From contig PKTL01000005.1 in NCBI GenBank assembly GCA_002867475.1, forward strand, positions 1 through 52,720: a stretch of DNA of 52,720 nt, written 5' to 3'. The notes beneath the pieces were generated by a model. The model was given only the letters and a program-made list of their open reading frames with translations. It was not told the DNA's origin and searched no databases. Both the position numbers and the translations under genes were made by a program. Each line of letters starts with the position of its first letter. Position 1 is the first letter of the stretch. Positions 1-52,720 of the stretch are shown here, piece by piece. Source of the DNA: Candidatus Woesearchaeota archaeon (GTDB taxonomy: Archaea; Nanobdellota; Nanobdellia; Woesearchaeales; BM511).

Positions 1-69
1 GATTTTGCTTTCATATTGGTTTAAACCAAAATCTTTTAGGTTTTCTAAAAATTTTTTTTCTGCTATCAT
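1..69 (-). CDS. TrmB-like transcriptional regulator, N-terminal fragment
   Basis: A reading frame begins at ATG on the minus strand at position 69 and runs off the window edge, giving 23 residues that start MIAEKKFLENLKDFGLNQYE. The pattern of a short helix followed by LKxFGLxxYE is the usual beginning of TrmB-family winged-helix regulators, where this segment opens the DNA-binding domain. It is divergent from tbp with about 400 bp between them. Only the first helices are visible, so effector domain and target are unknown; a different winged-helix protein is possible. Confidence 0.5.
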   Translation of the reverse strand, partial: MIAEKKFLENLKDFGLNQYESKI

Positions 70-145
70 TTTTATCAATTAGTTTAAGAGTAGGTAAAAC
101 AATTGAATATATAAACGTTTTGGTTTTTTATCATTATATAGTAAC

Positions 146-182
146 AACTCTTTTTTAGAGGAGAAATTTTGAAAAAAGAGTT
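146..182. repeat. 11-bp perfect inverted repeat beside the ORB pair
   Basis: AACTCTTTTTT at 146-156 and its exact reverse complement at 172-182 enclose a 15-nt purine-rich spacer. It lies 14 bp upstream of the first ORB. It could be a terminator-like hairpin or part of an origin-type structure; nothing in the sequence decides between them. Confidence 0.5.
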
Positions 183-196
183 AAAATAAGAGAAAA

Positions 197-220
197 GTTC
201 CACAGGAAACAAAGGGGTCA
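197..220 (+). promoter_or_regulatory. Origin recognition box (ORB) 1
   Basis: The site contains the dyad TTCCACAGGAAA followed by AAAGGGGTCA. A TTCC-N4-GGAA-type dyad plus a downstream G-string is the hallmark of archaeal Orc1/Cdc6 recognition boxes. The first 19 bases are identical to the site at 280-303, and 22 of 24 match the reverse-strand site at 11811-11834 next to orc1. Orc1 binding is inferred. Confidence 0.75.
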
Positions 221-279
221 AAAAATTTAATCCACAAAAAAATAAATCTTTTAAGAAGATAATTTGAAAGAATGAAAAA

Positions 280-303
280 GTTCCACAGGAAACAAAGGAG
301 GCA
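280..303 (+). promoter_or_regulatory. Origin recognition box (ORB) 2
   Basis: This is a second copy in the same orientation, 83 bp after ORB 1. The dyad TTCCACAGGAAA is intact and the G-string is slightly changed (GGAGGCA). A 23-bp exact repeat starting four bases before the dyad is shared with ORB 1. It lies about 50 bp upstream of the tbp TATA box, so it could serve in replication, in tbp regulation by Orc1, or both. Confidence 0.72.
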
Positions 304-353
304 TATTCATTTAAAAATATAGATTTGAAAAAGGAGTTTAGAAAACCAATTCA

Positions 354-384
354 TTTATAAATAGAATATCTTTTCTTTTATAAA
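354..384 (+). promoter_or_regulatory. Two TATA boxes upstream of tbp
   Basis: TTTATAAATA (354-363) and TTTTATAAAT (376-385) are good archaeal TATA boxes. The predicted start sites lie roughly 25 nt further on, giving a 5' leader of about 60-85 nt before the tbp ATG. That is long for an archaeal gene and includes the inverted repeat at 401-448. Confidence 0.5.
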
Positions 385-400
385 TCAAAGACTTAAAAAT

Positions 401-448
401 GATTAAAAGCTCATCTTTGAGTGATAAAGAGCTCACTCTTTATTAATC
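401..448 (+). promoter_or_regulatory. Folded leader of tbp
   Basis: GATTAA at 401-406 pairs with TTAATC at 443-448. Inside it GAGTG (419-423) can pair with CACTC (434-438), or CTCA (410-413) with TGAG (418-421), as mutually exclusive alternatives. A strong G-rich ribosome binding site (GTGGGGGT, 456-463) follows at once. The position suggests control of tbp translation; this is inference only. Confidence 0.4.
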
Positions 449-468
449 AAACCTTGTGGGGGTAAAAA

Positions 469-1017
469 ATGAAAAAAGAAATTGAAGTAGTAAACATTGT
501 TGTATCAACAAGCCTAGAACATGATGTTCCATTAGAAAAAATGGCTGCAACATTACCAAATACAGAATATAACCCTGAACAATTCCCAGGACTTGTATTA
601 AGAATAAAAGAACCTAAAACTTCTGCATTGATATTTAGCAGCGGAAAAGTTGTATGCACGGGTGCTAGAAGTATGGAAAAAGTTGATGAATCAATTGCTA
701 AAATAATTAAAGCACTTGAAAAAATCAACATAAAAATTACAATAAAACCAGAAATAACAATTCAAAACCTTGTTGCTTCAGGCTCAATAGGTGCAGATCT
801 TAACTTGAACAATCTTGCAATGACCTTAGAAAATACAGAATATGAACCTGAACAATTCCCAGGCCTTGTATTCAAACTTGGTGGAAAAGAAGGTGCAAGA
901 AAAGCAACATTCTTATTATTCAGTAATGGAAAAATTGTATGTACAGGAACTAAATCTGAAAGTGAAGTTAGTGAAGCTGTAGATATTTTAATTGACATAC
1001 TAAAAAAGCATATCTAA
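469..1017 (+). CDS. tbp: TATA-binding protein
   Basis: The 182-residue protein consists of two tandem copies of the TBP core repeat, about residues 7-90 and 97-182. Both copies contain NTEYxPEQFPGLV followed by an FSxGKxVCTG strand, the signature of the TBP saddle. It binds the TATA box with TFB and recruits RNA polymerase. Length is normal for archaeal TBP, without a long acidic tail. The start follows a strong G-rich ribosome binding site. It stands alone, between two ORBs upstream and a hairpin downstream that separates it from mcm. Similarity between the two halves is visible even in the DNA. Confidence 0.97.
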   Translation: MKKEIEVVNIVVSTSLEHDVPLEKMAATLPNTEYNPEQFPGLVLRIKEPKTSALIFSSGKVVCTGARSMEKVDESIAKIIKALEKINIKITIKPEITIQNLVASGSIGADLNLNNLAMTLENTEYEPEQFPGLVFKLGGKEGARKATFLLFSNGKIVCTGTKSESEVSEAVDILIDILKKHI

Positions 1018-1042
1018 TTGCTTTTCCTTTTATTTTAAAACT

Positions 1043-1063
1043 AAACTAAGAATTCCTTAGTTT
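1043..1063 (+). terminator. Hairpin between tbp and mcm
   Basis: AAACTAAG (1043-1050) and CTTAGTTT (1056-1063) form a perfect 8-bp stem around a 5-nt loop, 26 bp after the tbp stop. A short T-run overlaps the 3' arm. The location fits a terminator of tbp transcription, though archaeal termination depends mainly on U-tracts. Confidence 0.4.
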
Positions 1064-1100
1064 TCAATATTTAATACTTTAATAAATAAGACTAGATAAA

Positions 1101-3125
1101 ATGGATGCATCGGAACAAATCTCTATATTCAATGAATTTTTTGACTTAAACTATCAAAAAGAGATAACTGAAAATCTAAAAAAAGAAGATAAATTTCTAA
1201 ATGTTGATTTCAAAGAACTTTCTAAATTTAATCCAGAACTTTCAGATAACCTTCTGGAAAATCCTGAAAATGTCATAAAAGCTGCAGAGATAGCTATAGA
1301 ACAATTAGATTATGGGGATACTATTAAAAATTTTAGGATAAGATTCAGGGATTTACCCTTAACACAAAGGATTGACATAAGAAATATTAGAAGCAAACAT
1401 ATAACAAAACTTATCCAAGTTGAAGGGATAGTAAGACAAAAAAGCGATGTTCGTCCTCAAGTTACCAGTGCTAAGTTTGAATGTCCTGCTTGTGGAAATA
1501 TTATCCCCCTTTTACAACTTGATCAAAAATTTAGAGAACCTACTAAATGTGGTTGTGGTAGAAAAGGAAAATTTACATTACTTGAAAAAGAGATGGTTGA
1601 TGCACAAAAGATTGTTTTAGAAGAAAGTCCAGATAATCTTGATGGAGGTGAACAACCAAAAAGATTAAACATATTCTTAAAAAATGATCTTGTAAGTCCA
1701 ATCAGTGATAAAAAGACAAATCCAGGTAGTAAAATTGGTGTTGTAGGAATATTGAAAGAAGTGCCAGTTCTTATGAGAGACGGTGGAAAATCTACACGAT
1801 TTGATCTTATGATAGATTCAAATTTTGTTGAACCTCTTCAAGAAGATTATTCTGAAATTGATATAACTGATGAAGAAGAAAAAGAAATAATAAAACTTTC
1901 AAAAAATCCTGAGATATATGATATGATGGTCAATAGTGTTGCACCAAGCATATATGGATATCAAGAAGTAAAAAAAGCTTTGATATTTCAACTTCTTGGA
2001 GGAAATAAGAAAAGTAGAAATGATGGTATTGAAACAAGAGGAGATACTCACATTCTTCTTATTGGAGATCCTGGAGCTGGTAAATCTCAATTATTATCAA
2101 GAATGAATGTTATAGCTCCAAAATCAAGGATGGTTAGCGGAAAAGGAGCTAGTGGTGCAGGACTTACTGCAAGCGTTGTTAAAGATGAATTTCTAGGAGG
2201 TTGGGCTCTTGAAGCCGGAGCGCTTGTTCTTGCAAATAAAGGTGTTTGCTTAATTGATGAATTGGATAAGATGAGTAAAGAAGATAGAAGTGCGATGCAC
2301 GAAGCTCTTGAACAGCAAACAGTTACTATAAGTAAAGCTAACATTCAAGCAACATTAAGATCAGAAACAACTGTTCTTGCAGCTGCAAACCCAAAACATA
2401 GTAGGTTTGATCCATATGAAACAATCCCTAAACAAATTGATCTTCCAGCAAGCCTTATCAGCAGATTTGATCTAATATTTCCTATCAGAGATCTTCCTAA
2501 TAAGGATAGAGATGGAAATCTTGCAGGATTCATATTGAAACTTCACCAAAACATTAACATGCTTAAAGGAAAAGAAGATATAGATCTAGACCTTTTAAGA
2601 AAATATGTATCTTATGCCAAAATTAAATGTAGACCTGCTTTAACTGATGAAGCTATTGAAGAAATACAAAATTATTATGTTCAGATGAGAAATACAGAAC
2701 AAGAAGGTGAAGGTGCATCTCTTGCAATCACACCTAGACAATTAGAAGCTTTGATAAGACTTAGTGAAGCTAGTGCTAAAGTTAGATTAAGTGATAAGGT
2801 TACTAAATTTGATGCAAAACAAGGAATAAGTCTTGTGCACCATTGTCTTATGCAAATAGGTCTTGATCCTGCAACAGGAAAAATTGATGTTGATAGATTA
2901 AGTGGAGGAGTTACTGCTAATGAAAGAAATCATCTCCACATAATAAAGAAAATGATAAATGAAATGGAAGACGATTATGGTGGTGCAGGAATACCTATTG
3001 AAGACATAATAACTAAATGTGCTGATAAAAATATTGATGAATCTAAAGTTGAAAGTACAATTGAAAAACTTAAACGTGAAGGAGAAATTTTTGAACCTAA
3101 ACGAGGTTTCATAAGAAAAACATGA
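1101..3125 (+). CDS. mcm: Replicative DNA helicase MCM
   Basis: This 674-residue protein is the single MCM that forms the hexameric helicase ring at archaeal forks. The N-terminal OB domain carries a zinc site (C128, C131, C150, C152). The AAA+ domain shows Walker A GDPGAGKS near residue 322, Walker B LIDELDKM near 384 and the arginine finger in SRFDLIF near 453. A winged helix occupies the last 80 residues. No intein is present; the core motifs are continuous. The stop overlaps the start of the next gene by 4 nt, so the two are translationally coupled. A TATA-like TTTAATA lies about 30 bp upstream. Confidence 0.97.
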   Translation: MDASEQISIFNEFFDLNYQKEITENLKKEDKFLNVDFKELSKFNPELSDNLLENPENVIKAAEIAIEQLDYGDTIKNFRIRFRDLPLTQRIDIRNIRSKHITKLIQVEGIVRQKSDVRPQVTSAKFECPACGNIIPLLQLDQKFREPTKCGCGRKGKFTLLEKEMVDAQKIVLEESPDNLDGGEQPKRLNIFLKNDLVSPISDKKTNPGSKIGVVGILKEVPVLMRDGGKSTRFDLMIDSNFVEPLQEDYSEIDITDEEEKEIIKLSKNPEIYDMMVNSVAPSIYGYQEVKKALIFQLLGGNKKSRNDGIETRGDTHILLIGDPGAGKSQLLSRMNVIAPKSRMVSGKGASGAGLTASVVKDEFLGGWALEAGALVLANKGVCLIDELDKMSKEDRSAMHEALEQQTVTISKANIQATLRSETTVLAAANPKHSRFDPYETIPKQIDLPASLISRFDLIFPIRDLPNKDRDGNLAGFILKLHQNINMLKGKEDIDLDLLRKYVSYAKIKCRPALTDEAIEEIQNYYVQMRNTEQEGEGASLAITPRQLEALIRLSEASAKVRLSDKVTKFDAKQGISLVHHCLMQIGLDPATGKIDVDRLSGGVTANERNHLHIIKKMINEMEDDYGGAGIPIEDIITKCADKNIDESKVESTIEKLKREGEIFEPKRGFIRKT

Positions 3126-3790
3126 ATACTGAAAATAAAAATGAAAATTTGAAAAGACTCACTGCAAATAGATTATTAATAAAAGATATTCTCAATAGTG
3201 ACTATATTAAAAAAGAAGGGTGGAATCCTAATTATCTACAAACAGAAAAAGGCAATATTAGTAAATTACAACTTATCGCGTTCATAATAGGTGTTGATAA
3301 TAATTCTATGACTATCGATGATTCTACAGGAACTATCATATTAAGAGTTTTTGATGAAGAAAATATTTTTTCAAGTTATTCTCTTGGAGATTGTGTTCTT
3401 GTTGTTGGTAAACCAAGAGAATTTAACGGATCTAAATATGTTATCCCTGATATAATTAAAAAGGTTGATAAAGACTGGTTAAGATTTCATATTGCATCAT
3501 TAGATACAGGTCTTGTTCAAGATGAAAAAATAGAAGGAAAAAAAGATATAGAAAAAAAGAGTGATGATTCTACTAATGAAAACAAAGAGATAAAAGAAAA
3601 TAATGATGAAGAAATAAGTAGTTTTCAAAAAATAATTAACCTTATTGAAAATATTGATAATGGTTCTGGTGCTAGTATTGATGAATTAATAATTGAATCA
3701 AAATTGGATAACGCAGAAAAAATTATTAATACCCTTCTTGAAGAAGGAGAAATTTTTGAAGTAAGACCAGGTATTGTAAAAGTATTATAA
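3122..3790 (+). CDS. RPA-like OB-fold protein with C-terminal winged helix
   Basis: The 222 residues comprise an OB-fold (about 20-120, with IDDSTGTIILRVFDE typical of RPA32-like folds), an acidic low-complexity linker (about 140-175) and a C-terminal winged helix. This RPA32-like arrangement fits a single-stranded-DNA-binding partner of the replisome. Its last strand-wing segment, LLEEGEIFEVRPGIVKVL, closely resembles the MCM tail, which ends LKREGEIFEPKRGFIRKT. It overlaps mcm by ATGA, supporting joint function. No zinc site is present. The specific role is inferred from fold and coupling. Confidence 0.7.
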   Translation: MNTENKNENLKRLTANRLLIKDILNSDYIKKEGWNPNYLQTEKGNISKLQLIAFIIGVDNNSMTIDDSTGTIILRVFDEENIFSSYSLGDCVLVVGKPREFNGSKYVIPDIIKKVDKDWLRFHIASLDTGLVQDEKIEGKKDIEKKSDDSTNENKEIKENNDEEISSFQKIINLIENIDNGSGASIDELIIESKLDNAEKIINTLLEEGEIFEVRPGIVKVL

Positions 3791-3795
3791 ATTGT

Positions 3796-4662
3796 TCATA
3801 TAAATATTGGTGTAACATAAACTTCTAAAATTGCAGCAAGAAATAAGATTATAAAAGAAATTATTAAAAGATTAGAAGTATCAAATATTATCTTTTCAAA
3901 ATTTTTTGTTGAAAAATCATATTTTATTATTGCAACACTAATTATTCCTCCTGCAAATCCTGCTATTATATATGCAAATATTTCAGGAATTCCATGTATT
4001 GAAAACCTAAGAAGTGAATACCCTGCAGAAGTTATATAAGTCATAAATGTTGCTCCTCCTGCTTTTGCTGAAGCCATAAAAAAACTTTCTCTAAATACAT
4101 TTCCTATTGCTGCGGCTATAACAGATGCATTCCAATTTAGTATAAATAAAGCACCTATTCCATAAAGAAAAGAGAATAAAATACAAAATACTAATACCCT
4201 AATATTATTGAAAAATATGTTTTGAAAAGCAGAAGTTGAAACTGATGAACCTGTTGCTTGTCCTTGAATATTCATTGAAGGATTTATTTCTATTAAAGTG
4301 TCTATTTGAGCTTCAAAAAGAACTGAACTTTTTTCAGAAGGTACTACTAAATATATTATTGAAAACATTATAGTTACCCCAATAAAAAGCCATAAGAAAA
4401 CTTTTAGCGCCTTTAAATGTTCTTTAAGCAGGTTTGTTTCAGAAAACTGTTGTGTGTCTTTTTCTTCTTCATATTTTATAAGATTATATATTAATGGAGC
4501 AGCAGCAATAGTTGTTAAAAATACCATTACAAGACTTGAATATTGATAAAATACCCAATAGCTGATTATAACTGCTATAAAAGCAAATATTGCACCAAAA
4601 AAAAACATTTGTTTTGGATGCTTTTCAGATATCTGTGGTGTGATCAAGGATTCTAGAACCAT
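3796..4662 (-). CDS. SpoIIM-like (DUF95) integral membrane protein
   Basis: A 288-residue protein with about seven hydrophobic segments. The C-terminal half contains HGIPEIFAYIIAGFAGG, the most conserved motif of the stage II sporulation protein M family, found in many non-sporulating bacteria and archaea. The family has no settled biochemical function; membrane remodelling or transport roles have been proposed. It is convergent with the preceding gene (5-bp gap) and divergent from aIF2-beta. Nothing links it to replication except its position. Confidence 0.8.
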   Translation of the reverse strand: MVLESLITPQISEKHPKQMFFFGAIFAFIAVIISYWVFYQYSSLVMVFLTTIAAAPLIYNLIKYEEEKDTQQFSETNLLKEHLKALKVFLWLFIGVTIMFSIIYLVVPSEKSSVLFEAQIDTLIEINPSMNIQGQATGSSVSTSAFQNIFFNNIRVLVFCILFSFLYGIGALFILNWNASVIAAAIGNVFRESFFMASAKAGGATFMTYITSAGYSLLRFSIHGIPEIFAYIIAGFAGGIISVAIIKYDFSTKNFEKIIFDTSNLLIISFIILFLAAILEVYVTPIFI

Positions 4663-4723
4663 TTAATTGATTATTACAAGATTGGTTTTTATATTTTGCT
4701 ATTAATAAAACTATTAAAAAAGA

Positions 4724-4731
4724 TTTATATA
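4724..4731 (+). promoter_or_regulatory. TATA box of aIF2-beta
   Basis: TTTATATA ends 22 bp before the ATG at 4754, so transcription should start at or a few bases before the start codon, giving a leaderless mRNA. Confidence 0.55.
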
Positions 4732-4753
4732 TGCAAGGCCTTTTCCTTTTCCT

Positions 4754-5161
4754 ATGAATTATGAAGAATTGTTAAAAAAAGCAAAAAAAGAACTTCCTGA
4801 AACTGATCACTCAGGAGAAAGATTTGAAGTTCCTAAAGTCAAAGGACACATCCAAGGTAATAAGACAATCATTTCAAATTTTTTAGACATTTCAAAAATA
4901 ATAAGAAGAAAACCAGAACATATTCTCAAATATATTCTAAAAGAACTTGCAGCCCCAGGAGAAATAACCAATAATCAATTGATTATAGGTACAAAAGTTC
5001 CAAGCAGTAAAGTCAATGAAAAATTATTAAATTATGTAGATACTTATGTAATTTGTAGAACTTGTGGAAAACCAGACACTAAATTAAGCAAAGATAATAA
5101 TATAATTTTAATGACTTGTCAAGCTTGTGGTGCAAGACAAACTGTTCAAAGTAAAATATAA
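4754..5161 (+). CDS. Translation initiation factor aIF2 subunit beta
   Basis: The 135-residue protein matches aIF2-beta. It has an N-terminal helical segment that contacts the gamma subunit, a central alpha-beta domain (RRKPEHILKYILKELA) and a C-terminal zinc ribbon (CRTCGKPD then CQACGA). It is part of the heterotrimer that delivers initiator Met-tRNA to the small ribosomal subunit. Length is typical. The leaderless promoter just upstream supports the chosen start. It is convergent with the polymerase D large subunit gene with a 29-bp gap. Confidence 0.95.
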   Translation: MNYEELLKKAKKELPETDHSGERFEVPKVKGHIQGNKTIISNFLDISKIIRRKPEHILKYILKELAAPGEITNNQLIIGTKVPSSKVNEKLLNYVDTYVICRTCGKPDTKLSKDNNIILMTCQACGARQTVQSKI

Positions 5162-5190
5162 ATTAAAATAATAAGTTTTAGAAGTTTAGT

Positions 5191-8100
5191 TTACCCAAAA
5201 AATTCACTCAGCCCTGCTTGCTTATCAGGATCTTTTCCAAATACATCTTCTACTTGCCTTTTTAAAAGTTCTAATGTTTGTTTAAGATAAGGACTCACAT
5301 TATATTTATTAGCTATATCAATACTTGGTTGAAGATATTTTATTACACTTCCTTCACTTATAGTAAATATTATTTTTCCTCTACAAATATCTTTTCCTTT
5401 AGGTTTTGTACATACACCTAAAAGAGGAGGCCTCCTATATTTTTCATTACAATCTACACACCTAAATTGTTGCATACTAAATTTTCTTAAATTTCCCTTT
5501 GCATCTTTTATGAAATGTTTTTCTATGACAAGTGTTGCAACATCCATCTCATCAACCGCATTTATCTTTTCAGCTAAAGACATCTGTCCATCTAATTTTT
5601 CTGTCATGCTGGGAAGCGTTTTATATGCCGAACAAAGAACCCCTCTATTTATGCTGGTAGTTTCATGAGTATACCCCATTCCTTCATATTGTGCAGGAGT
5701 GTTTAATACATTATCTATCTGTTTTATCTTAACATCCCAAGGGTTTTTGTATTCAAGTGCGGCTTCATATAATTCTAAAGGATAGTTCCATACTATATCC
5801 ATTCCATGAACCTCATCATCTATTTCTGCAGGTACTAAAAGAGAAGTTAATACTAAAGGAGCATCCATTGTTCTGCTTCCTCTTCTATCTGGTAAAAATT
5901 GTCTACTAAAATTTAATAAACCATCCATCAACATCATAACGCAAGCTTCATCCCCATCACAATTTCTTCTCATTGCTGCATGAAACATGGGATGAGTATA
6001 CATTCCTTGAGTTTTACTAAATCCAACTATTCTTCCAACTATTCCAGCACTAGTGTGAGGTGCTAATCCTATAACCAATTGACCTACTAAATCCTCTTTT
6101 TTCTTTACATTATAGAAAGGAGGTTGATTATACAATTTTTCAAGAAGCTCATCTATAAAATTACATACATTCATCAAAACTTTACTTGCAAATTCATCAG
6201 GGCTATCCGGACAATCAGGCAATATTACATCTTGAGGTAATAATTCTAAAACTTGATTATCTCCCACAATTTCATTTCCATAAATATCCTTATCATATCC
6301 TATCTCTTTTAATTTATCGATTGAAACACCAATTTCTTCTGGCCTAAAATGAGTTATAGGCATTTCTATCATATCATATCTTGTTGTTCCTTCCTTATTG
6401 ACATAAATATTATTTTTTGCTCTAAGAACGCCTTTGACTAAATGTTCAACTTGATGGTTTTTGTTTGGTGTTTCATCAAGACCTTTTATTAGATCGGGTA
6501 TAAGTCCTAATTGATGTTTATTCCTTGTCTTTATCATTAATTCATCTATAGGTATGGTTTTATGTCTAAACGATGCAGATCTATGCACACCCCTATCACT
6601 TTCTAATTCACAAGCCTTATCTGTAAATTCAGGTTTATAATTTGGATTTGTTTTGTTTTTTGTAGAATCACAATCTTGACAAAAATATTTTTTTACTGTT
6701 TTTTCTCCGCAAGTCTCACATGAAGAAAAAATAGTTTCACTATCACATTTTTTACAGAAAAAAACAGGGAATAAACTTGTTATTTTTCTTTTTTCTATAG
6801 CAGTATTAAAACTTTTTAGTCTTCCCCCTTCTGTTCCTACAGGGAAAAGTATGTGAGGACTTCCTTGAAGCTTTCTCATTTTTGCTTTTTCAGGTCGTCC
6901 CATCCGAGCTCCTATAAAAGTTCCAGATTTATCATTTATTTTTACAGCACTTAATTTATTTAATAAATCTAATGGATCAGTTAAATTATTTTCTTCATCT
7001 AATTCTTTTGAAGGATTAAGAGTATGTATGAAGGAATAAGCATTTTCTTTTTCTATTATTATAAATTCATTTGACGCAACAATATGAGGAAGTCCTATCT
7101 TTTCAAGAATTATTTTTATTTCAGGATTATAAGGAATTACAACTTTTTTTATTGTTCCATCTTCTTCAGATATATTAAACTTTTTCATCTGTTTTTTAAG
7201 AAATATTAATTCATCAATTGTTATACTTTTCCAAAAATAAGTATAATAAGGATGAAGAGGTAGATTGTTTTTTATTGATATTTCAAAAGCATCTTTTGCA
7301 GATATAATTGTTTTTATAGGTTCTTTTAATATATTAGAAGATGTTTCTTCAGATAAACCAGTTATTTCTTTTATGTTTTGAGAATTTATCTCTTTTCCTT
7401 CATCAATAAGCTTTTTCTTTAAATCTTGTATCCACCATTCCTCACAATAACCTGCAGGAACTAATTTATGACCATTCTCACTAAAATCCCCATAATTTAT
7501 CAATATATCTCCAAGATATAATATTTTATCTATATATTTCAATTTTTTTGAAAGTTGAACCTCATTATCTATTTTTATAACATCTCCATTCTTAAGCTTG
7601 ATTATTGGTCCATCAATATAATCACAAGGGGATAAAACTGTTGCTTTACCTGGCCTTTCCACTTTTAACTGTGTTCCTGTTGCTAAATAATCCTCTAATA
7701 TCAGCATGGTTGCAGGATGTATTGCATCTGCTGCAAACCCACTAGTTCTTGTCCTTCCATATCGAAGTCTAAAACCTCCATTTCTTAAAGGATGGGATAA
7801 AACAGGACGACCCGCAACAAGATCTTTAATATAAGTATAATTAGGTGTTATTTTTGGTTGTTTCCCTTTAGTTTTAGTTTGTCCTTTTGCTTTAACAATC
7901 TTTTGTATCTCTAAAAATTCTTTCATCCACTCCCATTCAAGATCCATGGATTTTCCCCATTTATCAAGTTGTTTGAAAAGTTTTGGTGCTTTTTGTGCTA
8001 CTCCTTCTGCAAGAACAAGACACATCCCCCCTCTTATTCTATTTGATTCAATTCTTGGTTGATCCTTATAATTACTTACTTCAATCTGTTCAGTAGGATC

Positions 8101-8787
8101 TCCATTAAGTTCTATTGGAATATGTCTAACAAGAAAATCAAGTTCTTTTTCACTTGGAAAATATTGAAGGTTTGTACATCTTTCATGATAATCTATAATT
8201 TCTGCAATATATCTTTTAACTTCCATCTCGTCAGGATCATACTTTTCATATCCCATCTTAATCCTTACATAATCTGCAATAATTATTGTTACAGCTGCAG
8301 CAGTTCCTCCTGCTGCTCTTATAGGTCCACTAAAAAATGTACTAAAATACTTTTTGCCATTCCTTGTATCCTTTAATCTTATTTCAATAAATCCTTCCAA
8401 AGGAGCAGCTATCACTCCAAGAGTTATATAAGCAAGACCCACTCTTATAGCTACTTCCATCGCTTCTTTTTCAGATTCAAACTTACAAAATTTTTGTTTT
8501 GCTACTTCTTCTGCAATCTTTAATGCAACTCTCCAATCAAGGCTTCCATATTCCTTTTCGAGTTCTTCTATTCTTTTTGCGACTCCACTATTAAGTATCT
8601 GTTCTGATGCGGCACTAATAAGTCCCTCTACCCTTTCTGAAATTCCCCTTGCTAAAGGTATATCCACTTTATTTTCTGGATCAAATCCTTTAATTCTTGC
8701 TTCTTTTGCAATAATATATGATTCATTTATTCCCTTTTCTAAAATGTTAAAATAAGCACCTATTTTTTCACTATACTTTTCACTCAT
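5191..8787 (-). CDS. polC: DNA polymerase D large (catalytic) subunit DP2
   Basis: DP2 is the polymerase subunit of archaeal PolD, with an RNA-polymerase-like double-psi beta-barrel core. The catalytic NCDGDEACVMM motif lies near residue 940. Zinc-binding clusters CKKCDSETIFSSCETCG and CQDCD lie mid-protein and a C-terminal CVDC...C site follows. Upstream in-frame ATGs exist, the furthest at 8820, but ATG at 8787 (MSEKYSEKIG) overlaps the DP1 stop by 8 nt and gives the usual N-terminus, so I use it (1198 residues). It is one uninterrupted polypeptide: no intein and no split. It is cotranscribed with DP1 and probably orc1. Confidence 0.96.
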   Translation of the reverse strand: MSEKYSEKIGAYFNILEKGINESYIIAKEARIKGFDPENKVDIPLARGISERVEGLISAASEQILNSGVAKRIEELEKEYGSLDWRVALKIAEEVAKQKFCKFESEKEAMEVAIRVGLAYITLGVIAAPLEGFIEIRLKDTRNGKKYFSTFFSGPIRAAGGTAAAVTIIIADYVRIKMGYEKYDPDEMEVKRYIAEIIDYHERCTNLQYFPSEKELDFLVRHIPIELNGDPTEQIEVSNYKDQPRIESNRIRGGMCLVLAEGVAQKAPKLFKQLDKWGKSMDLEWEWMKEFLEIQKIVKAKGQTKTKGKQPKITPNYTYIKDLVAGRPVLSHPLRNGGFRLRYGRTRTSGFAADAIHPATMLILEDYLATGTQLKVERPGKATVLSPCDYIDGPIIKLKNGDVIKIDNEVQLSKKLKYIDKILYLGDILINYGDFSENGHKLVPAGYCEEWWIQDLKKKLIDEGKEINSQNIKEITGLSEETSSNILKEPIKTIISAKDAFEISIKNNLPLHPYYTYFWKSITIDELIFLKKQMKKFNISEEDGTIKKVVIPYNPEIKIILEKIGLPHIVASNEFIIIEKENAYSFIHTLNPSKELDEENNLTDPLDLLNKLSAVKINDKSGTFIGARMGRPEKAKMRKLQGSPHILFPVGTEGGRLKSFNTAIEKRKITSLFPVFFCKKCDSETIFSSCETCGEKTVKKYFCQDCDSTKNKTNPNYKPEFTDKACELESDRGVHRSASFRHKTIPIDELMIKTRNKHQLGLIPDLIKGLDETPNKNHQVEHLVKGVLRAKNNIYVNKEGTTRYDMIEMPITHFRPEEIGVSIDKLKEIGYDKDIYGNEIVGDNQVLELLPQDVILPDCPDSPDEFASKVLMNVCNFIDELLEKLYNQPPFYNVKKKEDLVGQLVIGLAPHTSAGIVGRIVGFSKTQGMYTHPMFHAAMRRNCDGDEACVMMLMDGLLNFSRQFLPDRRGSRTMDAPLVLTSLLVPAEIDDEVHGMDIVWNYPLELYEAALEYKNPWDVKIKQIDNVLNTPAQYEGMGYTHETTSINRGVLCSAYKTLPSMTEKLDGQMSLAEKINAVDEMDVATLVIEKHFIKDAKGNLRKFSMQQFRCVDCNEKYRRPPLLGVCTKPKGKDICRGKIIFTISEGSVIKYLQPSIDIANKYNVSPYLKQTLELLKRQVEDVFGKDPDKQAGLSEFFG

Positions 8788-10504
8788 TTTCAACATCCTC
8801 TTTATCTTTTTCAAAATCAAATATCAATATTTCTCTTGTTTTTAAATTAGCCACTGGAAGCTTTGCTATTTGAGGTTTTAATCCTACCTTTTCTTGAAAC
8901 GCCGTTTCTCCCATCCAAGTAGAACAATTAAGAAGAGAAATCCCTTTATAATTAGATATTGAAGTTAAACGATGAATGTGTCCTGTGACAAAAAAATCAG
9001 GTGCTTGTTCTATTACAAGATTGTCTTTTTCACTGTCAGGTATATAAAGTGTTGATCCATGACTTGGAGCAAGGTGCCTTTTCTTCAATAATATTTGCAT
9101 TATTAAATCAGCTCGAGTCAACCCCCCTTTACTCCTTATATCTTCAATCACATCTGCATAATATGTAAAGCTATATCCATGATATAAAAGACAATTAAAC
9201 CCTTCAAATTCAGTTGTTTTTCCTATATTTACTACGCCAGGATTTGAAATCATAATAACATTTGTCATTTCACATAATTTTTCAGCATATTCCTTATAAA
9301 TTATAGGTTGAGGTTCAGCTATTCTCATAGCATCATGATTTCCAGCATTAATAATTATTTTGATATGAGAAGGAACTTTTTTCAAAAGTTCAGCAAATAC
9401 ATCATATTGTTTTTTAATATCCTTAATAAAAAGGTCAGATTCTTGTGCAGGATATATACCTACTCCATCAACAATATCTCCAGTTATAATCAAATATTTT
9501 ATTTTTGAAATTATTTTTTCTTCTTCTTCCTTATTTAAATTTATTAATTCATCGTTTGAAGATTTTATTTTTTTATTATCACTTAAATCCCCATTTAACC
9601 ATTTAATCATATTTTCAAATTCTTCAGCTAAAAACATATCTGCACCTATATGAGGATCCCCAATAAAAACTACATATTCTTCTTTTGGAGATTTTTTAAG
9701 TTCTTTTATCAAGGATAATTCAGCAAAAAGAATATTATCTCCAAAAATTATTTCATTATTTTGACCTATTGTTCCTTCAATTGCTATCATCTCATCCAAA
9801 ACAACTTCTTTTGCTTTTTCATAATTTTCATTATTTTCAGACCTATTAGTAAATAATATTTTTATTTTCCCTGTTAAATCTTCAAGTTCTATTATTATAT
9901 GTCCATTTTTTGTTAAAGATATATTACTTACAATACCTATTAAAGAAATTTTATCATTTTGAGATTTTATTTTTATTTTATTTATTGAAATTATAGGATT
10001 ATTATTAAGACGAGATTTAAACATGGGTTCCATCTGTTTAAATCGAGATCTAAAATAATTTACAAAATCTAAAACTGTTCGTTTCTTTGATTTTTCATCA
10101 TAAGAAAATACTATTTCAACATTTCCTTCTTCTTTTTTATATTTATTAGAATTAGATTCTAATTCATCTACTCTTTTTGTTTCTCCTTTTTCTATATCTT
10201 CAATTTTTTTTTCTATACCTTCTTTTTCTTCTTGTTCTAACATATCAAGAAATTTTTTGTATATTTCTTTGTTTTTTCCTTTTTCATCAAGAACTTTAAA
10301 TTTTTCAAATTCTTTCCAATCTATTCCATTTATATTATTATCTTCAAAATGAGAATATATATCTTCATTTAAAATTATATTATTTTCTTTTTTATCAAAA
10401 GATTCATAATCTATATTTGTAGAAATTATTTTATTGAGAAGATTTTCAGATATCAAAAAATCTTTTTCTAAAAAATGATTAATTATTTTTTTCTTGTTTT
10501 CCAT
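8780..10504 (-). CDS. polB: DNA polymerase D small (exonuclease) subunit DP1
   Basis: The 574-residue protein carries the calcineurin-like phosphoesterase signature in order: GDPHIGAD, TGDIVDGVG, NAGNHDAMR, YHGYSF and TGHIHR. All metal ligands of the 3'-5' proofreading nuclease are therefore present. An OB-fold precedes it (about residues 175-250). The first 150 residues are very charged and Asn/Lys/Glu rich. DP1 binds DP2 to form PolD. The stop overlaps the DP2 start; orc1 lies 28 bp upstream in the same direction, so orc1-DP1-DP2 looks like one operon leading away from the origin. Confidence 0.96.
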   Translation of the reverse strand: MENKKKIINHFLEKDFLISENLLNKIISTNIDYESFDKKENNIILNEDIYSHFEDNNINGIDWKEFEKFKVLDEKGKNKEIYKKFLDMLEQEEKEGIEKKIEDIEKGETKRVDELESNSNKYKKEEGNVEIVFSYDEKSKKRTVLDFVNYFRSRFKQMEPMFKSRLNNNPIISINKIKIKSQNDKISLIGIVSNISLTKNGHIIIELEDLTGKIKILFTNRSENNENYEKAKEVVLDEMIAIEGTIGQNNEIIFGDNILFAELSLIKELKKSPKEEYVVFIGDPHIGADMFLAEEFENMIKWLNGDLSDNKKIKSSNDELINLNKEEEEKIISKIKYLIITGDIVDGVGIYPAQESDLFIKDIKKQYDVFAELLKKVPSHIKIIINAGNHDAMRIAEPQPIIYKEYAEKLCEMTNVIMISNPGVVNIGKTTEFEGFNCLLYHGYSFTYYADVIEDIRSKGGLTRADLIMQILLKKRHLAPSHGSTLYIPDSEKDNLVIEQAPDFFVTGHIHRLTSISNYKGISLLNCSTWMGETAFQEKVGLKPQIAKLPVANLKTREILIFDFEKDKEDVENE

Positions 10505-10532
10505 TCTTAATAATATATATAATTAATATATT

Positions 10533-11738
10533 TTAAAAGAGATCTTCTTTTAAAATATTCAAAATTTTAGCTTTTAAAGTAGGATTTAATAAAAGTTTTA
10601 TTTCTCTTGTTCTTCCAAATCTTCCATGACTTATAACTTTTGCATTTATTAGACCAAGCATATCAAGTTCTCCAATTATATCAGATACTCTTCTTTGAGT
10701 AAGTGGACGAAGACCTATTTCATTACATATTTCTTTATAATATTCATATACTTCTCCTGTATATATTTGTCCTTTACTTTTACTTAACACTTGAAATATA
10801 CTATAAAGTGTTGCATGGAATTGTTTAGGTTGGGTTACTACAATATCAATAAATCTATCTCTTTCAATTTTATCTTCAGCTTCATCAATATTATTTATTA
10901 CTATTAATTCTTTACTATTTCTTTCTGCTATTTCTCCTGCAACTCTAAGAAGTTCAAGAGCTCTTCTTGCATCTCCATGTTCTCTTGCGGCATAAGCAGC
11001 ACATTTTTCTATAACTCCATCACCTACAGCACCTTCAATAAATGCTTCTTTTGCTCTTTCTTTCAATATATGTTGTATTTGTATTGCATTATAAGGAGGG
11101 AAAACAATTTCTTCTTCTGAAAGACTGCTTTTTACTCTTGGATCAAGATTATTTGTAAATCCTAAATCATTACTAATACCAATTATTGTTATTTTTGAAT
11201 TTTTAAGTTCACTATTCATTCTTGTAAGATTATATATTATTTCATCTCCTGCTTTACTTACAAGTTGATCTATTTCATCAAGAATAAGAATTAAATTTTG
11301 TTTTTTATTTTCAAGAGTTTTAATAAAAATATTATATACTTCATCAGTAGGAAGTCCTGTTGGAGGTATTTCTTTTCCAAATTCTCTAGCAATTTGAGCA
11401 ATAAGCCTATATTCTGTGTCTGCAACTCTTCTAAGTTTACAATTTATATAAAATATTGAAAGAGGTATTTCTCTTTTTTTAGCCATTTCCATCATTTGAT
11501 TAGAAATATATTGAGTTGTAAGGGTTTTTCCTGTTCCTGTTTTCCCATAAATAAAAAGATTGGAAGGTTTTTCATTTCTAAGACTTGGTGCAATAATATT
11601 TGCTATTTGATCAATTTGATTATCTCTATGAAGAATATTATCTGGATGATAACTTGCTTGTAAAATTCCTTTATTTTTAAAAAGACTCTTTTTATCAATA
11701 AACTTTTCAAAAAGATTATTAACATTTTTTTTATTCAT
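10533..11738 (-). CDS. cdc6: Origin recognition/initiator protein Orc1/Cdc6
   Basis: This 401-residue AAA+ initiator has Walker A GKTGTGKT (65-72), Walker B LILDEID (151-157) and a sensor-2 region EHGDARRALELLR. A C-terminal winged helix (about 300-395, ending in SHGRFGRTREIKLLL) would read the ORB dyad. It marks and melts the origin and helps load MCM. The gene points away from an AT-rich region flanked by ORBs, and one ORB-like box lies directly over its own promoter, suggesting autoregulation. It is the only orc1 in the window. Confidence 0.97.
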   Translation of the reverse strand: MNKKNVNNLFEKFIDKKSLFKNKGILQASYHPDNILHRDNQIDQIANIIAPSLRNEKPSNLFIYGKTGTGKTLTTQYISNQMMEMAKKREIPLSIFYINCKLRRVADTEYRLIAQIAREFGKEIPPTGLPTDEVYNIFIKTLENKKQNLILILDEIDQLVSKAGDEIIYNLTRMNSELKNSKITIIGISNDLGFTNNLDPRVKSSLSEEEIVFPPYNAIQIQHILKERAKEAFIEGAVGDGVIEKCAAYAAREHGDARRALELLRVAGEIAERNSKELIVINNIDEAEDKIERDRFIDIVVTQPKQFHATLYSIFQVLSKSKGQIYTGEVYEYYKEICNEIGLRPLTQRRVSDIIGELDMLGLINAKVISHGRFGRTREIKLLLNPTLKAKILNILKEDLF

Positions 11739-11742
11739 AAAA

Positions 11743-11766
11743 TTTCCAAATGAAATAAAGGTTTAT
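11743..11766 (+). promoter_or_regulatory. ORB-like box at the orc1 promoter
   Basis: The core TTTCCAAATGAAA is followed by TAAAGG. Twenty-one bases from 11742 are identical to 12218-12238, 476 bp away. The core resembles the mini-ORB dyad (TTTACACTTGAAA in Methanothermobacter). The box occupies the bases just upstream of the orc1 ATG and overlaps its TATA element (TATAAAC on the minus strand, about 11762-11768), so bound Orc1 would block its own transcription. Confidence 0.6.
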
Positions 11767-11810
11767 ATACTTTTGTATTGTGTAAATATATATAATATAA
11801 TTAGGAAGAC

Positions 11811-11834
11811 TGACCCCTTCATTTCCTGTGGAAC
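11811..11834 (-). promoter_or_regulatory. Origin recognition box (ORB) 3
   Basis: Read on the minus strand this has the dyad TTCCACAGGAAA followed by TGAAGGGGTCA, differing from ORB 1 at only two positions. Its orientation is opposite to the box at 12219, so the pair brackets the AT-rich block. It is the strongest ORB next to orc1. Confidence 0.78.
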
Positions 11835-12217
11835 TTTTATTTAAACCAAAAAAAATATTTTTATTTATTTTACTTATAAATAAAATATTATTATATATTA
11901 TATAATTAATAATAAAATATTATTTATTAACTTTAAAATTATTTTTAAAAAAAAATTTTTAATTAAATTTTTTATTTTTTGTTATTATTTTATATATATA
12001 AAATAATTATATATTATATATATTATATATGTTATAATAAATTATTATATAATTAATAATATAATAATGTAAAAAGAATATTTTAATATAATATATTAAA
12101 TAACATTATTTTTAGTTTATTATTAATACTAATTTAAAAAATATTATTAAATTAAAATAATTATAATATTTATTATTATTAAAATTTTTTAAAAAATTAT
12201 TTGATTTTAATTATTAT
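11835..12217. other. A+T-rich duplex unwinding region
   Basis: By eye I count only about a dozen G or C bases in these roughly 380 bp (about 97% A+T), far beyond the surrounding genes. It consists of interleaved poly-A, poly-T and TATATA/TTATTAA runs without a credible reading frame. Its place between oppositely oriented ORBs fits a DNA unwinding element. No gene, RNA or long tandem array was seen inside. Confidence 0.7.
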
Positions 12218-12218
12218 A

Positions 12219-12242
12219 TTTCCAAATGAAATAAAGGTGTCA
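12219..12242 (+). promoter_or_regulatory. ORB-like box on the right of the AT block
   Basis: Core TTTCCAAATGAAATAAAGG is followed by TGTCA. It matches ORB 1 at 19 of 24 positions and keeps the terminal GTCA that the 11743 copy has lost. It closes the AT-rich block on the side of the HTH gene. Confidence 0.62.
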
Positions 12243-12271
12243 GAGTTAATATAACAAAAACTTTTTAAAAT

Positions 12272-12289
12272 AATTAACAATTGTTAATT
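12272..12289. promoter_or_regulatory. 18-bp perfect palindrome, candidate operator
   Basis: AATTAACAATTGTTAATT is a perfect palindrome, 38 bp before the start of the HTH regulator and directly before the TATA-like run TTTATATTATAATA (12288-12301). That is where a homodimeric HTH repressor would compete with TBP/TFB. Autoregulation is inferred. Confidence 0.5.
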
Positions 12290-12326
12290 TATATTATAAT
12301 AAATATTTATTATATAATTATTAAAA

Positions 12327-12677
12327 ATGAATCAACCACAAGAATTAGAAGTATGGTATCTTTTACCAACAATAAGAAAAGAATTGGTTTTATCCCTTAA
12401 AAATTTAGGATTAAAAAATAAAGAAATATCTAACAAATTAGGAATAACTGAAAGTGCAATAAGTCAATATATAAAAAATAAAAGAGGAAATAAATGTTCT
12501 CTTTCAAATATCATATTAAAAAATATTAATATTTCAGCTAAAAAAATTATAGAAAATGGAAATGTTATAGAAGAAATACAAAAAAATTGTGATTTAGCAA
12601 AAAAAGAAAAAATTCTTTGTAAAATACATAAAGAACAAGGATTTAATATAAAAAATTGTAATATTTGTATAAAATAA
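12327..12677 (+). CDS. HTH regulator with C-terminal cysteine cluster, likely Fe-S responsive
   Basis: The 116 residues start with an XRE-like helix-turn-helix (about 18-60; the recognition part is LGITESAISQYIKNKRG). They end in a segment with cysteines NCDLAKKEKILCKIH and NCNIC. This matches archaeal regulators of the COG2522 type. It is the first gene after the origin, 9 bp before iscS, so cluster-dependent control of the downstream isc genes is a reasonable inference. The palindrome at 12272-12289 is the likely operator. An earlier start is excluded by the AT-rich promoter. Confidence 0.75.
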   Translation: MNQPQELEVWYLLPTIRKELVLSLKNLGLKNKEISNKLGITESAISQYIKNKRGNKCSLSNIILKNINISAKKIIENGNVIEEIQKNCDLAKKEKILCKIHKEQGFNIKNCNICIK

Positions 12678-12686
12678 GGTATAAAA

Positions 12687-13910
12687 ATGAAAAATAAATT
12701 TATTTATTTAAATAATGAAGAAAAAATTTCTTCAAACCAAAATAAACCTTTTGTTTATTTAGATAATGGAGCAACAACAAAAGTTGATGAAGAAACAGCC
12801 AATATTATAAAAAATAATATTGTTGAAGAATATGGAAATCCTTCATCAATTTATGAATTTGGATTAAATTCTTTTCATAATATTGAAAATGTAAGAAATT
12901 TAATAAAAAAAAAAATAAATGCAGAAAAAGAAGATAATTTAATTTTTAATAGTGGAGCTACTGAAAGTAACAATTTTGCAATTTTTGGAATGGCTGAATT
13001 AGGATTAAAAAATAATAAAAAAAAATTAATAACTACAAAAATTGAGCATGGATCAATCAAAGCACCTTCAAAACAATTACAAAAAAAAGGTTTTGAAATT
13101 GTTTATTTAAATGTTGATAGTGAAGGATTTATAGATTTTGATCAGCTGGAAAAAGAATTGGATGAAAATGTATTTCTTGTGAGTATAATTCATGCTAATC
13201 ATGAAGTAGGAACTATTCAAAATATTGAAAAAATAGGAAAATTATGTAGAAAAAAAAATGTTTTTTTTCATATAGATGCAGCCCAAAGTTTTACAAAAGT
13301 AGAAATTGATGTAAAAAAACAAAATATTGATCTTTTATCTTTAAATTCTCATAAAATTCATGGTCCAAAAGGTATTGGAGCTTTATATGTTAGAAAAGGA
13401 ATTGATTTAAAAAAGATAATTTTTGGAGGTCCTCAAGAAAATAATCTTAGAAGCGGTACAGAAAATATTCCAGGAATAATAGGTTTTGGGAAAGCAACAG
13501 AAATAGGATTTGATAAGAATGAAGAAAAAGTGAAAGAAATGAAAGAATTAAGGGATTATTTTATTGAAAAAGTTTTAGAAATACCAAATTCTCATTTAAA
13601 TGGTTCAAAAGATGACAAAAGACTTTGTAACAATATAAATATAACTTTTGATTTTATTGAAGGTGAAGCACTTCTTATGTATCTTAATATGAAAGGAATA
13701 TATATAAGTACAGGAAGTGCGTGCAGTTCACGAAGCCTTGAACCAAGTGATATATTAATTTCTATGGGGAGAAGTTATGAGCAAGCACATGGTTCAGTTA
13801 GATTTACTCTTTCAAAATATACAACAAAAGAAGAATTGGAATACACATTCACCTGTTTAAAGGAATCAGTAGAAAATCTTAGAAAGTTAAGTCCTTTAAC
13901 ACCAAAATAA
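12687..13910 (+). CDS. iscS: Cysteine desulfurase IscS/NifS
   Basis: A 407-residue class V aminotransferase-fold enzyme that removes sulfur from cysteine. YLDNGATTKVDEE opens the fold. The PLP lysine is K223 in SHKIHGPKGIGALY. The sulfur-carrying cysteine is C346 in STGSACSSRS, in the long mobile-loop arrangement of IscS that passes persulfide to IscU, ThiI or TtuA systems. The first about 20 residues are a lysine/asparagine-rich extension. It is cotranscribed with the HTH gene and followed by iscU, so it probably feeds both Fe-S assembly and tRNA thiolation. Confidence 0.95.
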   Translation: MKNKFIYLNNEEKISSNQNKPFVYLDNGATTKVDEETANIIKNNIVEEYGNPSSIYEFGLNSFHNIENVRNLIKKKINAEKEDNLIFNSGATESNNFAIFGMAELGLKNNKKKLITTKIEHGSIKAPSKQLQKKGFEIVYLNVDSEGFIDFDQLEKELDENVFLVSIIHANHEVGTIQNIEKIGKLCRKKNVFFHIDAAQSFTKVEIDVKKQNIDLLSLNSHKIHGPKGIGALYVRKGIDLKKIIFGGPQENNLRSGTENIPGIIGFGKATEIGFDKNEEKVKEMKELRDYFIEKVLEIPNSHLNGSKDDKRLCNNINITFDFIEGEALLMYLNMKGIYISTGSACSSRSLEPSDILISMGRSYEQAHGSVRFTLSKYTTKEELEYTFTCLKESVENLRKLSPLTPK

Positions 13911-13939
13911 AAATTATATTTTTGAGGTTTTAATATAAA

Positions 13940-14032
13940 ATGACATTAGAATATACAAAAAAAGTTATAGAACATTTCACACAAAGAAAAATAAATTTTT
14001 CAAGCATAAAATGTTTTACAAAGGAGGTTTAG
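13940..14032 (+). CDS. 30-residue leader ORF duplicating the IscU N-terminus
   Basis: ATG at 13940 opens a 30-codon frame. Its first 14 residues, MTLEYTKKVIEHFT, are identical to the first 14 of IscU, then it diverges (QRKINFSSIKCFTKEV). Its TAG stop lies directly against the iscU ATG (TAGATG), and the iscU ribosome binding site AAGGAGGTT is inside its last codons. It is either the scar of a tandem duplication or a translated leader coupled to iscU. The two 44-bp DNA copies (13940-13983, 14033-14076) differ at few bases. Confidence 0.6.
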   Translation: MTLEYTKKVIEHFTQRKINFSSIKCFTKEV

Positions 14033-14656
14033 ATGACTTTAGAATATACAAAAAAAGTTATAGAACATTTTACAAATCCAAAAAATGTAGGAGAAATTGA
14101 TAATCCTTCAGGACATGCAATAGAAGGAAGTCCTGCATGTGGAGATATGGTAAATATTGATATAAAAGTAGATGATAAAGGAATAATTGAAGATGTAAAA
14201 TTCAAATCATATGGTTGTGCATCAAATATAGCGACCGCAAGTGTTGCTACAGAGCTTGCCAAAGGAAAAACAATTGAACAAGCTAAAAATATTAATTGGA
14301 AAGATGTAGAGAAAGAACTTGAAGGGCTTCCACAAGTTAAGGTTCATTGTAGTGTATTAGCAGTTAATACTTTAAAGAAAGCAATCGAAAATTATGAAGA
14401 AACTATTGGAATAAAAAAAGAAGCAAAAAGTATTGAAGAAAAAGCATATGATGAGTTAAAAAATGTTGTAAATCCAAATACAGGAAATATGCTTGTTGAT
14501 GATAAATTAATAAAAGAAGTATCTATAAAAGAGAAAAAAATAATTTTAAAGATTGATTTAAGTGATGAGGATCTTTATAAAAATAATATTAATGATGAGA
14601 TAAAAGAACATCTTGAACATTTATTTGATGTAATAGAAATAATTTTTATAAAATAA
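14033..14656 (+). CDS. iscU: IscU Fe-S scaffold with C-terminal MIP18/NifU-like extension
   Basis: Residues 1-125 are an IscU scaffold with all three cluster cysteines (C36 in SPACGDMV, C62 in SYGCASN, C106 in VKVHCSV) and Asp38. A further about 75 residues (from about 135: KAYDELKNVVNPNTG to the end) resemble a MIP18/DUF59 or NifU C-terminal alpha-beta domain but contain no cysteine. Ordinary IscU is about 125-150 residues, so this is a fusion. It accepts persulfide from IscS and builds the cluster, probably including the one needed by TtuA. It has a very strong ribosome binding site. Confidence 0.88.
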   Translation: MTLEYTKKVIEHFTNPKNVGEIDNPSGHAIEGSPACGDMVNIDIKVDDKGIIEDVKFKSYGCASNIATASVATELAKGKTIEQAKNINWKDVEKELEGLPQVKVHCSVLAVNTLKKAIENYEETIGIKKEAKSIEEKAYDELKNVVNPNTGNMLVDDKLIKEVSIKEKKIILKIDLSDEDLYKNNINDEIKEHLEHLFDVIEIIFIK

Positions 14657-14664
14657 TAATAAAT

Positions 14665-15525
14665 ATGGAAGAAAAAAAATGTATAATTGTTCGTTATTCT
14701 GAAATAGCTTTGAAAGGAAAAAACAGGGCAAGGTTTGAGAATAGATTAATTGAAAACATAAAATTTTATCTTGATAAAGAAAAAGTCAAATATGATAAAG
14801 TAATAAAATTAAATAGCAGAATATTAATATTAACAGAAATAATAATAAATTTAAAGCCTGTTTTTGGTATATTAAATTATTCTAACGCAACCTATCTTGA
14901 ATATGATTATGAGATATTGAAAGAAAAAGCAGAAAAATTTGCAGATTCATTAAAAAATAAAGAGACTTTTAGAGTTAGCGTTCAAAGAATTGATAAAAAT
15001 ATTGGAAAAAAATCTGTTGATATGGAAAGAGATTTTGGAGAAATAATATATGAAAAAACAAAAAATCCTGTTTCATTAAAAGAATTTGATAGAAATTTTG
15101 AAATTGAACTTTTTGGTGGTAATTCTTATATTTTTGAAGGTAAAATAGATTGTTTTGGTGGACTTCCAATAGGAACAGATCTTAACACTTCTTCAATAAT
15201 AAGTAACAAAAAAGATATTTTAGCAAATCTTCTCATGATGAGAAGAGGTGTAGTACCAAACCCTATATTAATAAAAGAAAATATGGATATATCTCTTCTA
15301 AAAAATTTTTTGAACACCCCTTCAAAAATAGATATAATAAAAGAAAATATTGATGAAAAAAATTTTATTATAGAAAAAAAATTAAGATCAATAATTAAAG
15401 GAGAAAATTTGGAAGGTATAAATGAAAATATAAAAGAAGATATTTTAATATTAAGACCTCTTATAAATATGACAGAAAAAGACATTGATGAAGAATTGGT
15501 GAAATATTATGGAAGTGTTAATTGA
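14665..15525 (+). CDS. ThiI-like THUMP-domain protein lacking the PP-loop
   Basis: The N-terminal half is a ferredoxin-like plus THUMP module (VRYSEIALKGKNRARFE near residue 9; FRVSVQRIDKN; GKIDCFGGLPIGT near 165), as in the tRNA 4-thiouridine synthetase ThiI. In ThiI the next residues form the ATP-binding SGGxDS loop; here the sequence is LNTSSIISNKKDILANLL, with no PP-loop. The remaining about 110 residues look like a degenerate AANH domain ending ILRPLINMTEKDI. At 286 residues it is shorter than ThiI. It may act as a tRNA-binding partner for the TtuA-like enzyme. It overlaps the SAMP gene. Confidence 0.75.
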   Translation: MEEKKCIIVRYSEIALKGKNRARFENRLIENIKFYLDKEKVKYDKVIKLNSRILILTEIIINLKPVFGILNYSNATYLEYDYEILKEKAEKFADSLKNKETFRVSVQRIDKNIGKKSVDMERDFGEIIYEKTKNPVSLKEFDRNFEIELFGGNSYIFEGKIDCFGGLPIGTDLNTSSIISNKKDILANLLMMRRGVVPNPILIKENMDISLLKNFLNTPSKIDIIKENIDEKNFIIEKKLRSIIKGENLEGINENIKEDILILRPLINMTEKDIDEELVKYYGSVN

Positions 15526-15703
15526 AAAAGAAAACAAGAAAAAAAATATCAATTTTAGAGGAAATGTGAGGGAATTATTAGAAAAATTAGATATAAATCC
15601 TGAAACTGTTATAATAATATCTAATGATCAAGTGTTGACTGAAGATGAAAAATTGGAAGGAGATGAAAAAATAAAAATTTTATCTGTTGTAAGTGGAGGA
15701 TAA
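15509..15703 (+). CDS. Ubiquitin-like sulfur carrier (SAMP/MoaD/ThiS family)
   Basis: A 64-residue beta-grasp protein ending in the diagnostic Gly-Gly (LSVVSGG). The TVIIISNDQVLTEDEKL segment is typical of ThiS/Urm1-like carriers. Its C-terminal thiocarboxylate would give sulfur to the TtuA-type thiolase; SAMPs can also modify proteins. The start overlaps the THUMP gene by 17 nt. The E1-like activating enzyme is not in the window. Confidence 0.88.
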   Translation: MEVLIEKENKKKNINFRGNVRELLEKLDINPETVIIISNDQVLTEDEKLEGDEKIKILSVVSGG

Positions 15704-15707
15704 AATA

Positions 15708-15758
15708 ATGAAAAATATAATTTTTCAAGTTTTAAAAAATTTAGAGGAATTTTTATGA
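15708..15758 (+). CDS. 16-residue leader peptide upstream of ttuA
   Basis: ATG at 15708 follows a good ribosome binding site (GTGGAGG) and encodes MKNIIFQVLKNLEEFL. Its TGA overlaps the ttuA ATG (ATGA). A near-copy encoding MKNLVFQTLKNSEDFYEM precedes another CxxC protein gene at 27200. The DNA also contains TGAAAAA-N5-TTTTTCA (15709-15727). It may be a coupling peptide or a mobile leader; function is unknown. Confidence 0.5.
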   Translation: MKNIIFQVLKNLEEFL

Positions 15759-16642
15759 AATGTAATTTATGCGAAAAAAAAGCAGTAATATTGAACCCTT
15801 CTTATTGTAAAGAACATTTTATTGATGATTTTGAAAAAAAAGTGGAAGAAACAATAAAACAATTTAATCTTTTCAATAAAAATGAAAAGATTCTTGTTGC
15901 TACAAGCGGAGGAAAAGATAGTCTCACCGTTTTGCATATATTAAAAAAATTAGGATATAATGTAAAAGGGCTTCTTATTGATGAAGGAATAAAAAATTAT
16001 AGGGAATATACTATTGATGATATGAATGAATTCTCAAAAAAATATGATATTGATTTTGTGATAAAAAGTTTTGAAGAAGAATATTCAAGCACATTAGATG
16101 ATATAACAAAAAAAACAACCTTAAATCCTTGCCATATCTGTGGGATTTTTAGAAGACAATTATTAAATAAATATTCCAAAGAATATGATGTGATAGCAAC
16201 AGGACACAATCTTGATGATGAAGCACAAAGCATATTGATGAATTTATTGAAATCACAAACAAATCTTCTATCAAGGCTTGGTCCAATAACAGGGTTAAAA
16301 AAAGATGATAAATTCACAAGAAGAGTAAAACCATTATATTTACTTTCTGAAAAAAATATAAGATTATATACCTTTCTTTTAGGATTAAAAAACACCTTTA
16401 CTGAATGTCCTTATTCATCCTCCTCATTTAGAAACGAAATTTCAATAATGTTAAATGAACTAGAAAATGAGAATCAAGGAACAAAAAGCAATATTGTAAA
16501 TCATTTCTTAAAAAATCAAGATAAAATAAAAAAAATAGGAGAAAAAGAAGGAAGTGCAAATTTGTGTTATATATGTAATGAACCTTCAAGCGGTAAAATA
16601 TGTAATGCTTGCAACATATTAAAAGAACTTAAATTAATATAA
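15755..16642 (+). CDS. TtuA/Ncs6-type tRNA 2-thiouridine synthetase
   Basis: A 295-residue tRNA thiolase. An N-terminal zinc site (C3, C6, C18, H21), the PP-loop SGGKDS (51-56), Fe-S ligands C126 and C129 in CHICG and C218 in ECPYS, and a C-terminal zinc site (CYIC...CNAC) are all in the TtuA arrangement. It adenylates tRNA uridine and replaces oxygen with sulfur, using a [4Fe-4S] cluster and SAMP thiocarboxylate. Context (iscS, iscU, THUMP, SAMP) supplies sulfur and cluster. Whether it modifies U34 or U54 cannot be told from the sequence. Confidence 0.92.
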   Translation: MKCNLCEKKAVILNPSYCKEHFIDDFEKKVEETIKQFNLFNKNEKILVATSGGKDSLTVLHILKKLGYNVKGLLIDEGIKNYREYTIDDMNEFSKKYDIDFVIKSFEEEYSSTLDDITKKTTLNPCHICGIFRRQLLNKYSKEYDVIATGHNLDDEAQSILMNLLKSQTNLLSRLGPITGLKKDDKFTRRVKPLYLLSEKNIRLYTFLLGLKNTFTECPYSSSSFRNEISIMLNELENENQGTKSNIVNHFLKNQDKIKKIGEKEGSANLCYICNEPSSGKICNACNILKELKLI

Positions 16643-16653
16643 TTTTTTTAAAA

Positions 16654-17547
16654 TTATAGATTTGTTTTCATAAAATCATAAGCACAAACAGTATTATCAA
16701 AGACAGTTCTTGCTTCTTCTTCAAGTTCAGAAGTTGTTGTATATCTTTGACTAAAATGAGTAAGTATAAGCTTTTTTACATTAGAATTGCTAGCAATCAA
16801 ACCTGCTTGCTTGCTTGTAAGGTGAAAATATTCTTCAGCTTTATTTTCCTTATCATCTCCATATGAGGCTTCACTTATCAACAAATCTGCATTTTCAGCT
16901 ATCTTATAACAATTACTTGTAAAACGAGTATCACTTATTATTCCAAGAACTTTTCCTTTTTTTATTTTTGTCAATTCTGAATTTTTGTATTTTTTCCCTT
17001 CAAATTCAATATCTTCACCACGTTGAAGCTTTCCCATTACAGGTCCTTCTTTTAGACCTATCTTTTCAGTTTTAACAATATCAATATTTATTTTATCCTT
17101 TTCAATAAATTTGTAACCATATGTTTCAACGCTATGTTCAAGTTTGTAAGTTTCAACCAAATAATCTTTTGTATTGAGTATTATACCATCTTTTTCTATA
17201 TCTATAACCTCTAATTCAATCTTGTTATCAAATATGAAAACTTTAAACATGTTCATAATTTTTTCTTTTGTACCTTTAGGTCCAAAAATCTGCAATTTAC
17301 CTTCATATTGATTAGCACCCATGGTTTGCAATAATCCAGGGATTCCAAGCACGTGATCACCATGCCAATGACTAATAAATATTTTAGATATCTTACTTGG
17401 TTTTATTCCTGTAATCTTCATCTGCCGCTGCGTTCCTTCTCCACAATCAAAAAGAATGCCTTGTCCATCATACTCTGCATATATTGAGTAATGGTTTCTT
17501 TCCTTTGTTGGTACCATACAGGTTGTTCCTAAAAATACAATTTTCAT
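16654..17547 (-). CDS. rnz: Ribonuclease Z (tRNA 3'-endonuclease)
   Basis: A 297-residue metallo-beta-lactamase nuclease with the zinc motif SHWHGDH (H60, H62, D64, H65), an exosite-like insertion (GANQYEGKLQIFGPKG region), ISDTRFT and LTHFSQRY. It trims tRNA precursors at the discriminator base. This fits the CCA-less tRNA gene in the window. It is divergent from endA, 63 bp away, so two tRNA-maturation genes share one intergenic region. Confidence 0.95.
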   Translation of the reverse strand: MKIVFLGTTCMVPTKERNHYSIYAEYDGQGILFDCGEGTQRQMKITGIKPSKISKIFISHWHGDHVLGIPGLLQTMGANQYEGKLQIFGPKGTKEKIMNMFKVFIFDNKIELEVIDIEKDGIILNTKDYLVETYKLEHSVETYGYKFIEKDKINIDIVKTEKIGLKEGPVMGKLQRGEDIEFEGKKYKNSELTKIKKGKVLGIISDTRFTSNCYKIAENADLLISEASYGDDKENKAEEYFHLTSKQAGLIASNSNVKKLILTHFSQRYTTTSELEEEARTVFDNTVCAYDFMKTNL

Positions 17548-17610
17548 AAAGAGAAAGAATAAATCTTGATATATAAAGGTTTATAAAAAGAAGGAGATTA
17601 TAAAATTGAT

Positions 17611-18141
17611 ATGGTAAAAGAAATACCCAAAGCGATAATTGTTGAAAAAGTTGTGATAACTGAAGAGTCAGATCTTGCTAGGGATCTCTATGCAAATCAC
17701 AGGTTTGGAAATATTAAAAGGCAAAAGGTTGAGATGTCTTTTATAGAAGCTTTTTATCTTGTTGAAAAAAAGAAACTACAAATCGTAGATTCAAGAGAAA
17801 AAAATATTGATTTTGATAAGCTTCTTAAAAAATTTATTCGTTTAGAGACTGATTTCTTTGTTAGATATAAGGTTTTTGCAGACATGCGAGATAGAGGCTA
17901 TATAATAAAGACAGCATTAAAATTTGGTGCAGAATATAGGGTGTATGATAAAGGTGTTAAACCTGGTGAAGACCACGCAAAATGGATACTTTACCCTGTT
18001 CGTGAAGCTGATAAGCTTACATGGTTTGAATTCAGCTCAAAAAATAGGGTTGCTCATAGCACCAAGAAGAAGCTTCTTCTAGGAATAGTTGACGCTGAAG
18101 GTGATGTAACTTATTATGAAGTTGGATGGGTAAGACCATAA
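17611..18141 (+). CDS. endA: tRNA-splicing endonuclease, homotetrameric type
   Basis: A 176-residue EndA with catalytic triad Y112, H122 and K153. The 10- and 31-residue spacings match Methanocaldococcus EndA (Y115, H125, K156). The short single-unit form acts as a homotetramer (alpha-4), which as a class cuts canonical bulge-helix-bulge introns. The window's tRNA-Thr intron is exactly that type. FGNIKRQKVEMSFIEAFYL forms the N-terminal domain. It stands alone, with a TATA box for the next gene immediately after it. Confidence 0.95.
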   Translation: MVKEIPKAIIVEKVVITEESDLARDLYANHRFGNIKRQKVEMSFIEAFYLVEKKKLQIVDSREKNIDFDKLLKKFIRLETDFFVRYKVFADMRDRGYIIKTALKFGAEYRVYDKGVKPGEDHAKWILYPVREADKLTWFEFSSKNRVAHSTKKKLLLGIVDAEGDVTYYEVGWVRP

Positions 18142-18143
18142 TA

Positions 18144-18151
18144 TTTATATA
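18144..18151 (+). promoter_or_regulatory. TATA box of the secreted protein at 18187
   Basis: TTTATATA lies 35 bp before the ATG; a ribosome binding site (AAGAGGTC) lies between the predicted start site and the ATG. Confidence 0.45.
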
Positions 18152-18186
18152 TCTCTAGATTCAAAAATAAGTAAAGAGGTCTTATA

Positions 18187-18621
18187 ATGAAAATAGAAAT
18201 AAATATTCATAAATGGCAAGTATGGTCATTAATTCTTGTTTTAACATTGTTTGGAGCAACAATATTTGCAATAGGTGCTTGGGATGCAAGCAAGAAAGTA
18301 TGGCATGATGCTGATGATGTTAAAGTTAGTATTGATTTTGATGGTGATGGAACACCTGAAGATTATAATGCAAATGAAGCAATACAATGGTTATATAGTA
18401 ATATAGGAACAGGAGATGGTTCTATACCGGTAGCTCCTTTGACTGCAGATCAAGAAACTATTTTAGAGGATGGACATTGTATTGATGATTCTGAATGTAG
18501 TAGCACAAATTATATTTCAGATAGAATAAAGGAATATACTTTAGGTACTCTTCCTACATATGAATATAAATGTATTCAAAATCATTGTATAAAAATATTT
18601 AATACTTATGTTGGTAGTTAA
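18187..18621 (+). CDS. Secreted or anchored surface protein, shufflon-like N-terminus
   Basis: The 144-residue protein has a short basic start, one hydrophobic segment (about 13-31) and then WHDADDVKVSIDFDGDG...YNANEAIQWLY. The HxxDDV.V.I...AI pattern resembles stalk-like surface proteins related to shufflon/pilin N-terminal regions, common in minute-genome archaea and bacteria. The tail has four cysteines (CIDDSEC, CIQNHC), so disulfides outside the cell are likely. Function unknown; not in an operon. Confidence 0.55.
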   Translation: MKIEINIHKWQVWSLILVLTLFGATIFAIGAWDASKKVWHDADDVKVSIDFDGDGTPEDYNANEAIQWLYSNIGTGDGSIPVAPLTADQETILEDGHCIDDSECSSTNYISDRIKEYTLGTLPTYEYKCIQNHCIKIFNTYVGS

Positions 18622-18667
18622 TCAAATCTTTTTTAAATAAACTTCTTTTTCTTTTTTATTGATAATT

Positions 18668-20449
18668 ATGTTATTTGCAGGTATATTGAAAAAAGATGCT
18701 CAAAGTTTAAAGAAGTATTTACTAGATTGTGGTCTTTTTGATAAGTGTGGAAAGCATTTCATTGAAGGTGAAAAAATATATTTTCCTATAAAAAAGAAGT
18801 TTAATTTTGAATTAGATATTGATTTCATAGAAAGAGATGTGGAGATTGAAGAATCAAAGGATTTTAAGACAATACTTCAAGAAAAATTGACTGATGAAGA
18901 ATTAAGTCATCTAAAGACTGCTTATGATCAAGTCGGAAATATAGCAATTTTAGAGATTGATGATGAATTGAAAGAAAAAGAGAAATTTATTGCTGAAACA
19001 CTTCTAAAAACAAACAAGACTGCAAAGACCGTTGTTAAAAAAGCAGGGATTCACGGAGGAGTTTTCAGGACTCAGGAAATGGAACATGTTGCAGGAGAGA
19101 ACACTAAAGAATCCATCACAAAAGAAAATGGTATCACTTTGAAGATAAATGTTGAAGAAGTATATTATAGTCCAAGGCTTTCAACTGACAGGAAAAGAAT
19201 CTCTGAACAAGTAAAAAAAGGAGAAAGAGTTCTTGCAATGTTTAGTGGAGCAGCACCTTATCCTTGCACCATATCAAAAAACACTTTTGCAAAGGATGTG
19301 GTTGGTATAGAAATAAATCCGGAAGGACATAAATTAGGAGTTAATAATATTAGATTGAATAAATGTGATAATGTGAAACTGATAAATGGAGATGTGAATG
19401 AAATAATTCCAGAATTGAATAAATATTTGATTGGTACAAAGTCTGGAACAAGTAAAAATGCTTTAGATAATAGGATAAAATCAGGATGTAAATTGATTGA
19501 ATTATATCTTGCACCTGGAGAAATAGATGATTCATTAGATTCAGTTCAAACCGCAATTAATTATCTTAAAGAAAAAAATATTCAAGTAATGATTCACATG
19601 CCTCATAAGTTTGGAAAAGAAACAATTGATTTCACCACAAAAGAAAAAAATGTTTTTGAGAATAATAAAGTCTTGCTTGAAAAGCTTCATAAATTAGTGG
19701 AAGATAATTATAATGTTCTGGGATTTGTATTGCACGCGTTTTTTATGGAAAAAAATCAATTTGTTTCAGATGATGAGAATCAATTAATATATAATCTTAA
19801 GGTATTAAGGAAATATTTAGTTCATGCTTATCTTGAAAATCTTACAGAAAACAATCTTTTTTCTAAACCTGATTCTATATTAAGAATAATAAAGGAGGTT
19901 CCTGTTAAAGGAATATGTTTTGATTTTGCTCATTATGTCAAAGAGAATGGTTGGAATGAATCCGAGTTTAAAGATTTGATTTCAAAAATTGATAAGCCAA
20001 TATATTATCATATCTTGAATGCTGAACCTTCGGAATTCTATTATGAAAGAGGATTAAAAGAAGGAGCGATTGATTTTGAAAAGATTTCTGACGTAATAGA
20101 TTTTGGAGTAATTGAAGTTTATAGTGAAGATGAAGAGATAGGTAAAGAGATGGTTGAAGATTATAAACAGTTTCAATCAATAAAAGAAAAACAAATTTTT
20201 GATAGGATACTTATGCCTCTTCCTAAGTCTGCGGAGGATTTTTTGGATGTGGCACTTAGTGTTTCTAAACAAGGAACAATTGTTCATTTTTATGATTTTT
20301 TGAATGAATCAGATTTTGATCAAGCTTATGAAAAGGTAAGAAATGCATGTGAGAAAAGAAATGTTGAGCCAGAATTTTTAGAATTGGTAAAATGTGGTCA
20401 GCACGCTCCTCATGTTTTTAGGATATGTTTAGATTTTAAGATAAAATAG
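18668..20449 (+). CDS. tRNA (guanine-N1) methyltransferase Trm5 with inserted TIM-barrel-like domain
   Basis: Numbered from ATG 18668 (593 residues). Residues 1-185 match the Trm5 front part (SPRLSTDRKRI). The SAM-binding motif VLAMFSGAAPYPC is at about 188-200, GIEINPEG at 213 and LINGDV at 238. The fold is then interrupted by about 255 residues before resuming at about 512 with FDRILMPLPKSAEDFLDVAL, IVHFYDF and LDFKIK. The insert looks like a sugar-isomerase/AP-endonuclease TIM barrel (IHMPH, VLHAFF, LENL, FDFAH, YHILNA, IEVYSE). Normal Trm5 is about 330-350 residues. A TTG start at 18659 is less likely. Confidence 0.82.
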   Translation: MLFAGILKKDAQSLKKYLLDCGLFDKCGKHFIEGEKIYFPIKKKFNFELDIDFIERDVEIEESKDFKTILQEKLTDEELSHLKTAYDQVGNIAILEIDDELKEKEKFIAETLLKTNKTAKTVVKKAGIHGGVFRTQEMEHVAGENTKESITKENGITLKINVEEVYYSPRLSTDRKRISEQVKKGERVLAMFSGAAPYPCTISKNTFAKDVVGIEINPEGHKLGVNNIRLNKCDNVKLINGDVNEIIPELNKYLIGTKSGTSKNALDNRIKSGCKLIELYLAPGEIDDSLDSVQTAINYLKEKNIQVMIHMPHKFGKETIDFTTKEKNVFENNKVLLEKLHKLVEDNYNVLGFVLHAFFMEKNQFVSDDENQLIYNLKVLRKYLVHAYLENLTENNLFSKPDSILRIIKEVPVKGICFDFAHYVKENGWNESEFKDLISKIDKPIYYHILNAEPSEFYYERGLKEGAIDFEKISDVIDFGVIEVYSEDEEIGKEMVEDYKQFQSIKEKQIFDRILMPLPKSAEDFLDVALSVSKQGTIVHFYDFLNESDFDQAYEKVRNACEKRNVEPEFLELVKCGQHAPHVFRICLDFKIK

Positions 20450-20457
20450 GTGATATT

Positions 20458-21168
20458 ATGGATTATGCATATTTAGTTGATTGTTATAAAAAAGAATTGA
20501 TAACAAAAGTGAAAAGTGTCAAAGATGGAAAATATGTAGTTCTTTGTGACACAATATTTTATCCTAATAGTGGTGGACAACCTCACGACTTAGGAAAGAT
20601 GATAAGAACTTCAGACGGTAAAGAGTTTGAAGTGGTTTATGTTGGCAAATTTGGTGATGATATAAGTCATGAAATAGTTGGAGAGGGTCTTGAAACCGGT
20701 GACGAAGTGAAATGTGTTATTGATTGGGAAAGAAGATATCAATTGATGAAGATGCACACAGCAGCACATGTTATTTCAAGAGTGATCCATGATGAGACTG
20801 GTGCAAACACTAGTGGAAACCAACTTGATATTGAAAAGTCACGAATAGATTTCAATTTTGAGAATTATGATAAGGAACAAGTGATAAAATGCTTTGATAG
20901 GGCAAATGAGTTGATATCAAAAAATATTCCAGTCATAAAGAGTTTCATGAAAAAGGAAGAGGCATTAAAGATTCCAAATTTTGCTGGTCCAAGTCCTCAT
21001 TTGATGAAGGATATAGCTGTTTTAAGAGTTGTTAATATTGAGGGTGTTGATGTTCAGCCTTGTGGCGGAACTCATTTGGATAATATTGGTGAAATAGGAA
21101 GGTTAGAATTTGTCAAAGCGGACAATAAAGGGAAAAGCAATAGACGAATAACCTATAAAATTAGTTAA
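20458..21168 (+). CDS. alaX: Alanyl-tRNA editing protein AlaX
   Basis: A free-standing editing domain of AlaRS type, 236 residues. DTIFYPNSGGQPHD is the conserved entry motif. Zinc ligands are H100 and H104 (HTAAH) and C202 and H206 (CGGTH). It hydrolyses mischarged Ser- or Gly-tRNA-Ala. The length corresponds to medium AlaX with an N-terminal beta-barrel. It follows the Trm5 gene after 8 bp, so they likely share a transcript. Confidence 0.93.
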   Translation: MDYAYLVDCYKKELITKVKSVKDGKYVVLCDTIFYPNSGGQPHDLGKMIRTSDGKEFEVVYVGKFGDDISHEIVGEGLETGDEVKCVIDWERRYQLMKMHTAAHVISRVIHDETGANTSGNQLDIEKSRIDFNFENYDKEQVIKCFDRANELISKNIPVIKSFMKKEEALKIPNFAGPSPHLMKDIAVLRVVNIEGVDVQPCGGTHLDNIGEIGRLEFVKADNKGKSNRRITYKIS

Positions 21169-21199
21169 GATTAAATATATCTAATTCCTAGAATAATAT

Positions 21200-22723
21200 A
21201 TGGGTCAGGGTTTAAGGTTAATGTTTGTGGGTGCATCAGGCACGGTCCCAGGCTCTCATTATGTGGTTAGTGAAGGAAATAATCATTACGCTTTAGATAT
21301 GGGGGGTATTCCTCAAAGAAATTCTGTTTTAGAAAATAAGATATCTTCTGTTTATCCCTTACCTTTTAATCTGAAAGCTGTAATTGCAACACATGGTCAT
21401 TTTGATCATATAGGAAAACTACCTAAATTCATTGAAGAATATGGTTTTAGAGGACCAATATATGGAACTCTTCCAACGTTGGAATTGTTAAAGCAGTATA
21501 TGGGTAAAAAAGCCAAGTTCGATAGAATGACTCCAATCTTAAAAAATGTAGTTGGGGGAGATATAGGTATTGAAGAAAAACAATTTTTAGAGTTAGAACC
21601 AAGAAATCCTGACACTTATGATGATGCATTATTTTTACCTTCTGAATTAAGGGTTGAAAATATTAAAGAGTGGTTTGATCAAGGTGTTCCTAGTAGTTTT
21701 TCAGATATGTGTAATCCTATCAACTTTCATAAGCATGTGCCTTTGACTGAAAATCTAAATTTTGAATTATTGAAAGCAAGCCACATTATTGGAAGCTCGC
21801 AGGTTCTTTTGAATTACAAAGGAGAAAAGGGGATTAATAGGATTTTATTCACAGGGGATATAGGTTATCAAAATTGTTTTTTTGGTGAGCCAGAAATTCC
21901 AGATTCAATAGATAGCTTAGTTTTCGATTCAACCAATTGCGATAAGGATTTTGACTCAGATTATGATCCTAGAGAAGAAATAAAACAGATAATAAATAAA
22001 ACTATCAATAGGGGAGGTCAGGCTTATTTTGCAGCTTTTACAGTAAATAGGATGCAGATGATTATGAATTTCATCAAGGATCTACATGATAAAAAAGAGA
22101 TACCTGATGTGCCTTATTTTGTTGATTCTCCAACTGGAAGTAAGCTTTTTGAATTGTATAAGAATCATTCTGAATTCTTAGAAGGTGTAGACGATGCTTC
22201 ATTTATTATAAATGAAAGGTATAGGATAGGTAAAAGCTCAAGGAAATCAAAAGCCATAGTGAAGAAATCGTTCCCTTATGTTGTGATAAGTGCATCAGGG
22301 ATGTTCACAGAAGGAAGAATCTTGAATTATTTAACAAAAAAAGGTGAGAATAGAGGTATTGAGGATGAGAGGAATTCTGTTGTGATATGTGGATATCAGG
22401 CGGAAGAAGTTGGAAGAACAATTCTTTCCGCTAAAGATTCTAATGAAAAAGTAAAAGTAAAGATAACCAAAGGGCGAGGGAGGAATTGGAGTTCTAATTT
22501 TTATGATGTGAACGCAGAGGTTCATGAATTGAAAAATCTAAGTGGTCACATGTATAGGGATCAAGCGTACGATTGGATACAAAAAGTAAATCCTAAAAAT
22601 CTTTTTTTAGTGCATGCAGACCATAAGACAAGGAAAAGCTTCAAGGATTATTTAGTTGAAAGAGCTTTTTCTGGAGACAATATTTATTTACCTCATTATT
22701 ATAGTTTCCACGATATAAAATGA
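21200..22723 (+). CDS. Beta-CASP metallo-beta-lactamase ribonuclease, CPSF-like
   Basis: The 507-residue protein has the metallo-beta-lactamase motif THGHFDH (H65, H67, D69, H70), then SHIIGSSQVLL and FTGDIG. Beta-CASP motifs follow: motif A (FDSTN), motif B region (SASGMFTEGRILNYL) and a C-terminal LVHADHKT. It lacks the N-terminal KH domains of archaeal aCPSF1, so it belongs with the shorter aCPSF2/RNase J-like enzymes. Expected roles are RNA 5'-3' exonuclease or endonuclease turnover. A TATA-like TTAAATATAT lies 20-30 bp before the start, consistent with a leaderless message. Confidence 0.88.
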   Translation: MGQGLRLMFVGASGTVPGSHYVVSEGNNHYALDMGGIPQRNSVLENKISSVYPLPFNLKAVIATHGHFDHIGKLPKFIEEYGFRGPIYGTLPTLELLKQYMGKKAKFDRMTPILKNVVGGDIGIEEKQFLELEPRNPDTYDDALFLPSELRVENIKEWFDQGVPSSFSDMCNPINFHKHVPLTENLNFELLKASHIIGSSQVLLNYKGEKGINRILFTGDIGYQNCFFGEPEIPDSIDSLVFDSTNCDKDFDSDYDPREEIKQIINKTINRGGQAYFAAFTVNRMQMIMNFIKDLHDKKEIPDVPYFVDSPTGSKLFELYKNHSEFLEGVDDASFIINERYRIGKSSRKSKAIVKKSFPYVVISASGMFTEGRILNYLTKKGENRGIEDERNSVVICGYQAEEVGRTILSAKDSNEKVKVKITKGRGRNWSSNFYDVNAEVHELKNLSGHMYRDQAYDWIQKVNPKNLFLVHADHKTRKSFKDYLVERAFSGDNIYLPHYYSFHDIK

Positions 22724-22747
22724 TTTAACTACTTTAGAATAGAAACC

Positions 22748-22757
22748 TTTTTATATT
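22748..22757 (+). promoter_or_regulatory. TATA box of the PIN-PhoH gene
   Basis: TTTTTATATT lies 38 bp before the ATG at 22795; a G-rich ribosome binding site (GGTTGGGG) lies between. Confidence 0.4.
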
Positions 22758-22794
22758 GGGTTATAGTTAGAAGTTTATGGTGGTTGGGGTTTGA

Positions 22795-25700
22795 ATGCAG
22801 AGCTTAGAATTAATACTAGAAAATATTGAAAATAACCTTGATGATTTTGAAAGGCAATTCGAAGAAGATGACTTTTTTTCTTTATTGGATTCATTAGAAA
22901 CAAGCAAAAAGAGTATAGAAGCATATTCTATCAATGATCCAGATCTTATAGCTTTTGAAAAAGTAACCTCTTATGCAGATAATCTTGTATCTTTTATAAA
23001 AGAAAAATATTTTTCTTCAAAATCTATCATTTCGCCTCCATTGAATACTAAAATAAAAGAAAAAAATGGTGAAGAGGATATAAAAAATCAACTTCTTGAT
23101 GGTGTTTTTAATCTGATTCAATCTTCAGAAACACTTTATAGGTCTGCGAGTTCTCATAGTTATGTTGGAGAAAAAGAAAAGGATCTGAAAAAAGAAGGGA
23201 CAAATAATCTTAAGAATCTTTTAAAAAATGTAAGTAAGAATCTTTCTACAAAAAAAGTAATAATTTCTCATGATAAAATAATAAATTCAAAAAAAGAATG
23301 GACAAGCAATTATGAAAAAGCTTTTTCTTCATATCAAAAAAATACTGCACGCGCAGAAAATTTTATTTCAACATTTGAAAAACAGATGGAAAAAGATTAT
23401 GGGATTGAAGAGATAATAGATCTTTATTCGAATCTTGGAGAATCAAAAAGAAGAGTAAATACTCTTTCAAGAATCCCTCAAATCAATCCAGAAACTAGAG
23501 ATGGTCTGGATAAGATTTTTGGAGAATATCATATGTGGCTTGATGGAATATTATTAGAAACAGCTTCAAAAGAAAAAGAAAATTTTTTACATATGATATC
23601 ACAAGCAGAAAATGATCTTTATAAAAATAAATTTGATAAATTAAATAATACTCTTTATACTTTAGATTCCTTATCTGATTCTTTAGAAAGAATAAATAAT
23701 GAAGCAAAAAATATTGAAGAACTTGACTTTGAAAATCAGATATTAAAAGTGAATGAATTAAAAAAGGTTGCTGGAACTTTCAAGAAAGGATTAGAAAGCC
23801 ATGATATTCTTATAGATCAGTTTGATCATCCTTCTTATTCTTCAGAGTCTTTTGATGAAATCACCGATCATTATAATAATTTAAATAATATATTAAAGGA
23901 TATTGGTTCTTTTGAATTTAAGAAAGAGTATAGTTCTTTTATAGAAAATTATACAAAAAGAATATCTTCGGATTCGAATAATATTATTTCTTTAAAAGAT
24001 AAAAATCTTGATATGATTCTTGATGAAAAAGAAATTTTATATGCTGTAAAAGATGAGTTAGAAAGATTTGATATAAAAATAAAAGAAAATTCTGAATTTT
24101 TTGAATTATCTGATGAAGTATCAATGGATATTTTTTCAATGGGAAAAGAATTAGATGCATATTCGTCCTTTATTGAAACGGCTGAAAAAATAAAATCTGA
24201 AGATTCTCTTCTTCTAAATTCAGGATTTGTACATGTTGATCATTTATCTCAATTGGATAAATTAAGAAGAATAGTGCGTAATAGGTCTGATACGCTTGAT
24301 TCTAGATACAAATCACTTTTAGTGAATCTATTTGATGAACATATAAACAAGATATATTCAAATTTTAACAGATTATTTGATGAAAAGATTGAATCAATCT
24401 TCACTGAAGTAGATTTAGAAAGCAAGCTTGAGAAAAAGCTTGAAATCTTAAAATTTGAATATGAGAATCTTGGTGATTCATCCAAATTAATATCTGTGCT
24501 TTCACAAGACAATCTTTCAAAATATAATGGATTGGATGATATGAAAAATATATTGACAAAAAAATATAATTCTCCTTACAGAAAAATAGCAAAAGGGTTA
24601 AGAAATATTTTTGTAAAGGATAAAAAAGCACCAACAAAAAAAACTTATGTATTGGATACAAATGCTTTGCTTAGAAATCCTAAAGCAATGTATACTTTTG
24701 AAGATAATGAAGTTGTTATACCTCATGAAGTTATACAAGAGCTTGACAAAAAAAAGAAAGAAAAATCTTATATTGCACATACTGCAAGAGAAGTTTCTAG
24801 AGAATTAGAAGAGATAGAACAAAAACTTAATGAAACAGGCCGATCTTGGACTGAAGGTCTAGTAACAACTGAAGGAGGGATAATTCGAACTCATATAAGG
24901 GATAAAAAATTAGGTAATGAGCTTGATGCGAGCATGGATGAAAAGATAATTGCATCTTATTTTGAGATAAAGAAAAATTCTAAAGATAAAGATGTTAGGA
25001 TGGTATCTAATGATATAAATTTAAGGATATCTGTATCTATGCAAGGCGGAAAAGCCGAAAAACAACTTAATGACACTATTTCTGTTGATCCAGAAGATCT
25101 CTATAAAGGTTATAGGTATGTGGAACTGGAAACATCAGACATTGAATATTTTAAATCTTCAAGCATATTAAGGTATGATCTCTCTGATGTTATAAATAAT
25201 GAATTTTTAATAGTGAAAAACAAAGAAACTGGTGATACTGATCTTCTTCTTAGAAAATGTTTGGATGAACTGATTGTTGAAGAACCAAAAATTGAAAATG
25301 TTATGCCTTTGATGAATATCAAACCTAAAAATTATGAGCAGCACATGGCTATGATACTTTTAAGAGATTATGATAGGATAAAAGTGGTATATATGTCAGG
25401 TATTGCCGGAACAGGAAAAACCCTTCTTGCACTAGCAAGCAGTCTTAATGGTGTTGAAGAGAATCATTTTTCAGCAACCTTATTATCTAAAGCACCGACA
25501 GGCATGGGTGATGATTTGGGGATTCTTCCAGGGGATGTTGGTGAAAAGCTTGAATATGACATGCATTCTTATAATGATAATCTTGAGTTTCTTTTAACTC
25601 CTGAAAATGAAGATATTGATTGTATAAATTATACTCAAACAAAAGAATATATGGCACAAGGCAATATTGCTATACAACCTTTTCAAAAAATAAGAGGCAG

Positions 25701-25986
25701 AACTCTTAAAAAAACAGACCTTATACTTGATGAAAGTCAAAACACGACAGAACACGAAATAAAGACATTTGTAACACGACTTGATGAGACGAGTAGGATA
25801 ATAATAATGGGGGATCCTGGTCAGATAGATAATAGGTTTGTTGATAAATTTTCAAATGGGCTTTCTGTTGCTATAGATAGAACTCATCAGTATTCTAATC
25901 AAAAAGATGTTGATTATGTTGCAATGATCACTTTAGAAGATGCTGAAAGGAGCAGAGTGGCTCAATTATATAGTGAAATTTTGTAA
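22795..25986 (+). CDS. PIN-PhoH (PhoH2) ribonuclease/ATPase with long coiled-coil extension
   Basis: The 1063-residue protein ends in a complete PhoH2 unit. It has a PIN nuclease domain (about 614-765: YVLDTNALLRNP, IPHEVIQELD, RMVSNDINLRI) followed by a PhoH ATPase with Walker A GIAGTGKT (869-876), LLSKAPTGMGDDLG, LILDESQN and IIMGDPGQIDN. PhoH2 proteins couple RNA unwinding to cleavage and are normally about 440 residues. The additional about 610 N-terminal residues are helical, rich in Lys, Glu, Ser and Leu, without recognisable domain, and look like coiled coil. No antitoxin-like small gene precedes it. Confidence 0.88.
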   Translation: MQSLELILENIENNLDDFERQFEEDDFFSLLDSLETSKKSIEAYSINDPDLIAFEKVTSYADNLVSFIKEKYFSSKSIISPPLNTKIKEKNGEEDIKNQLLDGVFNLIQSSETLYRSASSHSYVGEKEKDLKKEGTNNLKNLLKNVSKNLSTKKVIISHDKIINSKKEWTSNYEKAFSSYQKNTARAENFISTFEKQMEKDYGIEEIIDLYSNLGESKRRVNTLSRIPQINPETRDGLDKIFGEYHMWLDGILLETASKEKENFLHMISQAENDLYKNKFDKLNNTLYTLDSLSDSLERINNEAKNIEELDFENQILKVNELKKVAGTFKKGLESHDILIDQFDHPSYSSESFDEITDHYNNLNNILKDIGSFEFKKEYSSFIENYTKRISSDSNNIISLKDKNLDMILDEKEILYAVKDELERFDIKIKENSEFFELSDEVSMDIFSMGKELDAYSSFIETAEKIKSEDSLLLNSGFVHVDHLSQLDKLRRIVRNRSDTLDSRYKSLLVNLFDEHINKIYSNFNRLFDEKIESIFTEVDLESKLEKKLEILKFEYENLGDSSKLISVLSQDNLSKYNGLDDMKNILTKKYNSPYRKIAKGLRNIFVKDKKAPTKKTYVLDTNALLRNPKAMYTFEDNEVVIPHEVIQELDKKKKEKSYIAHTAREVSRELEEIEQKLNETGRSWTEGLVTTEGGIIRTHIRDKKLGNELDASMDEKIIASYFEIKKNSKDKDVRMVSNDINLRISVSMQGGKAEKQLNDTISVDPEDLYKGYRYVELETSDIEYFKSSSILRYDLSDVINNEFLIVKNKETGDTDLLLRKCLDELIVEEPKIENVMPLMNIKPKNYEQHMAMILLRDYDRIKVVYMSGIAGTGKTLLALASSLNGVEENHFSATLLSKAPTGMGDDLGILPGDVGEKLEYDMHSYNDNLEFLLTPENEDIDCINYTQTKEYMAQGNIAIQPFQKIRGRTLKKTDLILDESQNTTEHEIKTFVTRLDETSRIIIMGDPGQIDNRFVDKFSNGLSVAIDRTHQYSNQKDVDYVAMITLEDAERSRVAQLYSEIL

Positions 25987-26018
25987 TTATTGGAATTAAT
26001 TTTTTTAAAAATAAATTA

Positions 26019-26465
26019 TCAATTGTATATAGTGTCTGATAAATTATCCACAAGCAAGGAGTATAATTTATCTGATTTTTGCCTTTTGAAATCCTGTTGT
26101 TCAGAATCAAGAATGTATTCATCAAGACTTTTATCTATCGCGTCAATTATATCTTCATTTTTTGCTTCATCAATTATTCTTTTAAAAGGAAATATAAATT
26201 TCTCTGTTGATTGAATTCTTTCTATTTCTTCATCTAAAGTGTTATAATTATCAGAAATATTATTGAAATATGAAGTTAATTCGTGTATTATCCCTTTTTT
26301 TGCAATTTCTTCTTTTCTATGTTGTTTTGATCGTAATCTTTTGCTATATTTTGTATCATTACTCAATTCAGCAAATTTTAGAAGGAAAAGTCTACCGACT
26401 TTTTGTTCATCAATCTCTTCTTTTAACCTATTCACTTGCTCATAAAGGAATTTGACGTCTGACAT
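26019..26465 (-). CDS. Small coiled-coil protein, unknown
   Basis: The 148 residues are strongly charged and predicted helical throughout (LYEQVNRLKEEIDEQK; EEIERIQSTEKF), with a basic patch RLRSKQHRKEEIAKKG. There is no signal, membrane segment or cysteine. It converges with the PIN-PhoH gene, whose extension is similar in composition. I do not recognise the family. Coding is supported by codon pattern and a clean start, 110 bp from the divergent M50 gene. Confidence 0.6.
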   Translation of the reverse strand: MSDVKFLYEQVNRLKEEIDEQKVGRLFLLKFAELSNDTKYSKRLRSKQHRKEEIAKKGIIHELTSYFNNISDNYNTLDEEIERIQSTEKFIFPFKRIIDEAKNEDIIDAIDKSLDEYILDSEQQDFKRQKSDKLYSLLVDNLSDTIYN

Positions 26466-26574
26466 TAGAAAAATATAATCCTCAAATATATATAAATGTA
26501 TCTATTTAATAATGGTAATAAATTTTATTTGAAGCAAAACCTTATAAAAAAACGCTTTTTGATTCTTATTTATC

Positions 26575-27156
26575 ATGAAAAAGCTTTATCAAAATTTTAA
26601 GATAAGTAAAATCGAAAGCGGACACCTTTTAAAAGCATGGATTGCGATAAGCATTGCTTTTGCATTGGTGTTGAGGGATGGAGAAACTTCTTTTATTTCA
26701 CTTGTTTTTCTTTCAGGGTTGACTGTCGGCGTCGGGTTTTTGTTTCATGAGTTAGCTCATAAATTAGTTGCTCAAAAATATAATTGCTGGGCAGAATTCA
26801 GAGCCGACAATTCAATGCTTATAATGATGTTACTTATGAGTTTTGTGGGTTTCTTGTTTGCAGCACCAGGTGCTGTTATGATCCATGGAAACATAACAAA
26901 AAAAAGAAATGGAATAATCTCTTTGGCAGGCCCAGCAACAAATTTTATACTAGCAATCTTATTTATCCTATTGATATTTACTCCTTTAGCACCAATAGGG
27001 GTCTTTGGAGCATACATAAACTCATTTCTTGGTCTTTTCAATATGATTCCTTTTTTGAACTTTGATGGGAAAAAAATACTTGCTTGGAATAAGCCAATAT
27101 ATATCTCAACTTTAGTAACCGGAGTGGTTTTACTTATAATCTCTATTAAATTATGA
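26575..27156 (+). CDS. M50 (site-2-protease-like) membrane metalloprotease
   Basis: A 193-residue protein with five or six hydrophobic segments. Zinc motif HELAH (H58, E59, H62) lies in the second, followed by SLAGPATNFILA and a late NFDGKKIL that supplies the third ligand. This is the minimal S2P-like core, without PDZ or CBS domains. It should cut substrates within the membrane; substrate unknown. Leaderless-type start about 30 bp after a TATA-like element. Confidence 0.85.
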   Translation: MKKLYQNFKISKIESGHLLKAWIAISIAFALVLRDGETSFISLVFLSGLTVGVGFLFHELAHKLVAQKYNCWAEFRADNSMLIMMLLMSFVGFLFAAPGAVMIHGNITKKRNGIISLAGPATNFILAILFILLIFTPLAPIGVFGAYINSFLGLFNMIPFLNFDGKKILAWNKPIYISTLVTGVVLLIISIKL

Positions 27157-27199
27157 AAATGCTTAAAAATTAAATAGTAATCCTAATGTAAATGAAACA

Positions 27200-27256
27200 G
27201 TGAAAAATTTAGTTTTTCAAACTTTAAAAAATTCAGAGGATTTTTATGAAATGTGA
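27200..27256 (+). CDS. 18-residue leader peptide, copy of the ttuA leader
   Basis: From a possible GTG at 27200 the frame reads MKNLVFQTLKNSEDFYEM and stops just inside the next gene. It matches the leader at 15708 in residues (K-N-aliphatic pair-F-Q-x-L-K-N) and in DNA: about 49 of 55 positions align, including TGAAAAA-N5-TTTTTCA (27201-27219) and AGAGGA. The frame stays open upstream to 27167, so the true start is uncertain. Confidence 0.4.
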   Translation: MKNLVFQTLKNSEDFYEM

Positions 27257-27398
27257 AAGTTGCAATCAAAAAATAGAAGAAATATTCTTGAATAAGATTC
27301 TTGGAACTGTAGTAAAAGATGAGAAAGGCAAAAAGCATTATATCTGCAGTGAATGTCAAAGAAATAATTCCAAAGAAGAAATATTGAAAAAATTATAA
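27246..27398 (+). CDS. 50-residue double-CxxC zinc-ribbon protein
   Basis: ATG at 27246 with ribosome binding site AGAGGA gives MKCESCNQKIEEIFLNKILG, a short linker, then YICSECQR. Two CxxC pairs 31 residues apart form a typical zinc ribbon. The MKCxxC start and upstream leader copy those of ttuA. It lies just upstream of tRNA-Thr. Function unknown; RNA or protein binding would be usual for such a small ribbon. Confidence 0.7.
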   Translation: MKCESCNQKIEEIFLNKILGTVVKDEKGKKHYICSECQRNNSKEEILKKL

Positions 27399-27409
27399 TA
27401 TTTTTTTAT

Positions 27410-27467
27410 GCTCCTGTAGTACAATAAGAGTCAAGCTCTTCTGTACACAGAACCATGACTTCGTCAT
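27410..27467 (+). repeat. Partial copy of the tRNA 5' end plus hairpins
   Basis: GCTCCTGTAG at 27410-27419 exactly repeats the first ten bases of the tRNA at 27468-27477. Between them GTACA...TGTAC and AAGAG...CTCTT can nest in one stem (about 27420-27447), and ATGAC-TTC-GTCAT (27454-27466) forms another hairpin. There is no D-arm GG, so it is not a second tRNA. Confidence 0.5.
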
Positions 27468-27560
27468 GCTCCTGTAGCATAGTGGCTATTGCGGTGCTCT
27501 CGTAAAACAAAAACAGTTTGAGTGAAGCACAGGTCGAGGGTTCAAATCCCTCCAGGGGCT
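27468..27560 (+). tRNA. tRNA-Thr(CGU) with a 20-nt intron
   Basis: Acceptor GCTCCTG pairs with CAGGGGC, with discriminator T560 as expected for archaeal tRNA-Thr. The T-arm is GAGGG-TTCAAAT-CCCTC. The anticodon stem is GTGCT/AGCAC. The loop CTCGTA is interrupted at canonical position 37/38 by an intron at 27505-27524. The junction folds as a perfect bulge-helix-bulge: 4-bp central helix CTCG/TGAG, 3-nt bulges TA-A and TG-A, inner AAC/GTT. CCA is not encoded. EndA in the window is of the type that cuts such motifs. Confidence 0.93.
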
Positions 27561-27631
27561 TATAAATTAAGTTTATTTTCTCGACGAGAAGCAATAAGAT
27601 TTATTAATAAAATCATAATCAATATTTTAGG

Positions 27632-28549
27632 ATGGATTTTTTAGATAAAAATATAATTTCTATAGAAGATTTCTCAAAGGATGATATTCTCAAAATTTTG
27701 AGCACTGCTGAAGAGATCGAGAAAAGTAACAACAACAAGCTACTTGAAGGTAAGATCTTGGCAACATTATTTTTTGAACCTTCAACAAGAACAAGGCTTA
27801 GTCATGAATCTGCAATGTTAAGGCTTGGAGGAAAAGTCCTAGGTTTTTCAGATCCAAGTATGACTTCTGGAAAGAAAGGAGAAACTTTGCAGGATACAAT
27901 AAGGATGGTGCATCATTATTGTGATGTTATAGTGATTAGGCATTACCTTGAAGGGGCTGCATTAGAAGCAGCAAAAGTATCAAAAGTTCCAATAATCAAT
28001 GCTGGTGATGGGGCAAATCAACACCCAACCCAAACATTTCTTGATCTTTACTCAATAAAAAAGACTCAAAATAGGCTTGATAATGTAAAGGTCGCAATAG
28101 TTGGAGATTTGAAATATGGAAGAACGGTTCATAGTCTTGCAAAAGGTATATCTCATTTTTCACCAGAACTCTATTTTGTAGCACCGAAGAGTCTTCAGAT
28201 GCCAGATTATATTTTAGATAATCTTACAAAAAATAATATCAATTTTATGGAAACTCAAAATATTGAAGATATAATTGATAAAGTGGATATTTTGTATATG
28301 ACAAGGATACAGCAAGAAAGATTTGATAATAATGAAGAATATGAAAAAGTAAAGGATATCTACGAATTAAATAAGTCTATGCTCAAAGGATGTAAGTCAA
28401 ATATGAGGATATTTCATCCTTTTCCACGAGTAAATGAAATAAATGTTGACGTTGATGAAACCCCTCATGCTTACTATTTTGAGCAAGCTGGAAACGCGGT
28501 ACCTGTAAGGCAAGCCTTATTCAGTCTTGTTCTTGGGGCAAAAAAATAA
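27632..28549 (+). CDS. pyrB: Aspartate carbamoyltransferase catalytic subunit
   Basis: The 305-residue enzyme has the carbamoyl-phosphate motif FFEPSTRTR (48-55), VIVIRHYLEG, the NAGDGANQHPTQTFLDLY segment, and FHPFPRVNEI near the end with PVRQALFS. It catalyses the first committed step of pyrimidine synthesis. No pyrI regulatory subunit or other pyr gene follows, so the rest of the pathway is elsewhere or absent. ATG follows an AT-rich promoter region 70 bp after tRNA-Thr. Confidence 0.95.
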   Translation: MDFLDKNIISIEDFSKDDILKILSTAEEIEKSNNNKLLEGKILATLFFEPSTRTRLSHESAMLRLGGKVLGFSDPSMTSGKKGETLQDTIRMVHHYCDVIVIRHYLEGAALEAAKVSKVPIINAGDGANQHPTQTFLDLYSIKKTQNRLDNVKVAIVGDLKYGRTVHSLAKGISHFSPELYFVAPKSLQMPDYILDNLTKNNINFMETQNIEDIIDKVDILYMTRIQQERFDNNEEYEKVKDIYELNKSMLKGCKSNMRIFHPFPRVNEINVDVDETPHAYYFEQAGNAVPVRQALFSLVLGAKK

Positions 28550-28568
28550 AAGAGATATCAACAATCAA

Positions 28569-28578
28569 TTTATAAATA
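28569..28578 (+). promoter_or_regulatory. TATA box of the radical SAM gene
   Basis: TTTATAAATA ends 22 bp before the ATG at 28600, so a leaderless transcript is expected. Confidence 0.6.
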
Positions 28579-28599
28579 ATTTTTTTTTCTTTAAATTTT

Positions 28600-29550
28600 A
28601 TGAAAAATATCTATTTTGAGAGAGCAATATTTCTATCTTGGTATTGTAGTAAAGGAGATTGCAAGTTCTGCTATATGAGTACTCAAAAGGATAAGATTCA
28701 AAACCCTAAGCTTGCAAAAAGAAGAAAAGAGACTATTCTAGCTGAAGCAGTTATAAGTAAGATGTGTGGTTGGAGAGAAGAATTCTTAAGTGGAGGGTTT
28801 GATAGTTATGAAATAGAAGAATTGGTGGATATAACAAAAAAGATCTATGAGATAACTGGTCGAAAGCAATGGTTAAATATTGGTGACTTAAAAAAAGAGG
28901 TAATAAAAAAATTCATGCAATACATTGAAGGGGTGAGTGGCGCAGTTGAATGTGTAAATTTTAAGCTTCGTGACGAAATTTGCCCAAGTAAACCATTAAA
29001 ACCTATATTTAACATGTATAAAGCATCAAAAGAATTAGGACTCAAAAATTCTATAACTATCATAATAGGTCTTGGTGAAACATTAGAAGATTTCAATGAA
29101 TTAAAAAATATTATTGAAGAATATGATATTGATAGAGTAACATTTTATGCGTTGAATCCTCATGAAGGCACAATATTCAAAGTTGGTCCAAGAACAAGCT
29201 ATTATGTTAAATGGATAAAAGAATTAAGAAAAACTTTTCCAAAAATGGATATTGTTGCAGGAAGCTGGGTTGATAGGTTAGAAGAGATACATGAACTTAT
29301 TGAAGCCGGAGCAGATCACATAACCAAATTTCCAAGCATAAGATTATTTGGCACCAAATATGCAAAACAGATAGAATTTGAAGTAAAAAAGACAGGCAAT
29401 AATTTTATGTCAAATATGACAACATATCCAAAAGAAAACCCAAAAAAAATCTTGGACAAAACAAGCTTTGATAATGAACTGAAGGGAAAAATTTTAGAAA
29501 AAGTAAACATGTATTTAAAAAAGATGAAATCAAATGAAAAAAACAATTGA
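28600..29550 (+). CDS. Radical SAM protein with CX4CX2C cluster motif, biotin-synthase-related
   Basis: In this 316-residue TIM-barrel enzyme the cluster cysteines are C16, C21 and C24 (WYCSKGDCKFCYMS). The spacing is CX4CX2C rather than the usual CX3CX2C. Downstream motifs (LSGGFDSYEIEEL, IIIGLGETLEDF, YALNPHEGT) resemble BioB/HydE-like and COG2516 biotin-synthase-related proteins. The reaction is unknown; no biotin, lipoate or hydrogenase genes are nearby. Its stop overlaps the next gene by 17 nt. Confidence 0.8.
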   Translation: MKNIYFERAIFLSWYCSKGDCKFCYMSTQKDKIQNPKLAKRRKETILAEAVISKMCGWREEFLSGGFDSYEIEELVDITKKIYEITGRKQWLNIGDLKKEVIKKFMQYIEGVSGAVECVNFKLRDEICPSKPLKPIFNMYKASKELGLKNSITIIIGLGETLEDFNELKNIIEEYDIDRVTFYALNPHEGTIFKVGPRTSYYVKWIKELRKTFPKMDIVAGSWVDRLEEIHELIEAGADHITKFPSIRLFGTKYAKQIEFEVKKTGNNFMSNMTTYPKENPKKILDKTSFDNELKGKILEKVNMYLKKMKSNEKNN

Positions 29551-30070
29551 ACATTTCATAAAAAAAAATTATATTTATATTATCCTCTTTGTATTTGTGA
29601 CAATATTTTTCTTCTCATTGGTAAAAAAAGCAGCAATTATATTTTTCTTGATATTTTTCTCTTGGTTTATAAAATCATATCAAAAAAAGATGCCTTTTTA
29701 TCTTGGTATTGATCTTGTACTTCTTTCAACAGTTTTAACTTCATATTCATATGGTTTTTTTATAGGAACACTCACAGGTTTTGCATCAATGTTTGTATCA
29801 AGCCTATGGAGAGGAAGGTTTAATCCACTCACATTAACGTCCTACTTGATAATCGCATTGATTGCATTGATTATTCCTTTATTTAGCACTACAAACATTT
29901 CATTATTAGGTATAATAATAACTTTATTCTATGATACTTTATTTCTATTTTTATCAATAGGGTTTTTCGATGGAAGAATAAGTAGGGGATTAACTTTTGC
30001 TATAAGCCATCTTTTTTTCAACATATTTCTTTTCTTAAAAGTTGCCCCAAAATTATTAGGTTTTATGTAA
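29534..30070 (+). CDS. Integral membrane protein, tandem paralogue A
   Basis: The 178 residues have five or six hydrophobic helices. The motif TSYSYGFFIGTLTGFASMF and W.GR.NPLT is shared with the next gene. The start overlaps the radical SAM gene. The glycine-rich helix pair recalls ECF-transporter S components or MreD-like proteins, but I cannot assign it. Charged N-terminus inside, no signal peptide. Confidence 0.6.
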   Translation: MKKTIEHFIKKNYIYIILFVFVTIFFFSLVKKAAIIFFLIFFSWFIKSYQKKMPFYLGIDLVLLSTVLTSYSYGFFIGTLTGFASMFVSSLWRGRFNPLTLTSYLIIALIALIIPLFSTTNISLLGIIITLFYDTLFLFLSIGFFDGRISRGLTFAISHLFFNIFLFLKVAPKLLGFM

Positions 30071-30071
30071 G

Positions 30072-30632
30072 ATGAGAAAAAGAAAAGATTACAAGGAAAT
30101 ACTTGAACATTTTTTTAAAAATAGGACAAATAGAATTTTATCTATAATCTTTGTATTATTGATTGTCTGTTTTTTTACATTGATGAAAGATGCATTTATA
30201 ATTTTTATGCTTATTTTTCTTGCATGGATAATAAAATTTTACCAAAGATATGTTAATATAGAATTTGGTTTTGACCTCACCCTTTTTGCATGTATAATAA
30301 CAAGCTATTCTTATGGGGCTTTTATAGGCATTTTTACAGGATTTGCATCATTATTTCTTGCAACAAGTTGGAATGGGAGATATACTCCAAGCGTGTTATT
30401 TGGGTTTTTCTTAATATTTTGTATATCCTTAATAGTACCAAAACTAAATCTTATATCCATAACTTCTATCGGAATATTTTTTGCAATATTATATGATATT
30501 ATACAAGCAACAATTTACTTAGTATTTTTTGGAGGAAAAATACATAAAGCAGCAATCTTCGCATTAACCCACACAAGTTTCAATATATGGGCATTTCTAG
30601 TAGTTGCACCAAAATTTATTAGTATTATGTAG
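30072..30632 (+). CDS. Integral membrane protein, tandem paralogue B
   Basis: A 186-residue paralogue of the preceding protein, starting 1 nt after its stop. Shared features are DLTLFACIITSYSYGAFIG, TGFASLF, W.GRYTP and a C-terminal APKF/APKL. The pair arose by tandem duplication and may form a heterodimer. It overlaps the convergent MATE gene by 8 bp at the 3' end. Confidence 0.6.
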   Translation: MRKRKDYKEILEHFFKNRTNRILSIIFVLLIVCFFTLMKDAFIIFMLIFLAWIIKFYQRYVNIEFGFDLTLFACIITSYSYGAFIGIFTGFASLFLATSWNGRYTPSVLFGFFLIFCISLIVPKLNLISITSIGIFFAILYDIIQATIYLVFFGGKIHKAAIFALTHTSFNIWAFLVVAPKFISIM

Positions 30633-31977
30633 TTATTTTAGGTTTCAATCCAATAATGAAAAAAAGTATTATAGATACTATTCCAACAGATATATTTGCA
30701 GCAAGGATACTTTTCCATAAAGCAGAAATGCCAAATCCTTTGATCACACCGAAATAATAAGTTATTGGAATAATAAATATGAAGAATCTAGTTATTGGAA
30801 GAAATAATTGTATCATTGGTTTTCCAGCACCTTGGAAACTATTAAGGATAACAAAAGAAAATCCTATAAAAAGAAAACTTGGCCAAACAAGGCTAATATA
30901 ATTATAGCATAATCTTGCAACTTCTAGATCATCAGTAAACCATCCTATAACCTGTTTTTTGAATATCATGATAGTAAAAGCAATACTGACCATTATTATT
31001 GCAGCAAGAGCACCACCATAAATAGCACTAGTTTTTGCTCTATCATATTTTTTAGCACCCACGTTTTGACCAACGAGAGTAACTATTGCCATACCAACAC
31101 CAAAAGCAGGCATGAATATAAAACTATCAATTCTCATAAAACCTATACCAAAAGCAGCGAGCGCAACGGTTCCCATACTAGCAATGATCTTTGTCAAAAA
31201 AAATTGACCTGTACTCATAAGAATCCTAACAAAACTAGCAGGAATTCCTTCATATAATATTTCTTTAACATTTTTCCATTTGCAACCCAGCCATTCAAGT
31301 TTGAGATTAAGGATATTATTTCCTTTGAAAAAATAAATAGCAATACCTATTGTTCCGATTGCTCTTGCAATGATTGTTGCGATAGCAGCTCCTTCAATCT
31401 CTAATCGTGGGAAAGGACCAAGACCAAATATGAGTAATGGATCAAGAATTATATTAAGTAAGGTGCTTGCAATCATTGCGTACATAGGTGTTTTCATATT
31501 ACCTTCAGCACGAAGAATACTTTCTATCACAAAACCGAAAAACATGAAAAAACTTCCACCAAAAATCCATTTAGAATAATCTAATACAAGAGGAAGAATA
31601 TCTTCTCCTATACCCATAAAAGTAAATATGTGTTTTCCAAAAAGAACTCCAAAAAGGCTGAATATAAGAGTTATAATCATAAAAAGAATAAGGCTTGTAA
31701 ATCCTGTTATTTTTGCTTCTTCTAATTTTTTTGCTCCAATATTTCTTGATATGATTGAAGTTGTACCAAGGCCAATACCACTAGCAAGAGCAATCATGAA
31801 AAAGACAATGGGAAAAGTAACACTTATTGCAGCTAGTGCTTCAATACCTAATTTTCCAACAAAAATAGTATCAATAATATTATATCCTGTTTGTAATATT
31901 AATCCAAATATTAAAGGAGCACTAAGTTTCAATATGGCTTTTGGAATATTTCCTTTAAGGATATAATCATTTTTCAT
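30625..31977 (-). CDS. MATE-family multidrug/cation antiporter
   Basis: The 450 residues form 12 hydrophobic helices in two homologous halves. The start IPKAILKLSAPLIFGLILQTGYNIIDTIFVGKLG and the second-half FGVGMAIVTLVGQNVGAKK are diagnostic of the MATE/DinF/NorM family. It exports organic cations or other compounds using H+ or Na+. Single gene, convergent with the paralogue pair; substrate unknown. Confidence 0.92.
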   Translation of the reverse strand: MKNDYILKGNIPKAILKLSAPLIFGLILQTGYNIIDTIFVGKLGIEALAAISVTFPIVFFMIALASGIGLGTTSIISRNIGAKKLEEAKITGFTSLILFMIITLIFSLFGVLFGKHIFTFMGIGEDILPLVLDYSKWIFGGSFFMFFGFVIESILRAEGNMKTPMYAMIASTLLNIILDPLLIFGLGPFPRLEIEGAAIATIIARAIGTIGIAIYFFKGNNILNLKLEWLGCKWKNVKEILYEGIPASFVRILMSTGQFFLTKIIASMGTVALAAFGIGFMRIDSFIFMPAFGVGMAIVTLVGQNVGAKKYDRAKTSAIYGGALAAIIMVSIAFTIMIFKKQVIGWFTDDLEVARLCYNYISLVWPSFLFIGFSFVILNSFQGAGKPMIQLFLPITRFFIFIIPITYYFGVIKGFGISALWKSILAANISVGIVSIILFFIIGLKPKITT

Positions 31978-32071
31978 CAGTATTCAACGAAGCCCTTTCT
32001 TTTTAAGCTTTCCCGTTACTTATTTATACATAAAGAAGTCATAAAGAAGTTTAGTACAATAAAAATTAGTT

Positions 32072-33295
32072 CTATTCGTAACGTAGTGCGTCTACAGGGT
32101 TCTGTTTGCTTGCTTGGATAGCAACAATAACTCCGCTAAGTGTTCCAACAACAACAGCAAAAAGAAACAGCCCAATGAAAAGATAAATATTATATGACGG
32201 GCTTAAAAAACCCCAACCAAGAGAATCCAAAATGTTTGCAGCAGTTGAAGTTATAATATAACCGAGTAAAAGGCCAATTACTCCTCCTAATCCTCCTAGG
32301 ATTGAGGACTCAAGCAAGAACATGTCTCTTATTGTTTCATTTGTTGCACCTATACTTTTCATGATTCCAATTTCAGGAATCCTTTCAATAACGCTAGTAA
32401 TCATAGTATTGGCAGTATTTATGGCGCTTACTATAACACTTATTAAAGCTATTAATATGATAAAACCAATAATTATATTTAGAACCATAGAAAATTGTTC
32501 ATAAACTTCTTGAAAAGTTTGTACGAAAAAATCTTCTTTACCTTCTTCTTGATCTCTACTTTTTCTTAAATCTTTTTCAACTGATGCGACAATACTATCA
32601 AGGTTTTTTACATCTGTAACTTCTCCAACAATCATTCCATAGCTTAATTCTTCATCATCAAAAAGAAGCTCTGTCGCATCCATAGTCAAATAAACATTGC
32701 TATCGTCCCCTGGGTTTCCAATAGGTTCATAGAAGCCAACTATCTCAAAAATTTTGCCATTGATACTTATTTTATCTCCTGTATCAAACCCTTTGCTAAA
32801 AATTTTATCATTAAGAATATAATTATATCCTAATACAACTTTGCTCAAATCTCCATCCTTTAGATTACGACCTTCTAATAAATTCACTGTCATAAGATCT
32901 GAAACAAGACTAAGTTCAGAAGTTGTAGTTCCATGACCCATCAAAAAAGCATAATTTCTTTTATTATCTTTTTCAATCTCAACAGTTTTTATGTAGAACG
33001 GTGCAGTAGATGTTATACCTGACACTTTCTCAACCACTTCAACATCATCATCAGTGATCTTGAAAGTATTATCAAGACCTGGTGCTCCACCTCCTCCTTT
33101 AGCTTGAACGATGAACTTATTCATACCTTGTGTTTGTGAAACCTCATCAACATAAAGATATAATCCTAGTCCAAAACTTATAAAAATGAATATTGTAGTT
33201 ATGCCTATAAAAATAGAAAGAATCGTTAAGAAACTACGGCTTTTTCTAGCCCAAAGCTTCTTCAATACATATTTTATATTTTCTATCTCAAGCAT
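32072..33295 (-). CDS. MacB/FtsX-type ABC transporter permease 2
   Basis: An N-terminal helix (RSFLTILSIFIGITTIFIF), a large extracellular MacB-like domain (about 45-270) and three C-terminal helices beginning near IIGFIILIALISVIVSA. The internal loop ERIPEIGIMKSIGATNETIRDMFLLES is the FtsX coupling motif. ATG 33295 (MLEIENIK) lies 2 bp after the upstream gene's stop with a ribosome binding site; an earlier ATG at 33316 would overlap it. Last gene of a four-gene operon; pairs with permease 1. Confidence 0.88.
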   Translation of the reverse strand: MLEIENIKYVLKKLWARKSRSFLTILSIFIGITTIFIFISFGLGLYLYVDEVSQTQGMNKFIVQAKGGGGAPGLDNTFKITDDDVEVVEKVSGITSTAPFYIKTVEIEKDNKRNYAFLMGHGTTTSELSLVSDLMTVNLLEGRNLKDGDLSKVVLGYNYILNDKIFSKGFDTGDKISINGKIFEIVGFYEPIGNPGDDSNVYLTMDATELLFDDEELSYGMIVGEVTDVKNLDSIVASVEKDLRKSRDQEEGKEDFFVQTFQEVYEQFSMVLNIIIGFIILIALISVIVSAINTANTMITSVIERIPEIGIMKSIGATNETIRDMFLLESSILGGLGGVIGLLLGYIITSTAANILDSLGWGFLSPSYNIYLFIGLFLFAVVVGTLSGVIVAIQASKQNPVDALRYE

Positions 33296-33296
33296 C

Positions 33297-34511
33297 TTAA
33301 CCTCTAATAGCCTCAACAGGATTTTCTTTTGCCGCCCTCATAGCTGGAATAATACCTGCAATACTTCCAACCATAAAACTTCCAAGTAAAGCACCAAATA
33401 TAAGAAACAGATTTAAGCTAACACCAATATCAGTCCCAACAAAATCATGAATTCCTTTTGTTCCAAAATAACTTATCAAACTACCAAATGCAACACCAAC
33501 AACACCTCCAATCAAACCCATAAGGCCTGACTCAAAAAAGAAAATGAAAAAGATATCACTATTTTTTGCGCCTATAGCTTTCATAACACCAATCTGATTC
33601 TTTCTTTCAAGGACAGAAGTAAGCATTGTATTTACAATACCTAAAGCACCAACTATTATGCTTATTGCAGCAATCATCCCAACAAATATTTGAACACCAC
33701 TAAGAACAGTATTAACCGTATCCAGTATGCTTTCAGGTGTTTGAACATTGAAATCTTCTTCTCCAACTTTAACATCTCTTCTTTTCCTAAGAAGCTCTTC
33801 AATATCCTCTTTTGCCTTATCAAGTACATCCTTATTTTTTGCTTTTACAGCAATTATATTAACGCTATCATCATGATCAAAAAGATCTAACATTACTTCT
33901 TCATTCATATGAACAATATTATCAAATATGAAACTGCCTTTCTTTTCAGTTATTCCAACAACTTCAAACTCTTCATCTTGAATTAAAATCCTATCTCCCA
34001 CATTTACAGGGCGATCAAGTCCAACCTTATCAGCAAAAAAATTATATCCAAGAACAACTTTTTTTGTATCTCCATCTTTTAACAATCTTCCTTGTTCTGT
34101 TCCGATATCAAGGATTTCATATGCATAATCTCTTTTTTCCCCATCAGGAATAGTCATAGCAAAACCAAAAATGAGACGGTCATTAAATTCTAATTTACCT
34201 GTTTTTAACACTCTTGGAATAGAATACTCTACTGTGTCAAGTTTTTCAATAGCATCAGAATCCTCAAGAGTTAAGGGATTACTAACTGCGCTTCCTGGAG
34301 GACCAGCACCAGTTATCCCTCCTGCTTGAACAGTCAAAACCTCAGTACTACTAATACCGAACTGACTACTTATGGCAAGCTTTAAACCATCACCCAAACC
34401 AATGAGTGCTACAACACTAGCAATACCAATAAAAATTCCAAGAAGCGTAAGCCAGCTTCTTGTTCTTTTTTCTTTTATATTGATTATTGCTAGCCTGAAA
34501 AACTCAAGCAT
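33297..34511 (-). CDS. MacB/FtsX-type ABC transporter permease 1
   Basis: A 404-residue paralogue of the following gene. It has helix 1 at SWLTLLGIFIGIASVVALIGLGDG, a MacB-like periplasmic-type domain, then VLERKNQIGVMKAIGAKNSDIFFIFFFES and two more helices, ending PAMRAAKENPVEAIRG. Two distinct permeases suggest a heterodimeric LolCE-like arrangement in place of the MacB homodimer. Such systems transmit force to extracellular partners rather than moving substrate through a pore. Confidence 0.88.
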   Translation of the reverse strand: MLEFFRLAIINIKEKRTRSWLTLLGIFIGIASVVALIGLGDGLKLAISSQFGISSTEVLTVQAGGITGAGPPGSAVSNPLTLEDSDAIEKLDTVEYSIPRVLKTGKLEFNDRLIFGFAMTIPDGEKRDYAYEILDIGTEQGRLLKDGDTKKVVLGYNFFADKVGLDRPVNVGDRILIQDEEFEVVGITEKKGSFIFDNIVHMNEEVMLDLFDHDDSVNIIAVKAKNKDVLDKAKEDIEELLRKRRDVKVGEEDFNVQTPESILDTVNTVLSGVQIFVGMIAAISIIVGALGIVNTMLTSVLERKNQIGVMKAIGAKNSDIFFIFFFESGLMGLIGGVVGVAFGSLISYFGTKGIHDFVGTDIGVSLNLFLIFGALLGSFMVGSIAGIIPAMRAAKENPVEAIRG

Positions 34512-34513
34512 AA

Positions 34514-35731
34514 TCAGTGCCTCTTATGGCTTTTTTTCCTTTTTTTGTAATACCAAAATCCTCCAACAGCAAGAACAACTATTATAATTATAGTTCCAAG
34601 ATTGCTTTTCTTTGCATTACTAGTATCACTTATTGAGTAGATATTCAAGGAAAGCTCTTTGTTGATAGAATGTTCATTATTCAATGAATCTTTAAATTCA
34701 AGAGTTATTGGAATTGTTATCTTATCATCATTGCTTTTTATTATGAAATCTGCAGTTTCATAATCATCGCTATCAATATTTCCCATATATTCTTGATTAT
34801 AGCTGCTAAGAAGAGCAAACGTATCTGAGGTTCCAATTTTTAAATTTGCAAATTGTATATCTCCAAAACCTCTATTGACTATCTTAAAGCTTACCTCACC
34901 ACTTGGAGATTCTTTTGTTAATTCTGAGCTATCTATGCTTATATCAATTTTTGGAACAGGATTGACTATCAATGTTATGAAATCATCTTTAGTATATTCC
35001 CTTCCTGTATTATCAAAATAGTTCAATTCTATAGGGACTTTGTAGATTCCAGGTTCAACATCAGGATAGGTTATTACATCATAGCTAACCTTTTTTGATT
35101 CGCCACTAGAAAGGATTCCAAGATTTTTTTCACTTACTCCATCAATTATTGCAAAAGGAAGATCTTCTCCATCATTATCAAATAAGAAAAGAGTTAAAGT
35201 GATGCTATTCACTGTTGAAAGATCATTATTTTCAATTTCAAAATTGATTTTACCAGTTTCTCCAGGATTAAGGGTTGAAGGAGAAATCTCAACATTTTTA
35301 AAAGTTAGATCAGAATCTCTTGCTTGAATATTGACAGTAAAAACTTTTTCTGTATAATCATCAGTGTTAGTGTTGGAGGTAATTTCAAATTTTAAGGTGT
35401 TACTTCCACTAACAGCTTTATCATCTATCCTAACTTTAAAATCAGTAACATAGCTTTGTCCAGTTGACAAACCACCTACATGATTTTCGACATCTTCTTT
35501 ATCATCCATACTAAAAGGATAATTTTCTAAGAATCTTATGTTGACATCTTCAGCAGATTCAGAACCAATATTTTCTATCTGTACATATACAGTTATGTAT
35601 TCTCCTGGCTCAGCAGGTAAAGGTTCATATCTAAGAAGTGTGGTTTTAAGTATTGCACTATCTGCAGCAAAGGATATGCTTGCAAACATTACAATAATAA
35701 GTAGCACTCCAAACATTTTTTTCATCTTCAT
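34514..35731 (-). CDS. Secreted CARDB-like surface protein with C-terminal anchor
   Basis: A signal peptide (MFGVLLIIVMFASISFA) is followed by about 340 residues of beta-sandwich repeats (PAEPGEYITVYVQIENIGSE; LNPGETGKINFEIEN; VPKIDISIDSSELTKESPSG), as in CARDB/COG1361 proteins. It ends with a single transmembrane helix and a basic tail (KKRKKSHKRH). It sits in the ABC operon between ATPase and permeases (4-nt overlap with the ATPase), so it probably works as the exported partner of the transporter. The role is inferred. Confidence 0.82.
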   Translation of the reverse strand: MKMKKMFGVLLIIVMFASISFAADSAILKTTLLRYEPLPAEPGEYITVYVQIENIGSESAEDVNIRFLENYPFSMDDKEDVENHVGGLSTGQSYVTDFKVRIDDKAVSGSNTLKFEITSNTNTDDYTEKVFTVNIQARDSDLTFKNVEISPSTLNPGETGKINFEIENNDLSTVNSITLTLFLFDNDGEDLPFAIIDGVSEKNLGILSSGESKKVSYDVITYPDVEPGIYKVPIELNYFDNTGREYTKDDFITLIVNPVPKIDISIDSSELTKESPSGEVSFKIVNRGFGDIQFANLKIGTSDTFALLSSYNQEYMGNIDSDDYETADFIIKSNDDKITIPITLEFKDSLNNEHSINKELSLNIYSISDTSNAKKSNLGTIIIIVVLAVGGFWYYKKRKKSHKRH

Positions 35732-36444
35732 TTTTTATTACCTCTTGGTTTTCTTTCTTTTGATTTTATTATCATTCCATCTTTTAAAAATTCTAATCTA
35801 TCTGCATGATTTCCAACTTCTTCATCATGGGTTACAAGGACTATTGTTGTGTGTTTTTCCTTATGAAGCTTTTTTAGGAAATCCATAACATTTTCACCCG
35901 TTTTTGTATCAAGATTTCCTGTTGGTTCATCAGCAAGAATAACATCTGGTTCAACCGCTAATGCTCTAGCAATTGCGACTCTTTGTTGTTGTCCGCCTGA
36001 AAGTTCATTAGGCTTATGGTTCATTCTTTCTCCAAGGCCAACCATATTAAGAAGGTCTTCAGCTCGTTTTCTTCTAATTTCAAGACTTACTCCTTGAAAC
36101 ATTAAAGGAAGCATGATGTTCTCTTTAGCAGTAAGTGTGTTTATAAGATTGAATTTTTGGAATATGAAGCCTATTTTTTTCCCTCTAATCTGAGCAAGAT
36201 CTGACTCATTAAGATGGCTAATATCTTCACCATCAAGAAATATTTTTCCTTTACTTGGTGTATCAAGACAACCAATCATGTTCATTGCAGTACTTTTCCC
36301 TGAGCCAGAGGGTCCCATTATAGCAACAAATTCACCTTGCTTTATCTCAACATTCAAACCTCTTAAAGCATGGACTTGATTTTCTCCAAGATTATATGTT
36401 TTCCACACATCTTTTACTTTGATAATCGCTTTTTGGCTGCTCAT
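35728..36444 (-). CDS. ABC transporter ATPase, MacB/LolD type
   Basis: The 238-residue nucleotide-binding protein has Walker [10 protein letters not shown] (44-52), the Q-loop region [16 protein letters not shown], signature [14 protein letters not shown], Walker [13 protein letters not shown] and the H-loop [25 protein letters not shown] is typical of the LolD/MacB/FtsE subclass. First gene of the four-gene operon that runs leftwards to 32072. Confidence 0.93.
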
Positions 36445-36567
36445 CTTTTAATCAATTAAATTTTTAGTTTATAATACTTATGAATTTTAATTCAATCACT
36501 TATGAAATTGAGGTAGAAAAAGAGTTTTTCTTTTATATAGATTTACTTGAAAACACGAGTCCAAAGA

Positions 36568-36575
36568 TTTAAATA
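36568..36575 (+). promoter_or_regulatory. TATA box opening the prepilin-like locus
   Basis: TTTAAATA ends 23 bp before the ATG at 36599, consistent with leaderless transcription of the first gene of the locus. Confidence 0.5.
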
Positions 36576-36598
36576 GGTTCATATCAATTTTTTTTGTT

Positions 36599-36838
36599 AT
36601 GAAAAGAAAAGGAGACATAAGCATAAATATGATAGTTGTTGCAGTCATAGCTTTAGTTGTCTTATTAAGTGTCATATTGATATTTAATTCTAGGATGAAT
36701 GTAGCAGCTGGAGGATTATCGGACTGTGAATCAAGAAATGGTGTGTGTCAACCAAGCTGTAATTCTGAAAAACATATTTCTTTAGATCTTGATTGTGAAA
36801 ACAATGAAAAATGTTGTGTTCCTATAATAGGTTCTTAA
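36599..36838 (+). CDS. Prepilin-like protein with six-cysteine (defensin-like) domain
   Basis: The 79 residues begin MKRKGDISINMIVVAVIALV: basic residues, Gly, then a hydrophobic helix, as in archaeal class III (prepilin) signals cut after Gly. After a short linker comes a cysteine domain with spacing C-x6-C-x3-C-x11-C-x5-C-C (CESRNGVC, then QPSC, ending KCCVP). That order is the beta-defensin pattern, though convergence is possible. It is related to the gene at 43368, which shares the KGDIS start and cysteine order. Predicted to be displayed outside the membrane. Confidence 0.7.
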   Translation: MKRKGDISINMIVVAVIALVVLLSVILIFNSRMNVAAGGLSDCESRNGVCQPSCNSEKHISLDLDCENNEKCCVPIIGS

Positions 36839-36893
36839 GTTCTTAAGCTTTTTTGGAGTAAACTTTAAATACCACCAAATAGAAGATTTAATC

Positions 36894-37019
36894 ATGGATA
36901 AGAAAGGGCAGATAGGTGACGCATTAAAAGTGGGTATAATAATAATTTTGATATTGGCTTTTTTCATCTTGCTTATAGCTGCTTTCATAAAAAAGATAGA
37001 TCTAGGTGTTCCAGGATGA
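36894..37019 (+). CDS. 41-residue prepilin-like protein
   Basis: ATG 36894 gives MDKKGQIGDALKVGIIIILI followed by more hydrophobic residues and a short basic/acidic tail. KKG before a hydrophobic helix is the class III signal. Its TGA overlaps the next ATG (ATGA), so it is translated with the following gene. It would be little more than a pilin-like helix once processed. Confidence 0.65.
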   Translation: MDKKGQIGDALKVGIIIILILAFFILLIAAFIKKIDLGVPG

Positions 37020-37978
37020 GATTGCATGGAAAGAAAGGAGTGACATGGACAGCATTAGTTGCTGTTGTTTTAGTAGTGATCGCAGCTGCAGTAATACTTC
37101 CCATGGGTTTTAGGTTATATAGTCAAACTCAAAAAGCAGAAGATAAAGCTTGTGCATTTAGTCTTTTGATGAGTTCAAGTGCAAAACTTCTTGGGCGAGA
37201 ATTGATAAGTCCAGAATGTCAGCATAGAACATATGTACTTGGAGAAGATAATTTTTCAATCGATGCAAAGTTCAATAAAAATTATGATGATAGTGTTGAT
37301 GATGCAAGCGATTATGAACCAAATTCCTATTATGTAACTCATTTTAAAGATTCTTCTATTGATGAAACAACACTTAAATTAGAGTGGTCGCTTGATGAGT
37401 TTATGGCTCAAAGATTGAAAGATTGTTGGGTTACAGTTGGAGAAGGTAGTTATGATATTTTTGATGAATGGATAAGTCTTCTTGATTGTGGAAATGATGG
37501 AGTGTATAGAGAATGTGACACAAATAGTGATGCTGGGTTTCTTACTCTTGCAAGAACTGTGTGGGATTCAGTAAAAAATAGGGATAATGTAATATCATAT
37601 TGTCTTTTATGTTCTGCAATACATTTTGAAGACGATTTAAAGCAAAAAGTGCCTTCCACTATAAAGTCCTTAGATGAATGGCTTTGGTTTAATCCTGTCC
37701 CAAACACAAATATTGGGTATAATGTATTTTTGATTAAAAACACGAATGCTCCATCTATAAGCAAAGTATATGATAATTATACTATTCAAGAAAGTCAAGC
37801 AATAATATATAAAAAAATAAAGATTGATTCAGCATTAGTTGATTATTCTATAGATAAATATGATATAGTAAAATCTCTTTTTAATTTAAATAATCCTGAA
37901 TCTGTTGAATATGTCCATTACGTTGAAGTTGTAGATTATCAAGATCTAGAAAAAGAATGCAGTTTTTTAATAGGATAA
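37016..37978 (+). CDS. Prepilin-like surface protein, 320 residues
   Basis: MRLHGKKG then VTWTALVAVVLVVIAAAVIL forms a class III-type start. The mature part is about 285 residues with several cysteines (CAFSLL, SPECQH, CWVTVG, LLDCGN, YCLLCS), suggesting disulfides outside the cell. No known enzymatic motif was found. It overlaps the 41-residue gene before it and is followed after 2 bp by another prepilin-like gene. Resembles minor pilins in design, not in recognisable sequence. Confidence 0.65.
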   Translation: MRLHGKKGVTWTALVAVVLVVIAAAVILPMGFRLYSQTQKAEDKACAFSLLMSSSAKLLGRELISPECQHRTYVLGEDNFSIDAKFNKNYDDSVDDASDYEPNSYYVTHFKDSSIDETTLKLEWSLDEFMAQRLKDCWVTVGEGSYDIFDEWISLLDCGNDGVYRECDTNSDAGFLTLARTVWDSVKNRDNVISYCLLCSAIHFEDDLKQKVPSTIKSLDEWLWFNPVPNTNIGYNVFLIKNTNAPSISKVYDNYTIQESQAIIYKKIKIDSALVDYSIDKYDIVKSLFNLNNPESVEYVHYVEVVDYQDLEKECSFLIG

Positions 37979-37980
37979 AA

Positions 37981-38157
37981 ATGATAAAAACAACATATTT
38001 TATGCTAAAAAATCACAGAGGTGAGATGACTTGGAGTCAAGTAGTTATGGCAGTTCTTGCAGCAATAGTTATTGTAATCTTTTTCATTATCGCATTTAAA
38101 TCAAAAACAGGTATGGGAAGTGTAATTGATGAAATGGGTACGAGGTTTTTCAATTGA
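37981..38157 (+). CDS. 58-residue prepilin-like protein
   Basis: ATG 37981 immediately follows the previous stop. The protein has NHRGEMTWSQVVMAVLAAIV, a basic-Gly start and hydrophobic helix, then a short hydrophilic tail. The E at position 2 after Gly is reminiscent of the +5/early acidic residue of type IV pilins. Its TGA overlaps the TTG start of the next gene. Confidence 0.6.
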   Translation: MIKTTYFMLKNHRGEMTWSQVVMAVLAAIVIVIFFIIAFKSKTGMGSVIDEMGTRFFN

Positions 38158-38969
38158 AATGTAAAAAAGGGATGATTTTTGGTCCTGTAGTGTATGCAAT
38201 AATTGCTATAATAGTTATAGGTGTTTCTCTTCCAATAGCAAATATCATAATAACAAATTCAAAACAAGTAGATACTGAAGAATTTCTTGAACTTTTAAGA
38301 GGAGAAAACATTTCTGGCTTTGTTCCAACACCTTGGTACGAAGCAGCCGAAGAAGACTATAAGACTGCTGTGGCTTCAGTAAACACATTAAGTACAGCAA
38401 TAAATATAATTGATTATGCAACTGAATTTGATAAAATTAATAACGCAGTAAAAAATTCTGACCCAGAAGTTACTTTAACGGGGAAAGCGACTGGAAACAC
38501 TCAAGGTGTTTGTTGTATGTTGAAAGTTGAAAGTCCAAATGATAATTTTAATTTATATTATGTAAAAGAAGGAAATTGTGGTGAAAAAGGGGCAGAAGTA
38601 TCAGGTTCTTTATGCAGGTGTCCAACAGGTCAATTAAATCTTAAGGAGGGTCCTTGTATCTCTTTCAAAAAGGAAAGTGTCAAGATAGAAAATTTTGAGA
38701 TACCTCATGATATTAGTTCTTCGGGATTTTCTAGTTATTATAATTATGCAACTAACAATAATGATCCAAAATATATTGTATATTTTGAAAGCTTTCCAGA
38801 GGGGGAAGAAAAAGCTTGGCAACCAATAAATATGAAATTTTTCCTTGCTAGTGCAGGAATACAAGTGGCTCTTTCTCTAGGCGGTGATCTTTGGGGCGTT
38901 GGAAAAAAAGCATTAAAGAAAACAGCTCCTGAAGTTGCTGAAGCAGCAGTTGAAAGCATGGTTAAATAA
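38154..38969 (+). CDS. Prepilin-like protein, N-terminal half of a possibly split gene
   Basis: A TTG start (TTGA overlap) gives MKCKKGMIFGPVVYAIIAII, a class III-type N-terminus. The 271 residues include cysteine-rich TQGVCCML, EGNCGEKG and LCRCPTGQ. The C-terminal helix APEVAEAAVESMVK stops at TAA 38967, and the next gene is in the same frame, continuing AKEDIIEEVSEEILDAAETK after this single stop. The two may be one gene of about 1150 codons interrupted by a nonsense codon. Confidence 0.65.
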   Translation: MKCKKGMIFGPVVYAIIAIIVIGVSLPIANIIITNSKQVDTEEFLELLRGENISGFVPTPWYEAAEEDYKTAVASVNTLSTAINIIDYATEFDKINNAVKNSDPEVTLTGKATGNTQGVCCMLKVESPNDNFNLYYVKEGNCGEKGAEVSGSLCRCPTGQLNLKEGPCISFKKESVKIENFEIPHDISSSGFSSYYNYATNNNDPKYIVYFESFPEGEEKAWQPINMKFFLASAGIQVALSLGGDLWGVGKKALKKTAPEVAEAAVESMVK

Positions 38970-38993
38970 GCAAAAGAGGATATTATAGAAGAA

Positions 38994-41600
38994 GTGAGTG
39001 AAGAAATTCTTGATGCTGCCGAAACTAAGTTAACTAATGAATTAATCGAATCTTCAAATGAGATAGCGTTGCTTGGTGCTAGAACTATTTTAATTAAAAA
39101 ATTAGGAAAAATTACAGGAAATAAAGTGTTTAAATTTTTAGATACTGCTTCTTCATATTCTATGTCAATTAAAGGAACGGGTATAAAATTAGAATCTTTA
39201 ACTTTAGATGATTTAGCTATAAAACTTGATTTAGATGGAAATGATCTAAATATTTTTAAATCTAGATTTAGCGAATTTGCAGATAGTAATGGAAAAATTC
39301 ATTTTGATATTAGTACTCTTTCTCAAGATGGTAAAAGAAATTTTTTAGACGAATTTGAAGATTATATTGGAGATCGGATTAAAGAAGGTCCTTCTTTTTT
39401 TAATAGATTAAAAGGAAATACAAAAGAACTTGATACTTTTTCAAAAGCATTATTGAATGCACCTGAAAATTTTGAAAAAAGTTTAGAACTTTTTGATAGT
39501 AAAGCTCTAGATGCATCAACATTTGATAAAGCATTTACAAAAGGTTGGAATGATGCTGAATCTCTTTTAGGCAATGGAAAAACAATAAATCTTCAAGAAG
39601 TTTTTACAGATGAGACAACTTTAAAGAAATTTATAAATATATTAAAAACAAACAGGGAAAAAATAAATAATAGATTAAAGGATACATCTAAAATAAAAAA
39701 TCTTGCAAAAAATTTAGAAGAAGGATTTTGGTATTTTCTTGGTGCACCAGAAAAAGATGCATCTAGCTATGTTGAATATTTATTTAAAGGAGGTGCGGGT
39801 TGTGCAATTAGGGGTGGTGGAGCTGTAGTAACTGGTGCTACTGGAGAAGTTGTTGGCGCATTTTCTGAAACTGCAGGCGATGTTTTAGATTATGCAGCTA
39901 TGGGTTTAGCAATGAATAGTGCAAAAAATTGTTATGCTTTAGCAAGAACAACCATATTCCCTATCGTAGCATTACTCTACATGTTTGAAGATAATGAAGT
40001 GGTCAAAAATTCAAAGTTTGATTATGTCTCTGATAATGACCTTCATTTAGCGATTAACAATAAGCTATTTGCAGCTGGGCAAGGTGAAAGTATTGCTCTT
40101 AATAATATAGAAGATTATAATATTTATATGACTGGGAAAGGAATTGGAGAAGGAATTGGAGATACTAAAACTAAATCTTTACATTTTGTAAGTCCTTGTA
40201 AAGTCGATATGGAAATCAGTAAAAATTATTGCGATGTGACTTTAGAAAGTACAAAATTATATGCTGCAAAAAAAGAAGGTGCCAAAGTTTCAGTTATTCC
40301 TTTAAGATTAAGATCTTCTGATCTACCTTTTTCTATAGATAAAATAAAAACTTATTATGTTTGGGATTCATTATCTCTTGAGAATAAACAGGATTTAATA
40401 GATGATGGGATGACTAATCAGGAAGGTATTTTAAATAATGTAATGGGTTTTTTATTTAATGAAGAATCTGATAAAAAAGACGTATCTTTTATTCTTGCTA
40501 ATGAAATAGCTTATGATGAAGATGCTTTCATGCATTTTACAACTCAAGTCATAGGTAAATATGGTTATAGTTGTGAAGATTTTATTGATATGTATGAAGA
40601 GGAATATATTGATCAATTTATATTAAATAGTATAAAATCTAAACCCTTATTAGGTTTTAGTAAAGCTAATTTTCCTGAAGCAATTCCTATTGAAACTTCT
40701 AATAATGATAAATATTATGAAAAAAGTGATGGTTGGTTAGAAACTGAAGACCATGATTATATAGAAGTTGATTATTATAGCTTTACAAATGATGCAGTTA
40801 TTTTAATAAATTCAAATAAAGAAAAAATTGAAAATTATAAGAGCGCTTGCTCCAATGAAGAAAAAGCATTTTATGATTTATTGTATTTAGATATTGTTCC
40901 TGTTAATACAGATTTTTCTCCAACTTTTGATGTCACATTTTATGCTGTTGAGAAAATATTGAATGAAATATTTGGTAGTGACCTATATACAAGAACTACT
41001 CTTCCAGAGTATAAAAAAGAAGAAACATTTGATTTAATCAATCTTCAAGATGTAGAAACAAGTTTTAATTTATTTGATTATTATCTTAGAGAACAATATG
41101 ATACTATAAATGTAATAGAGTTTAGTACATATGCTGCTTATAAGGATCAGTTGCAAAAAGCTTATGGTCAAGTTATTAAAAAAGGTGCACCAACACCTAG
41201 TAATAAAATAACTATACCTTCAATAAAAGCAAAATGTGTTGAAGTTAATATTTTAGGGTTTGCTAAAGATCAACCAGCAAATTATTGTTATACAACTTAT
41301 GATTGGACCGATGAAGCATTTCAATGGGGATTAGAAGGGGGAATTTTTGCTGCAAGTTTACTTCTTGCTCCAGAAACAGGAGCGACTTCGTTAGTAATGA
41401 TGTTAAAAGCAGCAGATCTTGCAGCAGTTGGATATGCTATCTATAAAGATTATAATGATAAATATCCTCATAATGATATTATTGATACAGATGATGGAAT
41501 AAATGATTATTCTAAAAATGATGAATCATCTAGTCCAACAACTTCTGTAGCTTCAAATAATGTAGAATCTCCTAATGATGAAAATGTCGGTGGAGCATAA
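38994..41600 (+). CDS. Large surface protein of unknown function, 868 residues
   Basis: A GTG at 38994 is the first usable start, but no ribosome binding site lies at the right distance and there is no N-terminal signal. The frame is continuous with the preceding gene apart from one TAA. An N-terminal helical part (about 1-260) is followed by a glycine/alanine-rich hydrophobic segment (about 265-325, GGGAVVTGATGEVVGAF), a long mixed domain with paired cysteines, a second hydrophobic stretch (about 795-835) and a Ser/Asn/Asp-rich tail. No family recognised. Confidence 0.6.
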   Translation: MSEEILDAAETKLTNELIESSNEIALLGARTILIKKLGKITGNKVFKFLDTASSYSMSIKGTGIKLESLTLDDLAIKLDLDGNDLNIFKSRFSEFADSNGKIHFDISTLSQDGKRNFLDEFEDYIGDRIKEGPSFFNRLKGNTKELDTFSKALLNAPENFEKSLELFDSKALDASTFDKAFTKGWNDAESLLGNGKTINLQEVFTDETTLKKFINILKTNREKINNRLKDTSKIKNLAKNLEEGFWYFLGAPEKDASSYVEYLFKGGAGCAIRGGGAVVTGATGEVVGAFSETAGDVLDYAAMGLAMNSAKNCYALARTTIFPIVALLYMFEDNEVVKNSKFDYVSDNDLHLAINNKLFAAGQGESIALNNIEDYNIYMTGKGIGEGIGDTKTKSLHFVSPCKVDMEISKNYCDVTLESTKLYAAKKEGAKVSVIPLRLRSSDLPFSIDKIKTYYVWDSLSLENKQDLIDDGMTNQEGILNNVMGFLFNEESDKKDVSFILANEIAYDEDAFMHFTTQVIGKYGYSCEDFIDMYEEEYIDQFILNSIKSKPLLGFSKANFPEAIPIETSNNDKYYEKSDGWLETEDHDYIEVDYYSFTNDAVILINSNKEKIENYKSACSNEEKAFYDLLYLDIVPVNTDFSPTFDVTFYAVEKILNEIFGSDLYTRTTLPEYKKEETFDLINLQDVETSFNLFDYYLREQYDTINVIEFSTYAAYKDQLQKAYGQVIKKGAPTPSNKITIPSIKAKCVEVNILGFAKDQPANYCYTTYDWTDEAFQWGLEGGIFAASLLLAPETGATSLVMMLKAADLAAVGYAIYKDYNDKYPHNDIIDTDDGINDYSKNDESSSPTTSVASNNVESPNDENVGGA

Positions 41601-41608
41601 TATTAATA

Positions 41609-42364
41609 TTAGGATAAACTAATAATTGTTGAGGTTGCATCATCTTTTAAAACTCCAACGTAGAAACCGCCGTAATGAATTGAGTAATCAGCTTCAAATC
41701 TATCTTGTGTATCTTTTATCTTCATCATATAGATGCCTTCTTTTGGCTGTTCTGAGAAATCAAAAAGAACCTCATTCTCATACTCTTTCCCATAATAAAC
41801 CATTGTGTTAGGGATGCTTTTTTCCCAATCTTCATCAATAAAGATGTAAGCATAGACTCCATCACTTTCAAGCCTTTCAAGAATAAAACCATCAATAACT
41901 CCATCGTTTGGATCCATCTCTTGATTTATACTCATCACTAACTTATCATTTTCGTAATAATTTCTTGGAAAATAGTTGCCTTTGTACCAACCTTCGCTGC
42001 TAAAAACTGTACCAAGAGTTTTTTCTTGCTGACTGCCAGTTCCATCAACATAGCTTTCTCCTTTTCCAGCTTCTTCAACATCAATATTAAAACCATTTTC
42101 AGTTTCGTCAATCCAGTTCTTAGGATTGTTGCTATAATGCTCTCCAGTGAAAAAGAAGAAATAATAGATGTTTCCAGCAATAACTAAAATAAGTATTATA
42201 GTTAATAAGGGTATCAAATGATTTTTCTGTTTAGGTTCAGGATTATTATTTTGGCTTAACATTTGATTTATTTGTGTTTGATTGAAACCTTTCTGTAAAT
42301 AATAATTTCTGATCTGTAATTCAGTATAGCCTTGCTTTCTAAAATTTTCAACCTCTTTATTCAT
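41609..42364 (-). CDS. Single-pass membrane protein with extracellular beta domain
   Basis: ATG 42364 (MNKEVENFRKQGYTELQIRN) lies 22 nt after a minus-strand TATA element (TATATAAATA, 42386-42395), so it fits a leaderless start; a GTG at 42385 abuts that TATA and is rejected. Residues 1-40 are two short helices of a UBA-like repeat, then a membrane helix (about 52-72) and about 175 residues with SEGWYKGNYFP and SIHYGGFYVGVL, probably beta-rich. It is the only minus-strand gene inside the prepilin-like locus. Function unknown. Confidence 0.6.
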   Translation of the reverse strand: MNKEVENFRKQGYTELQIRNYYLQKGFNQTQINQMLSQNNNPEPKQKNHLIPLLTIILILVIAGNIYYFFFFTGEHYSNNPKNWIDETENGFNIDVEEAGKGESYVDGTGSQQEKTLGTVFSSEGWYKGNYFPRNYYENDKLVMSINQEMDPNDGVIDGFILERLESDGVYAYIFIDEDWEKSIPNTMVYYGKEYENEVLFDFSEQPKEGIYMMKIKDTQDRFEADYSIHYGGFYVGVLKDDATSTIISLS

Positions 42365-42482
42365 AAAGTTCTTTCTTGAATCCACTATTTATATAATTTC
42401 CTCATAGTTATTTTAAAAAAGATTTTTAAATAATAAAGTAAAAGATTGAATTATATCACAATTTTTTGTGAGGGGGGAAATT

Positions 42483-43061
42483 ATGGCAAAAACATTCAAG
42501 GATGGGTTTATGTATCCATTCAATAATATGAAAAGGTTGTTCAATTTTTGGTGGGTGTTGGTACCTGTCGTTGGTATATTTGCAGTAATAGGTTATTTTA
42601 GGGAAATAGTTGAAGGCTTGCTAAAGAAAAAGGACAAGGAACTTCCTGAATTTAAAGGATTTTTAAGACTTACAAAAAAAGGATTCATGTTTTTTTTGAT
42701 AATGCTTTTACCTGCAATTTTAGCAATGATGCTAAGTGGGGTATTGAATAGTTTATTTAGTTCAACATCACTTGGGAAAATAGTATATTTTGTGCTCATG
42801 CTCTTTGTAGATTTCTATCTGGCAATGCTTTACATAAACTATGTTAAAGAAGATAAGTTTGAAGCAGTGTTTGATGTGAAGAAAGTTTGGGAAAAGATAA
42901 GCAAGGATTGGAACAAAACACTTCACGCGTTTTTGATGCAAGCACTTTTGATGTGCGTATTTTTGCTGATGAGTGTGTTTGTAATAACCTTAATCATCAC
43001 AGTTCCGGCAATGAGCTTTACAGGATACTATTATCTGGTTGAACTGTATAATAAGGCTTAA
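42483..43061 (+). CDS. DUF4013-like membrane protein
   Basis: The 192-residue protein has FWWVLVPVVGIFAVIGYFREI, then ELPEFKGFLRLTKKGF and about five hydrophobic helices, the pattern of the DUF4013 family common in archaea. ATG 42483 has a purine-rich ribosome binding site (AGGGGGG, 42471-42477). An upstream GTG at 42468 is less likely. Role unknown; it may be a membrane component of the surrounding locus. Confidence 0.65.
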   Translation: MAKTFKDGFMYPFNNMKRLFNFWWVLVPVVGIFAVIGYFREIVEGLLKKKDKELPEFKGFLRLTKKGFMFFLIMLLPAILAMMLSGVLNSLFSSTSLGKIVYFVLMLFVDFYLAMLYINYVKEDKFEAVFDVKKVWEKISKDWNKTLHAFLMQALLMCVFLLMSVFVITLIITVPAMSFTGYYYLVELYNKA

Positions 43062-43111
43062 GCAGAGGTTAATAGAAACATTTATTAACCATTTTTCTTA
43101 TTTTTTATTCT

Positions 43112-43366
43112 ATGAATATAAAGCCTCTAAATTCTAAAGGAGATATAAGCATGAGCACCATTGTTTATGCAGCAATCGCCATAACTGTGCTTCTAGTAAT
43201 ACTTTTGATATTTACAAGCAATATAAAAAAACCAGCAAATGAATTTACTGATAAATCTAATGTTGATGAGGATAAAGTAGAAGATATTTTAGGAGAAGAA
43301 TATATGGAAGAAAGCGAATTTAATAAGGTAATAATCCCCCTTGGTTTGAATCTAGAATTTTTATAA
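43112..43366 (+). CDS. Prepilin-like protein without cysteine domain
   Basis: The 84 residues contain NSKGDISMSTIVYAAIAITV, nearly identical to the next protein in this segment, but with an acidic tail (VDEDKVEDILGEEYMEE) in place of cysteines. The DNA coding for KGDISM (AAAGGAGATATAAGCATG) reads as a ribosome binding site plus ATG, so translation may also begin at that internal Met. Tandem paralogue of 43368. Confidence 0.6.
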   Translation: MNIKPLNSKGDISMSTIVYAAIAITVLLVILLIFTSNIKKPANEFTDKSNVDEDKVEDILGEEYMEESEFNKVIIPLGLNLEFL

Positions 43367-43367
43367 A

Positions 43368-43655
43368 ATGAGATATAAAAAAGGAGATATAAGCATGACC
43401 ACCATCGTTTATGCAGTGATAGCTATAACTGTTCTTTTGGTTCTTTTGATAATATTTACAAAAAATGTCGGCACTCCTGCAAAAGAAATAAGAAATGTAA
43501 GTAGCGATTTTAGTCTTACAAAATGTGAATCAAGTCTTTCAGATAGGAAATGTGAATATAATGCATGTAAAGAAGGGGGGAAACATGTTAAGCTGTATGA
43601 TTCAAGTTGTAAAGAGCAAGAAAGTTCAAGCTATATTTGTTGTGATTATTCTTAG
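43368..43655 (+). CDS. Prepilin-like protein with six-cysteine (defensin-like) domain
   Basis: The 95 residues start MRYKKGDISMTTIVYAVIAI. The domain after the helix has spacing C-x8-C-x4-C-x13-C-x9-C-C, the same order as the 36599 protein with slightly longer loops. It begins 1 nt after the stop of its cysteine-free paralogue. Predicted to sit in the membrane or a pilus with the cysteine domain outside. Function unknown. Confidence 0.68.
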   Translation: MRYKKGDISMTTIVYAVIAITVLLVLLIIFTKNVGTPAKEIRNVSSDFSLTKCESSLSDRKCEYNACKEGGKHVKLYDSSCKEQESSSYICCDYS

Positions 43656-43710
43656 TTTTATATCCTTTAAATCAATAATTTTTTAAACATCATTTCTAAA
43701 TGTTATATTA

Positions 43711-44172
43711 ATGATAGAAAATAGGAAAGGTCAAAGCTCAACAATGGCTTTAGAAGAACTAGTAAAACTTCTTTTAGGAATTGCTGTTTTTATTTTTGTA
43801 GTAAGTTTTCTTATATCTTTATATTTGGTAGTGACTGCAAAAGAAAAATCAACAATCGAAAATGATTTCTATAGGGTGAAGCAAGATATAGAAGCAGTAA
43901 CAATTGAAACAGGAACAATAACAACACCTATATTTAGTGATAATATAGAATTAAGATTGTTAAAACTTGGAAGCAAAGCCGAAGGAGGATGTAAAAAGGA
44001 ATCTATCTGTTTATGTTATAAGAAAGCAACTGATAAAGAAACCTCCTATAAATGTGAAAGCTTGAACAAGGATGCAAAAAAGTATGATGTTGCAAGCAAT
44101 CCAAGAGATGTTGCTCCTTCAAAAACACTTTCTATAGCCATTCATAATACTGCAGATATCTTCATTGGATAA
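43711..44172 (+). CDS. Prepilin-like protein, 153 residues
   Basis: MIENRKG then QSSTMALEELVKLLLGIAVF forms a class III-type start with Glu residues soon after the Gly, as in type IV pilins. The mature domain (IKEDF...) has a CKKESICLCYKK cysteine cluster and ends IAIHNTADIFIG. It precedes a tightly packed operon of five genes. No enzyme motif. Confidence 0.62.
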   Translation: MIENRKGQSSTMALEELVKLLLGIAVFIFVVSFLISLYLVVTAKEKSTIENDFYRVKQDIEAVTIETGTITTPIFSDNIELRLLKLGSKAEGGCKKESICLCYKKATDKETSYKCESLNKDAKKYDVASNPRDVAPSKTLSIAIHNTADIFIG

Positions 44173-44220
44173 TCTATTTATTCCAAAAATTATTTAAAAA
44201 CAATTACTAACTAATAATAT

Positions 44221-45225
44221 ATGAGGATTCTTAAGAGTAAAAAAGGGGGTGGAGAAGAACTAATATATCTAACCCTTTTCACACTTCTTTTTTTGATCTT
44301 ATTAACCTTTTTCTTATTCCAATACGCAGATTCCTGGAAAGATAGCACTTTTCTTGAAAGAACATATCTAGCAAAAGATATAGGATTATTATCGGAAGCG
44401 TTACAATTGGTTCCAGGAGATGTGAAAGTAACCTATCCAAAAGAATTGATAGATATGCAGATAGAGATGAATAAAGAAGAGATAAGTATAGAAAACATAA
44501 AATCTGGAGGTTTTGTAGACCTAGCTAAATTTACTCCTTTATTCACTAAAAAAACAACAATAAACAATATAATCTATCCAGAAACTCCTGAAGATATAAG
44601 GTATGTGGTAGAACTTTCAAAGATAGGAACAAACATAGTTCCTTCAACAGTAAAAGTTGCAGGAAGCACTTCTGCTTCTACCTCCACAACGGCAACAACT
44701 TCTTCAACATCCACCTCTTCAATAGATTCAGTTATAAGTTCCTTAAAAGAGCCAAATGAAAACTGGGAAGATGAAAAGATAATAACAGATTATTTTGAGA
44801 CTTCAATAAGGATACCTGATTCATTAAGTGATACGGGAACAACAACCTTAAAGTCTATATGCACTCAAATATTGTCTTATAACACACATTTTTTATCAAG
44901 AAAAGACTGTGGTTATTCAAACAAGATTGACACAACATCTAAAGCATTGTTAGAAATATATTTAGAATTTGATAGCAGTTCTTCAAAAATCAAGATATAT
45001 ACATCCAGTAAAACACAAAATCTAGCAGAAATAATAAAGATATTAGCAGAAGATAAAAACTTAGAAGGAATCGAAAAATCAATACAGGAATCAACAGGAA
45101 AATTTGATTCAAAAATGACAATCAGTATAGGATATGATTCAAAATCAAAAGAAGAAATAGATAATATAAGAAAAACGCTTGGACAAATAATCCCAAAAGC
45201 ACTTACAGAATACTATGAACCTTAA
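44221..45225 (+). CDS. Prepilin-like surface protein with Ser/Thr linker
   Basis: The 334-residue protein starts RILKSKKGGGEELIYLTLFT followed by a hydrophobic helix, matching class III signals. A folded part (about 35-145) is joined by a Ser/Thr-rich linker (about 148-170, SASTSTTATTSSTSTSS, likely glycosylated) to a C-terminal alpha-beta domain (about 175-334). Two cysteines (CTQIL, KDCGYS) may pair. No catalytic motif could be defended. The end overlaps the next start by 11 nt. Confidence 0.65.
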   Translation: MRILKSKKGGGEELIYLTLFTLLFLILLTFFLFQYADSWKDSTFLERTYLAKDIGLLSEALQLVPGDVKVTYPKELIDMQIEMNKEEISIENIKSGGFVDLAKFTPLFTKKTTINNIIYPETPEDIRYVVELSKIGTNIVPSTVKVAGSTSASTSTTATTSSTSTSSIDSVISSLKEPNENWEDEKIITDYFETSIRIPDSLSDTGTTTLKSICTQILSYNTHFLSRKDCGYSNKIDTTSKALLEIYLEFDSSSSKIKIYTSSKTQNLAEIIKILAEDKNLEGIEKSIQESTGKFDSKMTISIGYDSKSKEEIDNIRKTLGQIIPKALTEYYEP

Positions 45226-45694
45226 AATAAGAAACAAAAAAGCGATGGGGTGGACCCTGATATGGATAATAAACTTTTTTGTAGTCATAGTATCAATACT
45301 TGTCATAACAGGAATAGTGACAGGAACCATAAACAAACAGATAGAGACAAAAAATCTTCGAGCACAGATACTTGCAAAAAGACTCATATATAATCCAGAA
45401 TGCCTAGCATATTATGACAGTAGCAATCAAAGAACTGAGATTGGAACAATAGACAAATCAAAATTAAATGATTTAACAATCAGTAACTGTTATGGTGGAG
45501 ATGACACCATAGGTATAAAGATAACAATAGGAACAAAAGAATATTATCTAAACAAAAACATATATAGAGATATAGCACCAATAGCGTTTTCAGGTCAATA
45601 TCAAAGATACAATGAAAAATTCTTCATAAAAACATATTCCGGATCAACAATAGACTTTGAATATGTGAATATAGATTTGGTGATGGACAAATGA
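45215..45694 (+). CDS. Prepilin-like protein, 159 residues
   Basis: NLKIRNKKAMGWTLIWIINF: basic stretch, Ala-Met where others have Gly, then a hydrophobic helix with VSILVITGIVTG. The mature domain has Cys pairs (NPECLAYY, ISNCYGG) and is beta-rich. It overlaps both neighbours (11 nt and ATGA). Probably a minor-pilin-like subunit; Ala at the cleavage position is tolerated by some archaeal peptidases. Confidence 0.6.
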   Translation: MNLKIRNKKAMGWTLIWIINFFVVIVSILVITGIVTGTINKQIETKNLRAQILAKRLIYNPECLAYYDSSNQRTEIGTIDKSKLNDLTISNCYGGDDTIGIKITIGTKEYYLNKNIYRDIAPIAFSGQYQRYNEKFFIKTYSGSTIDFEYVNIDLVMDK

Positions 45695-46167
45695 ATAAGA
45701 AAGGTCAACTATCATCAATTTTTAATACTCCTTTTTCAATAATAGGGATAGTAGGGTTATTGATAATATTTATGATAATCATTTCCATGATACCTGATCC
45801 AGAAGCAAGCATACAAGAAGTAGAGATATCAACGTATGGAGATATATTTGTGATGAATTATTTAAAATATGATAAAGTAAATTTTAATGGTAACATGGTA
45901 TCTATATATGATCTGTTGCTTTTGTACATCGATTCAGATTATACAGATACAATTGTTGAAGATTTATTAGAATCAGAAACAATAAACATAATGGATGGAT
46001 TATTCGAACAAACTGATTCTTGTTTCACATTAAGATTAAAAGAGGGAAATAGTGTAAGCACACTCATAAGAAGCAATTTTGGGTGTAATGAAAATAAGAT
46101 TGAAACAGAGTTTAGGATACCTTATGGGAAATATGATTCAAAATCCTTGATAATAAGTGGAAAATGA
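45691..46167 (+). CDS. Prepilin-like protein, 158 residues
   Basis: MNKKGQLSSIFNTPFSIIGI begins a class III-type N-terminus with a hydrophobic helix to about 35. The mature part has one short cysteine pair (DSCFTLRL, FGCNENK). Four-base ATGA overlaps with both adjacent genes show translational coupling. No recognised fold. Confidence 0.6.
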   Translation: MNKKGQLSSIFNTPFSIIGIVGLLIIFMIIISMIPDPEASIQEVEISTYGDIFVMNYLKYDKVNFNGNMVSIYDLLLLYIDSDYTDTIVEDLLESETINIMDGLFEQTDSCFTLRLKEGNSVSTLIRSNFGCNENKIETEFRIPYGKYDSKSLIISGK

Positions 46168-47249
46168 AAATAAGAAATATAAAAGAATTACAGAGAAACA
46201 AGAAAGGAGTAATTGATTTTCTTCCTTTCTATATGATGATCTTATTCATATTCTTGATATATTTAACAATCGTGATAAAAGGCCAGACAAATTCAACAAT
46301 GTATCCTTTAGGAGATGTTGCACAAGAATTTATGATTTCAATGAATGATGCAGAAAAAAAGAACCTTTACTTATCTTATGCGGCAACCCAAAGCGTAAGA
46401 GATAATGTATTTGATATATTATCAACTGGGAATAATCCTGATGAAGAATGTGGTTATTATATGGGGTATCCTTTAGTCAATAATGATACAAAGAATTGTC
46501 TTGATTATGATAATAGTAAACAGGAGCTTGAAACAACTTTGGAAGAAGAGATAGAAAGGAAAATGATCGTATTAGATCTTGATACAGATCTCAATATTGA
46601 TATTGGAGATATGTCAACCACAAAAATAAAAGGCGAAGGAGATCTAGTTGAGATACCCATATATATTCAAGGAAGTGGGAATGTATATGATATAACCACA
46701 ACCCAAACAACTGTAAAGGAAAATAAGGAAACAGATGTTGTAAAAAGAGCCTTTCTTGAATATGAATATTGGGAGTGGGGGAATCTTAAAGAAAGTGAAG
46801 CTAGAGCATACAGTCTTTTGAAAACTTATTGGGACAATATTGGATGGAATGAAGCTTCATGGAGTCCTACAAAAACCGCATGGAGTGCAGCATTCATATC
46901 TTATATAATAGAAGATTTTAGTAGTAGTGCTCATAATGGATACATAAACAAAGTATACAAAGGACAAATTTCTGGTTGGACATTTTATGAGAATAAACCT
47001 TTAGAGATTGGAGATGTCATATGTAATACTCGAAATGGGGACATTTTTAATCCTGATGCAACCTATCAATCTCATTGTGATATTGTTGTAGAAATAAATG
47101 AAAATGAAGTAAAAACCTTAGGAGGCAATGTCAATAATAATGTGGATATGAAATCTGTTGCTATAAATAATAATAATGAGATTGCAAACCCTATATCAAC
47201 ATCTAAATCAAAACACATAGGGGTATTATCAAAAGATAGTTGGGTGTAA
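46164..47249 (+). CDS. Prepilin-like protein with DUF2272 (NlpC/P60-type) domain
   Basis: Residues 1-40 contain RNKKGVIDFLPFYMMILFIF, a class III-type helix. After a spacer of about 150 residues comes a domain (about 190-355) with the DUF2272 signature: TAWSAAFISYII (S240 at the nucleophile position), SSAHNGYI (H257), EIGDVICNTR, SHCDIVVE (H304, D306) and TLGGNV. DUF2272 belongs to the NlpC/P60-CHAP superfamily, many members of which cut peptidoglycan. The start overlaps the previous gene by ATGA and the lytic-transglycosylase gene follows after 1 nt. Confidence 0.8.
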   Translation: MKIRNIKELQRNKKGVIDFLPFYMMILFIFLIYLTIVIKGQTNSTMYPLGDVAQEFMISMNDAEKKNLYLSYAATQSVRDNVFDILSTGNNPDEECGYYMGYPLVNNDTKNCLDYDNSKQELETTLEEEIERKMIVLDLDTDLNIDIGDMSTTKIKGEGDLVEIPIYIQGSGNVYDITTTQTTVKENKETDVVKRAFLEYEYWEWGNLKESEARAYSLLKTYWDNIGWNEASWSPTKTAWSAAFISYIIEDFSSSAHNGYINKVYKGQISGWTFYENKPLEIGDVICNTRNGDIFNPDATYQSHCDIVVEINENEVKTLGGNVNNNVDMKSVAINNNNEIANPISTSKSKHIGVLSKDSWV

Positions 47250-47250
47250 A

Positions 47251-49701
47251 ATGGAAAGAAGAGAAATAGCAATAATTGGAATATTATTTTCATTAACACT
47301 TCTTTCGCTAATTATGCCTTTGAACAGTCCTACAGGTTATATGGGAAAATTACCAGCAGGAGCAGAATTCCCAACTTGTAGCGTTGATGCCTTTTCTGGA
47401 GATATAGCTTCATGCCATGCAAAATATGGAAACATAGTTCTATCCGAATTATCTAAACTAGAAACAGAAATAGGGACAGAAATTGATCCTAATTATATCT
47501 ATAGTATAATCTTACAGGAATCAAGCTGTAGGGATTCTGAAAGATTAAAAAAAGATGGTGTTTCAACTTGGAAAGGAGGGATAATGCAAGTTGATTATGG
47601 GTGCAATGATAGACCGGATGATAATCCTTGCACTATTGAAGAACAATTTGAGAAAGGTTTTGATGTATTTAAAAGCGAATATAAAAAAGTTTTATCTCAA
47701 AATTCTGATGTGGCCATTTCAGGTCAAGAGATAATGGCATTAATACTTTTTAGCTATAATAGGGGAAGTGGCACAGCAAGCAAAGCAATAGAATATGTGA
47801 ACCGTGGTGATGATGTAGTTATTGCAATGACTAAAGCATGCAAGGAAATTTATTATAAGAAGTGTGCAGGAACAGACCCTTATTGTGCTCTTGATAGCAA
47901 CAATCATGATAAATGTACTTGGTCAGGATATGGGGTAAGATATCCAGAACGGGTTTTTTCAATATTGGAAAATTCTTGTGAAGCATCAAATGGAAAGTTT
48001 GAAAATTATGATGGAAACCTTTTAGATTATGCACTTGCTGATTCACAATCAGGATTTTTTACAAGAAAAGATCTTTTTGCAAGAGCTGCTGGTTCATATT
48101 CATTTAGACTGACCTTTTCAACTTTTGATGAATTTGATTTATCTATTTTCAAGAAGATTCAAGATGATATGAGAAATCTTACTGAAGAATGCAGCATGGC
48201 TTTGGATAAAAAAAATTGCACTGAAGAATTCATAAATAATAAGAATAAGAACACACAAGGGTTGAAGCTTGGACCTCAAGATCCTCAAGAAGATGCAATA
48301 TTTTCACTTGTAGAGCAATTAAATCTTTGCAGAAATTCATCAACAATGGGTCAAGAATGCTATTGTGAAATAGAATTGAAAGAACCAATAGAATTATATG
48401 AAGATATCAAGATATCTTATGATTCAAATTTTAATTTAATAACTTTTGAAAAAGATGTTGGGGATAAAACAATAAGATATGAAATGCCTTATAGTTTTCC
48501 AATATATAATTTGATAAAAATTCAACCTTTACAAAAATATTCTCCTTTAATAGAAAAAAGGATAGGAAACAAAACTTATCTAAAAAAAATGGGTGCAAGT
48601 TTCTATATACTGGATTCTTTTGACCGAGCAAATCCTAATCCTCCAAAAAAATGCGAGGTAGATCAAAAATTCTATGTATTGACAAAAAAAACAGGCAAGG
48701 AATTCATATATTATGATAAAGACGAGCAAAAACATGTGATAGGTAAACCCGATATTGAATTTGCAATATATCTAAAAGATATAACTCCTCCAGAACCAAC
48801 AGAATTCAAGGTTGAACAGATTGATCAGACAAATAACACAATCTATATCTCTTGGGAGAAACCAAGCGGAAATACAGATATAGATAAATATTATATTTTC
48901 TATTCACCCACAGAATTTAATGATAATCCTTATGATGTGCTTAATCCTTCTGACTCTGATTTTGAAACAAATATAACTTTTATGGATTTATCAAACGCAT
49001 CTTTAATTGATCAATCTTATGCAGATTATGAAGAAATTACTATACAACCTCTTTGTGAAGATCTTGATTCAGTTAATTCATATTGTAATTTTGAAATATC
49101 TGTTTATGATGAATCTATTGATGATTACATAAATGAAACGCTTGATAAGAACAAGATATATGGATTTTATGGATTTGACAAATATTTAGCAGTTCTAGAA
49201 CTTCCAAAAAGAGAATATCACATAACTGTTCTTGCTATGGATAAATCAGGAAATATTGAAAGTTTTGTAAACGCTAAAAAAGCAGTAATAAAAACAGAAG
49301 ATCTGCAAAGGATCAACCCAATTTCATTATACTTATCAGGAAAAGAGCCCTTAATTAAAAGAATTGATTCAGATCATATCGAAGTTGATTTCACAAATGT
49401 GGAACTCAAAAATTTTGATGAAACAATAGCAACGGATCTCAATAGTTATTGGTTTTATATAGAAAATCAGAATAATCTTAAAAATTCTAAAACTGTGAAT
49501 CTTAATAGTTTAAGGCCAGCATATTTTGTTCCTTCACAAAAAATAAAAGATGTTGTGCCTGTAAGTGATAATAGCTGTTTTTACATCCTTCCTATGGATA
49601 TGGAATATTTTTCTGTTCAAGGAAAATACTCACAGATTTTCACCCCGTTAAGCATATATAACGAAATAAGTGTAGACCTAAAACAGTTCACATGTATCTA
49701 G
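47251..49701 (+). CDS. Membrane-anchored lytic-transglycosylase-like protein with Fn3-like domain
   Basis: 816 residues: a signal anchor (6-24), then an SLT-type lysozyme-like domain (about 45-235) with catalytic Glu90 in LQESSCR, KGGIMQVD (108-115), FSYNRGSG (167-174) and GYGVRYPERV (227-236). These are the four canonical Slt motifs. Several cysteine pairs are added. After a region of unknown fold, an Fn3-like module lies near 512-680 (PPEPTEFKVEQ, IYISWEKPSG, LAMDKSGN). It would cleave glycan strands of the MurNAc-GlcNAc type, absent from archaeal walls. Last gene of the coupled operon. Confidence 0.8.
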   Translation: MERREIAIIGILFSLTLLSLIMPLNSPTGYMGKLPAGAEFPTCSVDAFSGDIASCHAKYGNIVLSELSKLETEIGTEIDPNYIYSIILQESSCRDSERLKKDGVSTWKGGIMQVDYGCNDRPDDNPCTIEEQFEKGFDVFKSEYKKVLSQNSDVAISGQEIMALILFSYNRGSGTASKAIEYVNRGDDVVIAMTKACKEIYYKKCAGTDPYCALDSNNHDKCTWSGYGVRYPERVFSILENSCEASNGKFENYDGNLLDYALADSQSGFFTRKDLFARAAGSYSFRLTFSTFDEFDLSIFKKIQDDMRNLTEECSMALDKKNCTEEFINNKNKNTQGLKLGPQDPQEDAIFSLVEQLNLCRNSSTMGQECYCEIELKEPIELYEDIKISYDSNFNLITFEKDVGDKTIRYEMPYSFPIYNLIKIQPLQKYSPLIEKRIGNKTYLKKMGASFYILDSFDRANPNPPKKCEVDQKFYVLTKKTGKEFIYYDKDEQKHVIGKPDIEFAIYLKDITPPEPTEFKVEQIDQTNNTIYISWEKPSGNTDIDKYYIFYSPTEFNDNPYDVLNPSDSDFETNITFMDLSNASLIDQSYADYEEITIQPLCEDLDSVNSYCNFEISVYDESIDDYINETLDKNKIYGFYGFDKYLAVLELPKREYHITVLAMDKSGNIESFVNAKKAVIKTEDLQRINPISLYLSGKEPLIKRIDSDHIEVDFTNVELKNFDETIATDLNSYWFYIENQNNLKNSKTVNLNSLRPAYFVPSQKIKDVVPVSDNSCFYILPMDMEYFSVQGKYSQIFTPLSIYNEISVDLKQFTCI

Positions 49702-49726
49702 TTCTTTTCTTTTTCTTTAGTAAAGC

Positions 49727-49735
49727 TTAAATATA
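49727..49735 (+). promoter_or_regulatory. TATA box of the RPA gene
   Basis: TTAAATATA lies about 25-30 bp before the predicted RPA start region and after the stop of the transglycosylase-like gene, marking the end of the surface locus. Confidence 0.5.
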
Positions 49736-49767
49736 ATCCTTCAACAACCAGAAACTAGGTGGGGAAA

Positions 49768-51027
49768 TTGATAAAGATACCAGTTGAAACGATCAAATCA
49801 CGAATAAAGGAAAAGACAGGAATGTCTGATGAAGAGATAGATTCTAAGATAAAAGCTAAGTTAGATGCTTTATCAGGACTTATAAGCGAAGAAGGTGCAG
49901 CACATATTATCGCAAACGAGAACAATGTCAAGCTTTTCGATACAGAAAATGAGAATCTAAAGATAAAAGATATCTATGCAGGTATGCGTAATATTGAAGT
50001 AACAGGAAAAGTGACAAATGTTTTTGAAGTTAGAGAATTCAATAGTAATGGGAGAGAAGGAAAGGTTGGAAGTTTTATAATGGGTGATGAGACAGGAATG
50101 ACTCGAGTGACTCTTTGGGGAAGCAAAGCAGACGAACTTAAAAACATAAAACAAGAGGATGTTGTTAAAGTTCAATCGGGATTTTCAAAAGAGAACAATG
50201 GAAGAGTAGAAATCCATATGAATGACAATTCTAAATTAGTAATAAATCCAGAAGGTGCAAAAGTTGAAGAAGTAAAAAGAGGAGCATCAAAATCAAGAAA
50301 ATCTATTCCTGAACTAAACGTTGGTGATGAGAATGTTGAGATTCTTGCGACAATTGTGCAATCTTATGATCCTAATTTTTGGGACGTTTGTCCTAATTGT
50401 AATAAGAAAGCAAGACAGGAAAATGGAGAATATATCTGTAATGAACACGGAAATATAACTCCTGATCAAAGCTATGTGATGAACTGTTTTTTAGACGATG
50501 GTAAAGACAATATCCGTTCTGTATTTTTTAAGAATCAAGTACAAAATTTAACAGGAAAAACCCACGAGGAAATTCTTGCAATGAAAGAAACAGGATTTGA
50601 AGACCTAAAAAATGACCTTTTAGGAAAAATAATAACTGTTAGCGGGAGAGTGACTCAAAATGAGATGTTTGTAAGAAAAGAATTCATTGCACAATTTGTG
50701 GATGCAAATCCCGATCCAAAAGAAGAGATAAAAAAAGTTCAAGAAGAACAAAAAGTTGAAACAAAACCTGTTGTTTCAAACGAAACTTCGAACACGGATA
50801 ATATAACAAACGAAAGCGAAACTTCTTTAAAAGAGGAGATTAAAACAGAAACATCTGTTGAATCAGTTGAATCAGTTGAATCAGAAGAAGAAAAAGAAGA
50901 AGTAATTATAGAATCTTCAGATGAAGAAACTGAAGAACCACAGCCTAAATCACAAGAATCAGAAGATGAACTGATGAGTCTTGATGATCTTGAATCAATA
51001 GATGATGATGAAGACATCTATACTTAA
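49768..51027 (+). CDS. Replication protein A, archaeal multi-OB type
   Basis: Starting at TTG 49768 (MIKIPVETIKSRIKEKTGMS, the usual archaeal RPA beginning) with ribosome binding site GGTGGGG; a GTG at 49759 is the alternative. Two OB-folds are visible: residues about 65-160 (GRVEIHMNDNSKL) and about 185-310, the latter with a zinc finger (CPNCNKK...CNEHG). A long acidic tail with three tandem 9-bp VES repeats (50857-50883) ends DDDEDIYT. It coats single-stranded DNA in replication and repair. The tail resembles protein-docking tails. Confidence 0.9.
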   Translation: MIKIPVETIKSRIKEKTGMSDEEIDSKIKAKLDALSGLISEEGAAHIIANENNVKLFDTENENLKIKDIYAGMRNIEVTGKVTNVFEVREFNSNGREGKVGSFIMGDETGMTRVTLWGSKADELKNIKQEDVVKVQSGFSKENNGRVEIHMNDNSKLVINPEGAKVEEVKRGASKSRKSIPELNVGDENVEILATIVQSYDPNFWDVCPNCNKKARQENGEYICNEHGNITPDQSYVMNCFLDDGKDNIRSVFFKNQVQNLTGKTHEEILAMKETGFEDLKNDLLGKIITVSGRVTQNEMFVRKEFIAQFVDANPDPKEEIKKVQEEQKVETKPVVSNETSNTDNITNESETSLKEEIKTETSVESVESVESEEEKEEVIIESSDEETEEPQPKSQESEDELMSLDDLESIDDDEDIYT

Positions 51028-51739
51028 AAAGGTGCCAAAACCTTTTTTTCTATCTTTTATTTTCTTATATTTTTTATTGATAATAAACCCTCCTCAAGAA
51101 GTTCTTTTAAGTTTTGACACAGAAAGTGATGTTGGGGATGAAAAAGCAGTACAAAAAATAATAGATGTTCTTGATAGATATAATGCCACGGCAACTTTTT
51201 TTGTTATGGGAACATTTGTAGAACAAAACCCTGACCTGATAAGAATTTTATATTCAAAAGGTCACGAAATAGCATGCCATACTAACACTCATAAAAACTT
51301 ATTTTTAATAAGTGAGGTAGAGCAAGAAGAAGAAATAAGATCTTGTAAGGAATCCATTGAAAAATTAGGAATAAGCATTGAAGGGTTTAGAGCGCCATGG
51401 AGGCTTTTAACTTTAGATTCAGCAAAAATATTAAAAGAAAATAATTTTTTATATGATGCTTCTCTTTTTGATATTCAACCAAATATTTTCTCTATTAAAG
51501 AAGTATATACTTCAACAAGTTTTGGAATCATTCCAGCTGATGATTATATACAATTATTATTTTTAAAATTGAACAAAAAATTATATTTTCAAGGATTAAA
51601 AAATATATATGATAAGAAAGTTAGTATGTCTTTTCATCCTCATATAATAATGGTTTATGAAACCGGATTTGAAGAATTGATAAAATATTATAATCAAAAA
51701 CACGTCAAGTTTATAACACATAAAAAATCACTAGAATAA
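51002..51739 (+). CDS. Polysaccharide deacetylase (NodB family), membrane-anchored
   Basis: The 245-residue protein has an N-terminal hydrophobic segment (15-30) and the NodB motifs LLSFDTESD (D39), ACHTNTH (H93, H97), FRAPWR and SFHPH. The metal-binding Asp-His-His triad is complete. It removes acetyl groups from N-acetylhexosamine polymers at the cell surface. The start overlaps the end of the RPA gene by 26 nt; the next gene starts directly after the stop. Confidence 0.88.
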   Translation: MMMKTSILKKVPKPFFLSFIFLYFLLIINPPQEVLLSFDTESDVGDEKAVQKIIDVLDRYNATATFFVMGTFVEQNPDLIRILYSKGHEIACHTNTHKNLFLISEVEQEEEIRSCKESIEKLGISIEGFRAPWRLLTLDSAKILKENNFLYDASLFDIQPNIFSIKEVYTSTSFGIIPADDYIQLLFLKLNKKLYFQGLKNIYDKKVSMSFHPHIIMVYETGFEELIKYYNQKHVKFITHKKSLE

Positions 51740-52195
51740 ATGCTTTGGAAAACACATTTAGCGTTTGCTTTTTTATTATTAATTATTGGAAAAATAATTT
51801 TAGAATTAAATATGAATTTGGTTATTATATTTTTAGTGTTAATTGGTTCTTTATTCCCAGATATGGATAAAAAAAATTCAAAACTTGGCAGGAAAGCAAA
51901 AATAATAGGATTCATTTTTGACCATAGAGGATTTTTCCACACTGTTTGGGCATTGATAATATTCTCAATAATAATACATGAAATCGTGGGGGAATTAGAA
52001 GGATATATTTTTGCAATAGCATATGGTTCACATTTAATCCTGGATGCAATAACAAAAAAAGGAATAGAACCTTTTTATCCTTTGAAAATAAAGGTAAAAG
52101 GTAACATAAAATCTGGAGGTTTTTTTGAAAAAGTATTATTTTATATGGTTTGTTTATCTATTTGTATATTTATTTTAATAGAATATATTCACTAG
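51740..52195 (+). CDS. YdjM/DUF457-like membrane-bound metal-dependent hydrolase
   Basis: The 151-residue protein has WKTHLAFAF, GSLFPDMDKKNSKLG, DHRGFFHT and GSHLILDAITKKGI, the conserved histidine and aspartate motifs of the DUF457/YdjM family, plus three or four membrane helices. It starts with no gap after the deacetylase gene. Biochemical function is not firmly known; related proteins act on phospholipid-like substrates or in DNA damage responses. Confidence 0.85.
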   Translation: MLWKTHLAFAFLLLIIGKIILELNMNLVIIFLVLIGSLFPDMDKKNSKLGRKAKIIGFIFDHRGFFHTVWALIIFSIIIHEIVGELEGYIFAIAYGSHLILDAITKKGIEPFYPLKIKVKGNIKSGGFFEKVLFYMVCLSICIFILIEYIH

Positions 52196-52393
52196 ACAAA
52201 ATTATAATAATGAAATTATTATTTCTTTAAATTTATTTTCACTGGACACTGGACAATGCGTTGTGAGCCTTATAAAGCGTTCTATAATATTATGTGTTAT
52301 GGCAAAACGCCACAAACCTCTTTCAAGTTTTAGCTACCCCCTAGCTAATCCTTGTCAGTGAAACAAGATGCGATAAGCAACGAGGTGATATAA
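52196..52393 (+). promoter_or_regulatory. Promoter and structured leader of the small gene at 52394
   Basis: TTATAAAG (52270-52277) is a TATA box, predicting a leader of about 95 nt, clearly richer in G+C than its surroundings. Hairpins: CTTGT/ACAAG (52351-52355 with 52363-52367), TGC/GCA around GATAA (52369-52379), and repeated TAGCTA (52331-52336, 52342-52347) around CCCCC. CACTGGACAA (52247-52256) is nearly complementary to TTGTCAGTG (52352-52360). No box C/D or RNase P core was found. Confidence 0.35.
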
Positions 52394-52666
52394 ATGCAAA
52401 AAAAAATCGAACAAAACCCAAATCAGCCAGAATTAAAACTTAGTGCGGGCCCAATAAAAGCAACAGTGTGGAAAAACCATTCAAAAAAAGAAGATGGTCA
52501 AGATTCAGAGTATTCAACAATAACTCTTGAAAGAGTATACAAAGATAAGGAAGGAAATTGGCAATCAACAAATATATTTAGAGTCTCTGATCTTCCTAAA
52601 GCTCAAGCGCTTCTAAACAGGTTATATGAAACAATAATAGTCAAAGATGTAGTTGCATCTGTATAA
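52394..52666 (+). CDS. Small conserved protein resembling mobile-element-associated proteins
   Basis: 90 residues: KLSAGPIKATVWKN, then YSTITLERVYKDKEGNWQST and FRVSDLPKAQALLNRLYE. The pattern (IKATVW, ITLERVYKDKEGNW, S/N-F-x-DLP) recalls small proteins on plasmids and integrative elements in bacteria and archaea. It is probably beta-rich with a C-terminal helix; nucleic-acid binding is possible but unproven. It has ribosome binding site GAGGTGATA and is followed by another gene with the same motif. Confidence 0.6.
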   Translation: MQKKIEQNPNQPELKLSAGPIKATVWKNHSKKEDGQDSEYSTITLERVYKDKEGNWQSTNIFRVSDLPKAQALLNRLYETIIVKDVVASV

Positions 52667-52699
52667 ATTTAGGAAAAGTTAAAATAAAAGGTGATAATC

Positions 52700-52720
52700 A
52701 TGAGTAAACAAGAAACTGTA
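52700..52720 (+). CDS. Start of a gene cut by the window edge
   Basis: ATG at 52700 follows AAAGGTGATAATC, the same ribosome-binding motif as the previous gene, and encodes MSKQETV before the end. It is probably cotranscribed with the small gene at 52394. Too short to assign. Confidence 0.4.

Follow-up and report, generated by a model that had tools for sequence, protein, structure and literature searches.

A conserved prepilin-like stalk with exchangeable peptidoglycan-active domains in Woesearchaeales: a probable pilus-like device facing bacterial walls

Why would an archaeon in which no Mur ligase is found encode two predicted wall-cutting proteins at the end of an operon of prepilin-like genes? 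The question arises from a 52,720-nucleotide stretch of a Candidatus Woesearchaeota genome (contig PKTL01000005.1, hereafter the window), for which an initial annotation had proposed a peptidoglycan-active gene pair. Both ORFs, starting at 46164 (product P0001) and 47251 (product P0002), are recovered where that annotation placed them, and they are the last two genes of a translationally coupled, prepilin-like operon (37016-49701). The claimed coupling is borne out: the ORFs at 45215, 45691 and 46164 each begin within the preceding ORF, and the start codon of the 47251 gene lies 2 nt past the end of the 46164 ORF. A contaminating bacterial contig was considered and rejected: MCM, Cdc6 and DNA polymerase D genes of archaeal type are present in the window, and its near relatives are named Woesearchaeota.

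All features given below lie on the forward strand unless stated otherwise. The operon opens with three prepilin-like genes (37016-38969). The first (37016..37978) has the prepilin signature and upstream homologs in five related loci (L053, L044, L046, L037, L055); the second (37957..38157) is small, overlaps its neighbors and has a basic-G plus hydrophobic N-terminus; and the third (38154..38969) is signature-positive, with homologs in relatives that are portions of far larger proteins. An 868-residue protein with no Pfam match (38994..41600) and a DUF4013 membrane protein (42468..43061; PF13197, E = 2.7e-14) follow. Between them, on the opposite strand, lies a conserved exported protein (41609..42385), whose homologs occupy the same place in L044, L045, L046, L051 and L053, mostly also on the opposite strand. 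Besides its prepilin-like genes, the operon includes large genes of no recognized family.

Six prepilin-like genes (43112-46167) directly precede the 46164 gene, in line with the five or more originally described. Two are small subunits of a repeated family: 43112..43366, with the signature and homologs in relatives, and 43368..43655, with homologs in many relatives, some of them multi-copy. The subunit at 43711..44172 also combines the signature with homologs in relatives. The next (44221..45225) belongs to a conserved last-four set, its homologs lying directly upstream in relatives, and is overlapped by the most widely conserved member of that set (45215..45694; homologs in the loci of 19 relatives). 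The sixth (45691..46167) overlaps the 46164 gene and has a homolog in L034; its position is conserved across 95 aligned upstream neighbors. By a simple test, the prepilin signature is positive in 10 of 13 operon genes versus 1 of the 36 remaining window genes, so that the operon subunits show the N-termini characteristic of type IV pili. Downstream, an RPA-like single-stranded DNA-binding gene (49759..51027) is a conserved 3' neighbor of the stalk operon: in 66 of 104 stalk loci it is one of the first three ORFs that follow on the same strand, and the other loci often reach a contig or window edge. It is followed by a membrane-anchored CE4 polysaccharide deacetylase (51002..51739) related to peptidoglycan deacetylases (phmmer against the PDB, peptidoglycan GlcNAc deacetylase, 2.5e-12), which is only possibly part of the device.

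P0001 (361 residues) joins a prepilin-like stalk to a DUF2272 domain. The stalk domain (residues ~1-171, 46164..46676) is delimited by alignment of relatives. The DUF2272 domain (residues 235-348, 46866..47207), a papain-like fold related to NlpC/P60, matches PF10030 with E = 1e-14 (55.2 bits against a curated cut-off of 27) over profile positions 43-179 of 191. The initial reading of DUF2272 on a prepilin-like stalk therefore stands, but its NlpC/P60 label needs qualification: the position of the catalytic cysteine is occupied by S241 (in WSAAFIS), followed by H304 in SHCD. Serine replaces this cysteine in the DUF2272 family (PMC10318531), and because of it the activity is less certain than the label suggests. 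The same source describes a mostly proteobacterial family, whereas in the window the domain is mounted on an archaeal stalk. A sequence search of the domain against the PDB returned no match. No DUF2272 relatives were found in viral contigs, and a phage source is thus unsupported there. An AlphaFold model of full-length P0001, built with four stalk homologs, was discarded (pLDDT 42) and gives no help on tip position.

P0002 (816 residues) is membrane-anchored and combines a domain resembling GH23 transglycosylases and goose lysozyme (residues 76-250, 47476..48000) with an fn3 domain (residues 515-581, 48793..48993; Pfam 3.2e-6). Between them, a conserved region (residues ~278-440, 48082..48570) matches, by alignment and eye only, the "PSF" module found behind the enzyme in relatives. 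All four Slt motifs named at the outset are present: E90, GGIMQVD (109), YNRGSG (169) and GVRYP (about 227, within GYGVRYP). In alignments of relatives, E90 (the predicted catalytic Glu), GG..QVD and NRG are invariant across 10 sequences and YG..YP is invariant or nearly so, in keeping with the ES, G..Q and N.G motifs of the GH23/SLT family. The proposed match to Slt/GH23 profiles is not significant for the single sequence (Pfam E = 0.14, 12.2 bits against a cut-off of 21.3), which comes close to the refuting outcome named in the initial annotation, and emerges with relatives: a profile of six reaches 1.9e-5 against goose-type lysozymes of the PDB (9e-4 with 10 relatives), and a locally iterated SLT HMM scores P0002 at 2.6e-17. 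The AlphaFold model of the enzyme (pLDDT 84.5) has a lysozyme-like fold, and its top Foldseek matches are MltC, MltE, goose lysozymes, endolysins and a SLT+NlpC protein. Each match is weak (E 0.03-0.5), yet nearly all belong to one superfamily, that of lytic transglycosylases and lysozymes. By motifs, profiles and model, P0002 is a probable GH23-type lytic transglycosylase.

By sequence, P0001 and P0002 have a single-gene counterpart in a relative, where a 1215-residue ORF (L035 238-3885) joins a stalk, an M23 domain, a P0002-like SLT domain and a P0002-like C-terminus. A frameshift splitting such a gene in the window was considered and rejected. P0002 has its own N-terminal anchor, as the initial annotation had recognized, ending in PTGY; this type is shared with a separate homolog (L034 3024-4142, NPTGYA) and is similar in another (L037 11121-13430, TGYA). 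Because the anchor is conserved in separate homologs, the split is taken as real.

The stalk profile is found in 294 of 353 genomes of the order, and in 156 of 180 good-quality ones, mostly as a single copy; the prepilin signature is positive in 91 of 104 stalks. Regular expressions proved too insensitive for classing the C-termini, and local HMMs with Pfam were used instead. Among 98 stalk genes, the enzymes at the C-terminus are M23 (22), SLT (20), M15 (6), Amidase_2, M74 and NlpC/P60 (4 each), YkuD, 3D and CHAP (2 each), and Amidase_3 and DUF2272 (1 each). For 80 genes picked by the stalk only, an enzyme lies in the ORF in 39; including the following gene raises this to 44. As a control, the immediate upstream neighbors include a peptidoglycan-active domain in 0 of 95 cases. 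Even within the window's own family, the loads of four genomes all differ: DUF2272 then SLT in the window, none then SLT in G002, M23+SLT in G003, and another SLT in G001. Supported sister sets of stalks likewise differ in their loads. Judged from these sequence comparisons, the stalk is a near-universal, usually single-copy scaffold on which unrelated peptidoglycan-active domains swap. Stalks from outside the order are short, without room for an enzyme. Since these short forms exist and about half of the stalks lack a recognized enzyme, wall cutting cannot be the sole core function of the structure.

A matching motor of PilB/TadC type is encoded in the genome as well. In a relative (L054), a T2SSE ATPase gene and two T2SSF genes lie just 5' of the prepilin operon. 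The window genome has T2SSE/T2SSF genes in the same order (phmmer 1.8e-211, 8.2e-93 and 2.1e-95) on contig C71, separate from the operon, and a prepilin peptidase on contig C40. The assembly ATPase, platform protein and prepilin peptidase that mark a type IV pilus are thus all present. Prepilin-like subunits, T2SSE, T2SSF and prepilin peptidase are common to the window genome and to the archaeal type IV pili, including PilB3-TadC, surveyed by Makarova et al. 2016 (PMC4858521). That survey reported such ATPases in nanoarchaea with no identifiable cognate pilins, for which the window operon now offers candidates. The window differs in its conserved terminal subunit with exchangeable peptidoglycan-active domains, of which no mention was found in the survey.

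Which wall would such enzymes cut? Murein synthesis requires four Mur ligases. A search of the window genome found none, and the count is 0 or 1 in almost every genome of the order; the exception, G008, holds a dcw-like cluster on a single contig that looks like contamination. The absence of Mur ligases makes bacterial murein the most likely target. The loads point the same way: the substrates of M15/VanY, M74 and L,D-transpeptidase (YkuD) folds are peptide stems containing D-amino acids, and pseudomurein has no D-amino acids. Murein as the target is well supported by these sequence-level data. The initial annotation had allowed for bacteria or for a pseudomurein-like or other glycan; the bacterial branch is favored, and the glycan branch is less likely.

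We consider it probable that the locus encodes a type-IV-pilus-like surface device that shows swappable murein-cutting tips to bacteria. The operon would supply the subunits, which the prepilin peptidase would cut and the motor encoded elsewhere in the genome would assemble. The business end would consist of P0001, the last prepilin-like subunit with its DUF2272, and the coupled P0002. By analogy with bulky minor pilins, the bulky stalk protein may sit at the filament tip and offer its enzymes to a bacterial cell; local wall cleavage could then let the archaeon fasten onto the bacterium, feed from it, get inside it or kill it. Tip position, delivery and purpose are what we infer here. Frequent enzyme change among relatives would suit adaptation to varied bacterial wall types, and a conserved pilus-like gene set whose final gene often bears one of many unrelated wall-cutting enzymes, in small symbiotic archaea without a bacterial-type wall of their own, hints at a means of attacking bacteria or getting into them. 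A prepilin-linked surface device directed at bacterial walls, as first envisaged, is supported by the roughly ten unrelated peptidoglycan-active families found on the same stalk and absent from its upstream neighbors.

The stalk might instead serve only to tether secreted murein hydrolases to the membrane or S-layer of the archaeon itself, where they would digest free murein debris as food, with neither filament nor target cell. We regard this as unlikely, though it is the strongest rival: roughly half of the stalks bear an enzyme and half do not, P0002 possesses its own membrane anchor, and passages of PMC9723730 propose scavenging or degradation of cellular compounds for published Woesearchaeota genomes. 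However, the enzyme gene is locked order-wide into a many-gene prepilin-like operon, beside a pilus motor in L054, and simple anchoring would not call for a prepilin-like stalk of 170 residues that is conserved, near-universal and usually single-copy. Opening of the producer's own wall for appendage passage, as by VirB1, FlgJ and EtgA, is the usual role of secretion-linked wall hydrolases in bacteria, and EtgA is a weak PDB match of the SLT profile (0.12). That reading is nevertheless very improbable here, given the Mur ligase counts and the S-layer only that is expected in this archaeal group.

Two further readings concern transport. A pilus that breaks bacteria and pulls in DNA, with the downstream RPA binding incoming single strands, would fit the RPA gene's position in those 66 of 104 loci, the RadA-like genes seen by eye further downstream in relatives, and the value of nucleotides to biosynthetically poor DPANN. 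It is improbable: a ComEC-type channel (PF03772) is found in 0 of 99 genomes of the order in a search that included positive controls, and RPA and RadA, being housekeeping genes, may just keep a conserved position. A conjugation-like (type IV secretion) element, or an injection machine of viral origin, equipped with a VirB1-like transglycosylase is very improbable and ranks below DNA uptake. The 38154 gene has a weak, sub-threshold TrbL/VirB6 match (E = 0.0064), and a woesearchaeal protein in L038 joins membrane segments, SLT and Amidase_2; against this, the operon genes include no recognized VirB4, relaxase or capsid/tail gene, the stalk is as a rule a single-copy gene across the order with near-universal chromosomal synteny, and the window is chromosomal by sequence, with MCM, Cdc6 and both DNA polymerase D subunits.

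Parts of the pilus-like device have precedents. Passages of Castelle et al. 2021 (PMC8204110), Vigneron et al. 2022 (PMC9723730) and a 2024 study of ODZ DPANN MAGs (PMC10936187) describe large exported proteins with GH23/SLT domains in these archaea and already propose that these woesearchaeal and pacearchaeal transglycosylases touch or degrade bacterial walls. Those passages treat the transglycosylase alone; they do not describe a prepilin stalk, operon or fusion, or M23, M15, M74, amidase and NlpC domains on one scaffold. Strock et al. 2025 (PMC12352652) report archaeal peptidoglycan hydrolases aimed at bacteria in ~5% of archaeal genomes, with Nanoarchaeota prominent and two enzymes from a haloarchaeon shown to kill. 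Their definition pairs a catalytic with a known cell-wall-binding domain; a Pfam search for wall-binding domains in P0001 and P0002 found none, only DUF2272 and fn3, respectively. The window scaffold is instead a prepilin-like stalk, and the words pilin, SLT and DUF2272 are absent from their text. In bacteria, VirB1, EtgA and FlgJ are murein hydrolases whose genes accompany those of an appendage or secretion machine, as in the window, but they open the producer's own wall, and the window's producer lacks a murein wall. Woesearchaeal transglycosylases are therefore already known; for the prepilin scaffold or enzyme swapping, no description was found in the literature.

More tentatively, and at somewhat less than even likelihood, the stalk may represent an undescribed class of inter-domain contact machine, near-core to the order, in which a terminal prepilin is the universal adaptor for interchangeable murein-cutting warheads. 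If so, many Woesearchaeota would be bacterial epibionts, predators or invaders, and warhead type would let target wall type be predicted. To our knowledge, hosts have been identified for only a minority of Woesearchaeota, and cultivated members are few, if any. That a near-universal, usually single-copy surface gene bears murein-specific enzymes in roughly half of the genomes sampled indicates bacterial partners or prey. The stalk gives a named protein to label, pull down and test, and its interchangeable loads offer a way to predict the targeted bacterial wall types as well as a source of new peptidoglycan-active enzymes.

The two adjacent enzyme genes are present as the initial annotation placed them. 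The product of the first, P0001 (46164-47249, 361 aa), carries the proposed DUF2272 domain at residues 235-348 (Pfam E = 1e-14) behind its prepilin-like stalk. DUF2272 is among the papain-like families with serine replacing cysteine (PMC10318531); P0001 has S241 with H304 at these positions, which makes its catalytic activity no more than plausible. P0002 (47251-49701, 816 aa) contains an fn3 domain (Pfam E = 3.2e-6) and all four claimed SLT motifs. The expected profile match failed for the Pfam SLT model on P0002 alone (E = 0.14 at best), so membership was probed by further routes. E90, GG..QVD, NRG and YG..YP are invariant or almost so in the alignment of relatives. A profile of six relatives finds lysozymes of the goose type, which belong to GH23, with E = 1.9e-5, weakening to 9e-4 when ten, more distant relatives are used. 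The predicted model of residues 41-275 (pLDDT 84.5) retrieves MltC, MltE, goose lysozymes and endolysins as leading matches, individually weak (E 0.03 or worse), yet almost all of one superfamily. Based on these alignments and the model, we accept that P0002 is GH23-like in fold and that its catalytic glutamate is intact. The window genome encodes a second, unrelated SLT-domain protein of 470 aa that lacks prepilin context (L188, contig C51, 484-1896).

Six prepilin-like genes (43112-46167) lead into the pair, in keeping with the coupled run of at least five noted initially; three more lie at 37016-38969. The starts of 45215, 45691 and 46164 each fall within the preceding ORF, and 47251 begins 2 nt past the end of the 46164 ORF. 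A simple signature test (basic-G/A motif, then a hydrophobic stretch) is positive for 10 of 13 operon genes versus 1 of 36 other window genes. The gene at 41609-42385 (-) occupies the same spot inside the operon in several relatives, usually on the opposite strand. Elsewhere in the window, a Trm5/TYW2-type tRNA methyltransferase (18659-20449, +) has its family match split in two, apparently by an inserted xylose-isomerase-like TIM barrel (PF01261, residues 275-480). A ThiI-like protein (14665-15525, +) with ferredoxin-like and THUMP domains only, lacking the catalytic PP-loop domain, is encoded next to IscS/IscU-like genes; a PP-loop protein is encoded on its own there (15755-16642).

Searching 99 relatives with P0001 gave matches confined to the first 100-170 residues, outside DUF2272, an observation that led to our main result. 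A stalk profile built from 23 sequences matches 294 of 353 Woesearchaeales genomes (156 of the 180 of good quality), in most of them a single time; the stalk is also present outside the order, there mostly in short ORFs (about 150-310 aa). The same prepilin operon closes with the stalk gene in relatives, often with the window's downstream neighbour behind it: for 66 of 104 stalk genes, the RPA-like gene (49759-51027, + in the window) is one of the three ORFs that come next on that strand. Directly downstream of the window's RPA-like gene, 51002-51739 (+) encodes a membrane-anchored deacetylase of family CE4, a relative of peptidoglycan deacetylases; at locus L148 a deacetylase is fused to a stalk.

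The domain type after the stalk varies between genomes. Among 98 stalk C-termini, Pfam identifies M23 (22), SLT (20), M15 (6), Amidase_2 (4), M74 (4; penicillin-insensitive murein endopeptidase), NlpC/P60 (4), YkuD (2), 3D (2), CHAP (2), Amidase_3 (1) and DUF2272 (1). Some proteins carry two or three loads (M23+SLT; Amidase_3+M74; NlpC+YkuD+deacetylase). The folds are mostly unrelated, and bacterial peptidoglycan is their common denominator. As a separate count against bias, 80 genes were fetched solely for the stalk: 39 encode a peptidoglycan-active domain in the same ORF (two, L118 and L123, through matches under Pfam's own cut-off), a number that rises to 44 with the following gene taken into account; these are the stronger stalk matches, and the fraction across the order may be lower. 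In the control set, such domains occur in 0 of 95 immediate upstream neighbours, 84 of which carry the prepilin signature. The stalk C-termini of L109, L119, L143 and L161, from several families, have a common alpha/beta-hydrolase-like domain, spotted by eye, as an unexplained load; Pfam gives no match for it in L119 and finds only a separate GDSL lipase region in L109.

At L035, in a relative, a single 1215-aa ORF joins stalk, M23, P0002-type SLT and the P0002 C-terminal region (BLAST 2.3e-34, P0002 residues 77-783), a fusion that ties P0001 and P0002 together as components of a single device. Load differs among four genomes in the window's own family: DUF2272 and SLT in the window and none and SLT in G002, as separate genes, with fused M23+SLT in G003 and another SLT, also fused, in G001. 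The stalk tree has low resolution, with stars on 13 of 101 inner branches, so tree error inflates its minimum of 43 load changes. Load also differs within several well-supported sister sets.

No Mur ligase was found in the window genome, and across 99 genomes from the order nearly every one has at most a single such gene. G008 is the exception: it bears a dcw-like murein-synthesis cluster of Mur ligases and neighbours (contig C2, L182) that most likely represents a contaminating contig and would be remarkable otherwise. Stems containing D-amino acids are the substrates of M15/VanY and M74 enzymes and of L,D-transpeptidases, and MurNAc-GlcNAc is that of GH23; pseudomurein, to our knowledge, has neither. 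Because the window genome is without Mur ligases and these load substrates are absent from pseudomurein, bacterial murein is the best-supported target. A role in DNA uptake is disfavoured, as ComEC is absent from all 99 genomes.

At L054 in a relative, the prepilin operon is immediately preceded by the gene of a PilB-type ATPase (T2SSE 5.6e-35) and a pair of T2SSF platform genes; contig C71 of the window genome has the same order (phmmer 1.8e-211, 8.2e-93 and 2.1e-95), and a prepilin peptidase of that genome is on contig C40. For nanoarchaea, Makarova et al. 2016 (PMC4858521) noted ATPases of this kind but no identifiable cognate pilins; the stalk operon may supply them. The stalk protein would be the tip subunit of a pilus-like filament, being bulky and encoded last in the prepilin set, like bulky minor pilins.

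Woesearchaeotal GH23 transglycosylases, possibly acting on bacteria, are already described (PMC8204110, PMC9723730, PMC10936187), and haloarchaeal hydrolases have been demonstrated to kill a bacterium (PMC12352652). The literature searched, which omitted preprints and many subscription journals, yielded no description of the prepilin-like scaffold, near-universal stalk or exchange of enzyme families. P0002-type SLT domains also occur, some in lipoproteins, on contigs labelled Micrarchaeota, Diapherotrites, Woesearchaeota and Nanoarchaeota (L168, L172, L174, L175), apparently a DPANN-wide subfamily. A P0002-type SLT domain in a 1123-aa membrane protein with Amidase_2 (genome G019; L038 6853-10224 = L173 6748-10119), has a different context, with several lipoproteins alongside, and possibly belongs to a second peptidoglycan-active system. 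The stalk system is real and unusual; peptidoglycan targeting is well supported by comparison, and we infer a filament-tip position, delivery and a biological purpose for the enzymes it carries.
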